A program made the translations under genes and the position numbers. From contig NZ_LT907980.1 of the NCBI RefSeq assembly GCF_900215155.1, forward strand, positions 3,224,001 to 3,288,000: a stretch of 64,000 nucleotides of DNA. The letters run 5' to 3'. The DNA is from Marinobacter sp. LV10R510-11A (GTDB lineage: Bacteria; Pseudomonadota; Gammaproteobacteria; Pseudomonadales; Oleiphilaceae). Positions 1 to 64,000 of this stretch are shown here, in pieces. The notes beneath the pieces are model-generated. The model was not told the DNA's origin. It did no database searches and saw only the letters and a list, made by a program, of their open reading frames with translations. Each line of letters opens with the position of its first letter. Within the stretch, counting starts at the first letter, position 1.

Positions 1-137
1 CCGGCGGCCAACGCCAGGCCCGGTGTGCGCCCATAATTGAGCGAGGTATTGGCAATCGCCAAGTTGCCTGGCCCCGGGCTGGCGGTGCCGATCACGTAAA
101 CCCCCAGTGCGGCAGCGAAACTCGAAAACTCAAACAT
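1..137 (-). CDS. LysE/RhtB family exporter, N-terminal fragment (runs off window)
   Basis: Reading leftward from the ATG at 137 gives a 45-residue N-terminus beginning MFEFSSFAAALGVYV with a TASPGPGNLAIAN motif, the PGPG signature of the first membrane helix of LysE/RhtB amino-acid exporters. An AGAGGG ribosome site precedes the ATG. The rest of the gene lies outside the window. It is one of two LysE-type genes beside the MocR regulator, so it probably belongs to the same export and detoxification cluster. Substrate unknown. Confidence 0.75.
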   Translation of the reverse strand, partial: MFEFSSFAAALGVYVIGTASPGPGNLAIANTSLNYGRTPGLALAA

Positions 138-219
138 AGAACCCTCTCATACCCATTGCGTCAGCGCGCACAGTGAACACTTCAAGCCACTGTCGGCTTG
201 AAGTGGCTTGCCAAAAAAC

Positions 220-825
220 CTACCTGAAGCAACGATGATCCGGCTCCTCGGCGCGGACCCTTTCCATCCAGGGTTTGAGCTCCGATTGCTTGTACAACCG
301 CTCGCCCCAGCTCTCTGGTGAGACCGGCAGTGACCGTCCCTGCAGGATATAATCGGTGACCAGATGGATGAACTGCTGCAAGCAATAAGCGCCCACGTGC
401 AGACGCAACGACGATGCAGTCTCAGCCCGTGCTACGTTAAAGTGCGCCACATCAATAATCTGCCCGCTGTCGACCGAAGGTGCCAAGTGATGGCAGGTTG
501 AACCGTAGGTTTCATCATTGTAGTAGATCGCGTAGTGCTGGCTGCCCAGACCGCGATACTTGGGCGGCGCCGGATGCAGATTGATCGCACCCTTGTGAGC
601 ATTCTTGTAAATGCTCTGCGGAAAGATAAAGTCGCCGCGGTAGGAAATGATCCAGTCGCCTTCCCAGTTATCTAGGTGATACGGGTAAGGATCGCCCGGG
701 TCCCAGCAGAACACCTCCAGGTTGGAGAACACCGTCTTGGCGAATTCGACCCCATGGTCGCACCAGTCCATGGTGCATACCGACAGCAGGACTTTGTCCT
801 TGCACGGTGCGTTTCTTTGCATCAT
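220..825 (-). CDS. Formyltransferase-like protein
   Basis: About 201 residues when started at the ATG at 825, which has GGAG five bases upstream; a start at 861 would add 12 residues without a good ribosome site. The motif NLHPAPPKYRGLG is the catalytic-loop signature of the formyl_trans_N fold (methionyl-tRNA formyltransferase, GART, ArnA families), and VDSGQIIDV matches the following conserved stretch. It is shorter than Fmt (about 310 residues) and lacks its C-terminal tRNA-binding domain, so a small-molecule amine or sugar substrate is likelier. It is co-directional with the flanking LysE genes and lies within the presumed cargo of the left Tn7-like element. Confidence 0.75.
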   Translation of the reverse strand: MMQRNAPCKDKVLLSVCTMDWCDHGVEFAKTVFSNLEVFCWDPGDPYPYHLDNWEGDWIISYRGDFIFPQSIYKNAHKGAINLHPAPPKYRGLGSQHYAIYYNDETYGSTCHHLAPSVDSGQIIDVAHFNVARAETASSLRLHVGAYCLQQFIHLVTDYILQGRSLPVSPESWGERLYKQSELKPWMERVRAEEPDHRCFR

Positions 826-1002
826 CACTTCTCCAGTTGCAAGGCATTTGGCTGAAATCAATTGCGTACTCTGTTAATCGACTGAAGCTAATGCGCCAGG
901 ACTTTGACCACCGCTGGTAAACGAGGAAATCACCTGAAAAAATTTTCCCGGAGTTGCTTTCGTCAATCGCACCGGTTGCGTTTTGACAAGTTTTCTGTGG
1001 GT

Positions 1003-1632
1003 TCAAGACCACCATTGCTGAAATGGCAGGCCTCTTAGAACCGGAATCAACGACATCAACAGCACCAGGCTCATGATGATATTGAACGCCTTTAAACACG
1101 ACGGCCGAGTCAGGAAACGTCGCAAATACTGTCCAAAAAATACCCAAACCAATGAACAGGGTGAGCCGAACAAAAAGAACAGCAGAGCAATTAGTAAGAC
1201 CTGCACACGGAAGGGCTCCAAGGGCGAGGTATAGGCCAGTACCGCGCCCACGGCCATCACCCAGGCTTTCGGGTTGACCCACTGAAACAACGCCGCAGCG
1301 GTGAACCCCAATGGCTTGCCCGACGGATCATCCATGTCCACCACGGGGGCGCTGGCTATCCGGTAGGCCAAATACAGCAGGTACACCGCGCCTATCACTT
1401 TCAGTCCGTCCTGCAGCCACGGGTATTGTCGGAAAATTGCCCCCGCGCCCAGCCCGACTGCCACCAACATTAACGGAAAACCGATGTTGATCCCTGCCAA
1501 ATGCCGCATCGTGCGGCCCATCCCGAAATTCGCCCCCGATGACATCAACATCACGTTGTTAGGCCCTGGCGTGACGCATGTGGCGATCACGAACAAAATG
1601 ATCGAGTAGTAATCGAGGTTCTGTATCGTCAT
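1003..1632 (-). CDS. LysE/RhtB family translocator
   Basis: A 209-residue polytopic membrane protein with the family signature CVTPGPNNVMLMSSG in helix 1 and the conserved QWVNPKAW motif in the middle. Length is normal for the family (about 205). GGAG lies just upstream of the ATG. It is divergent from the MocR regulator, the usual layout when a MocR protein controls an exporter. It is expected to export an amino acid or analogue across the inner membrane; the substrate cannot be read from sequence. Confidence 0.9.
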   Translation of the reverse strand: MTIQNLDYYSIILFVIATCVTPGPNNVMLMSSGANFGMGRTMRHLAGINIGFPLMLVAVGLGAGAIFRQYPWLQDGLKVIGAVYLLYLAYRIASAPVVDMDDPSGKPLGFTAAALFQWVNPKAWVMAVGAVLAYTSPLEPFRVQVLLIALLFFLFGSPCSLVWVFFGQYLRRFLTRPSCLKAFNIIMSLVLLMSLIPVLRGLPFQQWWS

Positions 1633-1906
1633 GCTCCATCGATCAGCGTCAGCGGCGTCAGCGGCGCCAGTTGCGCAGGTGCTAGTGCACAGGCTGTGAG
1701 TTGCAACTGCACAAGCGCAACAGGCTCTCCGTCTCCAGGGACTTGCGGATCTGTATAGGGCATATCATCCCAAGGCACAGATGTGTATTACAGATACAGA
1801 AGTGATGAATTTTTTAGATACAGACGGCCTTTTTTTGTATAAAAATTTCAAAAAAACCCCTATCTGTAGCTTTTCAAGCAACAGACGAGAAGCTACAGTC
1901 AGAGCT
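1633..1906. promoter_or_regulatory. Divergent promoter region with repeated ATACAG boxes
   Basis: The 270 bp between the LysE and MocR genes contain direct ATACAG boxes near 1794 and 1819 and inverted copies (ATCTGTA) near 1750 and 1862. MocR regulators typically bind such mixed direct and inverted repeats in the shared promoter. An open frame runs back to 1781 through these boxes, but that would place an operator inside the gene, so the start at 1907 is preferred. Confidence 0.5.
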
Positions 1907-3385
1907 ATGACTCTTTATCTGAACCTCGCCGAATTCATCAGCAGCCGCATTGAGCAGGGCCTGTACGGGCCTGGCGAGCGCCTACCCTCTGTACGCGCCC
2001 TAAGCCATGAGCACGGTGTCAGCCTGACAACCGTGCAACAGGCCTACCGTGTATTGGAATGTTCCGGGCTGGCGATACCGCGCGCCAGGTCGGGTTACTT
2101 CGTTCCCGCCGACAGGCGAGTGGCGCCCTTACCGCAAATGGACCGTCCGATCTTGCGGCCGGTGAACATTTCCCAATGGGACATGGTTCGGGAGCTGATG
2201 CACTTCGATCAGAGTGCCAGTATTGTTCAGTTGGGTTGCGGCATGCCGGATATAACCGCGCCCACCCTCAAGCCGCTGCTGACTACAATGGCCCGTATCA
2301 GCCGGCGCAGTGACAGCGTAAGCCTGCAGTACAACCACATCCAGGGCGTATTGGCATTGCGTGAACAAATCGCTCGGCTGTCCATTGATTCGGGCTGCAG
2401 CCTGACCCCGGCCGACATAATCGTCACCAGCGGTTGCCAGGAAGCCCTGTCTACCGCCATACGCGCGGTTTGCATGCCCGGCGACATCGTTGCCATTGCC
2501 TCGCCGAGCTACCACGGGATCACGCAAATCCTCAAGGCCGCCGACCTCAAGGCACTGGAGATTCCCACTGACCCTGTCACTGGCATCAACCTAGAAGCCT
2601 TGGAAATGGCCATGGAGCAATGGCCGATCAAAGTTATCCAATTGACTGCCAACTGTAACAACCCCCTGGGCTACATCATGCCCGACGATCGCAAGCTCAA
2701 GCTTGTCCGCCTGGCCCAGCGTTTTGACGTGCCGATCATTGAAGACGATATCTATGGTGATCTATCACATCGCTATCCGCGGCCGCGCTCACTGAAGTCC
2801 TTTGATGAGGACAATCGGGTTTTGCTGTGCAGTTCATTTTCCAAGACAGTGGCACCCGGCCTTCGAGTCGGCTGGATCGCCCCGGGACGCTACCTGCCAC
2901 AGGTGCTGCACATGAAATACATTGGCTCGGGCACCACGGCGACACAACCCCAGTTGGCGATTGCCGAATTCATCGCCAAGGGCAATTACCTCCAGCACCT
3001 GCGCCGTATGTGCAAACAATACAAGCGCAACGGCGACCTGATGAGCGAATGGGTCAACCGCTATTTCCCGGCGGGCACCCGAGTCAGCCAACCCCAAGGG
3101 GGGTTTACGCTGTGGGTCGAGCTACCGGAAGAGTTCGACACCTATGCCCTCAACCGCCTGCTGGAAACCCAGAACGTACAAGTGGCGAGCGGCAATATTT
3201 TCTCGGCGGCAGGAAAATACCGTAACTGCATTCGGATGAACTTCGCCAACCTGCCCACTCGCAAGGTGGAGATGGCGGTTCTGAAGGTCGGTAAGACCAT
3301 CGGCCAACTCATGGAACAGGAGTCGAGCGACGTCCGCGTCGGGACAGCAGTAGCGGCTAATACTGGTGTTAGCAAAAATGAGTAA
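1907..3385 (+). CDS. MocR-family transcriptional regulator (GntR HTH plus aminotransferase-like domain)
   Basis: A 492-residue protein, the usual MocR length. It has an N-terminal GntR winged helix (roughly residues 1-70, with GERLPSVRALSHEHGVS and a TTVQQAYRVLE recognition region). A fold-type I aminotransferase domain follows, with TANCNNPLGY, EDDIYGDL and SSFSKTVAPGLRVGW; the Lys in SFSKT should bind PLP. Such proteins sense amino-acid or PLP-linked ligands and control a neighbouring gene, here most likely the divergent LysE exporter. The frame is open back to 1781; 1907 was chosen because the GntR domain starts there and the upstream part covers operator-like repeats. Confidence 0.85.
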   Translation: MTLYLNLAEFISSRIEQGLYGPGERLPSVRALSHEHGVSLTTVQQAYRVLECSGLAIPRARSGYFVPADRRVAPLPQMDRPILRPVNISQWDMVRELMHFDQSASIVQLGCGMPDITAPTLKPLLTTMARISRRSDSVSLQYNHIQGVLALREQIARLSIDSGCSLTPADIIVTSGCQEALSTAIRAVCMPGDIVAIASPSYHGITQILKAADLKALEIPTDPVTGINLEALEMAMEQWPIKVIQLTANCNNPLGYIMPDDRKLKLVRLAQRFDVPIIEDDIYGDLSHRYPRPRSLKSFDEDNRVLLCSSFSKTVAPGLRVGWIAPGRYLPQVLHMKYIGSGTTATQPQLAIAEFIAKGNYLQHLRRMCKQYKRNGDLMSEWVNRYFPAGTRVSQPQGGFTLWVELPEEFDTYALNRLLETQNVQVASGNIFSAAGKYRNCIRMNFANLPTRKVEMAVLKVGKTIGQLMEQESSDVRVGTAVAANTGVSKNE

Positions 3386-3413
3386 TTTTGTACTCCAGCC
3401 ATAATAATCACTA

Positions 3414-3691
3414 ATGGATTGGCTCCAGCTGGTGGATGCAGCGCCTCGACCAGGGCAGAGTTTGAAGTTCGCTTTCATCATCTTCATGAGGCATTCAAAA
3501 ACGGCAAGATGCACATCTTGCCAGACATGGTTGAGAGCATACTTCGAGTGAGACGACTTCCAAACGGTCGGATTGACTTCCTCAGTGTCGACGAGACGGC
3601 TCGCTTGCAAGCCAACATAATTCATCGGTTTTTTAATATGCAGGACATAATTTCAGATGGGGAAACGCAAGATCCTTTCGTAGACACATAA
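3414..3691 (+). pseudogene. Small hypothetical gene, probably frameshifted
   Basis: The main frame gives about 90 residues with RVRRLPNGRIDFLSVDETAR and LQANIIHRFF, which look like a real conserved protein. Its only start is a TTG at 3419. The ATG at 3414 opens another frame (MDWLQLVDAAPRPGQSLKF) that looks like a natural N-terminus and stays open to about 3545. A one-base shift around 3465-3490 would join the two. No function recognised. It is the last gene before the end of the left Tn7-like element. Confidence 0.4.
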
Positions 3692-3844
3692 AATGATTAG
3701 CCTTGAAGTGCAATGTTTGCCCTCTATATCGTCTCATTTCCGGGCTCAGGGGGAGCACCTTCAGCGATCATTGAAAGTAAGGGTTTATACCAGATAGCGC
3801 TATATCACTCGGGGATAGAGCTTAGCGTGAAAATAGAATGAAAA

Positions 3845-3991
3845 GTTACCATCTTTATTCGCATGAAAAACACTCCGGAAAGGAGAGTGATACCGTTCAG
3901 TTACCAACTTTATTTTTTTATCTGAGCGAAGACGTCCACTAAAATGGCCGTTAGGGGGCAGTTTTGTTACCAACTTTATTCCGATCCCACA
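3845..3991 (-). repeat. Terminal repeats of an upstream Tn7-like element
   Basis: Three copies of GTTACCAACTTTATT lie at 3966-3980, 3900-3914 and 3845-3859 (last copy one mismatch). Read on the minus strand the end starts TGTGGGATCGG followed by AATAAAGTTGGTAAC, the layout of Tn7-family ends (TGT terminus, then TnsB sites). Spacings are wide and uneven (66 and 55 bp), like the left-type end of Tn7. Genes 1-3700 would then be cargo of this element, whose other end is outside the window. The repeat differs from that of the neighbouring element, so it is a separate transposon. Confidence 0.65.
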
Positions 3992-4010
3992 GAAATATGT
4001 GTCAGCGGAC

Positions 4011-4065
4011 ATTATAGTTTGATAAATCCTAATAAAGTTTGATAATCCACATTAAAGTTTGATAA
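4011..4065 (+). repeat. Three TnsB-type binding sites at exact 20-bp spacing
   Basis: ATTATAGTTTGATAA (4011), AATAAAGTTTGATAA (4031) and ATTAAAGTTTGATAA (4051) repeat every 20 bp directly inside the transposon terminus. Closely packed sites next to tnsA correspond to the right end of Tn7, where TnsB binding also represses the tns promoter. The tnsABC promoter is therefore probably within or beside these repeats. Confidence 0.75.
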
Positions 4066-4070
4066 AAGTA

Positions 4071-4109
4071 GGCCTCCTGCTATTCTCACCATAGCAGGAG
4101 GCCTTTTTT
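4071..4109 (+). terminator. Perfect hairpin plus T-run whose 3' arm holds the tnsA ribosome site
   Basis: A 12-bp perfect stem (GGCCTCCTGCTA with TAGCAGGAGGCC, 9-nt loop) is followed by six T and then directly by the tnsA ATG at 4110. This is an intrinsic-terminator shape. The only good Shine-Dalgarno sequence, AGGAGG at 4096-4101, lies in its 3' arm, so when the stem forms it would both stop transcription and hide the ribosome site. Confidence 0.7.
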
Positions 4110-4925
4110 ATGGCAGATACTAATAAACCCATCGATCCCAAACACGAAAGGCTGCTCAAAACCCGTGGTCGGGGAGGAGGAAAAGACTATGAGCCATTCA
4201 TCAAGGTTCATGAGTTCAGCAGTCAGGGTGAAAATGTTCGAATTCGAAGTGCTTCGGTCGGTCGAGTGCATCATCTGCTATCTGGTATAGAACTTTTTGC
4301 CTTCCTGGTTTTCGACCAATTTGAGAAAACCAACGATATTCGTGAATAATATCCCCTGCCAATCGAGGACACTCTCGATATCTGTGCCAGCTTGGGTATT
4401 CGTCATCCTCAGGTCCGTGGGCTTCTGACCGTCGTTTCAACCGATCTTTTGATCGACCTGTCTTCGGGCAAGCAACTGGCGATTGCCGTTAAACACTCAT
4501 CAGAACTAGCAAAGCTAAGAGTTATAGAAAAACTCCAAATTGAAAAAACGTTCTGGGAAGCCCGCGGGGTCGAGTGGAGAATTTTCACACAGAGGGAAGT
4601 AACTGATGGTATGCGAGAAAACCTGCTCTGGATCCAGCCTTACTTAAACCCGGATATGGCCAGTTACCAGGAGCTGGGCGTTTCAGAAGTGCAGGATCTT
4701 TTGTACCGGCTGAAGCTTCACCCCCGAACCAAGGTGACACGGCTGTGCGCAAAGCTCGATGACCAGTATGGGCTGGACCCCGGGTTTCATCTGAGCACCC
4801 TCCGGCATGCGGTGGCCTTTCGATTCATACGGGCTCCTCTAGATAAAGCGTTCCACAGCTGGACCTATGGAGACCTCGCACTCAGAGAAACAGTGTCAGT
4901 CGCCGGGGTGAATAATGCTTCTTAA
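4110..4925 (+). pseudogene. tnsA: TnsA endonuclease with one in-frame stop codon
   Basis: One frame of 271 codons, the length of Tn7 TnsA (273), interrupted by TAA at 4347-4349. The text before and after matches TnsA continuously: RGRGGGKDY, GRVHHLLSGIELFAFL, DIRE-stop-YPLP, STDLLIDL, IAVKHS. Tn7 TnsA has DIREQFPL there, so a Gln codon (CAA) probably became TAA by one transition. The three residues matching the Tn7 catalytic E63, D114 and K132 are all kept. TnsA cuts the 5' ends of the transposon; without it Tn7-type elements form cointegrates. The end overlaps tnsB by 11 bp. Confidence 0.85.
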
Positions 4926-6996
4926 TCAAGTTTTCAGCGACCCCTTTACAAATAGACGTTACAGAGTCGTTCTTGAGCACCTGAGTGACTTAATGCTGAT
5001 AGATGTAGATAGCGAGAAAGCCTGGCCTTTCCCAATCACTGAAGAAGAGTTCCGCGCAGCGGGATATCAATCTATCTCTGACCCATACCCTTTGGTCAGT
5101 GTCGAAGAGGGAAGCGTTGGCGCGGCAAGACGGGACGAAGCCTGGAGTACCATCAGCCCCTTACTTGGCGATTATGCGCTGATGTTCATCAAGAGTGAGC
5201 GTAATCGGCTGATTAGCCAGCTCCTGATATCTACTGATAAGCCGAGACTTTACATCACTCGCCAACTTCGGCGTTATTGGCAGAGGGGAATGGCACCAAA
5301 TGCTTTAGCACCGGACTACCATAAATGCGGAGCCGTTGGGCGGCCAAGGCGCGAAATTGAAAACAAAGTTGGGCGAAAGCGAACGGTTTCCCCAGGGGTA
5401 GGTGTACCCGTAACGGAGGAGGTCGCGGAGCTGTTCCGCATGGTGCTCGATGGCTTTTATCTAACCAATGAAAAAGTGCCGCTGACCGCGGCGAAGGACA
5501 AAGCCGTTGGCCTCTTCAAAGCACGATATCCCACCGCCACAGAATCGGCTGTGCCCACACTGAAGCAGTTTCGGTATTTCTTTCAGACTAACTATCAGAA
5601 TAGTGAAGTAGCGCGGAAGCGAACTCCTGCACGAATTTACCAAAAGGATATGCGGGCGTTGACAAGCACCTCGGCGAATCTGAACTTTGGCCCCGGAGCA
5701 CGATACGAGATCGATGCGACGATCGGCGATCTTTATCTCGTGGCCGAAGACGATCCTAACGTCATCATCGGTCGACCCGTTTTGTACTTCGTCAAAGACG
5801 TGTTTAGTCGAATGGTGGTTGGCATGTACGTGGGCCTGGAAAACCCCTCTTGGGTGGCCGCAATGCTGGCGTTGAGTAATTCCTTTAGTGACAAAACGGC
5901 CTATTGCCAGGAATACGCAGTGAATATTCGAACAGAAGATTGGCCCAGTATGGGCATTCCTGCGGGGATCATGGCTGATAGGGGCGAACTTCTGTACCGC
6001 CAAGCCGATGTGCTGGTTAACCGGTTCGGCGTGCAACTGAGTAACTCACGGGCCTACCGAGGTGATGATAAAGCGATCTGCGAGCGGTTCTTCAACACAA
6101 TTCAGAGTCAGTTCCGGCCTTACGTGGGTGGTGTAGTGGAGCCGGTGAATGGCAAGAAGCGCATCGGTAAGCGCTATGAATTGGATGCAGTTCTGAACAT
6201 TTCTGAATTCACAAAAATGCTGATCAACTTGGTTGTTGTCTATAACACCCAACATGTTATTGAAGGCTATGACCTTGCGCCCGATATGCCAATAGACCTG
6301 CCATCAATACCGTTGGATTTATGGAATTGGGGAATCCAGAACCGCACCGGCAAGCTCCGGTCATGTGACGAGAGTTTAGCGCGAATTAACCTTTTGCCCT
6401 ATGAAAATGGAACAGTGTCTCAGGTGGGCATTACCCTCAAAGGTCTTGTTTATACCTGTCGGGAAGCAATTACAGCAGGTTGGTTCGATCGCATCCGCCA
6501 GAACCGGCCGTCAAAAGTTGAAGTCGCTTTCGATCCCAGGCGAACCAATACGGTCTATCTGAGACCCGACAAAACGTTTGAGAATTATTGGGTGTGCGAA
6601 CTTTCGGACAGAAGTCGCAGATTTCGCGATATGAGTTTTATGGAAGCTGCTGGCGTGCTCAAAGCTATGGGCCGTACGAAAGCGACCGCTCGACAGGCTG
6701 AGGAGTATCGAAAGCCGGATTCACTGGCCGCCGTTGAACAAATTGTTGCGACTGCCAAGAAGCGACAAAAAACCAATAAATCATCTGCCAGTGATTCGGC
6801 ACGACTTCGTGGAATACGGGACAATCGCGTGACAGAAAAAGAGACTGAAAGGGATCAAATTGCTATTAAAAATGATGGTCAGGCCAAGCGAGATCGCCCA
6901 GCCGATATAGTGCCTTTCCGCTCTCAAAAAACGCCTTCAAATGAGAGCATAGACTACCCCGATTTGGATGCTTTCTTGGAGGACGATGATGATTAA
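4915..6996 (+). CDS. tnsB: TnsB DDE transposase
   Basis: A 693-residue protein close to Tn7 TnsB (702). The retroviral-integrase-fold catalytic residues can be placed at D267 (EIDATIGD), D355 (IMADRGE) and E390 (AICERFFNTIQ), with the 34-residue spacing between the last two typical of DDE enzymes. A Mu-type beta-barrel region and a basic C-terminal tail with an acidic end (DAFLEDDDD) follow; the tail is where TnsB usually contacts TnsC. It recognises the AGTTTGATAA repeats at both ends and makes the 3' cuts and joins. Translationally coupled to tnsA and tnsC by short overlaps. Confidence 0.93.
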   Translation: MLLNQVFSDPFTNRRYRVVLEHLSDLMLIDVDSEKAWPFPITEEEFRAAGYQSISDPYPLVSVEEGSVGAARRDEAWSTISPLLGDYALMFIKSERNRLISQLLISTDKPRLYITRQLRRYWQRGMAPNALAPDYHKCGAVGRPRREIENKVGRKRTVSPGVGVPVTEEVAELFRMVLDGFYLTNEKVPLTAAKDKAVGLFKARYPTATESAVPTLKQFRYFFQTNYQNSEVARKRTPARIYQKDMRALTSTSANLNFGPGARYEIDATIGDLYLVAEDDPNVIIGRPVLYFVKDVFSRMVVGMYVGLENPSWVAAMLALSNSFSDKTAYCQEYAVNIRTEDWPSMGIPAGIMADRGELLYRQADVLVNRFGVQLSNSRAYRGDDKAICERFFNTIQSQFRPYVGGVVEPVNGKKRIGKRYELDAVLNISEFTKMLINLVVVYNTQHVIEGYDLAPDMPIDLPSIPLDLWNWGIQNRTGKLRSCDESLARINLLPYENGTVSQVGITLKGLVYTCREAITAGWFDRIRQNRPSKVEVAFDPRRTNTVYLRPDKTFENYWVCELSDRSRRFRDMSFMEAAGVLKAMGRTKATARQAEEYRKPDSLAAVEQIVATAKKRQKTNKSSASDSARLRGIRDNRVTEKETERDQIAIKNDGQAKRDRPADIVPFRSQKTPSNESIDYPDLDAFLEDDDD

Positions 6997-8584
6997 GTTG
7001 CCACTCGCCGAGTATCGAGAAGCAGAAATCCGGGAATATGAAGGGCATCCACTGATTAATGCTTTGCCTCCTATTAACTCACCGCAGGCTACTGCGAAGA
7101 TGCTAGGTCGCTTCCCGAGCGTAGATGAAGCTGAAAAATTATTGCCAGCCCACATTCGACGTCATGCAATGATGCGAATTTTGGATCAATTTCTGTATCC
7201 AACCAAATCCCATCTTCAGTTGGAGCAAATGATTTCGGGCATGATTCGCCGTGGGTATTTGAGCAGGAATATCGCTGCGTCTGATTACCACCGTAATCTT
7301 GATGATGTGGCACATACTGACTTCACAGCAATCTTACGAAACGCCGGTAATGAGGCGTTGGTCAGTTCCGTCATTGGATGCTCTGGTACCGGCAAGACAA
7401 CGGCGATAGAGGCTATCCTAAGGAGTTATCCGCAAGCGATTTACCACCCTGACTACCAACATTGTCAGCTTGTTTGGTTAAAAGTGGAATGCCCCCATGA
7501 TGGCTCGGTGAAGAGTTTGTGTACTCACTTTTTCCGATCTATTGACGATGCGCTAGGTACTGATTACCAGGCGCTCTATGTAAAAAGTAGATCCTCTGCA
7601 GAGTCTATGCTGGGGGACGTTGCTCGTGTGTCTGCGCTGCATTCAGTCGGCGTGCTCGTCATTGATGAGATTCAGCACTTGGAGAAATCCCGGTCGGGAG
7701 GTGCGGCCAAGATGCTCAACTTCTTTGTCACTCTGACTAACGTGATCAAAGTACCAGTCCTTTTTATCGGGACGCCCAAAGCTCTAGAGCTTTTTCAGCC
7801 GACTATGCGGTCGGCGCGAAGGGCGGCTCAGTTTGGCAGTCTTGACTGGGGGCGGTTTGCACGCACCGAGAATACTGGCAGTGATGAAGAGTGGGAAAGA
7901 TTCTTCAAGCGACTATGGAAGCTGCAGTGGTTTGAGCACGCAACTCCTTTCACTGATGAAATGATGGACTTGTTCTGGGAGTACACCCAGGGTATTGCGC
8001 ACATAGCCGTTGCTCTTTTCTATCTCAGCCAGGTAAGAGCAGTTGTGTCGGGTCGGGAGTCGATAGATCGAGCGATCGTAACCAAGGTCTACCAAGAAGA
8101 GCTTGCGATGATGCATCCGATGATTGCCGCTTTAAGAAGTGGCCGCGAAGCAACGATTCTTCAATTCGCTGACCTTGATATACCCAGGGAGGCGCTGCGT
8201 GTTCAAAGTGCTTTGCAGAAAGCTTCTCATATGCCTGCTGATCAAAAAACACAGACTGATGCTCAGAGCTCCAAACTGGAGCGTCTGATTGCGATATTAG
8301 GTCAGATGGGTATTGGGGAAGATATTGCGCCCGTTGTTGCTGAGCAGGCTTTGGAGGAGCGGCCAGATGAGGATTTATTCCCGTTAGTAGCTCTTATTAA
8401 AAAGCTGGAGGAGAAGACTCCGGCGCAGCCTGAAACCAAAGCCAGTCCTCAGAAAAAAGAGAAGTTGCGCCCGGTTTACTTGAAAGATGATCTTCGGTTG
8501 ACCCGGGATGACGATCCTGAGGAGACATACCGAAGCCTGAAAAAAAGAGGTGTGATTATTGAACTGTCAGCTTATCTCAGATGA
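6986..8584 (+). CDS. tnsC: TnsC AAA+ ATPase, transposition regulator
   Basis: About 532 residues, similar to Tn7 TnsC (555). Walker A is GCSGTGKTT (about residues 131-139) and Walker B is VLVIDEIQHL (about 221-230), in the AAA+ arrangement shared by TnsC, TniB and IstB. The start is ATG at 6986 or 6989, inside the end of tnsB, with GGAGGA at 6978; the frame is open back to 6968 without a ribosome site. It links the target selector (TniQ/TnsD) to TnsA and TnsB. Confidence 0.92.
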   Translation: MMIKLPLAEYREAEIREYEGHPLINALPPINSPQATAKMLGRFPSVDEAEKLLPAHIRRHAMMRILDQFLYPTKSHLQLEQMISGMIRRGYLSRNIAASDYHRNLDDVAHTDFTAILRNAGNEALVSSVIGCSGTGKTTAIEAILRSYPQAIYHPDYQHCQLVWLKVECPHDGSVKSLCTHFFRSIDDALGTDYQALYVKSRSSAESMLGDVARVSALHSVGVLVIDEIQHLEKSRSGGAAKMLNFFVTLTNVIKVPVLFIGTPKALELFQPTMRSARRAAQFGSLDWGRFARTENTGSDEEWERFFKRLWKLQWFEHATPFTDEMMDLFWEYTQGIAHIAVALFYLSQVRAVVSGRESIDRAIVTKVYQEELAMMHPMIAALRSGREATILQFADLDIPREALRVQSALQKASHMPADQKTQTDAQSSKLERLIAILGQMGIGEDIAPVVAEQALEERPDEDLFPLVALIKKLEEKTPAQPETKASPQKKEKLRPVYLKDDLRLTRDDDPEETYRSLKKRGVIIELSAYLR

Positions 8585-8717
8585 TACGACGTGAACTCCA
8601 TACGTTGAACCAATACACGGGTTCAACGTGGTCCAAATCGGTTGCCACTAAAGAGCCACCTCTCAGTATCAGGTGGACAAACCTCACCCTGGGCAAAAGC
8701 CCCAATCCAATTTTTGG

Positions 8718-10466
8718 TCACATCGTAAAGCTGCCCAGCCGTTCCTCAATGGAATCAAGAAACCCCATCATATCCACCAGTGTTTCGCTCTCAGGAGTTG
8801 TCGTCTTATCCTTCAAGTCAGCCGTAACAATGCCATCCCCTACGGTATCTTTTAACGCTGATTTGAGTCGGGCGGAATAATCAAGCAAGGCTTCATTGCG
8901 CTCCCGGCGGCCCAGGGTTTCCAGGGCATTCGCGAGGGCGTAGATCAGCGCTGAGGGGTTGAAATGCGCGTCTTTTCCATTGCTTTCCAGGTATTTGAGG
9001 TATAGATCGTGGGCTGTTCCATGCGGTGCCTCAAAGAGCATCGTGCTGCTCTTGCTTTCGATGATGGAGCTTGCGGTGGCGAGGCTGCCGCCGAGAGCGG
9101 CAGAAATATCAGAAAATATATCCCCGTCCAGGTTCTGGGCAGGGTAGAGCGCACTCCGGGGAGGATCAGTTATCATTTTTATCAGCTGGCTCGAAGGTCG
9201 CATGATCATGAAAGAGGGCGGCGAGGTGTGATCCGCGGCCAGTTCGCGGCGCACATCGTTGATGACGGTGCTGAATACCTCGTCGTATTCCATGTATTCT
9301 CGTTTGAGACCAAAATACACTTCTTTGTGCTTGCTTGAGGCATCCCTAAAAACCTGGCTGACCCAGTCCTTGATTGCCTCATGGTCATTGGACATGAGCA
9401 GGATTGGGTCGCCCTGACTGACACGACGAGCGTGCTTTTCTACTCCATCGACGACAACCTTGAGGATGCCGTCTTCCTGAGCAGGCATGTTGAAACTGCC
9501 GTATTGATCACCACCGCCGGCACTCATGCGCGAGATCGAAACATGAGCGTTTCGGACGGGTATGCCGTAGCGTTTTAGCTGCTTGACAAGCTTATACAGT
9601 TTTCGGCCGGTGGTGTTGTCCGGCACGCCCCACAGTGCGCGCTCTGGCGGGTTGGCAACAATACGGGCGGCCTGCGCATCGACCAGTTCGTAGTAGTAGT
9701 TGATACCCACCGCTTCAAATTGCTTTTTGTATTCCTGTTTGTAAATAGCTTCTATAGCGGCGCGCATTACGCCATCGTAGCCAGCAATCACGGTATCTTT
9801 CAGGCCGAGGTAAGCATCTCGTTTTTCGTCAATTGCGCGCTGGAAAAACCGGTGAGCCCAGGCTTTAACATCGGCGATGTCATTAGTAGCCAGTAGCCAG
9901 GGGTCGCCTTTTTTCACATCACGGCGGTGCAGCTCGACCGGGTTCCCGCTTTTTCCGACGAAGAGCAGTTTGACCACGCCCGTTGATGAGGACAATTCAT
10001 TGTAACTGTCCTTAATGCCCCCGTTGTCCATGGTGTCGACATCAATATCACGATCAATCCAGTCGGGTTTCCGCACCCTGAGATTCTGGAATTGAATATC
10101 CTCCCGGGTGATGTTGCCCCCGATTCCTTTGCGTATTGCGCCATTAGGTGACTTGGTCGCGAGCGGATCAAGCCTGGACTGACTGAGCTCTGGGTGCTTT
10201 TCAAGCATCGCATCCAATTGCTCTCTGTTCACGGTCATGCCGGCGTTCTTGACGCCAACACCGTATTTTTTGAGTGCCTCGATGGCTTCGAAAATAACCT
10301 GGCCGTTCGTCAGAAACCGATGTTCGGCCGATAAATCGATTTCTATCAGCTCAATAGCCAGGCGGGTTGTGACAAACCTTTTCAGGATTTCTTCAAAAGC
10401 CACCTGAGCCATCTCATCGCCGTGCAGAATGACCAGCGGTGATTCCACCTGAATTTTATTGACCAT
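8718..10466 (-). CDS. Isocitrate dehydrogenase-like protein with internal duplication
   Basis: A 582-residue member of the isocitrate/isopropylmalate dehydrogenase family. The N-terminus LVILHGDEMAQ resembles the start of eukaryotic-type NADP-IDH, SPNGAIRKGIGGNITRE matches its substrate-binding region, and NLDGDIFSD with EAPHGTAHDLYLK matches the metal and cofactor part. IDHs of this type have about 400-410 residues; the excess comes from a repeated middle. Residues ~55-280 and ~284-450 share KKYGVGVKNA / KRYGIPVRNA, then GVVKLLF / GILKVVV, KGDPWLLATND / QGDPILLMSND and YLGLKD / YFGLKR. It is convergent with tnsC, and its catalytic state is unproven. Upstream is an 11-bp inverted repeat. Confidence 0.75.
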   Translation of the reverse strand: MVNKIQVESPLVILHGDEMAQVAFEEILKRFVTTRLAIELIEIDLSAEHRFLTNGQVIFEAIEALKKYGVGVKNAGMTVNREQLDAMLEKHPELSQSRLDPLATKSPNGAIRKGIGGNITREDIQFQNLRVRKPDWIDRDIDVDTMDNGGIKDSYNELSSSTGVVKLLFVGKSGNPVELHRRDVKKGDPWLLATNDIADVKAWAHRFFQRAIDEKRDAYLGLKDTVIAGYDGVMRAAIEAIYKQEYKKQFEAVGINYYYELVDAQAARIVANPPERALWGVPDNTTGRKLYKLVKQLKRYGIPVRNAHVSISRMSAGGGDQYGSFNMPAQEDGILKVVVDGVEKHARRVSQGDPILLMSNDHEAIKDWVSQVFRDASSKHKEVYFGLKREYMEYDEVFSTVINDVRRELAADHTSPPSFMIMRPSSQLIKMITDPPRSALYPAQNLDGDIFSDISAALGGSLATASSIIESKSSTMLFEAPHGTAHDLYLKYLESNGKDAHFNPSALIYALANALETLGRRERNEALLDYSARLKSALKDTVGDGIVTADLKDKTTTPESETLVDMMGFLDSIEERLGSFTM

Positions 10467-10502
10467 TGCTTCCTCCGGTTTTCGGTCGGCTCAAACGTAC
10501 GG

Positions 10503-10529
10503 TCAATGAACGTGTGAGACGTTCATTGA
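10503..10529. promoter_or_regulatory. 11-bp perfect inverted repeat upstream of the IDH-like gene
   Basis: TCAATGAACGT and ACGTTCATTGA flank GTGAG, 37-63 bases upstream of the ATG at 10466. There is no T-run, so it looks like an operator rather than a terminator. It differs from the ATTATAA boxes of the other cargo promoters and overlaps the end of the broken regulator gene. Confidence 0.5.
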
Positions 10530-10740
10530 TAATTGGTGTCGATGCGGTGCGTCCTTTTAAGCCTTGAGAACGTTGCGGGGACAACCCCCAACCAGGATGC
10601 GAGTTGACTGTCCGGAATGCGGAGCACGCTCAAGCAAGTCCGGATGCTCTTCCACCATCAATTGGTAACGCTCCTGTACAGGCAAGCTATGATGGCGAAA
10701 CTCACGTTCACTGATGGTTTCAGCCAACTCTTCCACTAAA
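10523..10740 (-). pseudogene. C-terminal remnant of a Crp/Fnr-type regulator, frameshifted
   Basis: Minus-strand reading gives EREFRHHSLPVQERYQL and EEHPDLLERA in one frame, then IPDSQLASWLGVVPATFSRL in another, ending with TGA at 10523. Together they match the end of the long helix and the winged HTH of Crp/Fnr-like proteins, where the phrase LASWLGV..FSRLKR is typical. The frame changes near 10625. No cNMP-binding domain remains upstream, so this is a decayed fragment. Confidence 0.6.
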
Positions 10741-10929
10741 ACCAGTGCTCAGATCATCCAGAAGTTGCCTTTCTGAACAGGTCGTTTCCTTCACCGAGTT
10801 GATACCAAGCAGGCGGCTAAGGTCGCCTCTTAAAATCTCATGTTTAGGCAAGGTTGACTGATTACCCGTGATCCGGGTAGCTCGCATTTCTGGAGACGCC
10901 CGGAGAGGAGCGTTGGAAAGTTCAGTCAT
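10720..10929 (-). CDS. Small ORF with a strong ribosome site, unknown
   Basis: 69 codons from an ATG at 10929 preceded by AGGAGG at good spacing. The product (MTELSNAPLRASPEMRATR...) has no domain I recognise. Its 3' end runs into the Crp-like remnant in another frame, so it may be the surviving start of a deleted gene. It is divergent from the malic enzyme gene. Confidence 0.35.
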   Translation of the reverse strand: MTELSNAPLRASPEMRATRITGNQSTLPKHEILRGDLSRLLGINSVKETTCSERQLLDDLSTGFSGRVG

Positions 10930-11029
10930 AGGCCACCTCCTGTCATCACAGGTACGGGCATCGAGTAGATCAGAGGCGAGCGGTTATTAAGGCTCACCTC
11001 AACGATGCCCAGCACATGGACTAGCTTAC

Positions 11030-11069
11030 ATGATAATGATATTATAATGAAGGTATAACCTAATTATCA
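11030..11069. promoter_or_regulatory. 11-bp-phased ATTATAA-type boxes upstream of malic enzyme
   Basis: ATGATAA (11030), ATTATAA (11041), GGTATAA (11052) and ATTATCA (11063) start exactly 11 bp apart and end just before the ribosome site of the malic enzyme gene. The same word and phase occur before the PEPCK gene. One box per helical turn suits cooperative binding on one DNA face, as ribbon-helix-helix repressors do. Confidence 0.6.
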
Positions 11070-11078
11070 TAAGGTGCC

Positions 11079-12326
11079 ATGATGACTAAAGACTTTAAGC
11101 AGGCCGCGCTGGACTATCACTCGAAGCCCGTCCCCGGGAAGATTTCCACTGGTCTGACCAAGCCTGCAAGTACGGTGGGCGACCTCTCACTTGCCTACAG
11201 TCCGGGTGTCGCGGAGCCAGTGCGCGAAATCGCCCGCGATCCGGATAATGCTTACCTGTATACCGGGAAAAGCAATCTGGTCGCAGTGATCACCAATGGC
11301 ACCGCGATTCTCGGGCTCGGAAACCTGGGGCCGCTGGCCAGCAAACCAGTAATGGAAGGCAAGGCCCTGCTATTCAAGCGTTTCGCAGGCATCGACTCCG
11401 TTGATATCGAGGTCAAGGCAGATACCGCCCAGGCGTTTATCGATACCGTCATTCCCATCTCAGATACCTTTGGCGGCATTAATCTGGAAGACATCAAGGC
11501 ACCTGAGTGTTTCGAAATTGAGCGAGTTTTGATTGATCGCTGCGATGTTCCAGTATTCCATGACGATCAGCATGGCACCGCCATTGTGACGGCGGCAGGT
11601 ATGCTGAATGCATTGGAAATCCAGGGTAAGACGCTGGACACCGCAAGAATTGTCTGCTTGGGAGCGGGTGCGGCGGCCGTTGCCTGCATGCGATTGTTGT
11701 TAAGTCTCGGTGCGAAACGAGAAAATCTGTATATGGTTGATCGCAGAGGTGTGATCCGCTCCGGCAGGGAGGGTTTGAATAGCTTCAAGGAAGAATTTAT
11801 TAATGATGGCGGGGCAAAGACTCTGGACGATGCCATTGATAACGCAGACGTTTTTGTTGGATTATCCGGGCCGGATTTGCTCAATGCTGAACAGATCAAA
11901 CAAATGGCACCCCGGCCGATAGTTTTTGCGTGTTCGAACCCTGACCCTGAGATTTCACCCGAACTGGCAATGTCGGTTCGGGACGACCTGATTATGGCTA
12001 CAGGTCGATCAGACTATCCCAATCAGGTTAACAACGTACTTGGTTTTCCGTTCATTTTCAGGGGCGCGCTGGATGTACGCGCTAAACGAATTAACGAAGC
12101 CATGAAGGTTGCAGCTGTTTATGCAATTCGAGATCTGGCGAAAAAGGAAATACCGCAAGATGTCCTGGCCGCCCATCAACTGAGAGAACTGTCTTTTGGG
12201 CCCCACTACATCATTCCTAAAGCCATGGACTATCGGTTGCTAACGGAAGTGTCAGACGCAGTTGCCAAAGCGGCCATCGAATCGGGTGTTGCACGCTTGC
12301 CCTATCCTTCACACTATCCGTTATAG
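11079..12326 (+). CDS. Malic enzyme (malate to pyruvate + CO2), short form
   Basis: A 415-residue malic enzyme with SLAYSPGVAEPVREI, NGTAILGLGNLGPLA and VMEGKALLFKRFAG in the N-terminal half, and a Rossmann motif CLGAGAAAVACMRLL in the C-terminal half. FHDDQHGTA supplies metal ligands. It lacks the phosphotransacetylase-like domain of MaeB, so it is the compact form found in many bacteria and archaea; NAD or NADP preference cannot be told. First gene of a two-gene unit with the DUF2970 gene 12 bp downstream. Start at 11079 or 11082 (tandem ATG). Confidence 0.93.
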   Translation: MMTKDFKQAALDYHSKPVPGKISTGLTKPASTVGDLSLAYSPGVAEPVREIARDPDNAYLYTGKSNLVAVITNGTAILGLGNLGPLASKPVMEGKALLFKRFAGIDSVDIEVKADTAQAFIDTVIPISDTFGGINLEDIKAPECFEIERVLIDRCDVPVFHDDQHGTAIVTAAGMLNALEIQGKTLDTARIVCLGAGAAAVACMRLLLSLGAKRENLYMVDRRGVIRSGREGLNSFKEEFINDGGAKTLDDAIDNADVFVGLSGPDLLNAEQIKQMAPRPIVFACSNPDPEISPELAMSVRDDLIMATGRSDYPNQVNNVLGFPFIFRGALDVRAKRINEAMKVAAVYAIRDLAKKEIPQDVLAAHQLRELSFGPHYIIPKAMDYRLLTEVSDAVAKAAIESGVARLPYPSHYPL

Positions 12327-12337
12327 GGAGCCCCAAC

Positions 12338-12565
12338 GTGCCACAATATATTGAGGACAAGCATTCATCGAAGAGATCCTCTTTCTTGCAGGTCGTGAAA
12401 AGTGTTCTGGCGGCTGCTCTGGGTGTGCAAAGCCAGAAAAATTTGGAACACGACGGTCAGCAAAACGGTGTGGCACCCTACATCGTCGTCGCGGTGTTGG
12501 TGGTGGTATTGTTTGTACTCACGCTGATTGGAGTGGTTGCCCTGGTTGTTCGCTATGCCAGTTAG
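12338..12565 (+). CDS. DUF2970 small membrane protein
   Basis: 75 residues from a GTG start with GGGAG upstream. SFLQVVKSVLAAALGVQSQKN followed by one long hydrophobic segment (IVVAVLVVVLFVLTLIGVVALVV) near the C-terminus fits DUF2970, a family of short single-pass inner-membrane proteins of unknown role. It is 12 bp behind the malic enzyme gene, so probably co-transcribed. Confidence 0.75.
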   Translation: MPQYIEDKHSSKRSSFLQVVKSVLAAALGVQSQKNLEHDGQQNGVAPYIVVAVLVVVLFVLTLIGVVALVVRYAS

Positions 12566-12637
12566 AATCAAGCGCTTAAACAGTCGCCACTATCTTAAGG
12601 AGGCGAGCGGAAATCTGGAAAGGCAGTGACGTGTTGA

Positions 12638-12666
12638 ATTATAATAAAGTTAACATATTATGCTAC
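12638..12666. promoter_or_regulatory. ATTATAA box at the RHH gene promoter
   Basis: One perfect ATTATAA box at 12638-12644, with weaker words at the next two 11-bp steps (GTTAACA at 12649, ATGCTAC at 12660). It lies 40 bp upstream of the RHH start and suggests autoregulation. Confidence 0.4.
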
Positions 12667-12684
12667 GTACTTAGGTAATTTCTT

Positions 12685-12879
12685 ATGGAAACGAAAACGG
12701 CCCGGTTAACGATTCTCATCGACCCGATTAAAAAGAAGGCCCTCGAAGACTTATGCGCCTCCCAGGACATTACGACTTCGCAGGTAGTCCGACAGTTGAT
12801 TCGTGACTATCTGGAGCAGAATGGCATTGAATATGCCACCAAGCCCAAGCCCCTTTCATCAAACGCTACAAGTAGATAG
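12685..12879 (+). CDS. Ribbon-helix-helix DNA-binding protein
   Basis: 64 residues. TARLTILIDPIKKKALEDLC forms the beta strand and helix A, and TTSQVVRQLIRDYLEQNG helix B of an Arc/CopG/MetJ-type RHH fold. The C-terminal tail is polar. No toxin gene is adjacent, so it is probably a stand-alone regulator. Its position between the malic enzyme and PEPCK units, and the phased ATTATAA boxes before those genes, make it the likely regulator of the cargo (inference). Confidence 0.8.
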   Translation: METKTARLTILIDPIKKKALEDLCASQDITTSQVVRQLIRDYLEQNGIEYATKPKPLSSNATSR

Positions 12880-12907
12880 TCTAACAACGATAAACAGGGT
12901 GCCGATT

Positions 12908-13717
12908 TTAATAAAAAGGGCTGTTTTCTCCGCTTCCATTGTGGTTACCGCCGCGAAATAGCGTTAATCGCAGAAAATGGTTCAGTATGGGAAATCCCAG
13001 GTGCTTCTCAAGGGAGAGTGCGCGTGATTTGAACTCTGCACGAGCTTGCCCCGGACGTACCTTCGAGGCAAGCACAATCAGATTGCCGGTGAACAAGTGG
13101 CATGTGAATACAGCCTCGAATTTTTTATCAAGCAAACGCAGAGCATTCCCGGTTTCACTCTGGTAGTTGAAAAAGTTGAAAACGGCCCAGCCTCCTTCAT
13201 CCAGAACATCATGACAGCGGCTCAGGAAGTCTGCTCTGCACTGTTGTGGGTCCATACCGTAGGCATTGTATATATCGCAAAAAAGTAGGTCGGTTGAGCG
13301 TTTCTCACTGCGCGCGAGGTAGTGTCCCGCATCCTCACAGAAAATTGATAGCCTTGGATCTGTAGGCACCTGGAAGAAGTCGTGTGCAACGTCGATAACG
13401 GATTGACGGAGTTCAACGGCCGTTAGCTCCATGTCCGGAAAGCGATGGAAAAGGCAGTTCACCAGGCTACCCCCTCCCAGCCCCAGAACGGTCGCGCGAC
13501 AGGGCAAATCAAACATCAGAGGCAGCAGCATGGCTCGGGTGTGCTCATGCATGAGAAAGCCGGGGTCGTCTTTTCTTTGACAGCTCTGCTCATACACGGA
13601 GCCGAAGGTGAAATAGCGCTCATAGCTGTTATCAAATACCTCAACACAGTCGCTCCCGTCATGGAACTCGGCAATCTTATTTCCCAAACAGAAACCATCC
13701 AAAAGCGTATCCGGCAT
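12908..13717 (-). CDS. Spermidine synthase-like protein
   Basis: 269 residues with a class I Rossmann core: VLGLGGGSLVNCLFHRFPDMELTAVELRQSVIDVA contains the GxGGG loop and acidic ribose-binding end, and CDIYNAYG occupies the catalytic-acid position. This matches SpeE-like aminopropyltransferases and the related SAM-dependent group lacking the N-terminal tetramerisation domain. Whether it makes polyamines is not shown. It is convergent with the RHH gene and in tandem with the next small gene. Confidence 0.7.
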   Translation of the reverse strand: MPDTLLDGFCLGNKIAEFHDGSDCVEVFDNSYERYFTFGSVYEQSCQRKDDPGFLMHEHTRAMLLPLMFDLPCRATVLGLGGGSLVNCLFHRFPDMELTAVELRQSVIDVAHDFFQVPTDPRLSIFCEDAGHYLARSEKRSTDLLFCDIYNAYGMDPQQCRADFLSRCHDVLDEGGWAVFNFFNYQSETGNALRLLDKKFEAVFTCHLFTGNLIVLASKVRPGQARAEFKSRALSLEKHLGFPILNHFLRLTLFRGGNHNGSGENSPFY

Positions 13718-13779
13718 TTAACTGCTTCCTTTTTTGCGCGTTCGTTGAAGTGGGTGTCTGGCGATAGCAGCAGTCCTGG

Positions 13780-14097
13780 CTAAAACATGATCTCTGCCCG
13801 CTTGAATCCCAGAGTCCGGAGCGCCTCAATCGCAGTATCAACGGATGAATAACTGCAGACCTTCTCATCATCTGTCACCAGAAAATGGCTATACCCCTGG
13901 CGTTCCTTAAAGAGCAAAATCCATTCTTTTCGTTTAGCGGACGGGGCCTGAACGATGTGCACTTCGGCAATCTCGCCCTTCCGTCGCGATTCCACTATTT
14001 CGCCTTTCTTCACTTTTAGATCCTTGAGCCTGGGAGGCGAACGAGGCAGACGCTGGGTGCTAGACGCTACTGTTACCGAATCCCGTTGAATGCGCAT
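13780..14097 (-). CDS. Hypothetical protein, 105 aa
   Basis: Not recognised. The N-terminal half is basic (LKDLKVKKGEIVESRRKGE); the C-terminal half has alternating strand-like segments (EWILLFKERQGYSHFLVTDD, SVDTAIEALRTLGFKRAEI) that could form a small alpha/beta fold. It is divergent from PEPCK and shares the four-box ATTATAA region, so both genes may answer to the same regulator. Confidence 0.55.
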   Translation of the reverse strand: MRIQRDSVTVASSTQRLPRSPPRLKDLKVKKGEIVESRRKGEIAEVHIVQAPSAKRKEWILLFKERQGYSHFLVTDDEKVCSYSSVDTAIEALRTLGFKRAEIMF

Positions 14098-14111
14098 TGG
14101 CTTACCATTAC

Positions 14112-14151
14112 ATTATAATGGTATTATAACAATATTATAACCACATTATTA
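14112..14151. promoter_or_regulatory. Four ATTATAA boxes at exact 11-bp phase, divergent PEPCK promoter
   Basis: ATTATAA starts at 14112, 14123 and 14134, with ATTATTA at 14145: four steps of exactly 11 bp between the 105-aa gene and PEPCK. This is the most regular copy of the array also seen upstream of the malic enzyme gene. Confidence 0.7.
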
Positions 14152-14167
14152 AATGAGGACTGACTGG

Positions 14168-15724
14168 ATGAACCTGCTTTCTACTCAGTTGACGGATCTG
14201 GAGCCAGCGGAGCTGATTGAACAAGCGCTGTTCCGGAAGGAAGGTTTTTTCGCCAATAATGGCGCACTCTCGATAACCACAGGAAAGCGGACCGGCCGAT
14301 CACCGGCTGATCGCTTCATCGTCGAGGACGAGCTGACCCGACAGACGGTGGACTGGGGGGAGGTAAATCAGCCCTTTTCCCAACAGAAGTTTGAAGAACT
14401 CTGGCTGCGGGTCCAAGATACCTTGGCGACGGAAGAGCATTTTTTGTCGCATCTCTCGGTGGGGGCCGATCCGAGATTTGCGATTCCCGTGTCGGTCTAT
14501 ACTGATACTGCGTGGCAAAGCCTGTTCGCCTACAACATGTTTGTACGAACCAGTCCGTTCGAGACAGGTGATATGAAGCGGTGGACATTAATGAGCTGCA
14601 CGCGATTCACCTGCGATCCGGTGAGAGATGGTACTCATTCTGAATCTGCACTGATTATTGATTTTTCGAGCCGACGCGTTTTGATTGCTGGCCTGTGCTA
14701 CGCCGGCGAAATCAAGAAGGCGATGTTCTCTGTGCAAAACTTCCTTCTGCCACAAAATAACGTACTGCCTATGCACTGTTCCGCAAACGTCGGAGAAGAC
14801 GGGGATACCTGCCTTTTCTTCGGGCTGTCGGGTACGGGCAAAACCACGCTCTCGGCGGATCCTGACCGTTTTCTGATCGGTGACGATGAACATGGTTGGG
14901 CGAAGCATTCGGTGTTCAATATCGAGGGTGGCTGCTACGCAAAGACGATCGATCTTTCGAGGAAGAACGAGCCGATCATCTGGGATGCCATTCGGTTCGG
15001 CGCCATTATTGAAAACGTGCAGGTTGATCCTGTGTCCAGGCGTCCGGATTATGCTGATACCGAACTCACGGAGAACGGGCGTTGCAGCTATCCGTTGGAG
15101 CACGTGGACAAGCGGGTTGAAGAGAATCAGGCTGGGGAACCGGCCACCGTCATCTTCCTGACATGCGACCTCTTTGGCGTTTTGCCTCCGGTGTCGATAC
15201 TGACTCCGGAGGCGGCCGCTTATCATTTTTTGAGTGGCTATACTGCCAGGGTCGGCTCCACGGAAGTTGGCGGACACAAGGGTATTGCGCCAACCTTTTC
15301 AGCTTGTTTTGGCGCTCCCTTTATGCCGTTACCTCCCCAGGTGTATGCCGAGCTTCTGATGAAACGGCTCTCTGAGTTCGGCTCAAGAGTGTATCTGGTG
15401 AACACCGGGTGGACTGGTGGTTCAGGCACCGCGGATGGGGGCGGCCAAAGGTTCCCGATTCCAGTCACCCGCGCCATTGTCTCGGCTTGTCAGTCAGGCC
15501 AGCTTTCAGGTGCTGAAACTGAACGCTTGTCTATCCTGAATCTGGCTATCCCCGAAAAAGTACCGGGTGTCGACGAGCATTATCTTAACCCGCGTAAGGC
15601 CTGGCAGAATCCGTCGGACTATGACGCAGCCGCACGAACACTGGCAGATTTGTTTAACGCAAATATTCGCCGGTACAACGTGCCGGAGTCGATTCTGAAA
15701 GCTGGCCCAGGCCAGGTTGAGTAA
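14168..15724 (+). CDS. pckA: Phosphoenolpyruvate carboxykinase (ATP)
   Basis: About 518 residues. It converts oxaloacetate and ATP to PEP, ADP and CO2, the first step of gluconeogenesis. [15 protein letters not shown] is the kinase-1a P-loop, LIGDDEHGW the kinase-2 metal site, and [14 protein letters not shown] with NTGWTGGSG follow the ATP-type family. An in-frame ATG at 14153 sits at the end of the operator without a ribosome site; 14168 has GAGGA 8 bp upstream and is preferred. It is a second-site gene inside a transposon, so it may duplicate a chromosomal pckA. Confidence 0.95.
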
Positions 15725-15810
15725 TCACACCCTGGCCAGCGTGGGTATAACGCCACGAACGCTGAAAAATCGGGAAATCCAGCAAATACGACACAGCAGG
15801 GAGTTAACCA

Positions 15811-17559
15811 ATGGCAATGCCTGAGATGTTACGAAATTTGCCAGGAATTGCGACCGGGTTGCGGTCCGCTTTTAAAGAAGGCTACGGCCTAGCCGATCTT
15901 CGCAAGGACGTAATGGCAGGGCTGACCATTGGTACCGTAGCGGTACCGCTTTCCATGGCTTTGGCGATTGCAACCGGCGTTCCTCCCCAGCACGGGCTTT
16001 ATACCGCCATTGTTGCAGGGGTAATCATTGCACTGACTGGTGGCTCCCGCTTTAACGTTTCAGGACCCACGGCTGCATTCGTCGTGATCCTATTTCCCAT
16101 TGTGCAGCAATACGGACTCGGTGGTTTGCTGATCGCTTCCATGATGGCCGGTTTGATTTTGGTGGCATTAGGCCTCGCGCGAATGGGCCAACTGATTCAG
16201 TTCGTGCCCTACCCGGTCGTGCTGGGATTCACCGCCGGCATTGCGGTCGTGATCGCAGTGCTTCAGATCCCTGATTTTCTGGGGCTGGAAGTGGGTCAGA
16301 TGGGCGAACACTTTGTGGAGAATCTAGGCAGGATAGGGGCCTCGTTGCCTTCTATTAATCCGTTTGAGCTGGGAATCGGCTTTTTCTCACTAGCAGTTTT
16401 TATCCTCTGGCCTCGCCTGAAGCTACCTTTACCAGCACCCCTGATGGGCTTGGTTGCAGGAGCCATAGGCGCTTACCTGATCAACAGTTTGATGGGGGGT
16501 GACGGAACGACGGTCGAAACTATCGCCTCCCGGTTCACGTGGGAGCATCAAGGAGACGTAGGTAGCGGTATTCCACCGATCGCCCCCACTTTTATGGTGC
16601 CCTGGTCGTTACCCGGCGCTAATGGAGAACCACTAAAGCTGAACTTTGAGCTCATCCGCTCGTTGATAGGCCCCGCGTTCGCAATCGCCATTCTGGGGGC
16701 GATTGAGTCTCTACTTTGCGCAGTGGTTTCGGACGGCATGACCAAAACCCGGCACGACCCCAACGCTGAACTTATTGGCCAGGGCCTTGGAAATATAGTG
16801 GCGCCTCTTTTTGGTGGGGTCACGGCCACAGCGGCGATCGCACGGACTGCGACCAGTATCCGAAGTGGTGCTCGCTCCCCCATTGCTGCAGTGGTGCACT
16901 CGCTGGTTGTATTGCTTTCCGTCGTGGCACTTGCGGGGTTGTTGGGGCTTGTCCCAATGGCAGCCTTGGCAGCCCTCCTGCTCGTCGTCGCCTGGAACAT
17001 GAGTGAGGCCCGCCATTTCATGCACACCTTGCGATCAGCTCCCGCTGGGGACGTGAGCGTTCTTTTGGTGTGCTTTGGTCTTACTGTAATCTTCGACATG
17101 GTGCTGGCCGTTGCAGTTGGAATTGGTTTGGCGGCTGCCTTGTTTATTCGGCGAATGGCACTGCTCACCCGCACCGACAAGATAGACACAGAAACCCACT
17201 CAACGGTTAACGGACTGCCGCCCGAGGTTGCCGTTTATGATGTCAACGGACCGATGTTCTTCGGTGCTGCAGAGAAAGCGCTTACGTCCCTGCGCCTGGT
17301 CGATCCTCAGGTCAGAATTATTATCCTCGACATGCAAGGCGTGCCGAGTATGGACGGCACCGCCATAGTAAATCTTCAGACCCTGGTTGAAGACATGCTG
17401 CAGGATAATGTCTCGCTGATTCTGACCGGACTACCGACTCGCATCATCGTCAAATTGCGTCGGGCTCATGTGCGGAAAGTCATTGGCAGACTTACCTACG
17501 CTGGCAGTCTGACACAAGCCAAAGCTATTGCGCTTCGCTGGCTGGCCTCACAACGGTAA
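15811..17559 (+). CDS. SulP-family anion transporter with STAS domain
   Basis: 582 residues with 10 or more membrane segments (about residues 35-450) and a cytoplasmic STAS domain (about 465-580, MFFGAAEKALTSL, IILDMQGVPSMDGTA). GLTIGTVAVPLSMALAIATGVPPQHGLYTAI is the SulP signature. SulP proteins include sulfate and bicarbonate (BicA) carriers and the C4-dicarboxylate carrier DauA; sequence alone does not decide. Next to PEPCK and malic enzyme, dicarboxylate or bicarbonate is likelier than sulfate (inference). It is 86 bp downstream of pckA and probably co-transcribed. Confidence 0.9.
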   Translation: MAMPEMLRNLPGIATGLRSAFKEGYGLADLRKDVMAGLTIGTVAVPLSMALAIATGVPPQHGLYTAIVAGVIIALTGGSRFNVSGPTAAFVVILFPIVQQYGLGGLLIASMMAGLILVALGLARMGQLIQFVPYPVVLGFTAGIAVVIAVLQIPDFLGLEVGQMGEHFVENLGRIGASLPSINPFELGIGFFSLAVFILWPRLKLPLPAPLMGLVAGAIGAYLINSLMGGDGTTVETIASRFTWEHQGDVGSGIPPIAPTFMVPWSLPGANGEPLKLNFELIRSLIGPAFAIAILGAIESLLCAVVSDGMTKTRHDPNAELIGQGLGNIVAPLFGGVTATAAIARTATSIRSGARSPIAAVVHSLVVLLSVVALAGLLGLVPMAALAALLLVVAWNMSEARHFMHTLRSAPAGDVSVLLVCFGLTVIFDMVLAVAVGIGLAAALFIRRMALLTRTDKIDTETHSTVNGLPPEVAVYDVNGPMFFGAAEKALTSLRLVDPQVRIIILDMQGVPSMDGTAIVNLQTLVEDMLQDNVSLILTGLPTRIIVKLRRAHVRKVIGRLTYAGSLTQAKAIALRWLASQR

Positions 17560-17882
17560 AATGAGGCAGGCCGTTGGATATTTTTCGTGGGTAGGACAAC
17601 TTTCGATTTTTGCATGGCTCGTGCACCGGCTCAGACATTTAGCTGCAGGCGTACTCCAATGCTTGCGGCATAACCCAGTGCAATGGCGGGGCTACACCTA
17701 ATTTGAAATGGAATGCGATTGCAGCAGCATTAGGAATGAGGTTTTGATCTGCCCGCTGCAATGTTGCTCTGATCAAGGAGCTGTTAGCTATCCCGTTGAG
17801 GACCGGTAGGTCAAAACATCATGTTTACAGGATAGCTGACTCCTTTTACACATTAAGCGCACCAAGAAGGCCTGGGCGTCGT
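17560..17882. other. Non-coding gap
   Basis: 323 bp between two convergent genes with no supported gene. AGCTATCC near 17787 and GGATAGCT near 17829 are complementary, about 35 bases apart, and AAACATCATGTTT near 17815 is a small palindrome. No clear terminator for the SulP gene. Confidence 0.4.
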
Positions 17883-18251
17883 TCAGTCAGCTTGGGGGCG
17901 AGTATCAGTTGCCAGGATAAATCGTAGTTCTGGTTGGTGGATGTCTAATGCGGTTTTCAGCCACGCTGAAGCTGGAAAGTCATTCAGAGTATTTGCGTTG
18001 TCGATGATCCAATTACCGTTCCTGTCAGGTAGCGCCGGAGTCTGCTGTTGAATAGGATCAACGAAGCACTCGATGCCTTCTTCTTCCGACAAAAGTGTCT
18101 GAAGTGCTTCAGCGGATTGTTTACTTTCCAGAGTGTCGGACCGATAGACTACGCAACGCCCGAAGCCGCTCCGATAGGCTTTGGAAGCCCTGTTCGCTGT
18201 GGTTTTGAGCCACTCCAGTTCTTCTGCTTCAGCGTCATTCCTGATCGGCAT
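17883..18251 (-). CDS. Hypothetical protein, 122 aa
   Basis: Start ATG at 18251 with GGGGAG upstream; the frame stays open to 18386 without another ribosome site. MPIRNDAEAEELEWLKTTANRASKAYRSGFGRCVVYRS is followed by a mixed acidic region. No family recognised. It is divergent from the tniQ gene, still inside the transposon. Confidence 0.55.
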   Translation of the reverse strand: MPIRNDAEAEELEWLKTTANRASKAYRSGFGRCVVYRSDTLESKQSAEALQTLLSEEEGIECFVDPIQQQTPALPDRNGNWIIDNANTLNDFPASAWLKTALDIHQPELRFILATDTRPQAD

Positions 18252-18433
18252 GTGGCTCTCCCCGCCGCAGATATCTGGTGTTAAAACATCCGGTACTGTT
18301 GCGAGCAGTGAAGTGCATTGTATTGTTGTTGATTGGCGCCGCTCAGAATCGAGGCGTGCGACGTTACCCGATGTGATCAGCCACATCGCTTGTTTGACTA
18401 TTATTTAATCGAATACACTCTGGTTGAGCAGAT

Positions 18434-19168
18434 ATGTTAATGCAATTTCCCAGGGCCCATGACGATGAACTGCTCGGTAGCGTTATAGCGAGATTCGTTC
18501 AACGGCAGGGCCTGGGCGACGACAAGGTCGCCTTGGATGAGCTTTTTGCTGCTCAGAAAATTGTGCCGTCGTCGGTCCTTCAGGGCCATGCAAGTCAATT
18601 GCTCGCGAATATCGGGCATCTATGGACTATCTCACCCCGCGAACTGTTAGAGAAACATACCCTTCTCCCGGTGTTTCGTCCCTTCGTAGCTTCCAAGGCC
18701 TACGATCACTTTGTCCGTGATTTATGTGGCCAGGGTAAAAACCACAGCATGCTGAGAACTGGCCTTAATGCTTCGAATATCGTTTGGCCGTCCAATTTCA
18801 AGGTCTGTCCTTTGTGTTGTCAGCACCAATTGAGAAGGCATGGCTACCGGTATTGGCAACGGCTTTTCCAGTGTCCTGGTGTTGAAGCGTGCCCGGAACA
18901 TAGCTGTCTACTGATCGACACCGGCATCCCTCTGCAGTCACATAGGCGGCATAGGTTTATTGGCACACAGGCCATCACGCAAGATATTCCCGCAGTGTCA
19001 CCGCTGGCCGCTAGAAAAAATCTGCTGTTATCCATTGGTATTTCAGGCTTGATTCGATGCAAAACGACAGACGTACCCAACATCCATCAGTGGTCGAGAT
19101 TTTATCGGGACTTGGCGCACCAGCAGGATCTATGTAGGGGAAAAGGCGTGCAGCACCAGTCAAAGTGA
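18434..19168 (+). CDS. TniQ/TnsD-family target-selection protein, short
   Basis: 244 residues. The N-terminus FPRAHDDELLGSVIARFV is the TniQ opening motif (FPxPxxDELLxSxLxR), and a zinc ribbon follows with C125, C128 and C153, H156 (VCPLCC...ACPEH), then WSRFYRDLA near the end as in TnsD. Tn7 TnsD has 508 residues; here the DNA-binding C-terminal half is absent, and no continuing frame is seen after the TGA at 19168. It may be a truncated TnsD or a compact TniQ. It is 10 kb away from tnsC, separated by cargo. Confidence 0.8.
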   Translation: MLMQFPRAHDDELLGSVIARFVQRQGLGDDKVALDELFAAQKIVPSSVLQGHASQLLANIGHLWTISPRELLEKHTLLPVFRPFVASKAYDHFVRDLCGQGKNHSMLRTGLNASNIVWPSNFKVCPLCCQHQLRRHGYRYWQRLFQCPGVEACPEHSCLLIDTGIPLQSHRRHRFIGTQAITQDIPAVSPLAARKNLLLSIGISGLIRCKTTDVPNIHQWSRFYRDLAHQQDLCRGKGVQHQSK

Positions 19169-19439
19169 CTGGGTTAAATCTTGAGGATAACCTACCCCCA
19201 GTTTAGTGCGCTGGGCAGCGCACTTGCGCCAATTTCTGATAGAACCAAACTTGCTCTTCTAGTATAATTTCCCACCGTGCTTGCTTGTTACGCTGTTTTT
19301 AGGCTATATACAGAGCGTAGGGTAGCCTTGGAAGAGACGAGCTCAGGTAGAGTATTTCAGGGATCCTATGGTCGCTATTTTCGAACATAGATTTTTAGAT
19401 TGATCAAGTGTTCTAATTTTCGGTGCACTGGGAGTGGTT

Positions 19440-19634
19440 ATGACTAAAAAGCAAAGCAGGATGCTCTGGAGCGAAGGCCAAAGGGTTAGATCGTCCTTGC
19501 CTTCAGATCTTCAGATTCCAAAAGCAGACATGCACATTTTAGTTGAAACTCTGGATCGCAAGAAAAAGGAGCAGAAAGACTCCCCTTACAACACTCGGTT
19601 CGACGAGTCTTGCTTGGCACAACTTTATAGTTAG
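19440..19634 (+). CDS. Small hypothetical protein, 64 aa
   Basis: MTKKQSRMLWSEGQRVRSS... from ATG 19440 with GGAG upstream; charged, no membrane segment. A clear intrinsic terminator follows at 19655, so it forms its own transcription unit directly before the peptidase-like gene. Function unknown. Confidence 0.5.
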   Translation: MTKKQSRMLWSEGQRVRSSLPSDLQIPKADMHILVETLDRKKKEQKDSPYNTRFDESCLAQLYS

Positions 19635-19654
19635 TTGTTAAATAATTTTAAGTT

Positions 19655-19682
19655 AAAACCCAGCGGTTATGCTGGGTTTTTT
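19655..19682 (+). terminator. Intrinsic terminator
   Basis: AAAACCCAGC and GCTGGGTTTT form a 10-bp stem with a 6-nt loop and end in a T-run, right after the small gene ending at 19634. Confidence 0.85.
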
Positions 19683-19699
19683 GTTGATATGGAGTGTCA

Positions 19700-21226
19700 A
19701 TGAACCAGCCAAAAGGTATGTCGTGGTGGTCCTTTGAAGATGAATCTAATCCTATTCGGGTTTTGGGGGACACACATCAAAAAAATTATATCATTAGCTA
19801 CCTTTCCGGTGCCGGCGCTCAAGCTTTATTAGTGGAAGAAAATTATTTTGATCGGGATTACTTGGATGAGTTCTCTAGTTTTTATTCACGTGTAGCTGTT
19901 GGTTATCCCAATGTATGTAAAAGGTTGCATATTTTCGGCCCAAATGAAATCGATAGGGATAGCTTCTTAGAAAATTTGAATACGAGTGATAAAGAGAGAG
20001 TTCTTCAAAAAAACTATCTCGGATTTATAGTTTTACGACCAATCCCCTCTGCACCATTTGGAAGAACTGTTCTTGCCTTATATCCTGATAAAACGCCTGA
20101 AACCCCGAGAATCACTGAACCTGCTCGGACCTACCATGCGCATATAGCGGGATTAAGATTGTCGGTAAAAGGTTTGGCTTGGCAGCAGCAAGATACGGGA
20201 GTCGCTGCTTGCGCCACTATAGGTTTATGGACGATGTTCCATTCCTCCGCGCTAGATGATCACCATGCGATTCCTACAACAGCTGAGATTACAAAGTCTG
20301 CTGAACAATTTGGAGCGAGGGCGTTCCCGTCAAAGGGCATGACGCCGAATCAAATATTGGAGGCGATCCACCGCCAGAATTTCAATCCGGTTGCGGTTTC
20401 CGGTGACATTAAAAATGAACACGGTGTTGTTTTAGGGTTTTCAGAAAAACGATTTTCAGTAAATTGTTTGTCTTTTGTTAGGTCTGGGTATCCCGTTTTG
20501 CTTTTGGGCGATAATGGATTGGGCGGCCATGCAATATGTGTAGTGGGGGCCCGAGAAAACCAAGTTGATGAAAATAATGAAGAACACATATGTGCTGAAG
20601 ATGAGAATTAATTTCATTTTTATGTGCATGATGATAATTATGGGCCGAACATTCGGTTTTGCTTGCAGGAAAATGACGGAATAGCCTATTTAAGGGCTGA
20701 TTCGCCAAAATATGTAGGCTTAAAATATCCTGACCAAAATACCTGTTTCAAGCCTCTTACGTTAATCGTAGCTTCAAATAAAGATATAAGAATTAATGCT
20801 GATAATTTGTATCTAAAGGGTGAGCAGTGCGCACAAGTCATCTTCCAGGTTCTTAGTTTGATCATGCAAGCTAATGGAAAACAGCCCATCCCTCTTATTT
20901 TTAATGCTCGATTTATGCTTTTAAGAGATTATATGGGAGAAGGTTTGGCCCAAGTAGTGCCACCGGCAATACTTGGTCGCACGCGGCTAGAGATTCATGA
21001 AAAAGCTCTGCCTATGAGTCTCCACATCGGAGTAGCTCGCATCGCTCTGAGGGACGGTTCAGTGATCTGCGATATAATCCATGACACAACTGACTCCAGC
21101 CGAAATATGTCTGTGTTCGTCAGCGTAATCTACGAAAAGGCAGTCTTCGATTATCTAAAGAATAGCGACCCAGCGCAGAGAATTAGGGTCGGGCTGTCGG
21201 AAACCCTAGTTCCCGCGTTCGAGTGA
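19700..21226 (+). pseudogene. Papain/C39-like cysteine peptidase-fold protein, split by one stop codon
   Basis: One frame of about 508 codons broken by TAA at 20609-20611; the text on both sides is continuous (ICAEDEN-stop-FHFYVHDDNYGPNIRF). A Cys in GVAACATIGLWT (about residue 173), a His in GLGGHAICVVG and an Asp in FYVHDDNYGP follow the Cys-His-Asp order of papain/C39-like folds; the stop falls between the His and the Asp. The N-terminal 150 residues (WWSFEDESNPIRVLGD...) are unfamiliar. GGAG precedes ATG 19700. Two shorter proteins could still be made. Role unknown; cargo near the transposon end often concerns defence, but nothing here proves that. Confidence 0.55.
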
Positions 21227-21303
21227 GTCCTGATTTTCTTTTTGATGATAAAAAATATCAAACTTTAATGTCGGTTTTTTTAGATTCTGAACCAGAGAAG
21301 CGC

Positions 21304-22685
21304 GAGTTATGGTCAATAGTGGTGTTCAAAGAATTTCATCAAGCGACCTTCTGATCTGATTCGGACTCTTCAATACCGTCCTTGAACTTCACGTTAGCAA
21401 TGACCTGGCCCAGCGATTGATAGCCGCGCAAGCGTCTCCATTTCTGCTCCGCGCACTGACCCAGCTTGAACATCATATGCAGCATGCCGTCACGGCTCAG
21501 ACAACCCTTCGAGCGCTTCGTTCTGTGGCGAATGGTGCCGAAGGTCGATTCGATCGGGTTGGTCGTGCGCAGGCTCTGCCAGTGCATGGCAGGGAAATCG
21601 TAGAAGGCCAGAAGCTCGTCATGATCAGTCTGCAGCTTGCGGGTCGCCTTTGGGTATTTCGCCTCATACGTGTGAACGAACAGCGTGAAGGCTTTCTCCG
21701 CTGCAGCTCGGGTCTCTGCCTGCCAGATCTCGTGCAGCATCCCCTTCGCCTTTGGCTGCGACGACTTCGGCAGGCAGTTCAGGATGTTCATGGTCTTGTG
21801 CATCCAGCAGCGCTGCTGACGGGTCTTGCCGTAGACTTCCTCAAGCGCGGCCCAGAAGCCCATGGCACCGTCACCGATGGCCAGCTTCGGTACGTTCATA
21901 CCGCGGCCCTTGAGCTTGAGAAGGACTTCCCGCCAGCTCTGGGTGGATTCACGGACACCGTCTTCGACAGCCAGCAGGCGTTTCTGGCCATGTTCGTTGA
22001 CGCCGATGATAACCAGCGCGCACAGCTTGTCTTCCTGGCTACGCAGGCCACTGTAGACGCCATCTGCCCAGATATAGGCCCACTTGTCCCGATCCAGCGG
22101 ACTGTCACGCCAGGTGCTGTACTCTTGCCCCCAGGTTTTCTTCAGGCGAGCCACCGTAGCGGCTGACAGGCCACGGGCTTGCGGCCCGACCAGCACTTCC
22201 AGCGCTTCGCTCATCTCACCGGTTGAGATGCCTTTGAGATAGAGCCACGGGAGCGCCGCCTCGAGTGACTTCGTCTTCCGTACATAGGGCGGCACCAGAG
22301 CAGAGCGGAATGTCACTGGTTCACCCGTCTTGGCCCGCACTTTCGGGATCCGCACAGTCACCGGACCAATGCCGGTCTGGAGCTGGCGTTCAGGCTGATA
22401 GCCGTTGCGAACCACGCCGGCTCTGCCGTCTTCCAGGCGTCGATCACGGTGGCTTTCCAGGACCTCTTTCAGTTCCGCTTCTACAGCGTTATGAATGAGT
22501 GTCCTGGCTCCTGTTCGCAGCAATGCAGTCAATGGATCCTTGTCCTCTTCTCGACCTGCCAGGTCGATCACGTTACTCTTCGTCATGGTGGCGTCCCTCT
22601 GGTGGGTGGGTTGTTTGGCGATTACCAATCAACCAGATACGCCGCTTCTTTTCAAATCCTTAAAAACCAGTTATAACCATAACTC
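21304..22685 (-). mobile_element. IS256-family insertion sequence, complete
   Basis: 1382 bp with ends GAGTTATGGT and ACCATAACTC, flanked by a perfect 9-bp duplication GAGAAGCGC (21295-21303 and 22686-22694). An 8-9 bp duplication is normal for the IS256 family. Inserted between TnsB sites of the transposon right end. Confidence 0.93.
21339..22586 (-). CDS. IS256-family (mutator-type) transposase
   Basis: 415 residues from ATG 22586 (GAGG upstream; the frame is open to 22628). The Transposase_mut catalytic acids appear as YIWADGVYSGLR, LAIGDGAMGFW and TNPIESTFGTIRHRT, the DDE triad of this family. Full length, no frameshift, so the IS is probably active. Confidence 0.95.
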   Translation of the reverse strand: MTKSNVIDLAGREEDKDPLTALLRTGARTLIHNAVEAELKEVLESHRDRRLEDGRAGVVRNGYQPERQLQTGIGPVTVRIPKVRAKTGEPVTFRSALVPPYVRKTKSLEAALPWLYLKGISTGEMSEALEVLVGPQARGLSAATVARLKKTWGQEYSTWRDSPLDRDKWAYIWADGVYSGLRSQEDKLCALVIIGVNEHGQKRLLAVEDGVRESTQSWREVLLKLKGRGMNVPKLAIGDGAMGFWAALEEVYGKTRQQRCWMHKTMNILNCLPKSSQPKAKGMLHEIWQAETRAAAEKAFTLFVHTYEAKYPKATRKLQTDHDELLAFYDFPAMHWQSLRTTNPIESTFGTIRHRTKRSKGCLSRDGMLHMMFKLGQCAEQKWRRLRGYQSLGQVIANVKFKDGIEESESDQKVA

Positions 22686-22787
22686 GAGAAGCGCAGAAAA
22701 TATCAAACTTATCTTTCTATGAGTTCTGGAAGTTCGTGTAAATGCCCATATTATTATCAAACTTTATTGTCGGGTGACAGTGGAAAT

Positions 22788-24158
22788 ATGAAACAGCAGC
22801 CCGGCCAAGCCCCGGAAGAACTCACAGAGACAACTTTATCGTCTCTGCTGGCAGGGCTGGGTCAAAACAAATGGCAAGCGAGCCAGCTGCTTGAGAGGTG
22901 CCTGGACAACATTGACCAGCACGATGACCCGGCCAATCAGGTATACACAGCCCGCTTCGATCGCACAGCCAGAGCTGAGGCGGCCGCTATTGATGCGCTT
23001 CAGCAGGGCGGCGTTCCGTTGGGTGAGCTTGCCGGGCTGCCGGTAGCGCTCAAGGCTATATTCGATGTTGCCGGTGAAGTGACCCATTCAGGATCCAGCT
23101 GGTGGGCTGAACAGGCGCAGGCTGATGCGCTGATCGTCTCGCGCTTGCGTCGGGCGGGTGCGGTTATTACTGGGCACACCAACATGACCGAGTTTGCCTA
23201 CTCTGGGCTTGGGCTTAATCCCCATTACGGTACGCCCGCCAACCCGCTTGCGCCGGGGCGGATATCTGGTGGTTCATCCTCTGGGGCTGCGGCTGCGGTG
23301 GCCCACGGTATGGCCGTTGCAGCGATTGGCACGGATACCGGTGGATCTGTGCGCATACCGGCTGCATTCTGTGGCTTGGTTGGTTTTAAACCTTCCCAGC
23401 AACGCATACCCCGTGATGGCGTATTCCCCTTATCCCAGAGCCTCGACTCCATTGGTCCGATTGCTCGTAGCGTCGAGTGCTGTGCGCGTTTGGATGCGGT
23501 TATGGCCGGCGAGCGCTGGCAACAGAGTACCCAGGTAGACCTGTGTGGACGCCGTTTTGTGGTGCCGGCCAATTACATGCTGGACGATCTTTCCCCAGGG
23601 GTTGCCGAAGCGTTTGCCAGCAGCCTCCGCAAACTGCGTGAATGCGGTGCTCAGATTGTCGAAGCACCGGTACCGGTGCTGGATACTTTGCCTGAACTCA
23701 TGGAAGGCGGGGGACTTGCAGCAGCTGAAAGTTATCACATCCACCGGCACTGGCTGCAGCAGCACGGAGACCAGTACGACCCCCGGGTGCGCCAGCGCAT
23801 TGAGCGGGGCGCCGGCATCAGTGCGGCGGATTACCTTGAGCTACTGCACCGCCGGGCCGCGCGTAAAAAGCAGGCAGACGAATGGCTCGGCGCTTATGAT
23901 GGGCTTCTTTCACCCACGGTGCCCATCGAGCCGCCCCTGCTCACTGAGCTAGAGAGCGATACTGACTACGCTCGCCTGAACTTGCTTGTTCTTCGCAACC
24001 CTACCGTGGCGAACTTGCTCGACCTGTGCGCTATCACTGTCCCTAACCATCAACTTGGCGACCTGCCCAGTGGTCTGATGCTGGTTGGCCGTAATGGCTC
24101 AGACAATATTGTGTTTGGCATTGCGCAGGCGGTGGAAAAGGCACTGAAATATCGTTAA
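22788..24158 (+). CDS. Amidase-signature enzyme
   Basis: 456 residues from the ATG at 22788; the frame is open to 22719 but that part lies in the transposon end. The amidase-signature catalytic triad is visible: Lys in PVALKAIFDV, the cis-Ser in GGSSSGAAAAV and the nucleophile Ser in TDTGGSVRIPAAFCG. The family hydrolyses amides and includes GatA, AtzF and aryl-amidases; no GatB/C neighbours, so a stand-alone amidase is likely. The transposon inserted within about 10 bp of its start codon, probably replacing its native promoter. Confidence 0.9.
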   Translation: MKQQPGQAPEELTETTLSSLLAGLGQNKWQASQLLERCLDNIDQHDDPANQVYTARFDRTARAEAAAIDALQQGGVPLGELAGLPVALKAIFDVAGEVTHSGSSWWAEQAQADALIVSRLRRAGAVITGHTNMTEFAYSGLGLNPHYGTPANPLAPGRISGGSSSGAAAAVAHGMAVAAIGTDTGGSVRIPAAFCGLVGFKPSQQRIPRDGVFPLSQSLDSIGPIARSVECCARLDAVMAGERWQQSTQVDLCGRRFVVPANYMLDDLSPGVAEAFASSLRKLRECGAQIVEAPVPVLDTLPELMEGGGLAAAESYHIHRHWLQQHGDQYDPRVRQRIERGAGISAADYLELLHRRAARKKQADEWLGAYDGLLSPTVPIEPPLLTELESDTDYARLNLLVLRNPTVANLLDLCAITVPNHQLGDLPSGLMLVGRNGSDNIVFGIAQAVEKALKYR

Positions 24159-24239
24159 TGCGCGAGTACGCTTTTAACGAGGGTCTGTTAACCTGTGCTT
24201 CAGCAGCTCAAAGTCCTTATATGCCCACATGCCGATGCT

Positions 24240-25082
24240 ATGTATAAATCGTATAAATCCTGGAATTCCTTTTTGCCCCCGAGCGTGTTTCCGGCTTCTG
24301 TAGCCCGGCTGGCGATTATTGTCACATTGCTTGCCATGATTACTCTGGCAGGGCCTGCCCTGGCCGAAGCAGATGACAACAAGCTGCGCATTGCTTATAC
24401 CGAGTTCCCTCCCATCGAATATCAGAACGAACAGGGCGAGCCTGCCGGTCACTTTATTGAGCTCACCCGAAAGGTCGTTCAGGAAGCGGGCTATGAAGCC
24501 GAGTTTATCTACCTGCCGGTGAGCCGGATTTATCTGTATCTTAAAAGCGGAACCGTGGATCTCTGGCCTGGACTTTCTGGGGTACCGGTTCTTGAGAGAG
24601 AAGTTCTTGAAAGCTGGGCTAATGTTTATCCGGTGCAGTTAAGTGCTTGGTATCTTGAGTCTTCAGAGCCGCTTACGCACTTTGATCAGCTTGAGGGCAA
24701 AACCGTTATCGTGATCGGGGGCTACACCTATGGTGGCCTGCTTACGTGGCTGAAAGCATCGAGCCACGTAAGGCTCACCCAAGCACCTAACAACCGTGCA
24801 GCGCTGGAGATGCTCAAGCTGAAACGTGGCGATTATGTGCTGGATTATCGCGAACCCATCGAGAAAGTGCTGGATCAGACCACGGACAGCATGATTCGGG
24901 GGTCGGATGTACGATTGCGTTATTCGGCCTGGTTGTTTTCCCTAGCGAGCCCCAAGGCGGCGCTGCTGCGAGAGGAATTCGACGATGCCTATCTGCGCCT
25001 TGTGAGCAGGGGCGAGGCACCGCCCATCCGGGATTTCAATTCCGGATATGTTATTCCCGGGTTTCCTGTTCAACACCGCTAG
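24240..25082 (+). CDS. Periplasmic solute-binding protein (SBP_bac_3 type)
   Basis: About 280 residues from ATG 24240 (the frame is open to 24195). A hydrophobic stretch (ARLAIIVTLLAMITLAGPALAEA) is a signal sequence, followed by LRIAYTEFPPIEYQNEQGEPAGHFIELTRKV, the opening of family-3 amino-acid-type binding proteins. No permease or ATPase genes are adjacent, so it may be an orphan sensor-type SBP. Its 3' end overlaps the convergent DUF3047 gene by 32 bp. Confidence 0.8.
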   Translation: MYKSYKSWNSFLPPSVFPASVARLAIIVTLLAMITLAGPALAEADDNKLRIAYTEFPPIEYQNEQGEPAGHFIELTRKVVQEAGYEAEFIYLPVSRIYLYLKSGTVDLWPGLSGVPVLEREVLESWANVYPVQLSAWYLESSEPLTHFDQLEGKTVIVIGGYTYGGLLTWLKASSHVRLTQAPNNRAALEMLKLKRGDYVLDYREPIEKVLDQTTDSMIRGSDVRLRYSAWLFSLASPKAALLREEFDDAYLRLVSRGEAPPIRDFNSGYVIPGFPVQHR

Positions 25083-25824
25083 AAAGGTTTTCTGGATTTG
25101 TCGGGGCGAGGGTGATATCGCCATACCACGCGCTTGCTTGTTCACCGGTGTTGTCTGAATCCGACATGATGGCGATGCCCCGAATTGGCGGCGGGCTCTC
25201 CCCAAACGCCTTTCGGTAGTCTGCAATAACATCCCGCTCGATGCTTATCCACTCGCCCGTCTTTTCGCGGCCGGAACTGACGGCAATCATCACGGTTTTA
25301 TCGGTGTATGGGTTGGTTATAAACTCACCCTTCGGCAAGGTGTTTGCCCAGATGTAGTTCAGGGCATTGCCGGGCAGCTCCTCTCCAAACAGCAACTCCA
25401 CCGTTTTACGCTTCGCCCGTTCGAAAAAGCCCGCTTTATCCGGCTGAAACTCGAAGGCAACGTATATCCGGGCAGGGTAGTCATCACCGGATTTTTTCAG
25501 AGCATCGCCTTTTTCAAACACATTAGACACCTTCCAGCGCCAGCTCAGCATCGGTGAGTTCTCCGGTTTTATATTAAGCCGGGTAATCAGGCCGGACGCA
25601 CCGCCGGAGGTATGTGCTTTTACCACCTGAGCGTCGTTCTCGCGGATCAGTTCGTAGCGAGTGTGCTGATCTATGTTGGGAAACTCCAGAGGCTCCCAGC
25701 CATCTGAAAGCGACGTCATTTTCGAGAATGCCGGAAGCAATGACTCCTGTGCCAGCAACTGAGGCGAGGCCAGGCTGAATGCTGCAAGCAGCAGCCAGGT
25801 AACAGGGCGGATGTTGATATGCAT
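25051..25824 (-). CDS. DUF3047 family secreted protein
   Basis: 257 residues with an N-terminal signal peptide (TWLLLAAFSLASPQLLAQ). MLSWRWKVSNVFEKGD, DDYPARIYVAFEF and NYIWANTLPKGEFITNPYT match DUF3047, a periplasmic family of unknown function. Convergent with the solute-binding protein gene. Confidence 0.8.
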   Translation of the reverse strand: MHINIRPVTWLLLAAFSLASPQLLAQESLLPAFSKMTSLSDGWEPLEFPNIDQHTRYELIRENDAQVVKAHTSGGASGLITRLNIKPENSPMLSWRWKVSNVFEKGDALKKSGDDYPARIYVAFEFQPDKAGFFERAKRKTVELLFGEELPGNALNYIWANTLPKGEFITNPYTDKTVMIAVSSGREKTGEWISIERDVIADYRKAFGESPPPIRGIAIMSDSDNTGEQASAWYGDITLAPTNPENLSSGVEQETRE

Positions 25825-25924
25825 GAATTCGTCCCACTTTGCAGTGTGTCTGTGACAGACCGGCGGATTGAGGAAAAGTGCCTTGTCCTTCTGATTCTTC
25901 CCGTATATAGTGCCAAAATCCTTG

Positions 25925-26100
25925 GTTAGATACCAGATATGGTATCGGGAATCCGGTTAGAATCCGGAACTGACGCGCAGCGGTATTGGGGAACGAGCGT
26001 GGCATAAAGACACTGGCCTAGGCCGGGAAGTCGCCACGCAAGGCAGAACCTTGAGGTTCATGCCCCTAAGTCCGAAGACCTGCCAGGGAAGACTGCACCT
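25925..26100 (+). promoter_or_regulatory. Cobalamin riboswitch upstream of nrdA
   Basis: GGGAATCCGGTT...AATCCGGAACTGACGCGCAGCGGTA (25947-25985) followed by AGTCCGAAGACCTGCCA (26068-26085) are the conserved core elements, including the B12 box region. It sits about 140 nt upstream of nrdA in the same direction. Adenosylcobalamin binding normally switches the downstream genes off. Confidence 0.92.
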
Positions 26101-26240
26101 TCGCGAATCAGGCGCCTGCATTTGGCCCTACAAGGTGAGCAGCAACGAACACGGCACTGTTACAGCCATCACTGGCTGGTGCTGGTTTGTCCTGCGTACG
26201 CGAAGGTTACGGAATTCACGCGTATTCAGGAGATAACGGT

Positions 26241-29009
26241 ATGTCTACGACAAGCCTCGCCGAAGATCGGCCCTCATCGTCATCCGCTACAGAAGCCCTT
26301 CAGGTTATCAAACGTAACGGTAACCTGGTCAACTTTACCCCCTCTAAAATCAGCGTAGCTGTTACCAAGGCCTTTCTCGCCGTTGAAGGCGACCAAGCGG
26401 CAGGGTCTGCTCATATCAATGACGCCGTTCACCGGGTAACCGCGCAGGTTGTGCAAGCCATCAGCCGCCGCCTGAAAGCCGGTGGCCGAGTGCACATCGA
26501 AGACATTCAAGACCAAGTCGAACTGGCCCTGATGCGCGCCGAAGAACAGAAAGTTGCCCGTGCCTACGTACTGTATCGCGAAGAACACGCCCGCGAACGC
26601 GCACTGCACGAGCCAGTAGAAGCCCACCCTCATCTCACCGTAAAACAGGCCGATGGCCGCACTGCATCGCTAGATTTGGGCCTGATGAAGCAACAGGTCG
26701 ACCACGCTGCATTCGGCCTTGAAGGTATTGATGGCGACTCCCTTGTAGAAGAAGCCACCCGTAACCTCTACAACGGCATCGACGAAGCCCAAGTGCTAAC
26801 TGCACTCATCATGACCGCCCGTGGCCGCATTGAGCGCGAGCCGGACTACAGCGCCGTCACCGCACGCCTGTTGTTGGAGCAGCTGCGCCTTGAAAGCGTA
26901 ACCGCGCTGAAGCTGGACACCAACCTGACCTTGGCAGAGGTTTATCCACAGGCCCTGAGCACCTTCATCAGCGCCGGCATTCGCTACGAGCTGCTCGACG
27001 AAGCCATGGCCGCTTTCGACATGGAACGCCTGGGCGCCGCGCTGAAACCTGAACGTGACCTGCAGTTTGGCTTCCTGGGCCTGCAGACCCTGTATGACAG
27101 GTACTTCCTGCACTGGAAGGAAGATCGCTTAGAACTGCCGCAGGTGTTTTTCATGCGTGTAGCCATGGGCTTGGCACTGCGTGAAGACGACCCCAACGGC
27201 CGTGCTATTGAGTTCTATAACCTGTTGTCGTCTTTCGACTACATGGCCTCGACGCCTACACTGTTTAACAGCGGCACCCGCCATTCCCAGTTGTCGTCTT
27301 GCTATCTCACCACCGTAGGCGACGACCTAGAAGACATATACGGCGCCATCCGTGACAACGCCATGTTGTCTAAATGGGCTGGCGGCCTGGGTAACGACTG
27401 GACACCTGTGCGTGCGATGGGCTCTCGCATTAAGGGCACCAACGGCCAAAGCCAGGGCGTGGTACCTTTCCTGAAAGTGGTGAACGACACTGCTGTAGCT
27501 GTTAACCAAGGTGGCAAGCGCAAAGGCGCGGTGTGTGCCTACCTGGAAAGCTGGCACCTGGATATCGAAGAGTTTCTGGAACTGCGCAAAAATACCGGCG
27601 ACGAACGCCGTCGCACCCACGACATGAACACCGCTAACTGGGTGCCAGATCTGTTGATGGAGCGTATGCGCCAGGATCGGGACTGGACACTGTTCAGCCC
27701 CAGCGATGTGCCAGATTTGCACGACCTTTACGGCAACGAATTCCGCGAGCGCTACGAGCATTACGAAGCCCTGGCCGCAGAAGGCAAAATCGAGCTGTTC
27801 AAAACCATTCCGGCCAAGCAGCTGTGGCGCAAAATGCTCACCGTACTGTTTGAAACCGGCCACCCGTGGATAACCTTCAAAGACCCCTGCAACCTGCGCT
27901 CGCCGCAGCAGCACAAAGGCATGGTTCACAGCTCCAACCTGTGTACAGAAATCACCCTGAACACCAGCGCCGACGAAATCGCCGTGTGCAACCTGGGCTC
28001 GGTAAACCTGGCCGCGCATATCGCCAACGGCGAGCTGGACGTACAGCGCCTGGAACGCACCGTGAACACCGCCGTGCGCATGCTGGACAACGTTATCGAC
28101 ATCAACTTCTACGCCGTGCCCCAGGCGCGTCATTCCAACCTGAAACACCGCCCGGTTGGCCTGGGCCTGATGGGTTTCCAGGACGCGCTCTACGCACTGC
28201 GCCTGCCGTACACCAGCCCGAAGGCCGTGGAGTTTGCCGACCAGGCAATGGAGCAGCTCAGCTACTTTGCCATCCGCGCCTCGGCGCAGCTGGCGGCCGA
28301 CCGCGGCGCGTATGAAACTTATGACGGTTCCCTGTGGAGCCAGGGTATCTTGCCGATCGATTCCATCGAACTGCTGAAAGCTGCCCGCCTTGAAGGCGAT
28401 CTGAGCGTGAATACCGAAAGCCGCTTGGACTGGGCGCCAGTGCGCGAGCTCATCGCCAAGCACGGCATGCGCAACAGCAACGTGATGGCCATTGCGCCCA
28501 CCGCCACCATTTCAAACATTGTGGGTGTGTCGCAGTCCATCGAACCGGCGTACCAAAACCTGTTTGTGAAATCGAACCTGTCTGGCGAATTCACCGTGGT
28601 GAACCCCTCGCTGGTGCGTGATCTCAAGGCCGAAGGCCTGTGGGACAACGTGATGGTAAACGACCTGAAATACTACGATGGCAGCGTGCAGCAAATCGAG
28701 CGCGTACCCACCGAATTGAAATCCCGCTACGCCACCGCGTTTGAAATAGACGCCCGTTGGTTGGTAGAAGCGGCCTCTCGTCGCCAGAAGTGGCTAGATC
28801 AAGGCCAAAGCCTGAACCTGTACATGGCCGAACCCAGTGGTAAAAAATTGGATGAGCTATACCAGCTGGCGTGGGAGCGCGGCCTGAAAACCACCTATTA
28901 CTTGCGCTCGTTGGGTGCGACTGGCGTAAACGAAAGCGCGGCCCCGGTGGCAGCGCCGCTGCCCCAAGTGTGCAGCATCGATGAGCCTGATTGTGAAGCT
29001 TGTCAGTAA
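26241..29009 (+). CDS. nrdA: Class Ia ribonucleotide reductase, alpha subunit
   Basis: 922 residues from ATG 26241 with AGGAG upstream. N-terminal ATP-cone region (LQVIKRNGNLVNFTPSKISVA, and probably a second cone from about residue 120). The catalytic barrel has active-site Cys in SQLSSCYLT, N-L-C-T-E-I around C568 (radical Cys and Glu) and AVCNLGSVNLA, and the C-terminal redox pair CEAC. It reduces ribonucleoside diphosphates using the NrdB radical. It is 31 bp upstream of nrdB in one operon under the cobalamin riboswitch, so it should be repressed when B12 is plentiful. Confidence 0.97.
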   Translation: MSTTSLAEDRPSSSSATEALQVIKRNGNLVNFTPSKISVAVTKAFLAVEGDQAAGSAHINDAVHRVTAQVVQAISRRLKAGGRVHIEDIQDQVELALMRAEEQKVARAYVLYREEHARERALHEPVEAHPHLTVKQADGRTASLDLGLMKQQVDHAAFGLEGIDGDSLVEEATRNLYNGIDEAQVLTALIMTARGRIEREPDYSAVTARLLLEQLRLESVTALKLDTNLTLAEVYPQALSTFISAGIRYELLDEAMAAFDMERLGAALKPERDLQFGFLGLQTLYDRYFLHWKEDRLELPQVFFMRVAMGLALREDDPNGRAIEFYNLLSSFDYMASTPTLFNSGTRHSQLSSCYLTTVGDDLEDIYGAIRDNAMLSKWAGGLGNDWTPVRAMGSRIKGTNGQSQGVVPFLKVVNDTAVAVNQGGKRKGAVCAYLESWHLDIEEFLELRKNTGDERRRTHDMNTANWVPDLLMERMRQDRDWTLFSPSDVPDLHDLYGNEFRERYEHYEALAAEGKIELFKTIPAKQLWRKMLTVLFETGHPWITFKDPCNLRSPQQHKGMVHSSNLCTEITLNTSADEIAVCNLGSVNLAAHIANGELDVQRLERTVNTAVRMLDNVIDINFYAVPQARHSNLKHRPVGLGLMGFQDALYALRLPYTSPKAVEFADQAMEQLSYFAIRASAQLAADRGAYETYDGSLWSQGILPIDSIELLKAARLEGDLSVNTESRLDWAPVRELIAKHGMRNSNVMAIAPTATISNIVGVSQSIEPAYQNLFVKSNLSGEFTVVNPSLVRDLKAEGLWDNVMVNDLKYYDGSVQQIERVPTELKSRYATAFEIDARWLVEAASRRQKWLDQGQSLNLYMAEPSGKKLDELYQLAWERGLKTTYYLRSLGATGVNESAAPVAAPLPQVCSIDEPDCEACQ

Positions 29010-29040
29010 CCACTTACTTTTTACCTGAGAGGCACAAACC

Positions 29041-30099
29041 ATGCTTAATTGGGACGACGACACCAAACCTAAAAACCCGTCTGCTGCGCATAACAGCGTG
29101 GCGCCGGTAAACGTTGAAGACAAGCGCGTAGTCAACGGCGAAACCGACATAAACCAGCTGGCTCCGTTCAAGTACCCCTGGGCGTGGGAATACTTCATGA
29201 ACGCCAACAAAAACCACTGGACGCCGCTAGACGTGAACATGGCGCAGGACGTTCACGACTACCACCACCGCCTGAGCCCAGCGGAAAAGCACGTGTTTGA
29301 AAACGTGTTGGCCTACCTGACTACCTCTGACATCATCGCCATGCGCAACATTGGCCTCGCTGTGATGGAAAAAATGACCGCCCCTGAATTGCAGATCTAC
29401 CAGGCGCGCCAAGTCTACGAAGAGGCAATGCACACGTGGGCTTATCAACACTGCATTGAAACCCTGAACCTAGACCAGAGCGAAATCTATAATCGCTATC
29501 GCGTCGTGCCAGAAATAAACGCCAAAATCCAGATAGCCAACCGCCGCCTGAACGCCGCCATGCGCCCCGACATGAACCTGCGCAACAAGGACGACCTACA
29601 AGAATTCATCATGTCGTACCTGTTTTTCGCGGGGGTGTTTGAAGGCTGCTGGTTCTATAACGGCTTCAGCCCCATCTTCGCCCTGCAGCGTCGCGGCCTA
29701 ATGCGCGGCACTGGCGAACAGTTCCAGTACATATTGCGCGATGAATCCATGCACTTCTCCTTCGGCCTGAAAGTGGTTAACCAGATCCTAGAAGAAGAAA
29801 ACATCAGCTTCGACCCCAAAGCCGTGCGCGATATGTGGGACGAATGCGAAGCCGCTGAACGCGACTACGCTAACTATATTCTGCGCGACCCCATCCTCGG
29901 CTACTCCGCGAAATACCACACCGAACAGTTCCGCTTCGTAGCCAACCGCCGCGCCCGCACAGTGGGCCTGGAAGAGCCGTTCCCGGGGGCGAAAAACGTA
30001 TCGCCCTGGCTGGACGAGCAGGCGACTATGCGCAAGGAAAAGAACTTCTTTGAGACACGGGTGATTGAGTACCAGACGGGTTCGCAGCTGGAGTGGTAA
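29041..30099 (+). CDS. nrdB: Class Ia ribonucleotide reductase, beta subunit
   Basis: 352 residues of ferritin-like fold. YEEAMHTWAYQH supplies a Glu, a His and the radical Tyr in the spacing of E. coli E115, H118 and Y122; FAGVFEGCWFYNGF and LRDESMHFSFGL give the other iron ligands. The Tyr is present, so this is a tyrosyl-radical class Ia enzyme. Last backbone gene before the integron; intI ends 25 bp after it on the other strand. Confidence 0.97.
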   Translation: MLNWDDDTKPKNPSAAHNSVAPVNVEDKRVVNGETDINQLAPFKYPWAWEYFMNANKNHWTPLDVNMAQDVHDYHHRLSPAEKHVFENVLAYLTTSDIIAMRNIGLAVMEKMTAPELQIYQARQVYEEAMHTWAYQHCIETLNLDQSEIYNRYRVVPEINAKIQIANRRLNAAMRPDMNLRNKDDLQEFIMSYLFFAGVFEGCWFYNGFSPIFALQRRGLMRGTGEQFQYILRDESMHFSFGLKVVNQILEEENISFDPKAVRDMWDECEAAERDYANYILRDPILGYSAKYHTEQFRFVANRRARTVGLEEPFPGAKNVSPWLDEQATMRKEKNFFETRVIEYQTGSQLEW

Positions 30100-30123
30100 G
30101 TACTTACTAACGCTCAGCGCGGC

Positions 30124-31083
30124 TCAACCCAGCGGACTGCGAACCCCTGCAAAACCTTGCCCTAGAACGTGGGTGTAGATTTGGGTGGTTCGTAGGTCTG
30201 CGTGGCCGAGCAGATCTTGCACTGTGCGGATGTCGTTGCCGCGTTTTAGTAGCTCTGTTGCAAAAGAGTGTCGGAAGGTGTGACAGCCAGCAGGCTTGCC
30301 TACAGCGGCTGTTTTTACTGCATTACGAACGGCTCTTTGCACCGACGTGATATGACGATGATGACGCGTGACATTACCCAGATTATCGGAACTCAGAGAA
30401 GGCGAAGAAAACAGCCATTGCCATTCCAGCGAGTACCCAGCGTTCGGGTATTTTCGTGAGAGCGCATGAGGCAGACTGACAGGGTGTTGAAACTCGGGAT
30501 CTTTCTGTTTCCAAGCTTTACAGATGTTATCAGCATGACTTTTTAACTCCGCAATAAGTGTTCCCGGCAACAGCGTTGTACGGTCTTTGCCACCTTTGCC
30601 ATCACGGACTGTTATCACCTGCTGATTGAAATCCAGATCCTTAATGCGAAGCCGGCAGGCTTCGGTAACACGAAGGCCCGAACCGTACATCAGTGAAGCG
30701 ATTATGTGATTGGGACGGCGAAGCTTTGCGATAATGTTCATGGCTTCTTCGTGAGTGAGCACTACCGGTAACTTTCGTGGCTTTTTCGAGCGGATGACCT
30801 CGCCGATTTCCCCGAGGGGCTTGTCGAGCACCTTGCCATATAAAAACACCAAGGCATTCAGCGCCTGCGACTGAGTCGCCGCCGCAACATTCCGGTGAAC
30901 AGCGAGCCAAGTCAGAAACTGATTAACCTCCCGTGGCCCCATATCACGAGGATGCTTCATTTGGTGGAAGCGGATGAAATAGCGAATCCAGTACCAATAG
31001 GTTTTTTCTGTACGGACGCTGTAATGATTCACTCGAATAACGGCGTGTACTCGGTCACGCAGACGGGGTTCCTTTCCCTGCAT
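30124..31083 (-). CDS. intI: Integron integrase
   Basis: 319 residues from ATG 31083 with AAGGAG upstream; the frame extends to 31152 without a site. Tyrosine recombinase residues are present: Arg in YGSGLRVTEACRL, HTFRHSFAT and Tyr in TTQIYTHVL. The additional segment between them (RKYPNAGYSLEWQWLFSS, then RHHRHITSVQRAV) is the extra helix specific to IntI. No stops, so it should be active. It faces away from the cassettes as in all integrons; a LexA box precedes it. Confidence 0.96.
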   Translation of the reverse strand: MQGKEPRLRDRVHAVIRVNHYSVRTEKTYWYWIRYFIRFHQMKHPRDMGPREVNQFLTWLAVHRNVAAATQSQALNALVFLYGKVLDKPLGEIGEVIRSKKPRKLPVVLTHEEAMNIIAKLRRPNHIIASLMYGSGLRVTEACRLRIKDLDFNQQVITVRDGKGGKDRTTLLPGTLIAELKSHADNICKAWKQKDPEFQHPVSLPHALSRKYPNAGYSLEWQWLFSSPSLSSDNLGNVTRHHRHITSVQRAVRNAVKTAAVGKPAGCHTFRHSFATELLKRGNDIRTVQDLLGHADLRTTQIYTHVLGQGFAGVRSPLG

Positions 31084-31105
31084 AATTTGGGCTCCTTGCC
31101 TAGCA

Positions 31106-31121
31106 CTGTAATTTTGTACAG
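31106..31121 (-). promoter_or_regulatory. LexA box of the intI promoter
   Basis: CTGTAATTTTGTACAG fits the CTGT-N8-ACAG SOS box exactly and lies 23 bp upstream of the intI start. Integrase expression should therefore be SOS-induced. Confidence 0.85.
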
Positions 31122-31239
31122 TATTATTGAGGGCGCGGATCACAGAAGTCAAACGATTACGTGGAAAAGACCTAGGGAGTGGACTAAGCTCTTGTTTTAT
31201 AAATGTATGGACAGACGTTCCTGGGCGCCAAAAACCGTA

Positions 31240-31297
31240 ATCATGAAGCGGTCAGATTTTCCCAATCGCGGAGCGGTCTATTAAGTTACTGTTAAGC
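31240..31297 (+). other. attI site (first insertion point)
   Basis: GTTAAGC at 31291-31297 fits the GTTRRRY core and marks where the first cassette joins; the identical cassette copy at 54303 starts with the same seven bases. The upstream limit of attI is not resolvable. Confidence 0.7.
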
Positions 31298-31302
31298 TAT
31301 AT

Positions 31303-31321
31303 TGTTGCGTGATGCGCAACA
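31303..31321. promoter_or_regulatory. HigA operator candidate
   Basis: TGTTGCG and CGCAACA around TGATG, a 7-bp inverted repeat 16 bp upstream of the toxin start. An identical copy is at 54315-54333. Confidence 0.55.
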
Positions 31322-31336
31322 TGCTATTATTCCCTT

Positions 31337-31615
31337 ATGATTAAAACATTCCATCACAAAGGACTGAAACGGTTCTACTCGACTGGCAGCACTGCTGGTG
31401 TTCAGCCTGATCACGCCAAGAAGCTGCGCATGCAACTCGTTGCTCTGGATACCGCCACGTCAGTTGAAGACATGACTATCCCTGGCTTTCGGCTTCATCC
31501 ATTGAAGGGGAAAGACAATGGGCGATGGTCGATCTGGGTTAACGGAAATTGGCGTATGACGTTCGAGTTTCGGGATGGCAACGCCTACATTCTTGATTAT
31601 GAGGATTATCACTGA
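31337..31615 (+). CDS. HigB-type (RelE superfamily) toxin, copy 1
   Basis: 92 residues: [17 protein letters not shown], then [14 protein letters not shown] and [31 protein letters not shown], the HigB/GraT plasmid-maintenance killer pattern. HigB toxins cleave mRNA on the ribosome. Toxin first, antitoxin second, overlapping by one base, is the usual HigBA order. First cassette after attI; exact copy at 54349. Confidence 0.9.
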
Positions 31616-31908
31616 TGACTATGCATAATCCGCCGCATCCCGGCGAGTTTATTCGGGAGGTATACTTGGAGCCTTTTGGCATCAGTTCCCGTCAACTGGC
31701 TTCCAGTCTGGGCGTTTCTCCTTCCACTTTGTCTCGGTTGCTCAAAGGGGATAGTGGTATTAGCCCGGAAATGTCTCTGCGGCTATCCAAGGTTCTTGGG
31801 CGTACTCCTGAGAGCTGGTTGGCAATGCAAGACATGCACGATCTAGGAATGGTTCGCCGGACAGTCAATTTGGATGGTATTCATCCTTTGGACTTCGAAG
31901 CAGCTTAA
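31615..31908 (+). CDS. HigA-type antitoxin, copy 1
   Basis: 97 residues with an Xre-type [41 protein letters not shown], then the HigA tail [15 protein letters not shown]. It neutralises HigB and represses the shared promoter, probably at the inverted repeat upstream. The stop codon lies in the attC R'' core. Confidence 0.92.
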
Positions 31909-31972
31909 CCAGTGGCTGTTGTCGGACGCGCCTACGCTGCGCTCCGGCACGCCGCAAAGCCGGGCGTTAAAT
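31903..31972 (+). other. attC of higBA cassette
   Basis: R'' GCTTAAC to R' GTTAAAT with complementary arms CGGACGCGCC / CCGGCACGCCGC. Confidence 0.85.
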
Positions 31973-32005
31973 TTTCAGCAGCAGATTTTAGATTAAGAGG
32001 TAAAA

Positions 32006-32374
32006 ATGGATCAGGAACAACTCGAAAATAAACTGCGAAGCTGGCAGAGGCACCTTGATGAGGTTGTGGGAATTCTGGCATTCGCGTTGGCAGTGAGTTG
32101 CGCAGGCATAAGTAATAGCGGCATAGCCTTGGTTGCTAGTGCGGCCTCCATATATGTTTCTTTTCGAGCAATGGATTTAGGTGCGCATTATTTTCCAGAA
32201 GACCTTTTGGAATTGAGAGAAAGTACTCGTAAGACAATGCGTCAAAAACTTGAGCATGATTATGCCGAAGGGCAACTCAAAAAGTTGAAAACTCCGCTCC
32301 TATATATGGGTTTCGTGAGTCTATTCTTGGTAGCGGTTATATCTGCCGCGAGAGTAATAATATCAATAATTTAA
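32006..32374 (+). CDS. Small membrane protein cassette, unknown
   Basis: 122 residues with hydrophobic segments near 21-53 (VVGILAFALAVSCAG, IALVASAASIYV) and at the C-terminus (LLYMGFVSLFLVAVISAARVIISII), separated by a charged helix. AAGAGG ribosome site. Unrecognised family; probably inner membrane. Confidence 0.6.
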   Translation: MDQEQLENKLRSWQRHLDEVVGILAFALAVSCAGISNSGIALVASAASIYVSFRAMDLGAHYFPEDLLELRESTRKTMRQKLEHDYAEGQLKKLKTPLLYMGFVSLFLVAVISAARVIISII

Positions 32375-32469
32375 CAAGTCGCTGTAGTACGCGGCCGATG
32401 GCCGCCGGACGCCCTTTACATTGCGGCTTCGCCTCCATTACAAGGTCGCCGCTAAGCTCAGCGTTATGT
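32368..32469 (+). other. attC
   Basis: R'' ATTTAAC to R' GTTATGT, about 100 bp with paired arms GCGGCC / GGCCGC. Confidence 0.85.
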
Positions 32470-32493
32470 GTATTAGAAAGGAATAGTTGAGAA

Positions 32494-32892
32494 ATGAAGC
32501 TGGTTTTGAAGATTGCATCAGGTGTACTACTGGCTGGAATAATCACCTTTGCAGTTAGAGCAGCTTATGTGAGCTATACAGTTCATATTGCAACGGAAGC
32601 ACTGCGGGAAGCTGTCACTGAGCAGCAGGAGCGAGCGGCTATGATGCAAGCCGAGAGAGAGGAGCAAGCTAGGTTAAAAAAGCTTCAGCAGCAGAGAGCC
32701 ATCGATGCGGCTAGGAAAAAATCGCAAGAGTATGCAAAAAAGCAAAGAGCATGGAATGACTATTATGTCGCTCCCGAAGGCTGCGAAATTTATAAATCCG
32801 ATGGCCATATGGTTGAATGTATTAACCATAAAATGCGTGCAAAAGGCGAGTTTGAAAAGGTTTATAAAGCCGGGGGTATCTCTAGCACATAA
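32494..32892 (+). CDS. Membrane-anchored coiled-coil protein, unknown
   Basis: 132 residues: one N-terminal hydrophobic segment (VLKIASGVLLAGIITFAV), then a long charged helix (about 40-85, rich in E, Q, K, A) and a short C-terminal domain with two Cys (GCEIY, VECINH). Likely periplasmic and membrane-anchored. Function unknown. Confidence 0.55.
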   Translation: MKLVLKIASGVLLAGIITFAVRAAYVSYTVHIATEALREAVTEQQERAAMMQAEREEQARLKKLQQQRAIDAARKKSQEYAKKQRAWNDYYVAPEGCEIYKSDGHMVECINHKMRAKGEFEKVYKAGGISST

Positions 32893-32970
32893 CCAGTCAT
32901 TCAAGTTCGTTCCCGGCCTGGCGGCCGTCCACCGGACGGCTTTTAGCCGCCGCTTAATTCAGCGTTAGCT
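32887..32970 (+). other. attC
   Basis: R'' ACATAAC to R' GTTAGCT; arms GGCGGCCGTCC / GGACGGC. Confidence 0.85.
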
Positions 32971-33303
32971 GGTAGTGCCTTGGTCTTTTTTGGTGGCTGT
33001 GTGCCAGTGGCCTTGGCCGAAAATGGGTAGCAAAACCGGGAAGCTCTGGTTATCGCCAAGGCCGTCGGAATCCGCGTCATGCTGGCAGCTCAATCGGTCG
33101 CGGTGTTGATATAGAAAACGGTGTTTGCCGTGTGGGGCCGTCCACGAAAATCTGGTTCCGGATCTGCTAATCTCAGGTTCAGGTTCGTTCACCGCATCAT
33201 TAGCGGTAGTTTCAATCACAGTGCATCGGCGGTTTCCGGTGCAAGGGCGGCGGAGTAGGCCATCGTGTTGGTTGCCAGGGCTCAGGTTTCACAGTTGCCC
33301 CCA
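32965..33303 (+). repeat. ORF-less cassette family, copy A
   Basis: About 340 bp without a convincing gene. It starts GTTAGCTGG and ends CCAGCTAAC (perfect 9-bp inverted ends). Inside are GGCCTTGGC and GCCAAGGCC about 45 nt apart, and a small hairpin ACCGC / GCGGT. Copies B, C and D share these elements. Confidence 0.75.
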
Positions 33304-33403
33304 GCTAACCAGTCGCTGTAGTACGCGGCCTACGGCCGCCGGACGCCCTTTTCATTGCGGCTTCGCCTCCATTACAAGGGCGCCGCTAAGCTTCGCGTTA
33401 TAC
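33303..33403 (+). other. attC of ORF-less cassette A
   Basis: R'' AGCTAAC to R' GTTATAC; the same attC type follows copy D. Confidence 0.85.
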
Positions 33404-33417
33404 GTTACGGAGAATGC

Positions 33418-34164
33418 ATGCAGAAGCGTGTGATTGATAGCCAATACCAGGAACTGTTGGAGAACTTGGCTGACCTTAATCAGATGAAGCAGGTCGTTAA
33501 TCATGCGTTCAAGAGAGAGTTTGAAGTTCTTGAGCAATACAGTAATTCACAGGAATCTGCGGAAATTGTCAGTAGGGAGGCTTTTGGATTCGACAATCCT
33601 TTCACTGGGAAGCTTGAAAAATATGCGTTTCGGACAGCAACCATCGAGGATTTAAAGCTCTTAACCTACTGGCACAAAAATAGTCAGTACTGCTGGTTGC
33701 TTATGAGTGCCTACGAGAAGTTCGAAAAATTTCTGGCTTTGTCGTACTTTGAAGCGACAGGTAAACGTTCCCGAACTCTGAATCCAATGCTTCTTTATTT
33801 CTCAGATAGTTTTTCTAGCATTAAAGCTGGGGAGGCTAAAAATGCGTTTGATATTAATTTGCGTGTTGCCGTGCATTTAGTTGAGAAGATGCGGCACGCA
33901 ATAGCTCATGATCAGTGCTTAGTGCCTGATGCTACAGAGTTCACAAGTAAGGTAATTAGGCAGTCCGGGATTGGGAACGACAGGAGGCTTCACGAAGAGT
34001 TTGTGTCGCAGTTCATTTTTGAAAACAAAGTTTTCATACTGGAAGTGCCTGCGAACAACCACACGATCCTTAAGACCTTTCATGACCAGTATCGAATACT
34101 GGTGAGTTACCTTATTTCGTACGCATATTTGGTGAAGGACGCGGCGTCTCAATCCGGAGTGTAA
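33418..34164 (+). CDS. HEPN-like protein, candidate ribonuclease
   Basis: 248 residues from ATG 33418 (GGAG upstream). The protein is all-helical in appearance, and KMRHAIAHDQC (about residues 157-167) fits the HEPN R-x4-H motif (Arg and His in RHAIAH). YWHKNSQYCWLLMSAYEKFEKFLALSYF is typical of helices ahead of that motif. HEPN proteins are often RNases in toxin or phage-defence systems, usually with an MNT partner; none is adjacent here. Family assignment is from motif only. Confidence 0.5.
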   Translation: MQKRVIDSQYQELLENLADLNQMKQVVNHAFKREFEVLEQYSNSQESAEIVSREAFGFDNPFTGKLEKYAFRTATIEDLKLLTYWHKNSQYCWLLMSAYEKFEKFLALSYFEATGKRSRTLNPMLLYFSDSFSSIKAGEAKNAFDINLRVAVHLVEKMRHAIAHDQCLVPDATEFTSKVIRQSGIGNDRRLHEEFVSQFIFENKVFILEVPANNHTILKTFHDQYRILVSYLISYAYLVKDAASQSGV

Positions 34165-34167
34165 AAC

Positions 34168-34251
34168 GTATAACCAGTGCAGGCACGGCGACGCCCTTTT
34201 CATTGCGCCTTCGGCTCCATTTCAAGGGCGCGCATGCTGCAAGCGTTAGCT
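34168..34251 (+). other. attC
   Basis: R'' GTATAAC to R' GTTAGCT; the GTGCAGGCACGGCGACGCCC type seen several times in the array. Confidence 0.85.
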
Positions 34252-34586
34252 GGATTGATGTGGTGCCTTTTTGGTGGCTTGGTGCCAGTGGCCTTGGCTC
34301 AGGTTCGTAGCAAAACCGGTAACTTTCAGCTACGCCAAGGCCGTCTAAGTCGGTGATCAGTTTGGCAGCTCAATCGTTCACCGGCATTGCCATAAAATTT
34401 GGTGCTCGCCGTGTGGGGCCGTCCACGCAAACTTAGGTCTGCGCCTGGTAATCTGGCGTTCAGGTTCGTTCGCCGCATCGGCTGCGGTGTTTTAGGACAC
34501 TGTGCATCGGCGGATTTTGGTGCAAGGGCAGCGGCGGAGTAGGCTATCACTTTGAGTGCCAGGGGCTGGGCTGTCAGTTACACCCA
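34246..34586 (+). repeat. ORF-less cassette family, copy B
   Basis: Same layout as copy A: GTTAGCTGG/CCAGCTAAC ends, GGCCTTGGC/GCCAAGGCC pair, GTGGGGCCGTCCAC, and CCGCA / TGCGG hairpin. Diverged from A but alignable throughout. Confidence 0.75.
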
Positions 34587-34663
34587 GCTAACAAATCGCA
34601 GCAGTACGCGGCCTACGGCCGCCGGACGTCACTGACGTGCCGCCGCTGTGCTCAGCGTTAGCT
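34586..34663 (+). other. attC of ORF-less cassette B
   Basis: R'' AGCTAAC to R' GTTAGCT; a different attC type from that of copies A and D. Confidence 0.85.
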
Positions 34664-34999
34664 GGATTGGTGTGTGTCTTTTTGGTGGTTTGGTGCCAGT
34701 GGCCTCAGCTCATAGTTGGTAGCAAAACTGGCGAGTTTCGGTGTTTGCCCAGGCCGTCGAAATCGGTGGTTAGTTGGCAGTTCGGCGGTTCAACAGTGGT
34801 CACAGAAAGTTGGGTGTTCCGTTTGTGGGGCTGTTCGCCGTGAGCACGGTTTTGATCTGCGAATCTGGCGTTCTGGTTCATTCACCGCATCGGTTGCGGT
34901 GTTTTTGAACATCGTGCCTCGGCAGATTTTGGTGAAAGGGCAGCGGCGGAGTAGGCTATCATTTTGAGTGCCAAGAGTTGGGCCTGTCAGTTATACCCA
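34658..34999 (+). repeat. ORF-less cassette family, copy C
   Basis: Same ends and overall sequence, closest to copy B. The GGCCT...AGGCC pair is kept at five positions with mismatches inside; the hairpin ACCGCA / TGCGGT is intact. Its attC is interrupted by the first IS91-like element. Confidence 0.7.
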
Positions 35000-35005
35000 G
35001 CTAAC
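34999..35005 (+). other. attC R'' core, interrupted (3' part at 37316-37366)
   Basis: AGCTAAC is followed at once by the IS91-like element. The rest (AAGTCACGCC to GTTAGGT) resumes at 37316. Removing the element restores a complete attC. Confidence 0.7.
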
Positions 35006-35245
35006 AAATAAGGATAGGTCGCGCGCAGCCGCGACCTGATCCGGTGTTGGACGAGCCCGGTGCTTCTCTATTAAGGAAATATCATCGGCGAACTGAGAGG
35101 TGCTTTGGCCCTGGCATTGGGCGGTCATTTTCGTCAGGCCAGAGGTTCCCGTGACCCTCGGTGAAACCGATAGCCGATCTGTCCTGGTGGTGTCATAGGG
35201 TGCTCTGATCCCTCCCTGTGAGGTGCATGTCGGACGGATGTGGGT

Positions 35246-36319
35246 CTATGCTAAACATCGTCGCCGGATTGTCGGCCCGGGCCACCGGCAAGGTCGCCGC
35301 CAAAGCGTGATGCCCATGGGCTCGCCACAACAGGGGCAAACGCGTTGTTTCCGGGGTTGGGTGACGATCCCGGGTAGCGCCACCTGCAAGCGCAACTGCA
35401 GCCGGTGTAAGGTTTTGCGGGCACCGCCGTGCAGGAACCCGTATTCCCGCACCCGTCGCAGCCCCTTGGGCAGGACATGCTGCAGAACCCGCCAGAGGAA
35501 CCGGCTCGCCGGTTCGGTCAGGGTCTGCCAGCGCCGGGTCTGGCTGTCCTGGTAGCGGAAGGTGACCTGCTCACCGTCGTAATCCACGATGTTCTGCTCC
35601 CGGAGCACACCACGATACAGATAGCGGGCCAGATAGGTCAGCGCCTGGTCGCCACGGCCGACCTGCTCGCACTGGGCGACCCAGTGTTTGGGAATCGATT
35701 CCGGCAAGGCAAAGCCTTGCTCGCGCATCCGGGTGAGGAATTTGGCGCGAAACACGGTGGCCAGGGCCCGGCCGTTGAACAGGTATCGCCCGGCCCGGGC
35801 GTGCCAGTGATGGCCCGTCAGCCCGCCCCCGGGGACCACGATGTGGACATGGGGGTGGAAAGCCAAGCGGCGGGAGTGGGTGTGCAACACCCCGACCAGC
35901 CCGAGCTGGTTGCCCAGGCGTTTATCGTTGCGGGCGAACTGGCACAGCGTCTCCCGGGCGGCCTGGAACAGAGCGTGACAGGTCCATCGGAGGTGGTGCC
36001 AGGCAAAGCCCCGCAACTGGGCCGGTAGGGTGAAGGTCACCAGGAAATAATCCACCGGCAACAGCTTCTGCCGCTGCCGGCCCAGCCATTGGCTGTTGGT
36101 GCCGTGCTGACAGGCAGGGCAACTGCGATGGCCGCAGGACGGGTACGCCTGTTGCACCTGCTGACAGGCGCGACAGTGATAGCGAACCTCGCCACAGTCC
36201 GGCGTATGGCAGGCCAGAATCGACCGCAGGGCGGCGTGATGCTCCGGTCGCATACGTGCCCCGACGTGCTGCTGCAGGCTGGCCTCATGATCGCGCAGAA
36301 TCTGCGCCAGGGTGATCAT
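35246..36319 (-). CDS. IS91-family HUH transposase, copy 1
   Basis: 357 residues: N-terminal zinc ribbon (CGEVRYHCRAC, CGHRSCPAC), HUH motif FHPHVHIVVPGGG and a catalytic Tyr in TYLARYLYRG. Rolling-circle-type transposase acting on single-stranded ends. ATGA overlap with the recombinase gene upstream couples the two. Confidence 0.93.
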   Translation of the reverse strand: MITLAQILRDHEASLQQHVGARMRPEHHAALRSILACHTPDCGEVRYHCRACQQVQQAYPSCGHRSCPACQHGTNSQWLGRQRQKLLPVDYFLVTFTLPAQLRGFAWHHLRWTCHALFQAARETLCQFARNDKRLGNQLGLVGVLHTHSRRLAFHPHVHIVVPGGGLTGHHWHARAGRYLFNGRALATVFRAKFLTRMREQGFALPESIPKHWVAQCEQVGRGDQALTYLARYLYRGVLREQNIVDYDGEQVTFRYQDSQTRRWQTLTEPASRFLWRVLQHVLPKGLRRVREYGFLHGGARKTLHRLQLRLQVALPGIVTQPRKQRVCPCCGEPMGITLWRRPCRWPGPTIRRRCLA

Positions 36320-37229
36320 GGGGTCACCCAGTCAACCTGCAGGCGCTCCACCAGAGCATTAATCATCAGGGCACTGTTCTGCTGGGCCTCATGGGTCATC
36401 CGGGTGTAGCGGGCGGTGGTCACCGGGCTGGCATGGCCGAGCAGGGTCTGAATTGAGCGCAGGTTCACTCCATTTTCCAGCAGATGGGTGGCAAAGCTAT
36501 GGCGCAGGGAATGAATGTGCACATTTTTGCGGATACCGCAGTCCAGAGCGACCTGCTTGATGGCCTTCTGCACTCCACCCCGGTCCATCACCCGGGGCTT
36601 GCCGGAGGTGGCAACCGACGCATACGGCGGGTGCCCCCCGGGAAACAGCAGGTCTGGATGACGGTGAGTGGCCCAATAGCGCCGCAAGGCCTTGAGTGTC
36701 ATCAGCGGTAAAGGCACGAAGCGATCCTTCTTGCCCTTGCCACAGCGCACATGCACCCGCTCAGGTGACTGTCGACATCGGCGATGGTCAGGTTCAGGGA
36801 CTCGCTCAGTCGCAGGCCCAGACTGTAGGTGGTGAGGAAATAGACCTGATAACTGAGTTTGCGTGTGCGACTAATCAGGCGCTCGACCTCCTTCAGGGAG
36901 AGCACGTCCTGCAGGGTCTGAACCTTGGGAGCCTTGACGATAGGGACGTATTCCCAGGGCTTGCGCAGTACATACTGATAGAAACTCTGCAACGCATTGC
37001 GGGCAATCTTGACCAGACTCCAGGACCGATGCTGGACCAGATGCATGAAATACTGCTGGAGCTGATCGGTGCTAAGCTGATCGGGACAGGTCTCGAAATA
37101 GTCGCAGACCTGTCGCAGGCAACGGGTGTACAGATCGATGGTCTTGGGGCTTTTGCCGCGCAGGGTGAGTTCGGTGAGGTAGCGTTGGTGCAGTGCTTGA
37201 AAACGGGCGTGTTCGTTGGCGTTCATCAC
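36316..37229 (-). pseudogene. Tyrosine recombinase of IS91-like copy 1, frameshifted
   Basis: Same gene as 41921-42835 but with one base missing between 36760 and 36761, splitting it into 37229-36702 and 36756-36316. The catalytic HxxR and Tyr half is thereby separated from its start. Confidence 0.9.
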
Positions 37230-37315
37230 ACTTCTCCTGACAAGCCCTCCAAAATGGAAGGGGTCAGAGAAGTACAGTCGAATTTGGCCTCTGCCGCGTA
37301 GCGGCTTCGTTCAAC

Positions 37316-37366
37316 AAGTCACGCCAGCGGACGCGCTAACGCGCGCCACTGCGTTCAGCGTTAGGT
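37316..37366 (+). other. attC, 3' part
   Basis: AAGTCACGCCAGCGGACGCG to GTTAGGT, the continuation of the attC cut by the IS91-like element. Confidence 0.7.
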
Positions 37367-37372
37367 GCAAAA

Positions 37373-38137
37373 ATGGATATAGAGCAGGCTATTGGAGAGC
37401 AACTAAAGCAATGGGGGTTTTCTGTTGAGAAAATTCCAGAATCTTTGGTATCCGGACAAAAAAGGCCTGACTATAAGGCTTGGACTGACACTGAAACCTA
37501 TCTGATTGAAGTTAAATCTCGTGAAGATGATCCTGAAGAAATGCAAGAGCGCGAGAATGTGCTTAATCAGGGCGATGTATATAGCGAGCATAAGCCGCTG
37601 ATTCGAAAAAATAGGGTTTCTGGCATCATCAGGTCTGCATATGATCAGCTCAAAGATTACGGCGAATCAGAATGGTTCAAAGTAGCGTGGCTATGTGCCA
37701 CCGGCAGCGCGCAGGAAGCAAAGTTTGAACAATTCAAAGCCACGCTTTATGGAACAACTCAAATTTTTGATTTAGATGGGGACGGTTATCATCGCGTCTG
37801 TTATTTTTTTCGGAACAGCGAATTTTTTCGTTATCGGAATGTGCTGGATGCAGCTCTGATTTCAACACATACTGGAGGCACCCTTTGCCTTAATCCACAC
37901 TCTCCCAAGTTTGAAGAAATCCGCTCATCAGCACTCGGAGGCAAGCTCGGTTCGGCTGTTATTGATCCAGTTGCGAGTGAAAGCGTGGGCGATGCCTATA
38001 TCGTAGATTCTGGTGTAGATCGAAACGATGAGAATGCAGTTCTTGAGTATCTGCGAGGAAAATACGATAGACCAAAACTAAATAAAATCGATCTTGGTTG
38101 GCATTCCGGGACCGTGCAAGAACCGTCAAGCACCTAA
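37373..38137 (+). CDS. PD-(D/E)XK nuclease-like protein
   Basis: 254 residues. D33 in RPDYKAW and E46-x-K48 in TYLIEVKSR give the D...ExK core of restriction-type nucleases; the N-terminal helix supplies the preceding acidic residue. The C-terminal 150 residues are unfamiliar. The ATG lies seven bases after the attC core GTTAGGT, so the AGGTG of the core may act as ribosome site. Restriction-like or defence role is inferred. Confidence 0.6.
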   Translation: MDIEQAIGEQLKQWGFSVEKIPESLVSGQKRPDYKAWTDTETYLIEVKSREDDPEEMQERENVLNQGDVYSEHKPLIRKNRVSGIIRSAYDQLKDYGESEWFKVAWLCATGSAQEAKFEQFKATLYGTTQIFDLDGDGYHRVCYFFRNSEFFRYRNVLDAALISTHTGGTLCLNPHSPKFEEIRSSALGGKLGSAVIDPVASESVGDAYIVDSGVDRNDENAVLEYLRGKYDRPKLNKIDLGWHSGTVQEPSST

Positions 38138-38903
38138 TCGGGTAGCCGGGGGTATCTAACCCCCAGCCCCCACAACACCCTGCATGCGGATCCGCACAGG
38201 GCGTTTCCCGAAAACGTTCAGAGTAAGATGGCCGATTACCTCCTCCTACCCCAATGATGGCTTCTGATTTTGCGCCAACGTTCCTCAGTCCGGTCGGACA
38301 TGGAATCGTTGAGCTGCACAGGCTCCTCATTGATTTTCGGGTTCAGGCCTTCACCCTGTCCCGACCATTACGACGGGCGTTTGGCTACTATGCCGTCTGC
38401 TGACTTCTGCTCAATCACCGGCGGGGTTACCCCTATCGGCGCTATCGGTGTCCACCTTATTCGCTCGCAACCGCCGATGGCAACGGCTGCGCCCAGGCTT
38501 GATCGACCAGTGGCCTGACTGGTAATTGACCGATCGCTCGTTGAGCAGATCTCCCCAGATAAGAACATGCACTGTAACTGCGCAACTGCATCATTTACGG
38601 TGGCCGTCAGATCACGCGGCTTCGTCGTCTTGTGCCAACTCGCCTCCGGCCTACGCCTCATATGATGTTCTTGTTCATCAGCTCGCAGTTTTGCTAGCGG
38701 CTTCCTCCAGACCGCTCCTCACGGATTGGCCCTTGCCATTCGCTAGTGGTTAGCGTTCAATCGGTAAAACCGGCTGAACGGTGACCTTCCCACAGGGGAC
38801 TTTCACCCCATTAGTTCATGCCCATGCTGGGCGTACACAAGTGGGTGAAGCTGACCGGTACTACGCTGCGCTCCGCACCGGCAGCTTACCCAAGGCGTTA
38901 TAC
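38131..38903 (+). other. attC interrupted by the group II intron
   Basis: R'' ACCTAAC is split at 38136/38837; R' is GTTATAC at 38897. Confidence 0.75.
38137..38836 (-). other. Group IIC-attC intron, shrunken
   Basis: Minus strand: begins GTACGCCCAGCATGGGC with GGGGTGAAAGTCCCC (typical 5' domain of class C introns). Ends with a domain V-like CCCTGTGCGG/CCGCATGCAGGG hairpin and CTACCCGAT. At 700 bp it is far shorter than a full 1.8-2 kb intron: the reverse transcriptase is reduced to an N-terminal fragment (about 38661-38500). Removing exactly 38137-38836 rebuilds a perfect attC core ACCTAAC. Confidence 0.75.
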
Positions 38904-38922
38904 AGACTAAGGAGAGTCTATT

Positions 38923-39600
38923 TTGGATTTGGCTAATGTAGTCCCGTGGGGGAGATCGTTCGAGGAATACCAGAAGATGTTCGGGTTGTCGGATGATGAT
39001 TTGAACAAGAGGATTCTGGGTTGTGGCGACGGCCCTGCAAGCTTCAATGCTGAGGCGACAGAGCGCGGATACCAAATCATTTCATGTGATCCGGTATATC
39101 AATTCAACGTTGAGGAAATTCGCCGCCGGATCGACGAGGTTTACCCTGAAATCATGGCCAAGATGCAACAGGGCGCAGACAGCTATATTTGGGACTCACT
39201 GGGTAGCGTTGAGCAGCTTGGCAAGGTTCGAATGGCCGCCATGTCGAGGTTTCTTTCTGACTTTGATATTGGCCGGCAGCAAGGACGGTATGTGCCAGCA
39301 TCCTTGCCTTCGTTGCCATTCCCTGATTTTGAATTCGATCTAGCGCTCTGCTCTCACTTTCTTTTTCTCTACAGTGACCATGTAGATGCGGCAGCTCACC
39401 TGGCATCAATGCGGGAGCTGTGTAGAACTGCCTCCGAGGTTCGAGTTTTTCCTGTTGTCTCGTTGGATGGAAAGACCTCAAGGCATTTGGATTTTGTCAT
39501 GACAGCATTAGCCGATGACGGAATCGCTGTCTCGTTGCAGCCTGTCAGCTATCGCTTTCAAAAAGGCTCCACTGAGATGTTGGTGGCGAAGTCTGTATAA
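38923..39600 (+). CDS. SAM-dependent methyltransferase-like protein
   Basis: 225 residues from a TTG start with AAGGAG 8 bp upstream. ILGCGDGPASFNAEATERGYQIISCDP is the SAM-binding loop followed by an acidic ribose ligand; FDLALCSHFLFLYSD is motif IV-like. Substrate unknown; the family is often annotated as a hypothetical SAM-dependent methyltransferase on integrons. Confidence 0.7.
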   Translation: MDLANVVPWGRSFEEYQKMFGLSDDDLNKRILGCGDGPASFNAEATERGYQIISCDPVYQFNVEEIRRRIDEVYPEIMAKMQQGADSYIWDSLGSVEQLGKVRMAAMSRFLSDFDIGRQQGRYVPASLPSLPFPDFEFDLALCSHFLFLYSDHVDAAAHLASMRELCRTASEVRVFPVVSLDGKTSRHLDFVMTALADDGIAVSLQPVSYRFQKGSTEMLVAKSV

Positions 39601-39664
39601 CCAGTGGCTGTTGGCGGACGCACCTACGCTGCGCTCCGGCTCGCCGCAAAGCCAAGCGTTATAA
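39595..39664 (+). other. attC
   Basis: R'' GTATAAC to R' GTTATAA; same type as the higBA attC. Confidence 0.85.
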
Positions 39665-39682
39665 ATCAGGGGAAAGTTTGTA

Positions 39683-40609
39683 GTGATACCCAAGCATGAC
39701 CAAATTCGTATCCCGGCTTTGTCGCTCTTGGCTAAGCGCGGTCAGCTGAAGCTGCGTGAGTTCGAAGCTCCGCTTGCCAAGCACTTTGGTTTGTCCGATG
39801 ACGAAGTCCATGAAGAGTATGAGTCGGGTAACGGTAAAATTTTCTACGACCGTATCAGTTGGGCTCTGAGCTACATGAATATGGCGGGGTTGTTAAGCAA
39901 GCCCAAGCGCGGTGTTTACGGAATCAGCGATCTCGGCATGGAAAGGCTCAAGACTCCAGAGTCAGTCAACCAGTTTATCGCTTCAGAGTTCGCCAAGAAG
40001 CAAGAGAATAAGCCAAACAAGTCAAATAAGGTGGCGCTCGACGAGACAAGCCTCACTCCACAAGAAGAGCTCTACGAGTCGGCTAAGAAGATTCGCGAGG
40101 CTCGGTATCAAGAGCTCATCGATACCATCCTTTCTAAGAAGCCACGCGAGTTCGAGAATCTGGTCGTTTTGCTTCTCCAAAAGATGGGTTACGGCGGCGA
40201 GGTCAAGCAATCTGGTGCGGTCACGCCTTACACTAACGACGGTGGTATTGATGGCATTATTAAAGAAGACGTACTCGGCTTCGGCCGCATCCATATTCAG
40301 GCAAAACGGTATGCCCAAGCAGCCAGCGTAGGTAGGCCGGAAATTCAGAGCTTTGTCGGAGCGCTCGCTGTCGCACAGTCAAACAAAGGCGTTTTCATTA
40401 CAACATCGTTCTTCTCAAAGGGTGCTCTTCAGTACGCCGAGGGTCTGAACGGTAGCACCACTCTCATACTCATAGATGGCGAAACACTAGCTGAGTATCT
40501 GTATGAGTACGGTGTCGGCGTACAGGTCGAGCACACGGTTCAAATCAAAAGGCTCGATAGCGAGTTCTGGGATTCCATAGAGAATGAGGCTGGCGGGCCT
40601 GATTTATAA
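39683..40609 (+). CDS. mrr: Mrr-type restriction endonuclease
   Basis: 308 residues from a GTG start. Winged-helix N-terminal domain (about 1-95, KRGVYGISDLGMERL) and a Mrr_cat domain (about 155-285) with E158 in FENLVVLLLQKMGY, D190 in DGGIDGII and Q206-A-K208 in HIQAKRY, the D...QxK variant of the PD-(D/E)XK core. Mrr cuts DNA carrying methylated bases. Complete, so potentially active. Confidence 0.92.
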   Translation: MIPKHDQIRIPALSLLAKRGQLKLREFEAPLAKHFGLSDDEVHEEYESGNGKIFYDRISWALSYMNMAGLLSKPKRGVYGISDLGMERLKTPESVNQFIASEFAKKQENKPNKSNKVALDETSLTPQEELYESAKKIREARYQELIDTILSKKPREFENLVVLLLQKMGYGGEVKQSGAVTPYTNDGGIDGIIKEDVLGFGRIHIQAKRYAQAASVGRPEIQSFVGALAVAQSNKGVFITTSFFSKGALQYAEGLNGSTTLILIDGETLAEYLYEYGVGVQVEHTVQIKRLDSEFWDSIENEAGGPDL

Positions 40610-40610
40610 C
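40604..40610 (+). other. attC R'' core, interrupted (3' part at 42922)
   Basis: TATAAC followed directly by the second IS91-like element. Confidence 0.7.
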
Positions 40611-40850
40611 AAATAAGGATAGGTCGCGCGCAGCCGCGACCTGATCCGGTGTTGGACGAGCCCGGTGCTTCTCTATTAAGGAAATATCGTCGGCGAACTG
40701 AGGGGTGGTTTGGCCCTGGCATTGGGCGGTGATTTTCGTCAGGCCAGAAGTTCCCGTGACCCTCGGTGGAACCGATAGCCGATCTGTCCTGGTGGTGTCA
40801 TAGGATGCTCTGATCTCTCCCTGTGAGGTGCATGTCGGACGGATGTGGGC

Positions 40851-41924
40851 CTATGCCAGACATCGTCGTCGGGTTATCAGCACGGGCCACCGGCAGGGGC
40901 GCCGCCAAAGCGTGATGCCCATGGGCTCGCCACAGCAGGGGCAAATGCGTTGTTTCCGGGGTTGGGTGACGATCCCGGGTAGCGCGACCCGCAAGAGCCA
41001 CTGCAGCCGGTGTAAGGTTTTGCGGGCACCGCCGTGCAGGAACCCGTATTCCCGCACCCGTCGCAGCCCCTTGGGCAGGACATGCTGCAGAACCCGCCAG
41101 AGGAACCGGCTCGCCGGTTCGGTCAGGGTCTGCCAGCGCCGGGTCTGGCTGTCCTGGTAGCGGAAGGTGACCTGCTCACCGTCGTAATCCACGATGTTCT
41201 GCTCCCGGAGCACACCACGATACAGATAGCGGGCCAGATAGGTCAGCGCCTGGTCGCCACGGCCGACCTGCTCGCACTGGGCGACCCAGTGTTTGGGAAT
41301 CGATTCCGGCAAGGCAAAGCCTTGCTCGCGCATCCGGGTGAGGAATTTGGCGCGAAACACGGTGGCCAGGGCCCGGCCGTTGAACAGGTATCGCCCGGCC
41401 CGGGCGTGCCAGTGATGGCCCGTCAGCCCGCCCCCGGGGACCACGATGTGGACATGGGGGTGGAAAGCCAAGCGGCGGGAGTGGGTGTGCAACACCCCGA
41501 CCAGCCCGAGCTGGTTGCCCAGGCGTTTATCGTTGCGGGCGAACTGGCACAGCGTCTCCCGGGCGGCCTGGAACAGAGCGTGACAGGTCCATCGGAGGTG
41601 GTGCCAGGCAAAGCCCCGCAACTGGGCCGGTAGGGTGAAGGTCACCAGGAAATAATCCACCGGCAACAGCTTCTGCCGCTGCCGGCCCAGCCATTGGCTG
41701 TTGGTGCTGTGCTGACAGGCAGGGCAACTGCGATGGCCGCAGGACGGGTACGCCTGTTGCACCTGCTGACAGGCGCGACAGTGATAGCGAACCTCGCCAC
41801 AGTCCGGCGTATGGCAGGCCAGAATCGACCGCAGGGCGGCGTGATGTTCCGGTCGCATACGTGCCCCGACGTGCTGCTTCAGGCTGGCCTCATGATCGCG
41901 CAGAATCTGCGCCAGGGTGATCAT
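40851..41924 (-). CDS. IS91-family HUH transposase, copy 2
   Basis: 357 residues, nearly identical to copy 1, with the same zinc ribbon, HUH and Tyr motifs. Coupled by ATGA overlap to the intact recombinase. Confidence 0.93.
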   Translation of the reverse strand: MITLAQILRDHEASLKQHVGARMRPEHHAALRSILACHTPDCGEVRYHCRACQQVQQAYPSCGHRSCPACQHSTNSQWLGRQRQKLLPVDYFLVTFTLPAQLRGFAWHHLRWTCHALFQAARETLCQFARNDKRLGNQLGLVGVLHTHSRRLAFHPHVHIVVPGGGLTGHHWHARAGRYLFNGRALATVFRAKFLTRMREQGFALPESIPKHWVAQCEQVGRGDQALTYLARYLYRGVLREQNIVDYDGEQVTFRYQDSQTRRWQTLTEPASRFLWRVLQHVLPKGLRRVREYGFLHGGARKTLHRLQWLLRVALPGIVTQPRKQRICPCCGEPMGITLWRRPCRWPVLITRRRCLA

Positions 41925-42835
41925 GGGGTCACCCAGTCAACCTGCAGGCGCTCCACCAGAGCATTAATCATCAGGGCACTGTTCTGCTGGGCCTCATGGG
42001 TCATCCGGGTGTAGCGGGCGGTGGTCACCGGGCTGGCATGGCCGAGCAGGGTCTGAATTGAGCGCAGGTTAACCCCATTTTCCAGCAGATGGGTGGCAAA
42101 GCTATGGCGCAGGGAATGAATGTGCACATTTTTGCGGATACCGCAGTCCAGAGCGACCTGTTTGATGGCCTTCTGCACTCCACCCCGGTCCATCACCCGG
42201 GGCTTGCCGGAGGTGGCAACCGACGCATACGGCGGGTGTCCCCCGGGAAACAGCAGGTCCGGATGACGGTGAGTGGCCCAATAGCGCCGCAAGGCCTTGA
42301 GTGTCATCAGCGGTAAAGGCACGAAGCGATCCTTCTTGCCCTTGCCACAGCGCACATGCACCCGCATCAGGTGACTGTCGACATCGGCGATGGTCAGGTT
42401 CAGGGACTCGCTCAGTCGCAGGCCCAGACTGTAGGTGGTGAGGAAATAGACCTGATAACTGAGTTTGCGTGTGCGACTAATCAGGCGCTCGACCTCCTTC
42501 AGGGAGAGCACGTCCTGCAGGGTCTGAACCTTGGGGGCCTTGACGATAGGGACGTATTCCCAGGGCTTGCGCAGTACATACTGATAGAAACTCTGCAACG
42601 CATTGCGGGCAATCTTGACCAGACTCCAGGACCGATGCTGGACCAGATGCATGAAATACTGCTGGAGCTGATCGGTGCTAAGCTGATCGGGACAGGTCTG
42701 GAAATAGTCGCAGATCTGTCGCAGGCAACGGGTGTACAGATCGATGGTCTTGGGGCTTTTGCCGCGCAGGGTGAGTTCGGTGAGGTAGCGTTGGTGCAGT
42801 GCTTGAAAACGAGCGTGTTCGTTAGCGTTCATCAC
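41921..42835 (-). CDS. Tyrosine recombinase of the IS91-like element
   Basis: 304 residues, XerC/D-like: core-binding domain (about 1-95), catalytic domain with Arg in LGLRLSESLNL, HSLRHSFATHLLE and Tyr in TTARYTRMT. No IntI-specific extra helix. A recombinase paired with a HUH transposase occurs in some IS91 relatives. Its role is unknown; the site choice in attC makes it of interest. Confidence 0.92.
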   Translation of the reverse strand: MMNANEHARFQALHQRYLTELTLRGKSPKTIDLYTRCLRQICDYFQTCPDQLSTDQLQQYFMHLVQHRSWSLVKIARNALQSFYQYVLRKPWEYVPIVKAPKVQTLQDVLSLKEVERLISRTRKLSYQVYFLTTYSLGLRLSESLNLTIADVDSHLMRVHVRCGKGKKDRFVPLPLMTLKALRRYWATHRHPDLLFPGGHPPYASVATSGKPRVMDRGGVQKAIKQVALDCGIRKNVHIHSLRHSFATHLLENGVNLRSIQTLLGHASPVTTARYTRMTHEAQQNSALMINALVERLQVDWVTP

Positions 42836-42921
42836 ACTTCTCCTGACAAGCCCTCCAAAATGGAAGGGGTCAGAGAAGTACAGTCGAATTTGGCCTCTGC
42901 CGCGTAGCGGCTTCGTTCAAC

Positions 42922-42998
42922 CAGTCAATCAAGTTCGTTCCCGGCCTGGCGGCCGTCCACCGGACGGCTTTTAGCCGCCGCTTATCTCAGCGTTATGC
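42922..42998 (+). other. attC, 3' part
   Basis: CAGTCAATCAAGTTCGTTCC to R' GTTATGC, continuation of the Mrr-cassette attC. Confidence 0.8.
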
Positions 42999-43082
42999 TC
43001 TGGCGGGAGCCATCGTTTTTTGGTAGTTTCTGAGCAGTCCATGAGGACATCATCGATAAAACAGACCAAAGGGAGATTGGGC

Positions 43083-43403
43083 GTGGATTACTACGATAGA
43101 GAATACATATCTGCAGTTATTAACTATTTTTGGGGGGACGGCGCAGCATCGCCTCAGTCAGTAAATGAGAGATCTGCAGAGGTGATTTACAAAGCAGTCT
43201 CTGAAGCGCAGGCGTGTTCTGCATCAATGGATCTCGTTCCAAGACCCAGTGGTGGCAAACCGGGGATCTCATACATAGTTAAACAGATTGCAAGCATTGG
43301 TAAGAATATAATCTCTGGAAACACATCGGTTTACCATGTTTGTAAGGTCAAAATTAGCGCAAGCTATAAATCTGAAATAATTATGGCATTAAAAGGAATT
43401 TGA
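43083..43403 (+). CDS. Hypothetical protein, about 106 aa
   Basis: Start uncertain: GTG 43083 has GGGAG upstream; ATG 43041 or TTG 43020 are also in frame. VDYYDREYISAVINYFWGDG and a C-terminal strand-rich part. Unrecognised. It is two bases ahead of the next gene, so one two-gene cassette. Confidence 0.5.
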   Translation: MDYYDREYISAVINYFWGDGAASPQSVNERSAEVIYKAVSEAQACSASMDLVPRPSGGKPGISYIVKQIASIGKNIISGNTSVYHVCKVKISASYKSEIIMALKGI

Positions 43404-43404
43404 A

Positions 43405-43902
43405 ATGTTAAAACTCGGACTTTCTGTTCTTCTGTTATTGTTTTCTATTAGCGCATTTTCAAAGACAGATATTGAGCTGGTTTACTCAGGTATCAGATTT
43501 AAAATCCCCGGGAACTTCTCCGTGGTGGGTGATGCAGGAGATAACCAAAACATTTTAATATTCAGGTATGGGGATGAGTTGGGCAAGAGGTTCTTGGCTT
43601 TTTCAGATATGACGAATGATCAAACTATTAATTATGGGTGTCTCCCTAGTGTTTTCTTTAATAATGTTTTCTTCGATATTGATAAATCTGGATGTAATCA
43701 GGATAATATTAAGTTAATGCAAGAGTCCTTTGTGGAAGGTCGGCAAGTTGAGACGTGGTCTTCAAATGAATATTCTATCGTGTACTCCGGTGATAAAGAA
43801 AAGTCATACATCTTTATAATCGGAGATAACGGCAAACTTTTGAAGGTGGATTCAGATTTTCTGGATAACGAATCTTTCAAAAAAATGGTTAGAGGTATAT
43901 AA
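43405..43902 (+). CDS. Secreted hypothetical protein, 165 aa
   Basis: N-terminal signal peptide (LGLSVLLLLFSISAFS) then a beta-rich domain with two Cys (YGCLPS, KSGCNQ) that could form a disulfide. Very AT-rich compared with neighbours. Function unknown; paired with the gene before it. Confidence 0.55.
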   Translation: MLKLGLSVLLLLFSISAFSKTDIELVYSGIRFKIPGNFSVVGDAGDNQNILIFRYGDELGKRFLAFSDMTNDQTINYGCLPSVFFNNVFFDIDKSGCNQDNIKLMQESFVEGRQVETWSSNEYSIVYSGDKEKSYIFIIGDNGKLLKVDSDFLDNESFKKMVRGI

Positions 43903-43933
43903 GAAGGGTCATCCTGATACCTATTTCTTCATA

Positions 43934-44005
43934 GCATAACCAAGGGCTCCAGCCGACCGGTTTTCCGCTGTCGCTCCAAACCGGCGGCTGAGCCCGGCGT
44001 TAAAC
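43934..44005 (+). other. attC
   Basis: R'' GCATAAC to R' GTTAAAC, arms CCGGTTT / AAACCGG. Confidence 0.85.
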
Positions 44006-44027
44006 CCCACATAGGACCCTCCGCAGT

Positions 44028-44705
44028 ATGTCTATTCAAGCTGTGCTCTTCGATCACGACGGAACACTTGTCAACTCCGAACCGGTTCACCTAGGACTTT
44101 GGAATTCGGTTCTTAGTACATACGGGTTTCAGTTGTCAGATCAACAGTACAAGGACTTGTATGCTGGCGTTCCGACCCCCGCGAATGCATCCGACTTAGT
44201 CAGTAGGTTTGGCCTCCCGACCGATGCCATCGCCCTTGTGGAAGCGAAGAACCTTGAAACCACGCGGTATCTTAAGCGGCAATCTTTTCCTTTGATGCCA
44301 GGCGTTGCCCAAACAATTTCGTCTTTCCATCGACTAGGCTTAAAACTCGGCGTTGTCACCGGAGCGAGCGCGAATGGCGTGCGTGTAACGTTACGTGCCA
44401 ACGAGTTCGAGCCGCTATTTAGTCTTACTGTTTCAGGCGACGATGTGCTCAAAAGCAAACCTGAACCAGATTGCTATCTGCTGGCTCTTGAGCGCCTTTC
44501 CCTGAAGCCAGAAGATTGTGTAGCGATCGAGGATACGGAGCATGGACTGCGCGCAGCGGCGATGGCCGGCATCAGATGCCTCGCCATTCCTACCGAAATG
44601 TCTAGGCACCACGATTTCTCTTTAGCCTCAGCGGTTTTGCCAAATATGAATGCAGCATGTGATTATATCCAAAGGGTCTACTTGAATAGTGCACGTGGGG
44701 CTTAA
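44028..44705 (+). CDS. HAD-superfamily phosphatase
   Basis: 225 residues. Motif I FDHDGTLVNSEP (nucleophile D and acid D), motif II VVTGAS, motif III Lys in KSKPEPD and motif IV AIEDTEHGLRAA, of the beta-phosphoglucomutase/phosphoglycolate phosphatase subfamily with a helical cap. Substrate not predictable. Confidence 0.92.
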   Translation: MSIQAVLFDHDGTLVNSEPVHLGLWNSVLSTYGFQLSDQQYKDLYAGVPTPANASDLVSRFGLPTDAIALVEAKNLETTRYLKRQSFPLMPGVAQTISSFHRLGLKLGVVTGASANGVRVTLRANEFEPLFSLTVSGDDVLKSKPEPDCYLLALERLSLKPEDCVAIEDTEHGLRAAAMAGIRCLAIPTEMSRHHDFSLASAVLPNMNAACDYIQRVYLNSARGA

Positions 44706-44785
44706 CCAATCGCTTAAGTACGTTCCCGGCCTAAAGGCCGTCCACCGGATGCCCTAGACGGGCACCGCTTAGCTTCGCGTTATGT
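44700..44785 (+). other. attC
   Basis: R'' GCTTAAC to R' GTTATGT. Confidence 0.85.
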
Positions 44786-44796
44786 GAGGAGTATGG

Positions 44797-45036
44797 ATGA
44801 GTCCTACAGTATTCAGAGAGAAGGGATATCGCTTCTTTTTCTTTTCGCGAGAAGAATCTCGCATGCATGTTCATGTAGTCTCAGGTGATGGCGAGGCTAA
44901 ATTCTGGCTTGAACCAGATCTTGAGCTTGCCAAAAATTACGGGTACAACCGGCAGCAATTAAAAGAAATCGAATCATTGGTGGAGGATCACCGCGATGAG
45001 CTTGTCAGCGCTTGGAAACAGCACTTCAGCAGTTGA
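44797..45036 (+). CDS. DUF4160 protein
   Basis: 79 residues: SPTVFREKGYRFFFFSREESRMHVHV is the DUF4160 signature. It overlaps the DUF2442 gene by 41 bp; such pairs are common on mobile DNA and suspected to be toxin-antitoxin-like, without firm proof. Confidence 0.85.
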   Translation: MSPTVFREKGYRFFFFSREESRMHVHVVSGDGEAKFWLEPDLELAKNYGYNRQQLKEIESLVEDHRDELVSAWKQHFSS

Positions 45037-45262
45037 GGTGACAAATATCTCTGCACATGGTGTGTGGCTTCTTGCGCACGACCGTGAGTTTTTCATGTCG
45101 TACAAAAATTTTCCTTGGTTCAAGGAACAGCGAGTCAGTGCAATTGTGAATGTCGAGGAGCAGTCTCCTGGGCACTTCTATTGGCCTGAGCTTGATGTAG
45201 ACCTGACGGCGGAAATTATTGAGCATCCTGAGAGGTTTCCAAACGTCGCTCACAGCACATAA
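44996..45262 (+). CDS. DUF2442 protein
   Basis: 88 residues: GVWLLAHDREFFMSYKNFPWFKEQRVSAI and HFYWPELDVDLTAE fit DUF2442. Partner of the DUF4160 gene in one cassette. Confidence 0.85.
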   Translation: MSLSALGNSTSAVEVTNISAHGVWLLAHDREFFMSYKNFPWFKEQRVSAIVNVEEQSPGHFYWPELDVDLTAEIIEHPERFPNVAHST

Positions 45263-45336
45263 CCAGTGCAGGCACGGCGACGCCCTTTACATTGCGCCTT
45301 CGGCTCCATTCCAAGGGCGCGCATGCTGCAAGCGTT
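45257..45336 (+). other. attC, ending in GTT where a MITE is inserted
   Basis: R'' ACATAAC at 45257; the R' core GTT at 45334-45336 is followed directly by the MITE, and GTT recurs at 45504-45506. Confidence 0.75.
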
Positions 45337-45503
45337 GAGGCTGTAGAAAAAGGCCAAAGGCTTTTCTCGACCTTGAATTGATCAATAATTAATCTAAAAA
45401 TAGCACCTATTCTTAAAATCTGGAGCACTCATCGTCGAAAGCAGACCTAGATTTTACGTAGGAGCGTCATCGCAAAAAGGCTCGAGGGTTTTTCTACAGC
45501 CAC
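45337..45503. mobile_element. 167-bp MITE related to the IS1182-family element
   Basis: Ends GAGGCTGTAGAAAAA and TTTTTCTACAGCC, the same terminal inverted repeat as the IS at 50056, with no coding capacity. Flanked by GTT on both sides, at the same point of the attC core as the full IS. Confidence 0.8.
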
Positions 45504-45519
45504 GTTAATTGGTAAAGAT

Positions 45520-45930
45520 ATGGAAGCAGTCATCCAAGAAGAAGCAACCGGCTGTGGTATTGCGGCAAGCGCTGCTCTTGCCGGTGTAAGTTACGTCGAG
45601 GCAAATAAGAGAGCCAACGCTTTGGGTATTTACGCCGCAGACACCGCGCTTTGGTCGGATACCGAGTACGTCCGAAAGTTGCTCCGCGAATTCGATATTT
45701 CGGTATCCGCCATAGAGGCGCCATTTGAGTCATGGGAGCGTCTTCCAGACAAAGCCCTTATGGCCATCAAGTGGCGGATGAAGCGGGGCAAACCATTTTG
45801 GCATTGGGTGGTATTCGTCAGGGAAGGCGGCCAAGCAATGGTGCTGGACTCCAAAAAAGCCCTGAAATCGAACATCCGGCAAGATTTCGGACGCATTAAG
45901 CCTCAGTGGTACATCGAGGTAACCAATTAA
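45520..45930 (+). CDS. Papain/C39-like cysteine peptidase-fold protein
   Basis: 136 residues. C12 in EATGCGIAASAALAG, a His in PFWHWVVF and an Asp in AMVLDSKK are in the order of the C39/papain-like triad. Lacks a transporter or secretion partner; such small proteins are common on integrons. Activity unproven. GTTAATT and a short leader precede it after the MITE. Confidence 0.65.
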   Translation: MEAVIQEEATGCGIAASAALAGVSYVEANKRANALGIYAADTALWSDTEYVRKLLREFDISVSAIEAPFESWERLPDKALMAIKWRMKRGKPFWHWVVFVREGGQAMVLDSKKALKSNIRQDFGRIKPQWYIEVTN

Positions 45931-46011
45931 CAAATCATTCAAGTTCGTTCCCGGCCTGGCGGCCGTCCACCGGACGCCCCTATCGGGCCGCCGCTTAATT
46001 CAGCGTTATGC
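45925..46011 (+). other. attC
   Basis: R'' AATTAAC to R' GTTATGC. Confidence 0.85.
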
Positions 46012-46028
46012 ATTCGTTTCTCCTTTCA

Positions 46029-46053
46029 ATTGACATGCGTCACGTGACGCAGT
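46029..46053 (+). promoter_or_regulatory. Promoter with palindromic operator for higBA-2
   Basis: TTGACA is followed by the perfect palindrome GCGTCACGTGACGC, 15-20 bp ahead of the toxin ATG; likely bound by the HTH antitoxin. Confidence 0.6.
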
Positions 46054-46065
46054 ACGCTTCAAAGC

Positions 46066-46347
46066 ATGATCAAAACTTTCTCAGACAAACGAACTCAAGA
46101 GCTTTACTCCAAGGGGAGGTCGAAGAAATTCCCCCCGGATGTTGCTTCAAGAGCTGCCCGTAAGCTGGAATACGTGCATTTGGCAGAGCAACTAGAAGAT
46201 CTGAAAGTACCGCCTGGTAATCGGCTCCATCCGCTTTCTGGAGACAGGCAGGGACAGTACGCAATTTCAATCAACGATCAATGGCGTATCTGTTTTCGTT
46301 TTGAAGACGGTGATGCATACGACGTCGAAGTGTGCGATTACCACTGA
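46066..46347 (+). CDS. HigB-type toxin (second family)
   Basis: 93 residues: MIKTFSDKRTQELYSKG, GNRLHPLSGDRQGQYAISINDQWRICFRFEDGDAYDVEVCDYH. Same HigB/RelE fold as the cassette at 31337 but clearly diverged. Toxin-first order with the HTH antitoxin. Confidence 0.9.
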   Translation: MIKTFSDKRTQELYSKGRSKKFPPDVASRAARKLEYVHLAEQLEDLKVPPGNRLHPLSGDRQGQYAISINDQWRICFRFEDGDAYDVEVCDYH

Positions 46348-46361
46348 ATGAGGCTACAGCT

Positions 46362-46676
46362 ATGACTATTTCTAATACTGCGGGTATGCAACGGAAGCCA
46401 ACACATCCTGGTGAAATGCTCAGAGAAGACTTTATTCCAGATTACGGTCTGACAGTCGCAGGACTGGCGAAATCTCTGGGAGTGTCTCGCCAGTCCGTAA
46501 ATGAGCTATTGCGTGAACGTCGTGCAGTCAGCCCTGAAATGGCGCTTCGACTTGGCCGTTTGTTTGGTAACTCGCCAGAGTTTTGGTTGAATGCGCAGCG
46601 TTCTATTGATTTGTGGACGGCGGGGCAATTGGTTAAGGATGAGGTCTCTCGAATTAAGCCATTGCACGCTGCATAA
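46362..46676 (+). CDS. HigA-type antitoxin
   Basis: 104 residues with HTH HPGEMLREDFIPDYGLTVAGLAKSLGVSRQSVNELLRERRAVSPEMALRL and tail NSPEFWLNAQRSIDLW. Start ATG 46362; the frame is open to 46332. Partner of the toxin 15 bp upstream. Confidence 0.92.
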   Translation: MTISNTAGMQRKPTHPGEMLREDFIPDYGLTVAGLAKSLGVSRQSVNELLRERRAVSPEMALRLGRLFGNSPEFWLNAQRSIDLWTAGQLVKDEVSRIKPLHAA

Positions 46677-46754
46677 CAAGTGCAGGCATGGCGACGCCCT
46701 TTCCATTGCGCCTTTGGCTCCATTCCAAGGGCGCGCATGCTGCAAGCGTTAGCT
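46671..46754 (+). other. attC
   Basis: R'' GCATAAC to R' GTTAGCT. Confidence 0.85.
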
Positions 46755-47086
46755 GGTAGTGCCTCGGTCTTTTTTGGTGGCTGTGTGCCAGTGGCCTTGG
46801 CCGAAAGTTGGTAGCAAAACCGGCAGTTCCGTCATCGCCAAGGCCGTCAGAATCCGCGTCATGCTGGCAGCTCAATCGGTCGCAGTGTTGGTATAGAAAA
46901 CGGTGTTTGCCGTGTGGGGCCGTCCACGAAAAATTGGCTTTGAGTCTGCTAATCTGAAGTTCAGGTTCGTCGAGCGCATCGTTTGCGGTGGCTTCAATCA
47001 GGGTGCATTGGCAGTTTGTCGGTGCAAGGGCGGCGGAGTAGGCCATCGTGTTGGTTGCCAGGGCTCAGGTTTCACAGTTGCCCCCA
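46749..47086 (+). repeat. ORF-less cassette family, copy D
   Basis: Very similar to copy A along its whole length, including its attC. Same inverted ends and GGCCTTGGC/GCCAAGGCC pair; the small hairpin has changed on both arms (CGCA / TGCG). Confidence 0.75.
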
Positions 47087-47186
47087 GCTAACCAGTCGCT
47101 GTAGTACGCGGCCTACGGCCGCCGGACGCCCTTTTCATTGCGGCTTCGCCTCCATTACAAGGGCGCCGCTAAGCTTCGCATTAACT
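47086..47186 (+). other. attC of ORF-less cassette D, altered R' core
   Basis: R'' AGCTAAC; the R' core reads ATTAACT instead of GTTAACT at 47180, losing the G at the crossover point. Confidence 0.75.
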
Positions 47187-47196
47187 GTCTGAGCCT

Positions 47197-47949
47197 ATGA
47201 AAATTGTAACTTGGAACTGCAATGGAGCACTGCGACGTAAGCTAACCAAGGCGGATAGCTTACAGGCGGATGTGCTCGTGATTCAGGAATGTGAAGACCC
47301 GGCACTATCTGCTCCTGCATACCTGGATTGGGCAGGAGACTACCTCTGGGTTGGAGAATCAAAAAATCGCGGCATCGGAGTTTTCCCACGAAATGGGCAT
47401 CGCGTACAAAAGCTGGATTGGAGCGACACGTTCACCTTATCTGGCCTGAAAAGTAACAGCAGTACACTGAACTGGCACACACATAATCTCAGGCTTTTTC
47501 TGCCATTTAAAATCAACGACGAGATGACTGCGCTGGCGGTCTGGACGAAGGGCAGCAATAACGAAGCTTTTGGGTATATGGGACAATTTTGGAAATATTT
47601 ACAGATTCACGGAAGAGACCTGAGTGGTTCAAAAACGATCATCCTTGGCGACTTCAATAGCAACTCAATCTGGGATAAGCCCGACCGCTGGTGGAATCAC
47701 TCTGACGTTATTACAGAGCTGGAAGCGCTGGGGCTCCAAAGCCAGTATCACCACATCTACAAAGAAGTGCAGGGAGCAGAGACAAAACCAACTTTTTTTC
47801 TGCAGCGAAATCAGCAGAAGCGGTACCACATTGATTATGTTTTCACCTCTATGGATCTGATTGAAAGTTGTGATCTCCAAGTAGGCGAACATGATGACTG
47901 GATTTTGACCAGTGATCATGTTCCTTTGACCCTGTGCATCAACAGTTAA
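47197..47949 (+). CDS. Endonuclease/exonuclease/phosphatase (EEP) family protein
   Basis: 250 residues. Asn in TWNCNG (7-10), E31 in IQECED, ILGDFNSN, YHIDYVF and SDHVPL are the metal-binding and catalytic motifs of the DNase I/ExoIII-like fold. Substrate could be DNA, RNA or a phosphoester; no neighbouring clue. Confidence 0.9.
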   Translation: MKIVTWNCNGALRRKLTKADSLQADVLVIQECEDPALSAPAYLDWAGDYLWVGESKNRGIGVFPRNGHRVQKLDWSDTFTLSGLKSNSSTLNWHTHNLRLFLPFKINDEMTALAVWTKGSNNEAFGYMGQFWKYLQIHGRDLSGSKTIILGDFNSNSIWDKPDRWWNHSDVITELEALGLQSQYHHIYKEVQGAETKPTFFLQRNQQKRYHIDYVFTSMDLIESCDLQVGEHDDWILTSDHVPLTLCINS

Positions 47950-48013
47950 CAAGAGGCTGTTGTCGGACGCACCTACGCTGCGCTCTGGCACGCCGCAAAG
48001 CCAAGCGTTATGA
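47944..48013 (+). other. attC
   Basis: R'' AGTTAAC to R' GTTATGA. Confidence 0.85.
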
Positions 48014-48031
48014 GTACAAGGGGTTAGATGG

Positions 48032-48292
48032 ATGACAAGCATCTACAAGTATGGGGACGGTGAAGCCGAAGAGGAAAATGCCTCTGGTGTGTCAGGGGTT
48101 CTTTGCAGCGGTGCGGCAGGAAGCTATTTCTTTAGGGTGTATCACTCGGACACGTCTTTTACGGACTACGATTTGCGCCACGATGATTTGTCAGTGACAA
48201 TTTCACCCGACGCATTGGCATCGTTTTATAAAGTTCAGGGCCATAATGTCCTCGATCATAGCCCCGAGGTTTTGGGGTTGGAGCAGAAATGA
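48032..48292 (+). CDS. Hypothetical protein, 86 aa
   Basis: MTSIYKYGDGEAEEENASG then YFFRVYHSDTSFTDYDLRHDDLSVTI, strand-rich, resembling phage-type or immunity-like small proteins but not assigned. Single-gene cassette. Confidence 0.55.
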   Translation: MTSIYKYGDGEAEEENASGVSGVLCSGAAGSYFFRVYHSDTSFTDYDLRHDDLSVTISPDALASFYKVQGHNVLDHSPEVLGLEQK

Positions 48293-48309
48293 ACGGAAGA
48301 ACGATGTAT

Positions 48310-48404
48310 TTCCCAAAAACTCATCACCAAGCGCGCCAATACACCACCGCTAGTGCAGTGGTGGGACGCTCGCAAGCTCGCGCCCTTGTGTGCGGGCGTT
48401 ATGT
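48310..48404 (+). other. attC, degenerate
   Basis: R' GTTATGT at 48398 and paired CCACCGC / GTGGTGG; the R'' core is not clear. Confidence 0.55.
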
Positions 48405-48428
48405 TGTTGGGAGATCTGATAGTCAGCT

Positions 48429-48653
48429 ATGAAACTTGAAAATATTGAGTTACTTATCGATGGCTCGGGCGAAATTTCTATCGGAAGGGCTGGGCCAGTT
48501 CGATGTGCTGCATGTGCGTCTGATGAGGATCAGTGTCTTGCAATGTTGGTCAGACGGCCTGATGAGTCATTATCTGAGTTGCTAAAACGGCTTGATTCTG
48601 CAATAGAGGATGCGATTGAACGGCAAATATTTGCGGATGAGATCAATGGATAG
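48429..48653 (+). CDS. Hypothetical protein, 74 aa
   Basis: MKLENIELLIDGSGEISIG, then CAACASDEDQCLAMLVRRPDESLSELLKRLDSAIEDAI, a likely helix at the end. Unrecognised; overlaps the next gene by 8 bp. Confidence 0.5.
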   Translation: MKLENIELLIDGSGEISIGRAGPVRCAACASDEDQCLAMLVRRPDESLSELLKRLDSAIEDAIERQIFADEING

Positions 48654-48963
48654 TGGCCAAGACGCTGTTCATGACTGTCACGGCATGCCAGATAACGGCG
48701 TGTCGATTAGGCTGGAAAAGAATTATGTAAGGCGCGAAAATTTCGTATGGTGCCTGTTTATAGAAAGGCAAGCGACGGAAGGCGATTTGGAGGAGAACCA
48801 TCATCTCGAAGAGGTTGGCGAGATGATTTGGACGACGGTTGTTGAAATTGGGTTCTGCCCATATTGCGGGCAAGAGCTTGCCGTCCCCAGCAGAAATAAG
48901 CCCGGTGATTTTGGTCGCTTTGCTCATATTGACTGCTCAGCTTGGGCGAGCCGATGGTGCTGA
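48646..48963 (+). CDS. Hypothetical zinc-ribbon-like protein, 105 aa
   Basis: Start ATG 48646 overlapping the previous stop. FCPYCGQEL and a later HIDC give a possible Cys4/Cys3His zinc site. Function unknown. Confidence 0.5.
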   Translation: MDSGQDAVHDCHGMPDNGVSIRLEKNYVRRENFVWCLFIERQATEGDLEENHHLEEVGEMIWTTVVEIGFCPYCGQELAVPSRNKPGDFGRFAHIDCSAWASRWC

Positions 48964-48973
48964 CCTCAACAAA

Positions 48974-49050
48974 ACATAACCAGGCCACGCACCGGTGCCA
49001 AAACCTCCGCTTCACTGCGATTTTGCCACCGGTGATGGCGGGCGTTATGT
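48974..49050 (+). other. attC
   Basis: R'' ACATAAC to R' GTTATGT, arms CACCGGTG / CACCGGTG. Confidence 0.85.
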
Positions 49051-49065
49051 GTAAGGAGTAACCAG

Positions 49066-49911
49066 TTGCCCTCAGCAACGTTGAAAATATTCTTGGTCTA
49101 CGGCGACCCCAAACGACTCCGTACAGTTGAGCTTTCAAACTGGACAGGTAAAGCCGTTGCCGGTCCGCGAAGCGAGTTTGATAGTGTCATCGGGCGCGAG
49201 GAATCCCTAAATTCTGGGATCTATTTTTTGACGGGTGTAGACCCGGATACCAATAAAAGCGTGATCTACATTGGCGAAGCAGAGTGTATTCGGGATCGCG
49301 TGAAGTCTCACCTCTCAAAGGACTACTGGAACCACATTGCTTTTTTCATCAGCAAAGACGAAAACCTCACCAAAGCTCACATCCGCTACATTGAGGGTAG
49401 GCTAATTGAGGCCGCTAAATCAGTGGGTCGGGCGGTGGTCATAAATGGCCAGGGTAGCGGATCAAAGCTCCCTGAATCAGACCGCGAAGACATGGAGGTA
49501 TTTCTCGAAAAGGTTCACCAGATACTACCGGTTATCGGCATTGAGAGCTTCGTTAAAACTGGCGGAAATGAGAAGCCGGATATTGATACCGAAATTCTGA
49601 CCTGCTCAATAAAGAACGTAACTGCAACAGGCTACCTCACACCAAATGGCATGGTGGTTATTGCTGGATCTGAGGCGGTATTAAAAGAGCGTACATCCGC
49701 TAAAAAGTGGCCTGCTGTCCTTGTTCAGAGAAACAAGCTCATCGAGGAGGGTATTCTCATTGAAAGAAATGATAAGTGGGTGTTCGGCAAAGATACGGAG
49801 TTTTCCAGCCCCAGCGCCGCCGCCGCAGTCATTCATGGCGGCAGTGCTAATGGTTTGACCGCTTGGAAGGATAAGAGCGGTAAGTTATTGAAAGAGATTG
49901 AGAGCGAGTAA
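49066..49911 (+). CDS. GIY-YIG nuclease with DUF4357
   Basis: 281 residues from TTG with AAGGAG upstream. SGIYFLTG and VIYIGEAECIRDRVKSHL form the GIY-YIG core with its Arg; YIEGRLIEAA supplies the Glu. The C-terminal ATGYLTPNGMVVIAGSEAV...FSSPSAAAAVIHGGSANGLTAWKD is DUF4357. Such proteins are widespread on defence and mobile islands; the target is unknown. Confidence 0.9.
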   Translation: MPSATLKIFLVYGDPKRLRTVELSNWTGKAVAGPRSEFDSVIGREESLNSGIYFLTGVDPDTNKSVIYIGEAECIRDRVKSHLSKDYWNHIAFFISKDENLTKAHIRYIEGRLIEAAKSVGRAVVINGQGSGSKLPESDREDMEVFLEKVHQILPVIGIESFVKTGGNEKPDIDTEILTCSIKNVTATGYLTPNGMVVIAGSEAVLKERTSAKKWPAVLVQRNKLIEEGILIERNDKWVFGKDTEFSSPSAAAAVIHGGSANGLTAWKDKSGKLLKEIESE

Positions 49912-49975
49912 CTTTACGCTTCAATCGTTCAGACATCGGGCAGAGCCGCTGAGAAAATTCATCGCCGATACAAAC

Positions 49976-50055
49976 ACATAACCAGTGCAGGCACGGCGAC
50001 GCCCTTTTCATTGCGCCTTTGGCTCCATTCCAAGGACGCGCATGCTGTGAGCGTT
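49976..50055 (+). other. attC, ending in GTT where an IS1182-family IS is inserted
   Basis: R'' ACATAAC; the R' core GTT at 50053-50055 is followed by the IS, and GTTATGT resumes at 51875. Confidence 0.8.
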
Positions 50056-51874
50056 GAGGCTGTAGAAAAACCCCAAATCAGGCTGATTTTGGTAGAATCG
50101 AGAACACAGACAAGGAGCGGTCGGAATGCCTCGTTTCAAGCACTACAACTACGATCAAGATTCGATGGTGGTGATCAACTACCAGGAACAGCTCCAGCCC
50201 GGCACTTTCGAACATGCGGTGCACTACCTGATTGAACACAAGCTGGATCTGTCCGTATTCCATCCAAAATATCGCAATGACGACACAGGCCGGCTGGCGT
50301 ACGATCCAGCCATTCTTCTGAAGATCATCCTGTTCGCCTACTCCAAAGGCATCACCTCCAGCCGCGAGATCCAGTGGTGCTGCGAGACCAACATCATCTT
50401 TAAAGCGCTGTCCTGCGATACCGTTCCGCACTTCACCACCTTGGCCAAGTTCGTTAGCCAGCACGCCGATGAGATTGAAGAGCTGTTCGAACAAATACTG
50501 CTGGTGTGCCATGAACAGGGCCTTTTGGGCAACGAACTGTTTGCCATCGACGGCTGCAAAATGTCGTCGGACGCTGCGAAGGAATGGTCTGGCACTTTTA
50601 AAGAGCTGGGCGAAAAACGGGACAAGCTGAAACGGTTGATTCGCCACCATTTGCATGAGCATCACGAACGGGATGAGGCTGAAACCGAAGCGGAACTGGA
50701 TCGAGATATTCGAAGGGCGAAAACCGTGCTCTCTCTGGATGAGTCGATGAAAAAAGTGGACCGTTTCCTGAAGACGAACAGCCCAAGAATGGGTCAGGGG
50801 AAGCGACTCAAGGAAGTGAAGAGCAACATCACCGATAACGAAAGCGGCAAGATGGCCACCAGTAAAGGCACGATCCAGGGCTATAACGGCGTGGCGACGG
50901 TGGATAAGAAACACCAGGTCATAATCGATGCGCAGGCATTCGGTGAAGGCCAGGAACACCACACGTTAAAGCCGGTGTTGGAGACGGTTCAGCGTCGCTA
51001 TAAAAAGCTCGGTATTGCCGACAACATCTATCAAACCGGCGCGATCGTGACCGCCGACACAGGCTTCGCCAACGAAGCGAATATGCAGTATATGCATGAA
51101 CAACAAATCAACGGCTATATTCCGGACAACCGATTCCGCAGCCGTGATCCAAAGTTCGCGCAGCAAAAAGACAAATACGGTAAGCGCCAGCAAACCCCAT
51201 CGAAGAGCGGTTGGAAACACGTGATTCCTTCCAGTGAATTCCAGTTCGATCCTGTTGCGATGACGTGCATCTGTCCCGCTGGAGAATCCCTGCATTACGA
51301 AGGCACCCGAACCGATCAAAATGGCGTACCCAGAGCCCACTTCCAAGGGCGGTTATTGCAGTGCCGCCAGTGCCCCCAAAAGCATCAATGCATGCAAAAC
51401 CCCAGCTCAGCAGGTCACCGAAAAGGCAAAGGACGGCAGGTCTCTTACACCCTGGAGCTCAGGCGCGATCCAACGTATACCGACTGGATGAAGCACCGAG
51501 TCGATAGTCAGCAAGGCAAAGCTATTTACGGCCATCGCATGTCGGTGGTCGAGCCTGTGTTCGGCAGCAACAAACGTCTGAATCGCTTCAGTCTGCGAAG
51601 CAAAAAGAAGGTGCAGGGTCAGTGGCAATTGTATTGCCTGGTGCACAATATTGAGAAACTGGCGAATTATGGGCAGTTAGCGGCATGAAACCGGGGCCAG
51701 GATATGGCCAGATATAGGTCACAGACGGCCATGTGTAGAGAGCTCAGCGTCGGATATCGATAATGATGCGGTGTTGCCATCAAATGATCAAACTTGCGCC
51801 AGTTGACGGCGGGGTATGAAAAAACAACACAGCGGCTGCAGGTTAGGCTCTGAAAAGGGTTTTTCTACAGCCTC
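50056..51874 (+). mobile_element. IS1182-family insertion sequence
   Basis: 1819 bp with ends GAGGCTGTAGAAAAA and TTTTTCTACAGCCTC. GTT occurs on both sides (50053-50055, 51875-51877), at the crossover core of an attC. Confidence 0.88.
50126..51688 (+). CDS. IS1182-family transposase
   Basis: 520 residues: N-terminal DUF772-type region (AYDPAILLKIILFAYSKGI), DDE parts LFAIDGCKMSSDAA, TADTGFANEANMQ and a C-terminal RMSVVEPVFGSNKR. The cysteine cluster CICPAG...CRQCPQKHQC is typical of this family. Intact. Confidence 0.93.
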   Translation: MPRFKHYNYDQDSMVVINYQEQLQPGTFEHAVHYLIEHKLDLSVFHPKYRNDDTGRLAYDPAILLKIILFAYSKGITSSREIQWCCETNIIFKALSCDTVPHFTTLAKFVSQHADEIEELFEQILLVCHEQGLLGNELFAIDGCKMSSDAAKEWSGTFKELGEKRDKLKRLIRHHLHEHHERDEAETEAELDRDIRRAKTVLSLDESMKKVDRFLKTNSPRMGQGKRLKEVKSNITDNESGKMATSKGTIQGYNGVATVDKKHQVIIDAQAFGEGQEHHTLKPVLETVQRRYKKLGIADNIYQTGAIVTADTGFANEANMQYMHEQQINGYIPDNRFRSRDPKFAQQKDKYGKRQQTPSKSGWKHVIPSSEFQFDPVAMTCICPAGESLHYEGTRTDQNGVPRAHFQGRLLQCRQCPQKHQCMQNPSSAGHRKGKGRQVSYTLELRRDPTYTDWMKHRVDSQQGKAIYGHRMSVVEPVFGSNKRLNRFSLRSKKKVQGQWQLYCLVHNIEKLANYGQLAA

Positions 51875-51920
51875 GTTATGTTCCTCCCCTCGAATACCTT
51901 GCTTGGCGCTCATCAATATC

Positions 51921-51948
51921 GTACTCTTTGACGTACATTTAAGCGTAC
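51921..51948 (+). promoter_or_regulatory. GTAC boxes at 12-bp phase before the Phd/ParE pair
   Basis: GTAC at 51921, 51933 and 51945, ending 14 bp before the antitoxin ATG, probably antitoxin operator half-sites. A similar GTAC set lies before the other Phd-type gene (53658-53693). Confidence 0.5.
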
Positions 51949-51961
51949 TGAGGTCGTTTCC

Positions 51962-52243
51962 ATGTCTAGGGTTCGAGTAAATGAAGATATCCGTCCTTTG
52001 TCTGAATTTCGCGCAGGGGTAGCCACATTTGTAAAGCAGCTTCATGAAAACCGTCGTCCTATGGTGCTGACGCAAAGAGGTCGTGGCGTTGCAGTACTTT
52101 TGGACGTTCACGAGTACGAGAAGATGCAAGAGCGTCTGGAAATACTAGAAGAGGTGTATAAGGCGGAAGAACAGATAGCCTCCGGGGATGGTATTGCCCA
52201 TGAAGACGCTAAGGCTCGGGTTCTGAGCGGGCTTGCCCAATGA
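51962..52243 (+). CDS. Phd/YefM-type antitoxin
   Basis: 93 residues: SEFRAGVATFVKQLHENRRPMVLTQRGRGVAVLLDVHEYEKM is the Phd/YefM fold, followed by an acidic helical tail for toxin binding. ATGA overlap with the toxin gene. Confidence 0.9.
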   Translation: MSRVRVNEDIRPLSEFRAGVATFVKQLHENRRPMVLTQRGRGVAVLLDVHEYEKMQERLEILEEVYKAEEQIASGDGIAHEDAKARVLSGLAQ

Positions 52244-52542
52244 AGATTGTTTGGTCCCCGCTTTCGCTGGAGCGTGTCGAGGACATAGCTCGGTATATTG
52301 CAGAAGACAACCCAGATGCGGCGGTACGGTGGGTTGATGATCTATTTGCCACGGTAGAACGACTAGCTGATTTTCCCAAAAGCGGGCGCATGGTTCCCGA
52401 GGTGGGGTCACCTCGCATCAGGGAGCTGATATTTGGAACGTATCGAGTTATTTATAGTGCGAGAGATCAGGTTGATATTCTGACTGTGCGTCGCAGTAGC
52501 CAGTTATTGCGGATGTCCGAGCTCGGTGATGACGAAACATAA
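52240..52542 (+). CDS. ParE/RelE-type toxin
   Basis: 100 residues: MKIVWSPLSLERVEDIARYIAEDNPDAAVRWVDDLF, FPKSGRMVPE, GTYRVIYSARDQVDILTVRRSSQ. ParE-like toxin paired with the Phd-type antitoxin. No attC is recognisable after it; the next gene follows in 36 bp. Confidence 0.9.
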   Translation: MKIVWSPLSLERVEDIARYIAEDNPDAAVRWVDDLFATVERLADFPKSGRMVPEVGSPRIRELIFGTYRVIYSARDQVDILTVRRSSQLLRMSELGDDET

Positions 52543-52578
52543 TACGCTGTTGTGTAGTGCTAAAAAGGGCCTCCGCGT

Positions 52579-53118
52579 ATGGAAGTGGATTCTGAAAAGG
52601 TAGTGCGTGACGCGCGAGAAGCTGGCGCCGAAATAGCATTGGAAATCGATTCCGCACATGGCCCGCTATGGTCAGGAAGGGAGACGCTTGCTCGGCTGGT
52701 TCTTTCCTTGTCTTCTGGTATTTTGGTCGGCACGATCACGTTCGCACAGACAATTCTTGCAACTGCCTCAACAGGCTCTTTTGCTTCTTGGTCGCTCGTT
52801 ATCAGTTGGTGTTTTTTGTTCGGTTCAATTTTGCTTGGTTTGTGGTCACTCCACCGGGGCAACACGCTAAGGAGCTTTCATGCCCGCTTCGTTAACAGCG
52901 AACCCGATATTCGCAAAGAAGCGTCCGAGTTGAACGTTGGTACTCACGAAGAGCTTCTCGATTCCTTCGTTGGTATTGTTAAGAAATACAGTGACACCGC
53001 GCTTGAGCCACTCGGGTCTGCGGATATCGATGCAGAGCGCTACTTGAGGTTGTCCCTTATCACATTCGCTATTGGGCTTGGCGTATTTATTATCTGTGGT
53101 GGACTGCAGATAACATAA
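52579..53118 (+). CDS. Membrane protein, unknown
   Basis: 179 residues with hydrophobic segments near 40-60, 70-92 (SWSLVISWCFLFGSILLGLWSL) and at the end (LSLITFAIGLGVFIICGGL). Possibly in one cassette with the Phd/ParE pair because no attC separates them. Confidence 0.6.
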   Translation: MEVDSEKVVRDAREAGAEIALEIDSAHGPLWSGRETLARLVLSLSSGILVGTITFAQTILATASTGSFASWSLVISWCFLFGSILLGLWSLHRGNTLRSFHARFVNSEPDIRKEASELNVGTHEELLDSFVGIVKKYSDTALEPLGSADIDAERYLRLSLITFAIGLGVFIICGGLQIT

Positions 53119-53180
53119 CAATAACGAGCATGGCAATTTCATTGCGGCTGAGAGAGCCGCTATGCACGCAATCGTTGGGA
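53113..53180 (+). other. attC
   Basis: R'' ACATAAC to R' GTTGGGA; R' deviates at the last base. Confidence 0.65.
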
Positions 53181-53187
53181 GTTCGTT

Positions 53188-53556
53188 TTGAAGAAAATTT
53201 TTGCCGCGGTTTTAATTCAGTTCGTAGCGTTTCAAATTACTCACGCTGCTCCAGTGGTACTTCAATGTGCAACCTCTGAAGGCCAGAAAGTCGCGGACCT
53301 AAAAGTTGATATTGACCGCCAAATAATGAATTGGGGTGTCATTGAATATTACATTGTTCAGACTGACGATACGTACATAACGGCTTACCAGAAAGGTGCG
53401 GATGTGGGTGGCGAAGTTTGGGTTATTAATCGGGTATCAGGATTTTATAAGCGAGCTGCTGTCGGCCTTTACTATGACAGCAGCTATAGTAAAGGTGATG
53501 AAGGAACCTTTCAGGCTCAAACTTACGAGGGCAAGTGTTCTAAACGACAGTTTTAG
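53188..53556 (+). CDS. Secreted small protein, unknown
   Basis: 122 residues from a TTG start. Signal peptide (KIFAAVLIQFVAFQITHA), then a beta-rich body with two Cys (LQCATSEG, GKCSKRQF). Likely periplasmic. Confidence 0.55.
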   Translation: MKKIFAAVLIQFVAFQITHAAPVVLQCATSEGQKVADLKVDIDRQIMNWGVIEYYIVQTDDTYITAYQKGADVGGEVWVINRVSGFYKRAAVGLYYDSSYSKGDEGTFQAQTYEGKCSKRQF

Positions 53557-53572
53557 CCATGCGATCAGCCTC

Positions 53573-53656
53573 ACATAACCAGTGCAGGCACGGCGACGCC
53601 CTTTCCATTGCGCCTTTGGCTCCATTCCAAGGGCGCGCATGCTGCAAGCGTTATGC
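53573..53656 (+). other. attC
   Basis: R'' ACATAAC to R' GTTATGC. Confidence 0.85.
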
Positions 53657-53727
53657 GGTACGTGCGTCTTGACGTACGTACCCAAAAGCGTACACTGGTG
53701 AAAAGTTGAACACATCAGAGGTGCGTC

Positions 53728-53970
53728 ATGACCGGAATTACAGCAACTGAGGCGCGCAGCAACCTTTACAGGTTGATTGACGAAACTGCCGAGTCCCATC
53801 AACCAATCGTTATTATGGGTAAACGGAACAGGGCTGTTCTCGTTTCCGAGGAAGATTGGTCTGCGATTCAGGAAACGCTTTACCTGTTATCTGTACCAGG
53901 TATGCGCGAGTCTATTCGAGAGGGAATGGATACCCCTATGGATCAATGCGATGAGGAGCTGAACTGGTGA
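53728..53970 (+). CDS. YefM/Phd-type antitoxin
   Basis: 80 residues: MTGITATEARSNLYRLIDETAESHQPIVIMGKRNRAVLVSEEDW, the YefM/Axe pattern. ATGA overlap with the toxin. Confidence 0.92.
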   Translation: MTGITATEARSNLYRLIDETAESHQPIVIMGKRNRAVLVSEEDWSAIQETLYLLSVPGMRESIREGMDTPMDQCDEELNW

Positions 53971-54230
53971 CATGGAAGTTGGTTTACACCAAACAGGCCC
54001 AAAAAGATGCAAAAAAGTTAGCTTCCAGCAGCCTCAAGCCAAAAGCTCAGGGATTGTTGGCGCTGATTGCGGAAGATCCGTATCGGAGGCCGCCGCCGTT
54101 CGAAAAGCTCATTGGTGATCTTGCAGGAGCATACTCTCGCCGCATCAATATCCAGCATCGTGTTGTTTACGAAGTGCTCGAAGATGAACGAGTGGTAAAA
54201 GTTCTCCGGCTCTGGAGTCACTACGAATAA
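53967..54230 (+). CDS. YoeB/Txe-type toxin
   Basis: 87 residues: WKLVYTKQAQKDAKKLASSSLKPKAQGLLALI, PPPFEKLIGDLAGAYSRRINIQHRVVYEV. RelE-superfamily mRNA-cleaving toxin of the Txe/YoeB group; the C-terminal WSHYE is typical. Confidence 0.92.
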   Translation: MTWKLVYTKQAQKDAKKLASSSLKPKAQGLLALIAEDPYRRPPPFEKLIGDLAGAYSRRINIQHRVVYEVLEDERVVKVLRLWSHYE

Positions 54231-54231
54231 T

Positions 54232-54309
54232 GCATAACCAACCGCTGTTGCCGGACAATTTTTCCACCGCTGTGCGGTTCCACAATTGCCGCAAAGCTTC
54301 GCGTTAAGC
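54232..54309 (+). other. attC
   Basis: R'' GCATAAC to R' GTTAAGC; arms GCGGCAATTGTGG-like / CCACAATTGCCGC. Confidence 0.8.
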
Positions 54310-54348
54310 TATATTGTTGCGTGATGCGCAACATGCTATTATTCCCTT

Positions 54349-54627
54349 ATGATTAAAACATTCCATCACAAAGGACTGAAACGGTTCTACTCGACTGGCA
54401 GCACTGCTGGTGTTCAGCCTGATCACGCCAAGAAGCTGCGCATGCAACTCGTTGCTCTGGATACCGCCACGTCAGTTGAAGACATGACTATCCCTGGCTT
54501 TCGGCTTCATCCATTGAAGGGGAAAGACAATGGGCGATGGTCGATCTGGGTTAACGGAAATTGGCGTATGACGTTCGAGTTTCGGGATGGCAACGCCTAC
54601 ATTCTTGATTATGAGGATTATCACTGA
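54349..54627 (+). CDS. HigB-type toxin, copy 2
   Basis: Identical protein and, as far as I can read, identical DNA to 31337-31615, including the promoter and operator. Confidence 0.9.
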
Positions 54628-54920
54628 TGACTATGCATAATCCGCCGCATCCCGGCGAGTTTATTCGGGAGGTATACTTGGAGCCTTTTGGCATCAGTTC
54701 CCGTCAACTGGCTTCCAGTCTGGGCGTTTCTCCTTCCACTTTGTCTCGGTTGCTCAAAGGGGATAGTGGTATTAGCCCGGAAATGTCTCTGCGGCTATCC
54801 AAGGTTCTTGGGCGTACTCCTGAGAGCTGGTTGGCAATGCAAGACATGCACGATCTAGGAATGGTTCGCCGGACAGTCAATTTGGATGGTATTCATCCTT
54901 TGGACTTCGAAGCAGCTTAA
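54627..54920 (+). CDS. HigA-type antitoxin, copy 2
   Basis: Identical to 31615-31908. With two identical antitoxin genes, loss of one cassette would not kill the cell. Confidence 0.92.
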
Positions 54921-54984
54921 CCAGTGGCTGTTGTCGGACGCGCCTACGCTGCGCTCCGGCACGCCGCAAAGCCGGGCGTTAAAT
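54915..54984 (+). other. attC of higBA copy 2
   Basis: Same attC as at 31903; identity with copy 1 stops right after the core GTTAAAT. Confidence 0.85.
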
Positions 54985-55087
54985 ATAAAAAGGGTGTTCA
55001 TTCAGTGGGGCTAAAAAAGCTGTTTTTGCGATGATATCCGTTACGAAATAGCCCCCCTGGATATGTCCATGGTTCACTGCCGTTACC

Positions 55088-55118
55088 AAATTTGCCGCAA
55101 GGCTCATGCGGCAAATTT
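55088..55118. repeat. 12-bp perfect inverted repeat upstream of the GGDEF gene
   Basis: AAATTTGCCGCA and TGCGGCAAATTT, 7-nt loop, no T-run. About 80 bp ahead of the GGDEF start; either an operator, an mRNA leader hairpin or an attC remnant (the loop region is followed by GTTAAAC at 55134). Confidence 0.55.
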
Positions 55119-55198
55119 GCCTTCATCACTTGTGTTAAACGCGAAGAGCAGTAATCTATTTTGAAACGGCTAAATAATAATTATTACAGAGCTTTTTT

Positions 55199-56254
55199 AT
55201 GGAACGTAGCACCGAAGCGCGAACAGGTTTGGTAGAAGCAGGGTACTGGGTTAGTCCATATTTTTTCTGGGGTGTAACCCTGATTCTGGTTATTTTTTTG
55301 TTGGCAGGGATATGGTTTTTTCTTCGTTACCGTCGTGCTATGGATGCTCGAAATTTGTTAGTACAGGAATTGCGTGAGGGCGCGGATTCTTTTCGCTATC
55401 TTGTTGAAACTGCGCACGAAGGGATTGCAGTGGTGCAAAATACACGGCTGGTATATCTCAACCCGCGCATGTGTGAAATGAGTGGGTATGATGAAGCTGA
55501 GCTCCAGGAATTACCGTCTTTCATGCCTCTAATCCATCCATCTGCACGGGATGAGATGATGGCTAATTATCAGCGCCGCGTAGCAGGAGAGGCAACACCG
55601 CAGCGTTATGAAAGCCTCTTTTTACGAAAGGACGGTAGCAGTTACCCTATTGAACTAAGTGGTGTTGCGATTATTTGGGGTGGGCAGCCAGCAACGCTCA
55701 ATATGCTTACTGACATTTCCGACCGAAAGGCGGCTGAAAAAAAGATTCGGTATCTAGCTCACCATGACGATCTCACTGGCCTCGTTAATCGCTCAGTGTT
55801 GAATGAGCGTATCAAGCAAACCATTGGTTTGGCGCAGCGTAGCAAAGACCCGTTTGCCGTGTTATTCATCGACCTTGATGCCTTGAAGCAAGTAAATGAT
55901 ACCCACGGGCACGAGGTGGGAGACGTTTTACTGCAGCAAGTGGCCCTGCGTATCAAACTGCAACTAAGAGACACGGATACCTTTGCGCGTATTGGCGGGG
56001 ATGAGTTTGTAGCCTTGCTGACTCAAATAAATGACAACCAGGGGGTGAAGCAAATCGTGGCCCGCATTGAAGATGCGATGACTGAGCCATTTCAGATTCA
56101 GCATCATAAGCTGCATTGCCATGTGAGCCAGGGTTTTGCGCTATACCCTGAGAACGGAACATCGGTACAAGCGCTGTTAAGCAAAGCTGATAAAAACATG
56201 TATGCGGATAAATACAGTTACTACACAAGCAATAACTCTAATCCTCCAGCATGA
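55199..56254 (+). CDS. PAS-GGDEF diguanylate cyclase, membrane-anchored
   Basis: 351 residues: one membrane segment (about 22-44), PAS domain (about 60-175; FRYLVETAHEGIAVVQNTRLVYLNPRMCEMSGY) and GGDEF domain (about 180-340) with the full active-site motif RIGGDEFVALL. An RxxD I-site is not evident (IKLQLRDTD has RDTD but no RxxD five residues ahead). Should make c-di-GMP. Unusual as an integron cassette gene. No good ribosome site seen. Confidence 0.88.
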   Translation: MERSTEARTGLVEAGYWVSPYFFWGVTLILVIFLLAGIWFFLRYRRAMDARNLLVQELREGADSFRYLVETAHEGIAVVQNTRLVYLNPRMCEMSGYDEAELQELPSFMPLIHPSARDEMMANYQRRVAGEATPQRYESLFLRKDGSSYPIELSGVAIIWGGQPATLNMLTDISDRKAAEKKIRYLAHHDDLTGLVNRSVLNERIKQTIGLAQRSKDPFAVLFIDLDALKQVNDTHGHEVGDVLLQQVALRIKLQLRDTDTFARIGGDEFVALLTQINDNQGVKQIVARIEDAMTEPFQIQHHKLHCHVSQGFALYPENGTSVQALLSKADKNMYADKYSYYTSNNSNPPA

Positions 56255-56476
56255 TATCGACCCTGCGCAATGATCACTCCAAAATCGGTCAGTAGCCCAT
56301 AAATCCGATCGAAGACTGACTACATCTTCAATGTGCCACACTGGATGCCGTGGGAGTAGGAGGGGTTTATAATAATCGTTAATTTCCACTATCCATCGTT
56401 TATCGGAAAAGCCTCCTTATTTCAACACTATAGCGATTTACATGACCGTCGGCGACCGTATTGCTGGCTAGCTAGA
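56255..56476. other. Non-coding part of the GGDEF cassette
   Basis: 220 bp between the GGDEF stop and the attC without a supported gene or a clear terminator. Confidence 0.4.
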
Positions 56477-56554
56477 CTTTAACAATCGGCTGCACAGCGA
56501 CCAGTTTTACACCTCTTTGCGGCTTCAAACCGGCGCGTGAGCTAAGCGTTAGGG
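56477..56554 (+). other. attC
   Basis: R'' CTTTAAC to R' GTTAGGG; the stop codon of the reversed toxin gene lies within R'. Confidence 0.75.
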
Positions 56555-56863
56555 CTTACTGCGCGTCCGCCAATAGCCAGGCTTTCTGGAGTGATGGGCA
56601 ACGGCGATCACTACGCTTTCATCCGGCAACTCAATCGCGACAATGTCGTACGGGAAGCGTTCCAGAATCAGTCGTTTTGCGCCGGTATGGCCGGCTTCTT
56701 CGGGGAGAGGCGATAAGGGGATGAAGTTTTCTTCAATAACGTCGATGGCAACCTCAACAGCAGCGAAGAACTCGGCTCCGAGTCCAGGTTGCTCATATTC
56801 GTACCATGCTGCCGCCTCTATCGCTTCCTGCGAGGCTTCTTCCAGTATCCTTACCGTTCGCAT
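56549..56863 (-). CDS. ParE/RelE-type toxin in reverse orientation
   Basis: 104 residues: EEASQEAIEAAAWYEYEQPGLGAEFFAAVEVAID, then KRLILERFPYDIVAIELPDESVVIAVAHHSRKPGYW, the ParE-like pattern. Read against the array, with its antitoxin upstream. It must have its own promoter. Confidence 0.85.
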   Translation of the reverse strand: MRTVRILEEASQEAIEAAAWYEYEQPGLGAEFFAAVEVAIDVIEENFIPLSPLPEEAGHTGAKRLILERFPYDIVAIELPDESVVIAVAHHSRKPGYWRTRSKP

Positions 56864-56865
56864 TG

Positions 56866-57102
56866 TTACTGGTTTAGCCTCGCTCGCATCTTTGTTCGAA
56901 ATTCTTCGCGGCTGAGAAGTGTGGCCTTACCGCTTTTTACCTTGGACACACGGCGAATAATTTCATCATTCCAGGCCTGTTCAACAGAGTCGTCACGAGG
57001 GCCGTCCAAGCTCATTATGAGCTCGCGCGCTAGTGCTGCACGTTCCGACTCGGAGAGAGTCGAAATCTGGGAGCGTAGGTGATTTAATGTGTTCGTAGTC
57101 AT
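56866..57102 (-). CDS. Addiction-module antitoxin (CHP02574-type)
   Basis: 78 residues: LSESERAALARELIMSLDGPRDDSVEQAWNDEIIRRVSKVKSGKATLLSREEFRTKMRARL matches the putative addiction module component family that pairs with ParE-like toxins. Two bases upstream of the toxin gene. Confidence 0.85.
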   Translation of the reverse strand: MTTNTLNHLRSQISTLSESERAALARELIMSLDGPRDDSVEQAWNDEIIRRVSKVKSGKATLLSREEFRTKMRARLNQ

Positions 57103-57149
57103 GGTGCCTCCGCGAGCAGCGATACGGCTATGCTATCCCGATTCGACGG

Positions 57150-57239
57150 CCCTAACAAGACGGTCAACCGGACACCAAAAGCGTGCCGCTTTTGGTTCCC
57201 TCCGCTGGCGCTCCGGCGCCGGTTACCTAAGCGTTGGGC
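57150..57239 (+). other. attC
   Basis: R'' CCCTAAC to R' GTTGGGC, arms CCAAAAGCG / CGCTTTTGG. Confidence 0.8.
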
Positions 57240-57276
57240 GCCAAGAAGTGGCGCATTGATTGGGTGCAAGCGGATG

Positions 57277-57293
57277 GTATGATATTGTCATAC
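57277..57293. promoter_or_regulatory. Operator candidate of the ParDE-type pair
   Basis: GTATGA and TCATAC around TATTG, 25 bp upstream of the antitoxin start. Confidence 0.55.
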
Positions 57294-57318
57294 TCTACCT
57301 GTATTAGGAGTACCAGCT

Positions 57319-57573
57319 ATGAGCATGCACCGGAAAACTATTACGCTGACTGAGCAACAAGACGGTTGGGTGAAAGGCCAGATTGAAAGCGGTCACTTCG
57401 GCAATGATAGTGAGTATATCCGCTATCTCATCCGGCGAGACCAGCAAGCCCAGATACGTCTTGCCACGCTGCGGCAGGCTCTGTTTGAGGGTGAATCAAG
57501 CGGGACACCTAAGCCGTTTGATATATCGGCTATCAAGGCTGCTGGCCGTAAGCGCATGAAGGCGGCTGATTAG
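57319..57573 (+). CDS. ParD-type antitoxin
   Basis: 84 residues: KTITLTEQQDGWVKGQIESGHFGNDSEYIRYLIRRDQQ is the ParD ribbon-helix-helix. The C-terminal tail binds toxin. Its stop overlaps the toxin start. Confidence 0.92.
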   Translation: MSMHRKTITLTEQQDGWVKGQIESGHFGNDSEYIRYLIRRDQQAQIRLATLRQALFEGESSGTPKPFDISAIKAAGRKRMKAAD

Positions 57574-57869
57574 TGTTCAATCTGAGCATCACGCCGAAGG
57601 CGGAATCAGACCTCATCGGCATTTGGGTGTACACCTGCGAAGAATGGGGTGTTGATCAGGCGGATAAATACCTAGATCAACTGGAAGCAGGAATGCAGCA
57701 GCTGATTAATCATCCGTCACTAGGCGCGAACTACGCCCATGTTCTTCATGGGTATCGCAGATTGCAGGTCGAGCATCACGCTGTTTTTTATCAAGTGCTT
57801 GAATCGGAGATGCTTATTGTTCGTGTGTTGCACGAGGACATGGATGCACCTGAGAGGCTTCTGGATTAG
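57573..57869 (+). CDS. ParE-type toxin
   Basis: 98 residues: NLSITPKAESDLIGIWVYTCEEWGVDQADKYLDQLE, then HGYRRLQVEHHAVFYQVLESEMLIVRVLHEDMD. ParE toxins poison DNA gyrase. Starts at GTG 57573. Confidence 0.92.
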   Translation: MFNLSITPKAESDLIGIWVYTCEEWGVDQADKYLDQLEAGMQQLINHPSLGANYAHVLHGYRRLQVEHHAVFYQVLESEMLIVRVLHEDMDAPERLLD

Positions 57870-57879
57870 TGGCGACTAT

Positions 57880-57972
57880 GTTTCCGGCGTAGCTGCAAAA
57901 CTTCCATCCAGGCCCCGTGCCGTTGTCGCCGCTTCGCTCTGCCAAGGCAGCCGCTGAACAAAAGCGTTAGGC
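57880..57972 (+). other. attC, R'' core unclear
   Basis: R' GTTAGGC at 57966; the upstream core is degenerate. Confidence 0.55.
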
Positions 57973-57992
57973 ATTTCAACTAGGGGGCACTG

Positions 57993-58619
57993 ATGCTAGA
58001 ACCTTACGATTTTTGGATATTTTTGAGTGCAAGCTTTTTGCTTTGGATTACTCCGGGGCCAGACACCATATACATTCTAGCCAGAACAATATCTCAAGGG
58101 CGTTTGGCGGGTTTACTCTCGGTACTCGGTGTAAGCGCTGGGGTTCTTGCACATACCATATTTGCAGCCATCGGGCTTTCTGCGATATTGGCGACCTCAG
58201 CGCTAGCATTTACGGCAGTTAAATTTATCGGCGCTGCGTATCTTATTTACCTTGGAATGCAAGCTTTGCGCGGTAATCGCAAGCAGGCAGAAGTCACTGG
58301 TGTTGTAGCTCAAAGCCGTTCACAAATTTTTGGTCAGGGACTGCTCACTAACTTATTGAACCCAAAGATCGCTATTTTCTTTCTTGCATTCTTGCCGCAG
58401 TTTGTGGCCCCTGACAGCCATAGTAGCTCCGGTATATTTCTATTTTTAGGCGGCATATTCGTGATGGGTAGCACGGTGTGGTGCCTTTTATTGGTTGTAT
58501 GTGCTGCCAGCTTTAAGAAGGCAGCGACGTCAAATGCGCGTTTATCTGTTGCTGTGGGTAGAATTACCGGGTTTGTGTATATAGGTCTAGGTTTGAACCT
58601 ACTTCGTGCGAAGCTTTAA
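57993..58619 (+). CDS. LysE/RhtB family translocator cassette
   Basis: 208 residues: LLWITPGPDTIYILARTISQGRLAG is the family signature; QGLLTNLLNPKIAIFFLAFLPQFV the second. Six hydrophobic segments. Exports amino acids or analogues; unrelated in detail to the two copies at the left of the window. Confidence 0.92.
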   Translation: MLEPYDFWIFLSASFLLWITPGPDTIYILARTISQGRLAGLLSVLGVSAGVLAHTIFAAIGLSAILATSALAFTAVKFIGAAYLIYLGMQALRGNRKQAEVTGVVAQSRSQIFGQGLLTNLLNPKIAIFFLAFLPQFVAPDSHSSSGIFLFLGGIFVMGSTVWCLLLVVCAASFKKAATSNARLSVAVGRITGFVYIGLGLNLLRAKL

Positions 58620-58637
58620 TGCTTAGTTTCGAGTTTT

Positions 58638-58715
58638 GCCTAACAAATCGCAGCAGTACGCGCCCTACGGCCGCCGGACGCTACTGACGTGCCGTCGCTG
58701 TGCTCAGCGTTAGCA
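58638..58715 (+). other. attC
   Basis: R'' GCCTAAC to R' GTTAGCA; same type as ORF-less cassette B. Confidence 0.8.
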
Positions 58716-58731
58716 TAAAAATACAAACCGA

Positions 58732-58751
58732 GTATGGCTATATGCCCATAC
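58732..58751. promoter_or_regulatory. Operator candidate of the BrnTA pair
   Basis: GTATGG and CCATAC separated by 8 bp, followed by a TATAAT box about 10 bp before the BrnT start; BrnA-type RHH antitoxins bind such repeats. Confidence 0.55.
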
Positions 58752-58769
58752 TACCGTTATAATTTCCCT

Positions 58770-59054
58770 ATGAATAAATCAAACTTTGAGTGGGATGAGG
58801 CGAAAAACCTCGAAAATCAAGAAAAGCATGGCGTATCGTTTTACGATGCTCAACATGCATTCAAAGATGATCGACGTGTTATTGCCGAAGATGTTGTACA
58901 TAGCCAAGATGAAAAACGTTATTTTTGTTTTGGTTTAAATCAAGAAAATTCAGGCATCTTAACTGTTCGTTTTACTTATCGAAATAACCAGATCAGAATT
59001 ATTGGTGCTGGTTACTGGAGAAAAGGGAGAAAATTATATGAACAAGAAAATTAA
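58770..59054 (+). CDS. BrnT-type toxin
   Basis: About 94 residues from ATG 58770 (the frame is open to 58734): NFEWDEAKNLENQEKHGVSFYDAQHAF is the BrnT signature, a RelE-like RNase fold. Notably AT-rich compared with neighbouring cassettes, suggesting a different source. Confidence 0.9.
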   Translation: MNKSNFEWDEAKNLENQEKHGVSFYDAQHAFKDDRRVIAEDVVHSQDEKRYFCFGLNQENSGILTVRFTYRNNQIRIIGAGYWRKGRKLYEQEN

Positions 59055-59280
59055 ATACACTGATGAGCCAATTGGTGAAGTAAGACTTGTTGCTGACTTC
59101 TTACCTTCACCTGAAGAGCTGAAATTAAAAAGTGAAAATACTAAAGTAACTATTTCATTAAGTTCCGAGAGTGTTGCATATTTTAAGCAGGCCGCCAAAA
59201 CTAACCACATGCAGTATCAAAAAATGATTCGTGAGTTACTGGATGAGTATGTGGCACATCAAAAAAATGCTAACAAGTAG
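59038..59280 (+). CDS. BrnA-type antitoxin
   Basis: About 80 residues from ATG 59038, overlapping the toxin end. KVTISLSSESVAYFKQAAKTNHMQYQKMIRELLDEYV is the RHH dimerisation and DNA-binding domain of BrnA. Confidence 0.9.
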   Translation: MNKKIKYTDEPIGEVRLVADFLPSPEELKLKSENTKVTISLSSESVAYFKQAAKTNHMQYQKMIRELLDEYVAHQKNANK

Positions 59281-59371
59281 CACCAACGGACTCCGTAATA
59301 TTGGCGACTTTGCCGCAAAAACACGCAGCAAAGTCGCCAACATTACTACGCCGTTGTGCTAGGCGTTATGC
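59268..59371 (+). other. attC
   Basis: R'' TGCTAAC (inside the BrnA end) to R' GTTATGC with a long stem TTGGCGACTTTGC / GCAAAGTCGCCAA. Confidence 0.85.
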
Positions 59372-59440
59372 AGATCAGTGAGCTGGGCTCCTCAAGTATT
59401 TCTCCTGGCCCAGCCTCCCTGTTTTGACTAATAGTGTCGT

Positions 59441-59923
59441 TTACAACCACTGCTTCGGATAGCGTTGCCCGGAAATAAGCCGGTGGTATACCACCCCGAA
59501 AGCCACAATCAGAACGGTGCCTGCCGCCACCGGCGTCAACAGGAAACCCCAGTGTTCACCTGCGAGCATGACGACTAGCGGATTAGCCCCTGCTGGTGGG
59601 TGGGTAGTGTTGGTCAGCATCATCAAGCTTACCGCTAGTCCTACTGCCAATCCCATCGACCAGGGGGTAACGCCCACCAGAGCTGCTACAGACAGGCCGG
59701 TCGCCGTTGTTAATAGGTGACCTATGATGATGTTTCTGGGCTGTGCTAGTGGACTTTCCGGCAATCCGAATAGGATTACCATGGTCGCGCCAAAGGGAGC
59801 CATCAACCAGACGGAGGACTGATTAGCGCTGCCCAGGCTGCTCAAAGCGGTAATACACAGCATTGCCCCCAAGCCTGCTAGCAAAGGGACAAGGTAGCGT
59901 GAAGTGGTCAGACGTTTGTACAT
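59441..59923 (-). CDS. HPP-family membrane protein
   Basis: About 160 residues from ATG 59923 (the frame is open to 60034). MAPFGATMVILFGLPESPLAQPRNIIIGHLL and LTNTTHPPAGANPLVVML contain the HPP motif; four membrane segments. HPP proteins are integral membrane proteins, some linked to nitrite transport. Divergent from the TetR gene. Confidence 0.85.
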   Translation of the reverse strand: MYKRLTTSRYLVPLLAGLGAMLCITALSSLGSANQSSVWLMAPFGATMVILFGLPESPLAQPRNIIIGHLLTTATGLSVAALVGVTPWSMGLAVGLAVSLMMLTNTTHPPAGANPLVVMLAGEHWGFLLTPVAAGTVLIVAFGVVYHRLISGQRYPKQWL

Positions 59924-59940
59924 GAGCAAAATCTCCAAAG

Positions 59941-59981
59941 TAGACAGATCGGTCTGCATAGAGTAGACAGTCTTGTCTACT
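59941..59981. promoter_or_regulatory. TetR operator candidate between HPP and TetR genes
   Basis: AGTAGACA and TGTCTACT around four bases (59962-59981), and a second related TAGACAG...GTCTG at 59941. Both divergent genes could be controlled. Confidence 0.65.
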
Positions 59982-60022
59982 GATGTCAAGATACGGATAT
60001 CTGATGTGATGTGGGTGTAACC

Positions 60023-60601
60023 ATGGATAAACAAGAACAGCTAGTTCGTACCGCCTTTAAATTGTTTTACGTTCGGGGCATCCACGCAGTGGGAGTGAAC
60101 CTGGTGTTAGCGGAGTCAGGGATAGCCAAGAAGACGCTTTATCATCACTTCCCCAGCAAGCAACACCTAGTGGAAGCGGTCATCCGCTATCGTGACTGTA
60201 GCTACCGGGCTTGGCTTATATCGAGGCTGGATCATGTACTTTCAGGCAAACCCGCTTTGCTTGAACTATTTAGTGCTCTGGATGACTGGTTCCACAGCCG
60301 GGTGCCGGATATCGACCACTTCCATGGCTGCTTCTTTATCAATGCCAGCGCTGAATTCGGCGACCGAGACAATGTCATCCACCGGGCCTGTGCCGAGCAC
60401 AAAGCTGATATAACGAGATTGATTCGAAAGCATGTGGATGCGTTGTCTCTTCCGGATGGGGCAACAGAAGAGCTCACACGCTTAGTTGTTCTACTTAAGG
60501 AAGGGGCTACCTCAGTGGCGCACGTTCAGGGAAATCTTGATGCGGCGATGGAGGCCAAAAAAATACTGGAGAATATGCTGCATGACTATGCTGATGAATA
60601 A
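60023..60601 (+). CDS. TetR-family regulator
   Basis: 192 residues from ATG 60023. HTH: AVGVNLVLAESGIAKKTLYHHFPSKQHLVEAVI. The C-terminal domain is a typical helical ligand-binding part. Likely represses itself and the HPP gene at the inverted repeats, and maybe the nitroreductase downstream. Confidence 0.9.
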   Translation: MDKQEQLVRTAFKLFYVRGIHAVGVNLVLAESGIAKKTLYHHFPSKQHLVEAVIRYRDCSYRAWLISRLDHVLSGKPALLELFSALDDWFHSRVPDIDHFHGCFFINASAEFGDRDNVIHRACAEHKADITRLIRKHVDALSLPDGATEELTRLVVLLKEGATSVAHVQGNLDAAMEAKKILENMLHDYADE

Positions 60602-60679
60602 CTTTGGTACTTGTGTTGCTTGAAGAAAATATCTTCGAAAAATCGATTGCGTAACGCCACAAAGCATAAGGAGTAGTGC

Positions 60680-61303
60680 ATGATTTTCGAGCTACCTGCA
60701 CCTGAAACACTTGAGTCTGAATCATTGGTTAGCTGTATTGAAAATCGTCGCAGTGTGCGAGAGTACTCTAAAGCTCCCCTGCGTATTGATTCTCTATCCC
60801 AGTTGCTGTGGTCTGCGCAAGGAATAACGGGGCCGGAGCAAAAAAGGGCAATACCTTCAGCGGGCGGGCTCTACTCTTTGCAGACCCGCATTTTGGTGCG
60901 GCGCATTGCGGAGCTTGAGCCTGGGATTTATGGATACCAGAGTGGCAGTCACTCTTTGAAGCTACTTGGCAGCATCTCTCCAGAAGCGTCGATACGAGAA
61001 ATGGGGATTGGCGATCAACCATGGCTAAATGACGCGGCCATCGTCATTGGGTTAGCTGGAAAGCTCGAAGTAGCCATTAGGCGCTTTGAATCTCAGGCAC
61101 CCCAAGGAGAGCGCGGTTCTCGCTATGTGTATATGGAATCGGGAGCTTTAGCGCAAAATGTCCATCTTCAGTGCACGGCTCTGGGGATTGGTTGTGTTTT
61201 GGTCGCAGGCTTTGATGATTCGAAGGTGAAGGAAGCATTTGGGTTCCCTTCAGATGTGGAGCCTACTGCGCTACTTTGTATCGGACAGCGGTGGAGTGTC
61301 TAA
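60680..61303 (+). CDS. SagB-type nitroreductase/dehydrogenase
   Basis: 207 residues with AAGGAG ahead of the ATG. ENRRSVREYSKAPLRIDSLSQLLWSAQGIT and SAGGLYSLQTRILV fit the FMN-dependent nitroreductase fold in the SagB-like subgroup (ThcOx). Stand-alone, without the SagC/D partners of peptide-modifying systems, so a general FMN oxidoreductase is likelier. No attC before it; it probably shares a cassette with HPP and TetR. Confidence 0.85.
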   Translation: MIFELPAPETLESESLVSCIENRRSVREYSKAPLRIDSLSQLLWSAQGITGPEQKRAIPSAGGLYSLQTRILVRRIAELEPGIYGYQSGSHSLKLLGSISPEASIREMGIGDQPWLNDAAIVIGLAGKLEVAIRRFESQAPQGERGSRYVYMESGALAQNVHLQCTALGIGCVLVAGFDDSKVKEAFGFPSDVEPTALLCIGQRWSV

Positions 61304-61307
61304 CTAT

Positions 61308-61384
61308 GCATAACCAGCCACGTCACACGGATGGTTTTTCTCCGCTTCGCTCCAAAAAAGCCACCGGTGCGCTTAGCGTTAGGG
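61308..61384 (+). other. attC
   Basis: R'' GCATAAC to R' GTTAGGG; arms CCGGTGCGC / CGTCACACGG region. Confidence 0.75.
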
Positions 61385-61492
61385 CCACGCCCCTTTGTGA
61401 TAGATCAGTTCATAACTGTGACTGAATGTTTCACAATGGTCGTGAACGAAGCCGCTCCGGTCACGAGACTCTCACATTATTCTGGACTACGC

Positions 61493-62623
61493 ATGCCCGA
61501 TTTGAGTTACCTGCGAACATTCGATCCCGACCGTTTCAAAACTCGTGGTGACCAACCGACGATGAAAGCAGTGGTGACTACGGGCAACGGCAGTTATGAG
61601 AAACTAGAGTACTGCAATGTCCCGATTCCCATACCGAGGCCAGGCGAGGTGTTACTCAGGGTCTTGGCGGCCGGGGTAAATAATACAGAAATCAACACTC
61701 GACTTGGCTGGTATTCTTCATCGGTTCAGGGTGGCACCGAGCACTTATCTGAAACCCATAATGAGCCAGGGATTGAGGATGGTGGCTGGAACGAAACAAC
61801 TCCTTTTCCGTTTATTCAGGGTACAGATTGTTGTGGCGAGGTTATTGCCAGGGGTGAGAGGGCTAATTGGCCGGATATTGGGAAGCGAGTTCTTGTCAGG
61901 GCTTGTATGCGTCTTAACGGCTTCGATTCTCTGGATAATCTTTGGATGGCATCGGATTTTGATGGAGCGTTCGCTCAATACGTCACGGTGCCGGCCAGCG
62001 AGGTATTTGAAATCGATAGCGATTGGAGCGACGTAGAGCTTGCGACAATACCCTGTGCTTATGGAACGGCGGAAAACATGCTGCACCGTGCAAACGTAAA
62101 AAGAACTGACCGCGTGTTGGTTACTGGGGCGTCGGGTGGAGTCGGATCAGCGGCTGTGCAGTTGGCGAAGCGTCGGGGTGCCTATGTTATCGCCGTAGCC
62201 GGCGAAAGTAAGCTGGATTCTGTCCGAGGTCTGGGGGCCGACCAAGTGATTACCCGGGGCTCGGACTTGAGCACTGAGCTTCAGGACTCATCGGTGGATA
62301 TTGTTATCGACAATGTTGCTGGTGAGCAGGTCGGGAAGCTGTTGAAGCTGGTGGCTCGTGGTGGCCGATATGTTTCGTCTGGAGCGATTGCCGGGCCGAT
62401 AACGACCATCGATATGCGCGATTTTTATCTCAAGGACTTAACACTAATTGGTTGCACAGCCTGGGATGAACCGGTCTTTTCAAATCTCATCGATTACATT
62501 GAAAAAGGTGATATACGTCCTCTGGTCGCGAAAACGTTCGAGCTGAAAGACATAGCGACTGCGCAAGAGGAATTCCTCAAGAAGATGCACTTTGGAAACT
62601 TTGTACTGGTGCCGCCACTATGA
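61493..62623 (+). CDS. Zinc-type alcohol dehydrogenase / quinone reductase family (MDR)
   Basis: About 376 residues if started at ATG 61493; in-frame ATG 61436 is also possible, but starts before 61379 would lie in the attC. TMKAVVTTGNGSYEKLEY, PRPGEVLLRVLAAGVNNTE, the nucleotide loop VTGASGGVGSAAVQLAKRRGA and DIVIDNVAGEQ are MDR features. Conserved CGEV and CAYGTAEN. Substrate unknown. Confidence 0.85.
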   Translation: MPDLSYLRTFDPDRFKTRGDQPTMKAVVTTGNGSYEKLEYCNVPIPIPRPGEVLLRVLAAGVNNTEINTRLGWYSSSVQGGTEHLSETHNEPGIEDGGWNETTPFPFIQGTDCCGEVIARGERANWPDIGKRVLVRACMRLNGFDSLDNLWMASDFDGAFAQYVTVPASEVFEIDSDWSDVELATIPCAYGTAENMLHRANVKRTDRVLVTGASGGVGSAAVQLAKRRGAYVIAVAGESKLDSVRGLGADQVITRGSDLSTELQDSSVDIVIDNVAGEQVGKLLKLVARGGRYVSSGAIAGPITTIDMRDFYLKDLTLIGCTAWDEPVFSNLIDYIEKGDIRPLVAKTFELKDIATAQEEFLKKMHFGNFVLVPPL

Positions 62624-62675
62624 AAGCCCCTCCTCGCAGGGCAATAGGCGAAAAGATACGATCCCCATTCAAAGG

Positions 62676-62724
62676 CCCTAACAATGCAATCCACGCGACA
62701 AGCGCGTGATTGCGTGCGTTAGAT
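62676..62724 (+). other. attC, short
   Basis: R'' CCCTAAC to R' GTTAGAT; compact site with GCAATCCACGCG / CGCGTGATTGC arms. Confidence 0.8.
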
Positions 62725-62740
62725 TCATTCGGAGGTATGC

Positions 62741-62959
62741 GTGAAACTCGATCATAGATACAAATATGAATGTGATTCGTTCAAGTTGCTAGTTGATGAG
62801 TTCGAGCGTCAAGTTGACGATTACAAACTTAAAAATCAACATTATGCTGAAGAAACGATAGTACACGACCTTAACGAATATCAGGCACCAAGATACATTT
62901 CGAATTACAAATCTATATTGACTAGTTCGCTAATTATTGAGCGCGCGCACCTTCAATAG
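62741..62959 (+). CDS. Hypothetical protein, last cassette, 3' end replaced
   Basis: 72 residues from GTG with GGAGG. MKLDHRYKYECDSFKLLVDEFERQVDDYKLKNQH is cassette-derived. Its last residues (ERAHLQ) are encoded by sequence belonging to the glutamine synthetase-like gene on the other strand, so the native C-terminus and attC are lost. Confidence 0.5.
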   Translation: MKLDHRYKYECDSFKLLVDEFERQVDDYKLKNQHYAEETIVHDLNEYQAPRYISNYKSILTSSLIIERAHLQ

Positions 62960-63082
62960 GGCTGACGGGTCCACCCGCTTGCCGCGAACAATGCCATTGA
63001 TATCCGGAATCAGCAGATCCACAAACTGCAGCTCGGGGTGCGCCTTGAGAAATGCGTCGGTGCTCACGGAACCAGTACCCAT
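62930..63082 (-). pseudogene. Glutamine synthetase-like gene, N-terminal fragment
   Basis: From ATG 63082: FLKAHPELQFVDLLIPDINGIVRGKRVDPSALLKV is the beta-grasp N-terminus of GlnA/PuuA-type synthetases. After LLKV (about 62948) it changes into cassette sequence and stops at 62930. Only about 45 of some 450 residues remain. Confidence 0.8.
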
Positions 63083-63503
63083 AGGGGAAGCCTTTCAGAA
63101 CTGAAACAGGCCTGTGGCGCAGAGGGCGGCACAGGGAAATTTGCAACGGCACGTTGGATTCGCGCCTTAGCGCTCCTTTATCCCGCGTTTCGGGGGTTTT
63201 GGCAAGATAGGCACATACCGTATTGGACCCATGCTTCGGGTTTATCTGGGCAGTGATTAGCTTGTTGATACTATACACAGGCGGATTGGCGGACCGGATC
63301 ACCACGGCCTCGATCTGGCGGCGCGAGAGTGGCAACAGAGTGGCGAGAGGGTCAGTTTTTCAGGTACCATTTCAGAAGTGGCTGCTTTTGCTTAGCGGAC
63401 TGCTTAGGTTATTGAAAAAATGGTACTTTTAGCCGATCCTTTTTATCTATTCATAAGCAATCCAGGCCAGCCTGCCAGGCCGCAGGGGGAGAAACAGAAC
63501 GGT
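63083..63503. other. Intergenic backbone
   Basis: 420 bp between the synthetase remnant and the methyltransferase. GTACCATTT (63364) and AAATGGTAC (63418) are a separated 9-bp inverted pair, perhaps regulator boxes. No gene supported. Confidence 0.45.
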
Positions 63504-64000
63504 ATGACGAATCAGAGAATCGCCAAAACGGAAATCCTTAATAAGGTGTATACCGCTGATAATCATGAAGAGCTGATGGACGCCTATCAGGCCTGGGCAA
63601 GCGACTACGACAGCGATCTCGTGGATCGGTTTGGGTATGTTGCCCATATCGCCAGCGCAAAGACCCTGGATCAGGCGCTTTGCTGCCAGCATGACGCGGT
63701 CATCCTTGATGCCGGAAGCGGGACAGGTCTGGTGGGGAAGGAGCTTGCGACGCTGGGGTACACCACCATGGATGCGCTGGACTATTCCCGGGATATGCTG
63801 GACGAAGCAGCGGCCAAGGGCATCTATCGGTCATTTTTTCAGGCGGACATGACCAAACCTCTTCCGTTTGCAGACAATACCTACGATGCCGTGGTCTGCA
63901 CCGGTACCTTCACCTACGGTCATGTCAGGGGTGACGCATTTGCCGAGTTGATTCGCGTTACCCGCCCCGGTGGCACGATCGTTTTCACGATACGTGAGGG
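63504..64000 (+). CDS. Class I SAM-dependent methyltransferase (runs off window)
   Basis: Open from ATG 63504 to the window end, 165 codons. AVILDAGSGTGLVGKELATLGYTTMDALDYSRDML is the SAM-binding motif I and acidic motif II; YDAVVCTGTFTYGHV is motif IV, and VTRPGGTIVF motif VI. Resembles the methyltransferase-11/25 group often called Williams-Beuren-region-like. Substrate unknown. Confidence 0.88.
   Translation, partial: MTNQRIAKTEILNKVYTADNHEELMDAYQAWASDYDSDLVDRFGYVAHIASAKTLDQALCCQHDAVILDAGSGTGLVGKELATLGYTTMDALDYSRDMLDEAAAKGIYRSFFQADMTKPLPFADNTYDAVVCTGTFTYGHVRGDAFAELIRVTRPGGTIVFTIRE

Follow-up and report, generated by a model that had tools for sequence, protein, structure and literature searches.

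What a cassette without a gene does in an integron is a general question, and the cassette family described here, from Marinobacter sp. LV10R510-11A, bears on it. The window, which is the whole stretch of 64,000 nucleotides that we analysed, had been annotated initially as carrying four gene-less, amplified and probably functional copies of such a cassette.

The cassettes in the window and their attC sites

The four copies, called c1 to c4 here, are indeed integron cassettes, complete and each about 345 bp long, with a mean column identity of 83% in their alignment. Their positions in the window are as follows.

30124-31152, minus strand: integron integrase IntI of the array, 342 aa, with a Phage_integrase and a SAM-like N-terminal domain
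32964-33309, plus strand: copy c1, cassette body without a gene, from the GTT of R' to R''; cassette proper from 32965
33303-33403 (limits approximate), plus strand: attC of c1, of a type in common with c4
34245-34592, plus strand: copy c2, cassette body without a gene
34586-34663, plus strand: attC of c2, of a second type, extending into c3
34657-35005, plus strand: copy c3, cassette body without a gene, with two broken pairs in hairpin P1
34999-35055 (limits approximate), plus strand: short attC-like flank 3' of c3, also the edge of an IS91-like repeat
46748-47092, plus strand: copy c4, cassette body without a gene, 90% identical to c1
47086-47186, plus strand: attC of c4, with ATTAACT and not GTT as its R' core

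Each body lies between R' (GTT...) and R'' (...AAC), with an attC downstream. The 9-bp inverted ends noticed earlier, GTTAGCTGG/CCAGCTAAC, are present in all four copies, and compensated end variants in the family, GTTAGTGGC/GCCACTAAC and GTTAGTTGG/CCAACTAAC, fit attC. R' and R'' are complementary and co-vary: in the main terminal block, five of the seven pairs have changes in both partners, with more double changes than in 993 of 1000 simulations. The co-varying ends are attC boxes, and their covariation is therefore no evidence for an RNA. Three attC types had been assigned to the same body. Two full types are present, one in c1 and c4 and another in c2, but the supposed third is the flank of c3, a short attC-like hairpin at the edge of the IS91-like repeat (2.3 kb; second copy from 40607, 98.3% identical over 2321 bp). 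Across the family, a similarity ratio of 0.85 divides the attC sites into 15 clusters, counted in the 81 of 83 full copies that pass a loose end rule (GTT 51-150 nt downstream), the c3 flank included. In the copies read, the conserved body always points the same way with respect to attC.

Spread of the family

A profile of the family found many full-length relatives in other genomes, beyond chance. The family occupies 12 places in its own genome and occurs in 41 of the 124 genomes of the genus, the own genome included, or in 47 when a divergent subfamily C, present in 23 of the 124, is counted. The amplification claimed for the cassette is borne out by these numbers. An integrase match at E<=1e-60 was found in 85 of the 124 genomes; by hand count, 37 of the 41 family-bearing genomes have one, compared with 48 of the 83 others. 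The 134 distinct profile matches gave a superfamily alignment of 115 rows, from which short or partial matches, matches with N and a few ill-bounded ones were left out; 107 rows remained after the removal of near-identical ones, and 71 group-A copies were kept for the helix tests.

Different single queries were used beyond the genus, so the counts there, including those for phage, viral contigs and E. coli, are lower bounds: at least seven of 390 genomes in the order-level search (one of the seven outside the genus), at least one of 369 in the class-level search, namely the own genome, and at least one of 72,556 plasmid records. A phage search with the c4 query gave no match, and none of the 48 stretches of viral contigs that held a 16-base piece was a family member by profile. 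The plasmid record is an E. coli IncN plasmid whose class 1 integron carries one family copy between aadA1 and qacEdelta1, without an annotated gene. A subfamily B query returned only this same record and a subfamily C query none, and the complete genomes of E. coli gave no match with c4 or, in near mode, with the plasmid cassette. Many gcu cassettes are reported to be probably gene-less (PMC11014356); the E. coli copy is like them in its lack of an annotated gene but shares 434 of 439 bases with a Marinobacter cassette. Among the matches listed in the open-access literature, none describes this cassette family.

It might be argued that the body is a selfish or neutral passenger: whatever lies between R' and R'' would be copied and moved as long as its attC is good, and this body would have spread without a function. 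The high copy number, the many attC types, the near-identical copy in a class 1 integron and the finding that the nearest relative of 62 of the 83 copies sits in another genome are all in line with this. However, neutral filler would not be expected to show strong rate differences along its length, and the number of substitutions per column has a variance of 31.6 at a mean of 8.1 (7.3 in uniform-rate simulations), with the block conservation kept between copies as little as 52% identical. These blocky rates argue against a neutral passenger, which we regard as improbable.

Coding potential of the body

The body has no recognisable protein gene and, as stated in the initial annotation, c1 to c4 have no open frame in common over its whole length. 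Period 3 is ordinary in 44 copies (45 of 171 frequencies were stronger). Among pairs of these copies more than 85% identical, 38 indels are of 1 nt and six of 2 nt, and all 74 pairwise indels among 11 close copies are of 1 nt. Amino-acid conservation is raised equally in all six frames. The minus strand scored raised in the first scan, with a z of 4.0 that was attained by one of 200 null alignments, yet all six frames rise over that stretch, which points to linked substitutions and not to codons.

The frame whose stop is the TAA of R'' was tested separately. Of 83 group-A copies, 77 have this TAA, and in 56 of these the frame runs open for 20 codons or more; its final stretch is free of stops in each of the 11 close copies. 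Its conservation did not exceed the null over the last 24 codons (31 of 300 null alignments were as high) or, still less, over the last 15 (171 of 300). Third positions in this frame were not the fastest, and a peptide on it was rejected. A conserved short peptide, which would have spoken against an RNA, was thus looked for in the alignment, and no coding signal was found. Four frames over the window copies gave no Pfam match, and the longest frame of the plasmid copy had one match in 5.8 billion proteins, a single-member cluster from a 1.9-kb contig.

Protein coding by the cassette body is unlikely. That the body is a decayed gene, or encodes a short conserved peptide on either strand, is hardly credible given the missing common frame, the 1-2 nt indels, the lack of periodicity and of any frame-specific signal, and the database results. 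The idea draws on the open R''-TAA frame in many copies, on chance frames of up to 112 aa within the body of single copies, some of which exceed the 70-aa limit used for gene-less cassettes in PMC11014356, and on the gene relics which that paper reports among gene-less cassettes of Vibrio.

Internal hairpins and the putative RNA

If the body works as an RNA, its internal hairpins should be considered. Three were followed, with these positions in c1 and one example from c3.

33009-33063, plus strand: hairpin P1 of c1, arms GGCCTTGGC (33009-33017) and GCCAAGGCC (33055-33063)
33190-33208, plus strand: hairpin P3 of c1, the small hairpin, arms 33190-33195 and 33203-33208, outermost pair unformed
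33223-33242, plus strand: hairpin P4 of c1, arms GCATCGG (33223-33229) and CCGGTGC (33236-33242)
34883-34911, plus strand: terminator-like P3 of c3, CACCGCATCGGTTGCGGTG followed by TTTTTGAACA

The inner pair of arms that had been noted, now P1, is intact in three of the four copies; it does not hold for c3, in which two pairs are broken. The arms of the small hairpin had been said to change together, but none of the 31 pairs changes on both sides in c1 to c4. The CCGC/GCGG core does not differ among three copies, and in c4 one of its pairs is broken; the three versions of the hairpin given earlier come from a single set of columns, taken in different registers. Group-wise folds, which rest on one alignment and are not fully independent, predicted P1 in groups A, A2, C1 and C2. 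They placed P3 and P4 in groups A, A2 and B; neither of these two hairpins turned up in subfamily C. Four copies of subfamily B were read: P1 is gone as a unit in two, and the other two have a divergent 5' half with no P1.

The covariance check was run with purpose-written scripts in the style of R-scape. No column pair reached E<0.05 against a tree null with 107 sequences, a test whose power would suffer from any misalignment of subfamily C in its 3' half. True double changes lie mainly in the terminal attC pairing; the internal changes comprise one co-varying P1 pair and one copy with a double change in P3, the rest being one-sided. The claim that covariation demonstrates an RNA was accordingly rejected. 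Double changes in P1 were matched by 24 of 1000 simulations, and those in P3 and P4 were no commoner than in simulations (548 and 1000 of 1000 match). The best z over all possible stems (3.3) was ordinary compared with simulations (mean maximum 2.9, highest 4.0), and RNAalifold energies were not significant against tree-null alignments (as low in 7 of 60 for the plus strand and 11 of 60 for the minus strand). Single copies, in a sample of 36 of the 71, folded moderately better than dinucleotide shuffles, about equally on the two strands (mean z of -1.82 and -2.07). Retention of pairing gave a stronger signal for P1, which exceeded all 1000 tree-null simulations, than for P3 and P4, matched by 28 and 33. 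An internal RNA structure has moderate support from P1, predicted in distant subfamilies and missing in another, from the retained pairing of P3 and P4 and from a T-run after P3, but not from covariation of column pairs or from the overall fold.

At least five T within 9 nt follow P3 in 40 of 53 A1, 11 of 23 A2 and 3 of 9 B copies, against a background of 8.5% of 9-mers; P3 of c1 and c4 has no run of five T. Between 32900 and 35100, five terminator-like sites were counted, compared with 2.7 +- 1.8 in shuffles. The P2-P4 cells of groups A1, A2 and B hold 333 G-U against 42 A-C, an excess that is partly one of composition because the strand is rich in G+T. This strand preference also bears on the suggestion that the body aids recombination as DNA, for instance through a single-strand fold beside attC. 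The terminal pairing does lengthen the attC stem to 9 bp, and P1 is conserved. However, the wobble pairs of P2-P4 favour the top strand, whereas attC acts as the bottom strand in integrons, and protein-coding cassettes in this array have similar attC types but no body of this kind, so that we give this suggestion very little credence.

In a search of the window at gathering score, none of the 4227 Rfam families matched within the copies. Further searches gave only weak sub-threshold matches to unrelated families, and the region 32900-35100, searched at E 10, yielded three matches at chance level, all to other families and all outside c1 to c3. Similarity to sRNA-Xcc1 of Xanthomonas, a horizontally moved non-coding RNA on an integron cassette (PMC12444791; PMC6557892), had been suggested. 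The comparison showed a likeness of kind only, in that a non-coding RNA, putative here, is borne by a mobile cassette; identity was rejected, since the RF02221 model (87 positions) had no match at E<=10 in the own genome (150 of 279 first-look candidates scored). The 14 control genomes gave no positive control, as none passes the cut-off of that family. As described in PMC12444791, the Xanthomonas cassette also bears symE, both being oriented against Pc, whereas the Marinobacter family is gene-less with, in the copies read, a constant body orientation to attC.

The main rival is that the body is a promoter or other regulatory DNA that drives the downstream cassettes of long arrays, its conserved blocks being protein-binding sites, which blocky conservation would suit equally. 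There is precedent for this: most of 29 gene-less Vibrio cassettes, selected from four integrons, are reported to show promoter activity on the sense strand (PMC11014356), and so are ORF-less cassettes of Treponema (PMC6557892). These resemble the present cassettes in having an attC without a gene and a proposed role in transcription or as small RNAs, but the Marinobacter cassettes form one conserved superfamily with subfamilies, present genus-wide and many times in one genome, in which no conserved promoter is seen by sequence. A sigma-70 scan of 71 copies with approximate weights gave best scores of 7.74, compared with 7.03 (sd 1.52) for shuffled copies; 8% exceeded the shuffled 95% point, and the position of the best site varied (commonest columns 245-249, in 26 of 71). 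One promoter-like site lay in 32900-35100 (1.3 expected). Such scans are reported to be unreliable, Vibrio gene-less cassette promoters not being predictable in silico (PMC11014356). A promoter would also leave the maintained hairpins and the loss of P1 unexplained, and we consider this reading unlikely, if somewhat less so than a passenger.

The cassettes are thus gene-less, amplified and probably functional, with stronger support than the window by itself offered. We tentatively suggest that they represent a new gene-less family whose body may act as a putative sense-strand RNA; an RNA is the likeliest function, on evidence weaker and more indirect than was first claimed. On this view the body would have its effect as nucleic acid. 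Most likely it would be transcribed along with the rest of the array, starting at Pc or at a promoter that lies within the cassette or upstream of it, to give a structured RNA. This RNA would fold the GGCCUUGGC hairpin (P1, missing from one subfamily), the CACCGC hairpin (P3) with its T-run, a possible site of termination or attenuation, and P4, and it might regulate transcription of the array or serve as a small RNA. With somewhat more reserve, we propose that structured non-coding RNAs some 300 nt long may form a superfamily that spans the genus and has integron cassettes as its normal vehicle. Such RNAs would be modular (P1 being optional), would end in or be attenuated by a terminator-like hairpin and would combine freely with many attC types. 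Species and integron lineages would have exchanged them, and a class 1 resistance integron in E. coli would already have taken one up.

The family offers more than 100 natural variants (115 aligned), a hairpin deletion that arose in nature and an E. coli copy, which make the RNA, promoter and passenger hypotheses directly testable. It is also a non-coding cassette found both in chromosomal integrons of marine bacteria and, unannotated until now, in a resistance integron.

Gene-less cassettes and their array

The integron of the window (3,224,001-3,288,000 within the 4.44-Mb genome) holds the four gene-less copies c1 to c4. The copies listed in the initial annotation are whole cassettes, each with a body that starts at the GTT of one attC and ends at the R'' box of the attC belonging to it.

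Main features of the integron
30124-31152, minus strand: integron integrase, with the cassette array next to it
32964-33309: c1 cassette body
34245-34592: c2 cassette body
34657-35005: c3 cassette body
35002-37321: 2.3-kb unit with IS91-like transposase, first copy (Y2_Tnp domain found)
40607-42927: 2.3-kb unit with IS91-like transposase, second copy
46748-47092: c4 cassette body

Because the bodies run from the attC GTT to their own R'' box, the 9-bp inverted ends are R' and R'', an identity borne out by their joint variation among relatives (e.g., GTTAGTGGC/GCCACTAAC and GTTAGTTGG/CCAACTAAC). The ends are present as claimed but, being attC boxes, are uninformative on RNA. In the attC after c4 (47180-47186), R' reads ATTAACT in place of the GTT core, a change that may lower recombination of that junction.

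The two IS91-like units are 98.3% identical across 2321 bp, and a TAAC R'' box forms the start of both. Three group II intron family matches cluster within about 600 bp on the minus strand (38137-38728), which suggests that the array contains a short intron lacking its protein. Array ORFs at 31337-31908, 39683-40609, and 47197-47949 include a HigB-like toxin with an adjoining HTH protein, an Mrr-type restriction endonuclease, and a protein of the endonuclease/exonuclease/phosphatase type. A cobalamin riboswitch (25906-26101) lies immediately 5' of a 940-aa ORF (26187-29009).

Distribution of the family

The claimed amplification of the gene-less cassettes was borne out: the family occupies 12 places in its own genome (the window array plus three further chromosomal places), and 41 of 124 genus genomes match one query. 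Another query matched 21 of 97 relatives, own genome counted. The divergent subfamily C has matches in 23 of the 124 genus genomes, and the union of the main-query and subfamily C lists is 47 (hand count). At order level, 7 of 390 genomes carry a match, including one from another genus, and at class level only the own genome does (1/369). A full-length copy outside the genus lies at 7411-7759 of stretch L239.

The closest relatives of the window integrase are mostly from Marinobacter, plus one from Halomonas and one from Alkalilimnicola. Integrases of the genus form groups about 71-91% and about 41-51% identical to that of the window, and the gene-less family is present in genomes with either (e.g., genomes G131 and G138). 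An integrase match (E<=1e-60) was found in 37 of the 41 family-bearing genomes, compared with 48 of the 83 others (hand count).

We gathered 134 distinct family matches and assigned 115 to three groups: A (n=83, full length), B (n=9, lacking the P1 hairpin), and C (n=23, divergent). For 62 of the 83 A copies the nearest relative sits in another genome, and A-copy bodies combine with 15 attC clusters. Four subfamily C cassettes stand in tandem in one genome (L163, 9185-10569).

Among 72,556 plasmid records, the cassette was found in one, AP027409.1, a conjugative IncN plasmid from E. coli EC521 (its source field gives Sus scrofa, faeces; Japan). Its unannotated copy (5995-6433 of stretch L173) lies in a class 1 integron in the order dfrA12-like, aadA1, gene-less cassette, qacEdelta1, sul1; with its attC it agrees at 434 of 439 bases, ungapped, with a cassette from genome G140 (Marinobacter). 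Searches of E. coli complete genomes and of phages gave no match.

Coding capacity and possible RNA structure

The description of the copies as ORF-less is supported by several results. In 44 copies, stops are numerous in all six frames, period-3 power is ordinary, and copies more than 85% identical differ by indels of 1 or 2 nt. Among eleven copies closely related to the plasmid copy, all indels are of 1 nt, and no full frame is common to the eleven. Four frames over the window copies gave no Pfam match, and the longest frame of the plasmid copy, compared with 5.8 billion proteins, matched one single-member cluster. A conserved short peptide was also considered. Near its end, the frame that stops on the R'' TAA is open in all eleven close copies. 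Of the 83 A copies, 77 have that TAA, and in 56 of these the frame stays open for at least 20 codons; its last 20 codons have similar letters within A subgroups (e.g., GYGVGRQGQCQGAGSVITCH). Yet there was no coding signal: codon-level conservation was equalled in 31 of 300 simulations over 24 codons and in 171 of 300 over 15, and third positions were not faster than others. A minus-strand signal in a codon-conservation scan was rejected, since the rise was present in all frames.

The three pairings named in the initial annotation, among them a small hairpin (P3) whose arms were said to change together, were examined; across the four window copies, not one base pair is altered on both sides. 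Across 44 copies, both-side changes affect five pairs of the attC ends (P0), one of hairpin P1 (C-G to U-A, 7 copies), and one of P3 (one copy). The 71 A copies were compared with 1000 alignments simulated along the tree; pairing and double changes were reached by 4 and 7 simulations for P0, 0 and 24 for P1, 28 and 548 for P3, and 33 and 1000 for hairpin P4. The covariation put forward as evidence for RNA was not significant in a covariance check (own scripts, R-scape style), in which 0 column pairs reached E<0.05 in 107 sequences. Total fold energy was not significant (7/60 and 11/60 null alignments as low, plus and minus strand), and no single stem was exceptional once all possible stems were allowed for.

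In a sample of 36 of the 71 copies, individual sequences folded modestly better than their shuffles, and did so on either strand. Group-wise folding recovered P1 in A, A2, C1, and C2, and P3 with P4 in A, A2, and B. Four B copies were read: the P1 stem-loop is missing as a unit from two, and the other two have a 5' half that is divergent and does not contain it. Helices P2-P4 of A1, A2, and B have 333 G-U cells versus 42 A-C cells, an excess only partly due to base composition. A T-rich stretch (>=5 T of 9) follows P3 in 40/53 A1, 11/23 A2, and 3/9 B copies, and the c3 version of P3 is predicted to be terminator-like.

Possible functions

Substitutions per column have a variance of 31.6 at a mean of 8.1, compared with 7.3 in uniform-rate simulations. 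This blocky conservation argues for function and speaks against a selfish or neutral passenger, which we consider unlikely. The main alternative, though rather unlikely, is that the cassette works as a promoter or otherwise regulates at the DNA level, a reading with strong precedent in gene-less cassettes of Vibrio and Treponema (PMC11014356 and PMC6557892); no conserved promoter was visible in the copies by sequence scan, but according to the Vibrio paper (PMC11014356) promoter prediction fails. Judged from sequence comparison, the gene-less body likely acts as RNA, a role that is unproven. Our tentative preference is that a sense-strand RNA from the cassette would regulate array transcription or serve as a small RNA.

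Gene-less cassettes are already known, as is one integron sRNA, sRNA-Xcc1. The suggested comparison with the latter gave no match of its model (RF02221) in the own genome at E<=10, with 150 of 279 candidates scored. In the window, the family matched no Rfam model at gathering score; below it, weak matches were to unrelated families, and in a scan of 32900-35100 none of these lay inside c1-c3. The open-access matches listed included no account of this cassette family, which is unusual among gene-less cassettes in its copy number, its spread, and its occurrence in a class 1 integron.
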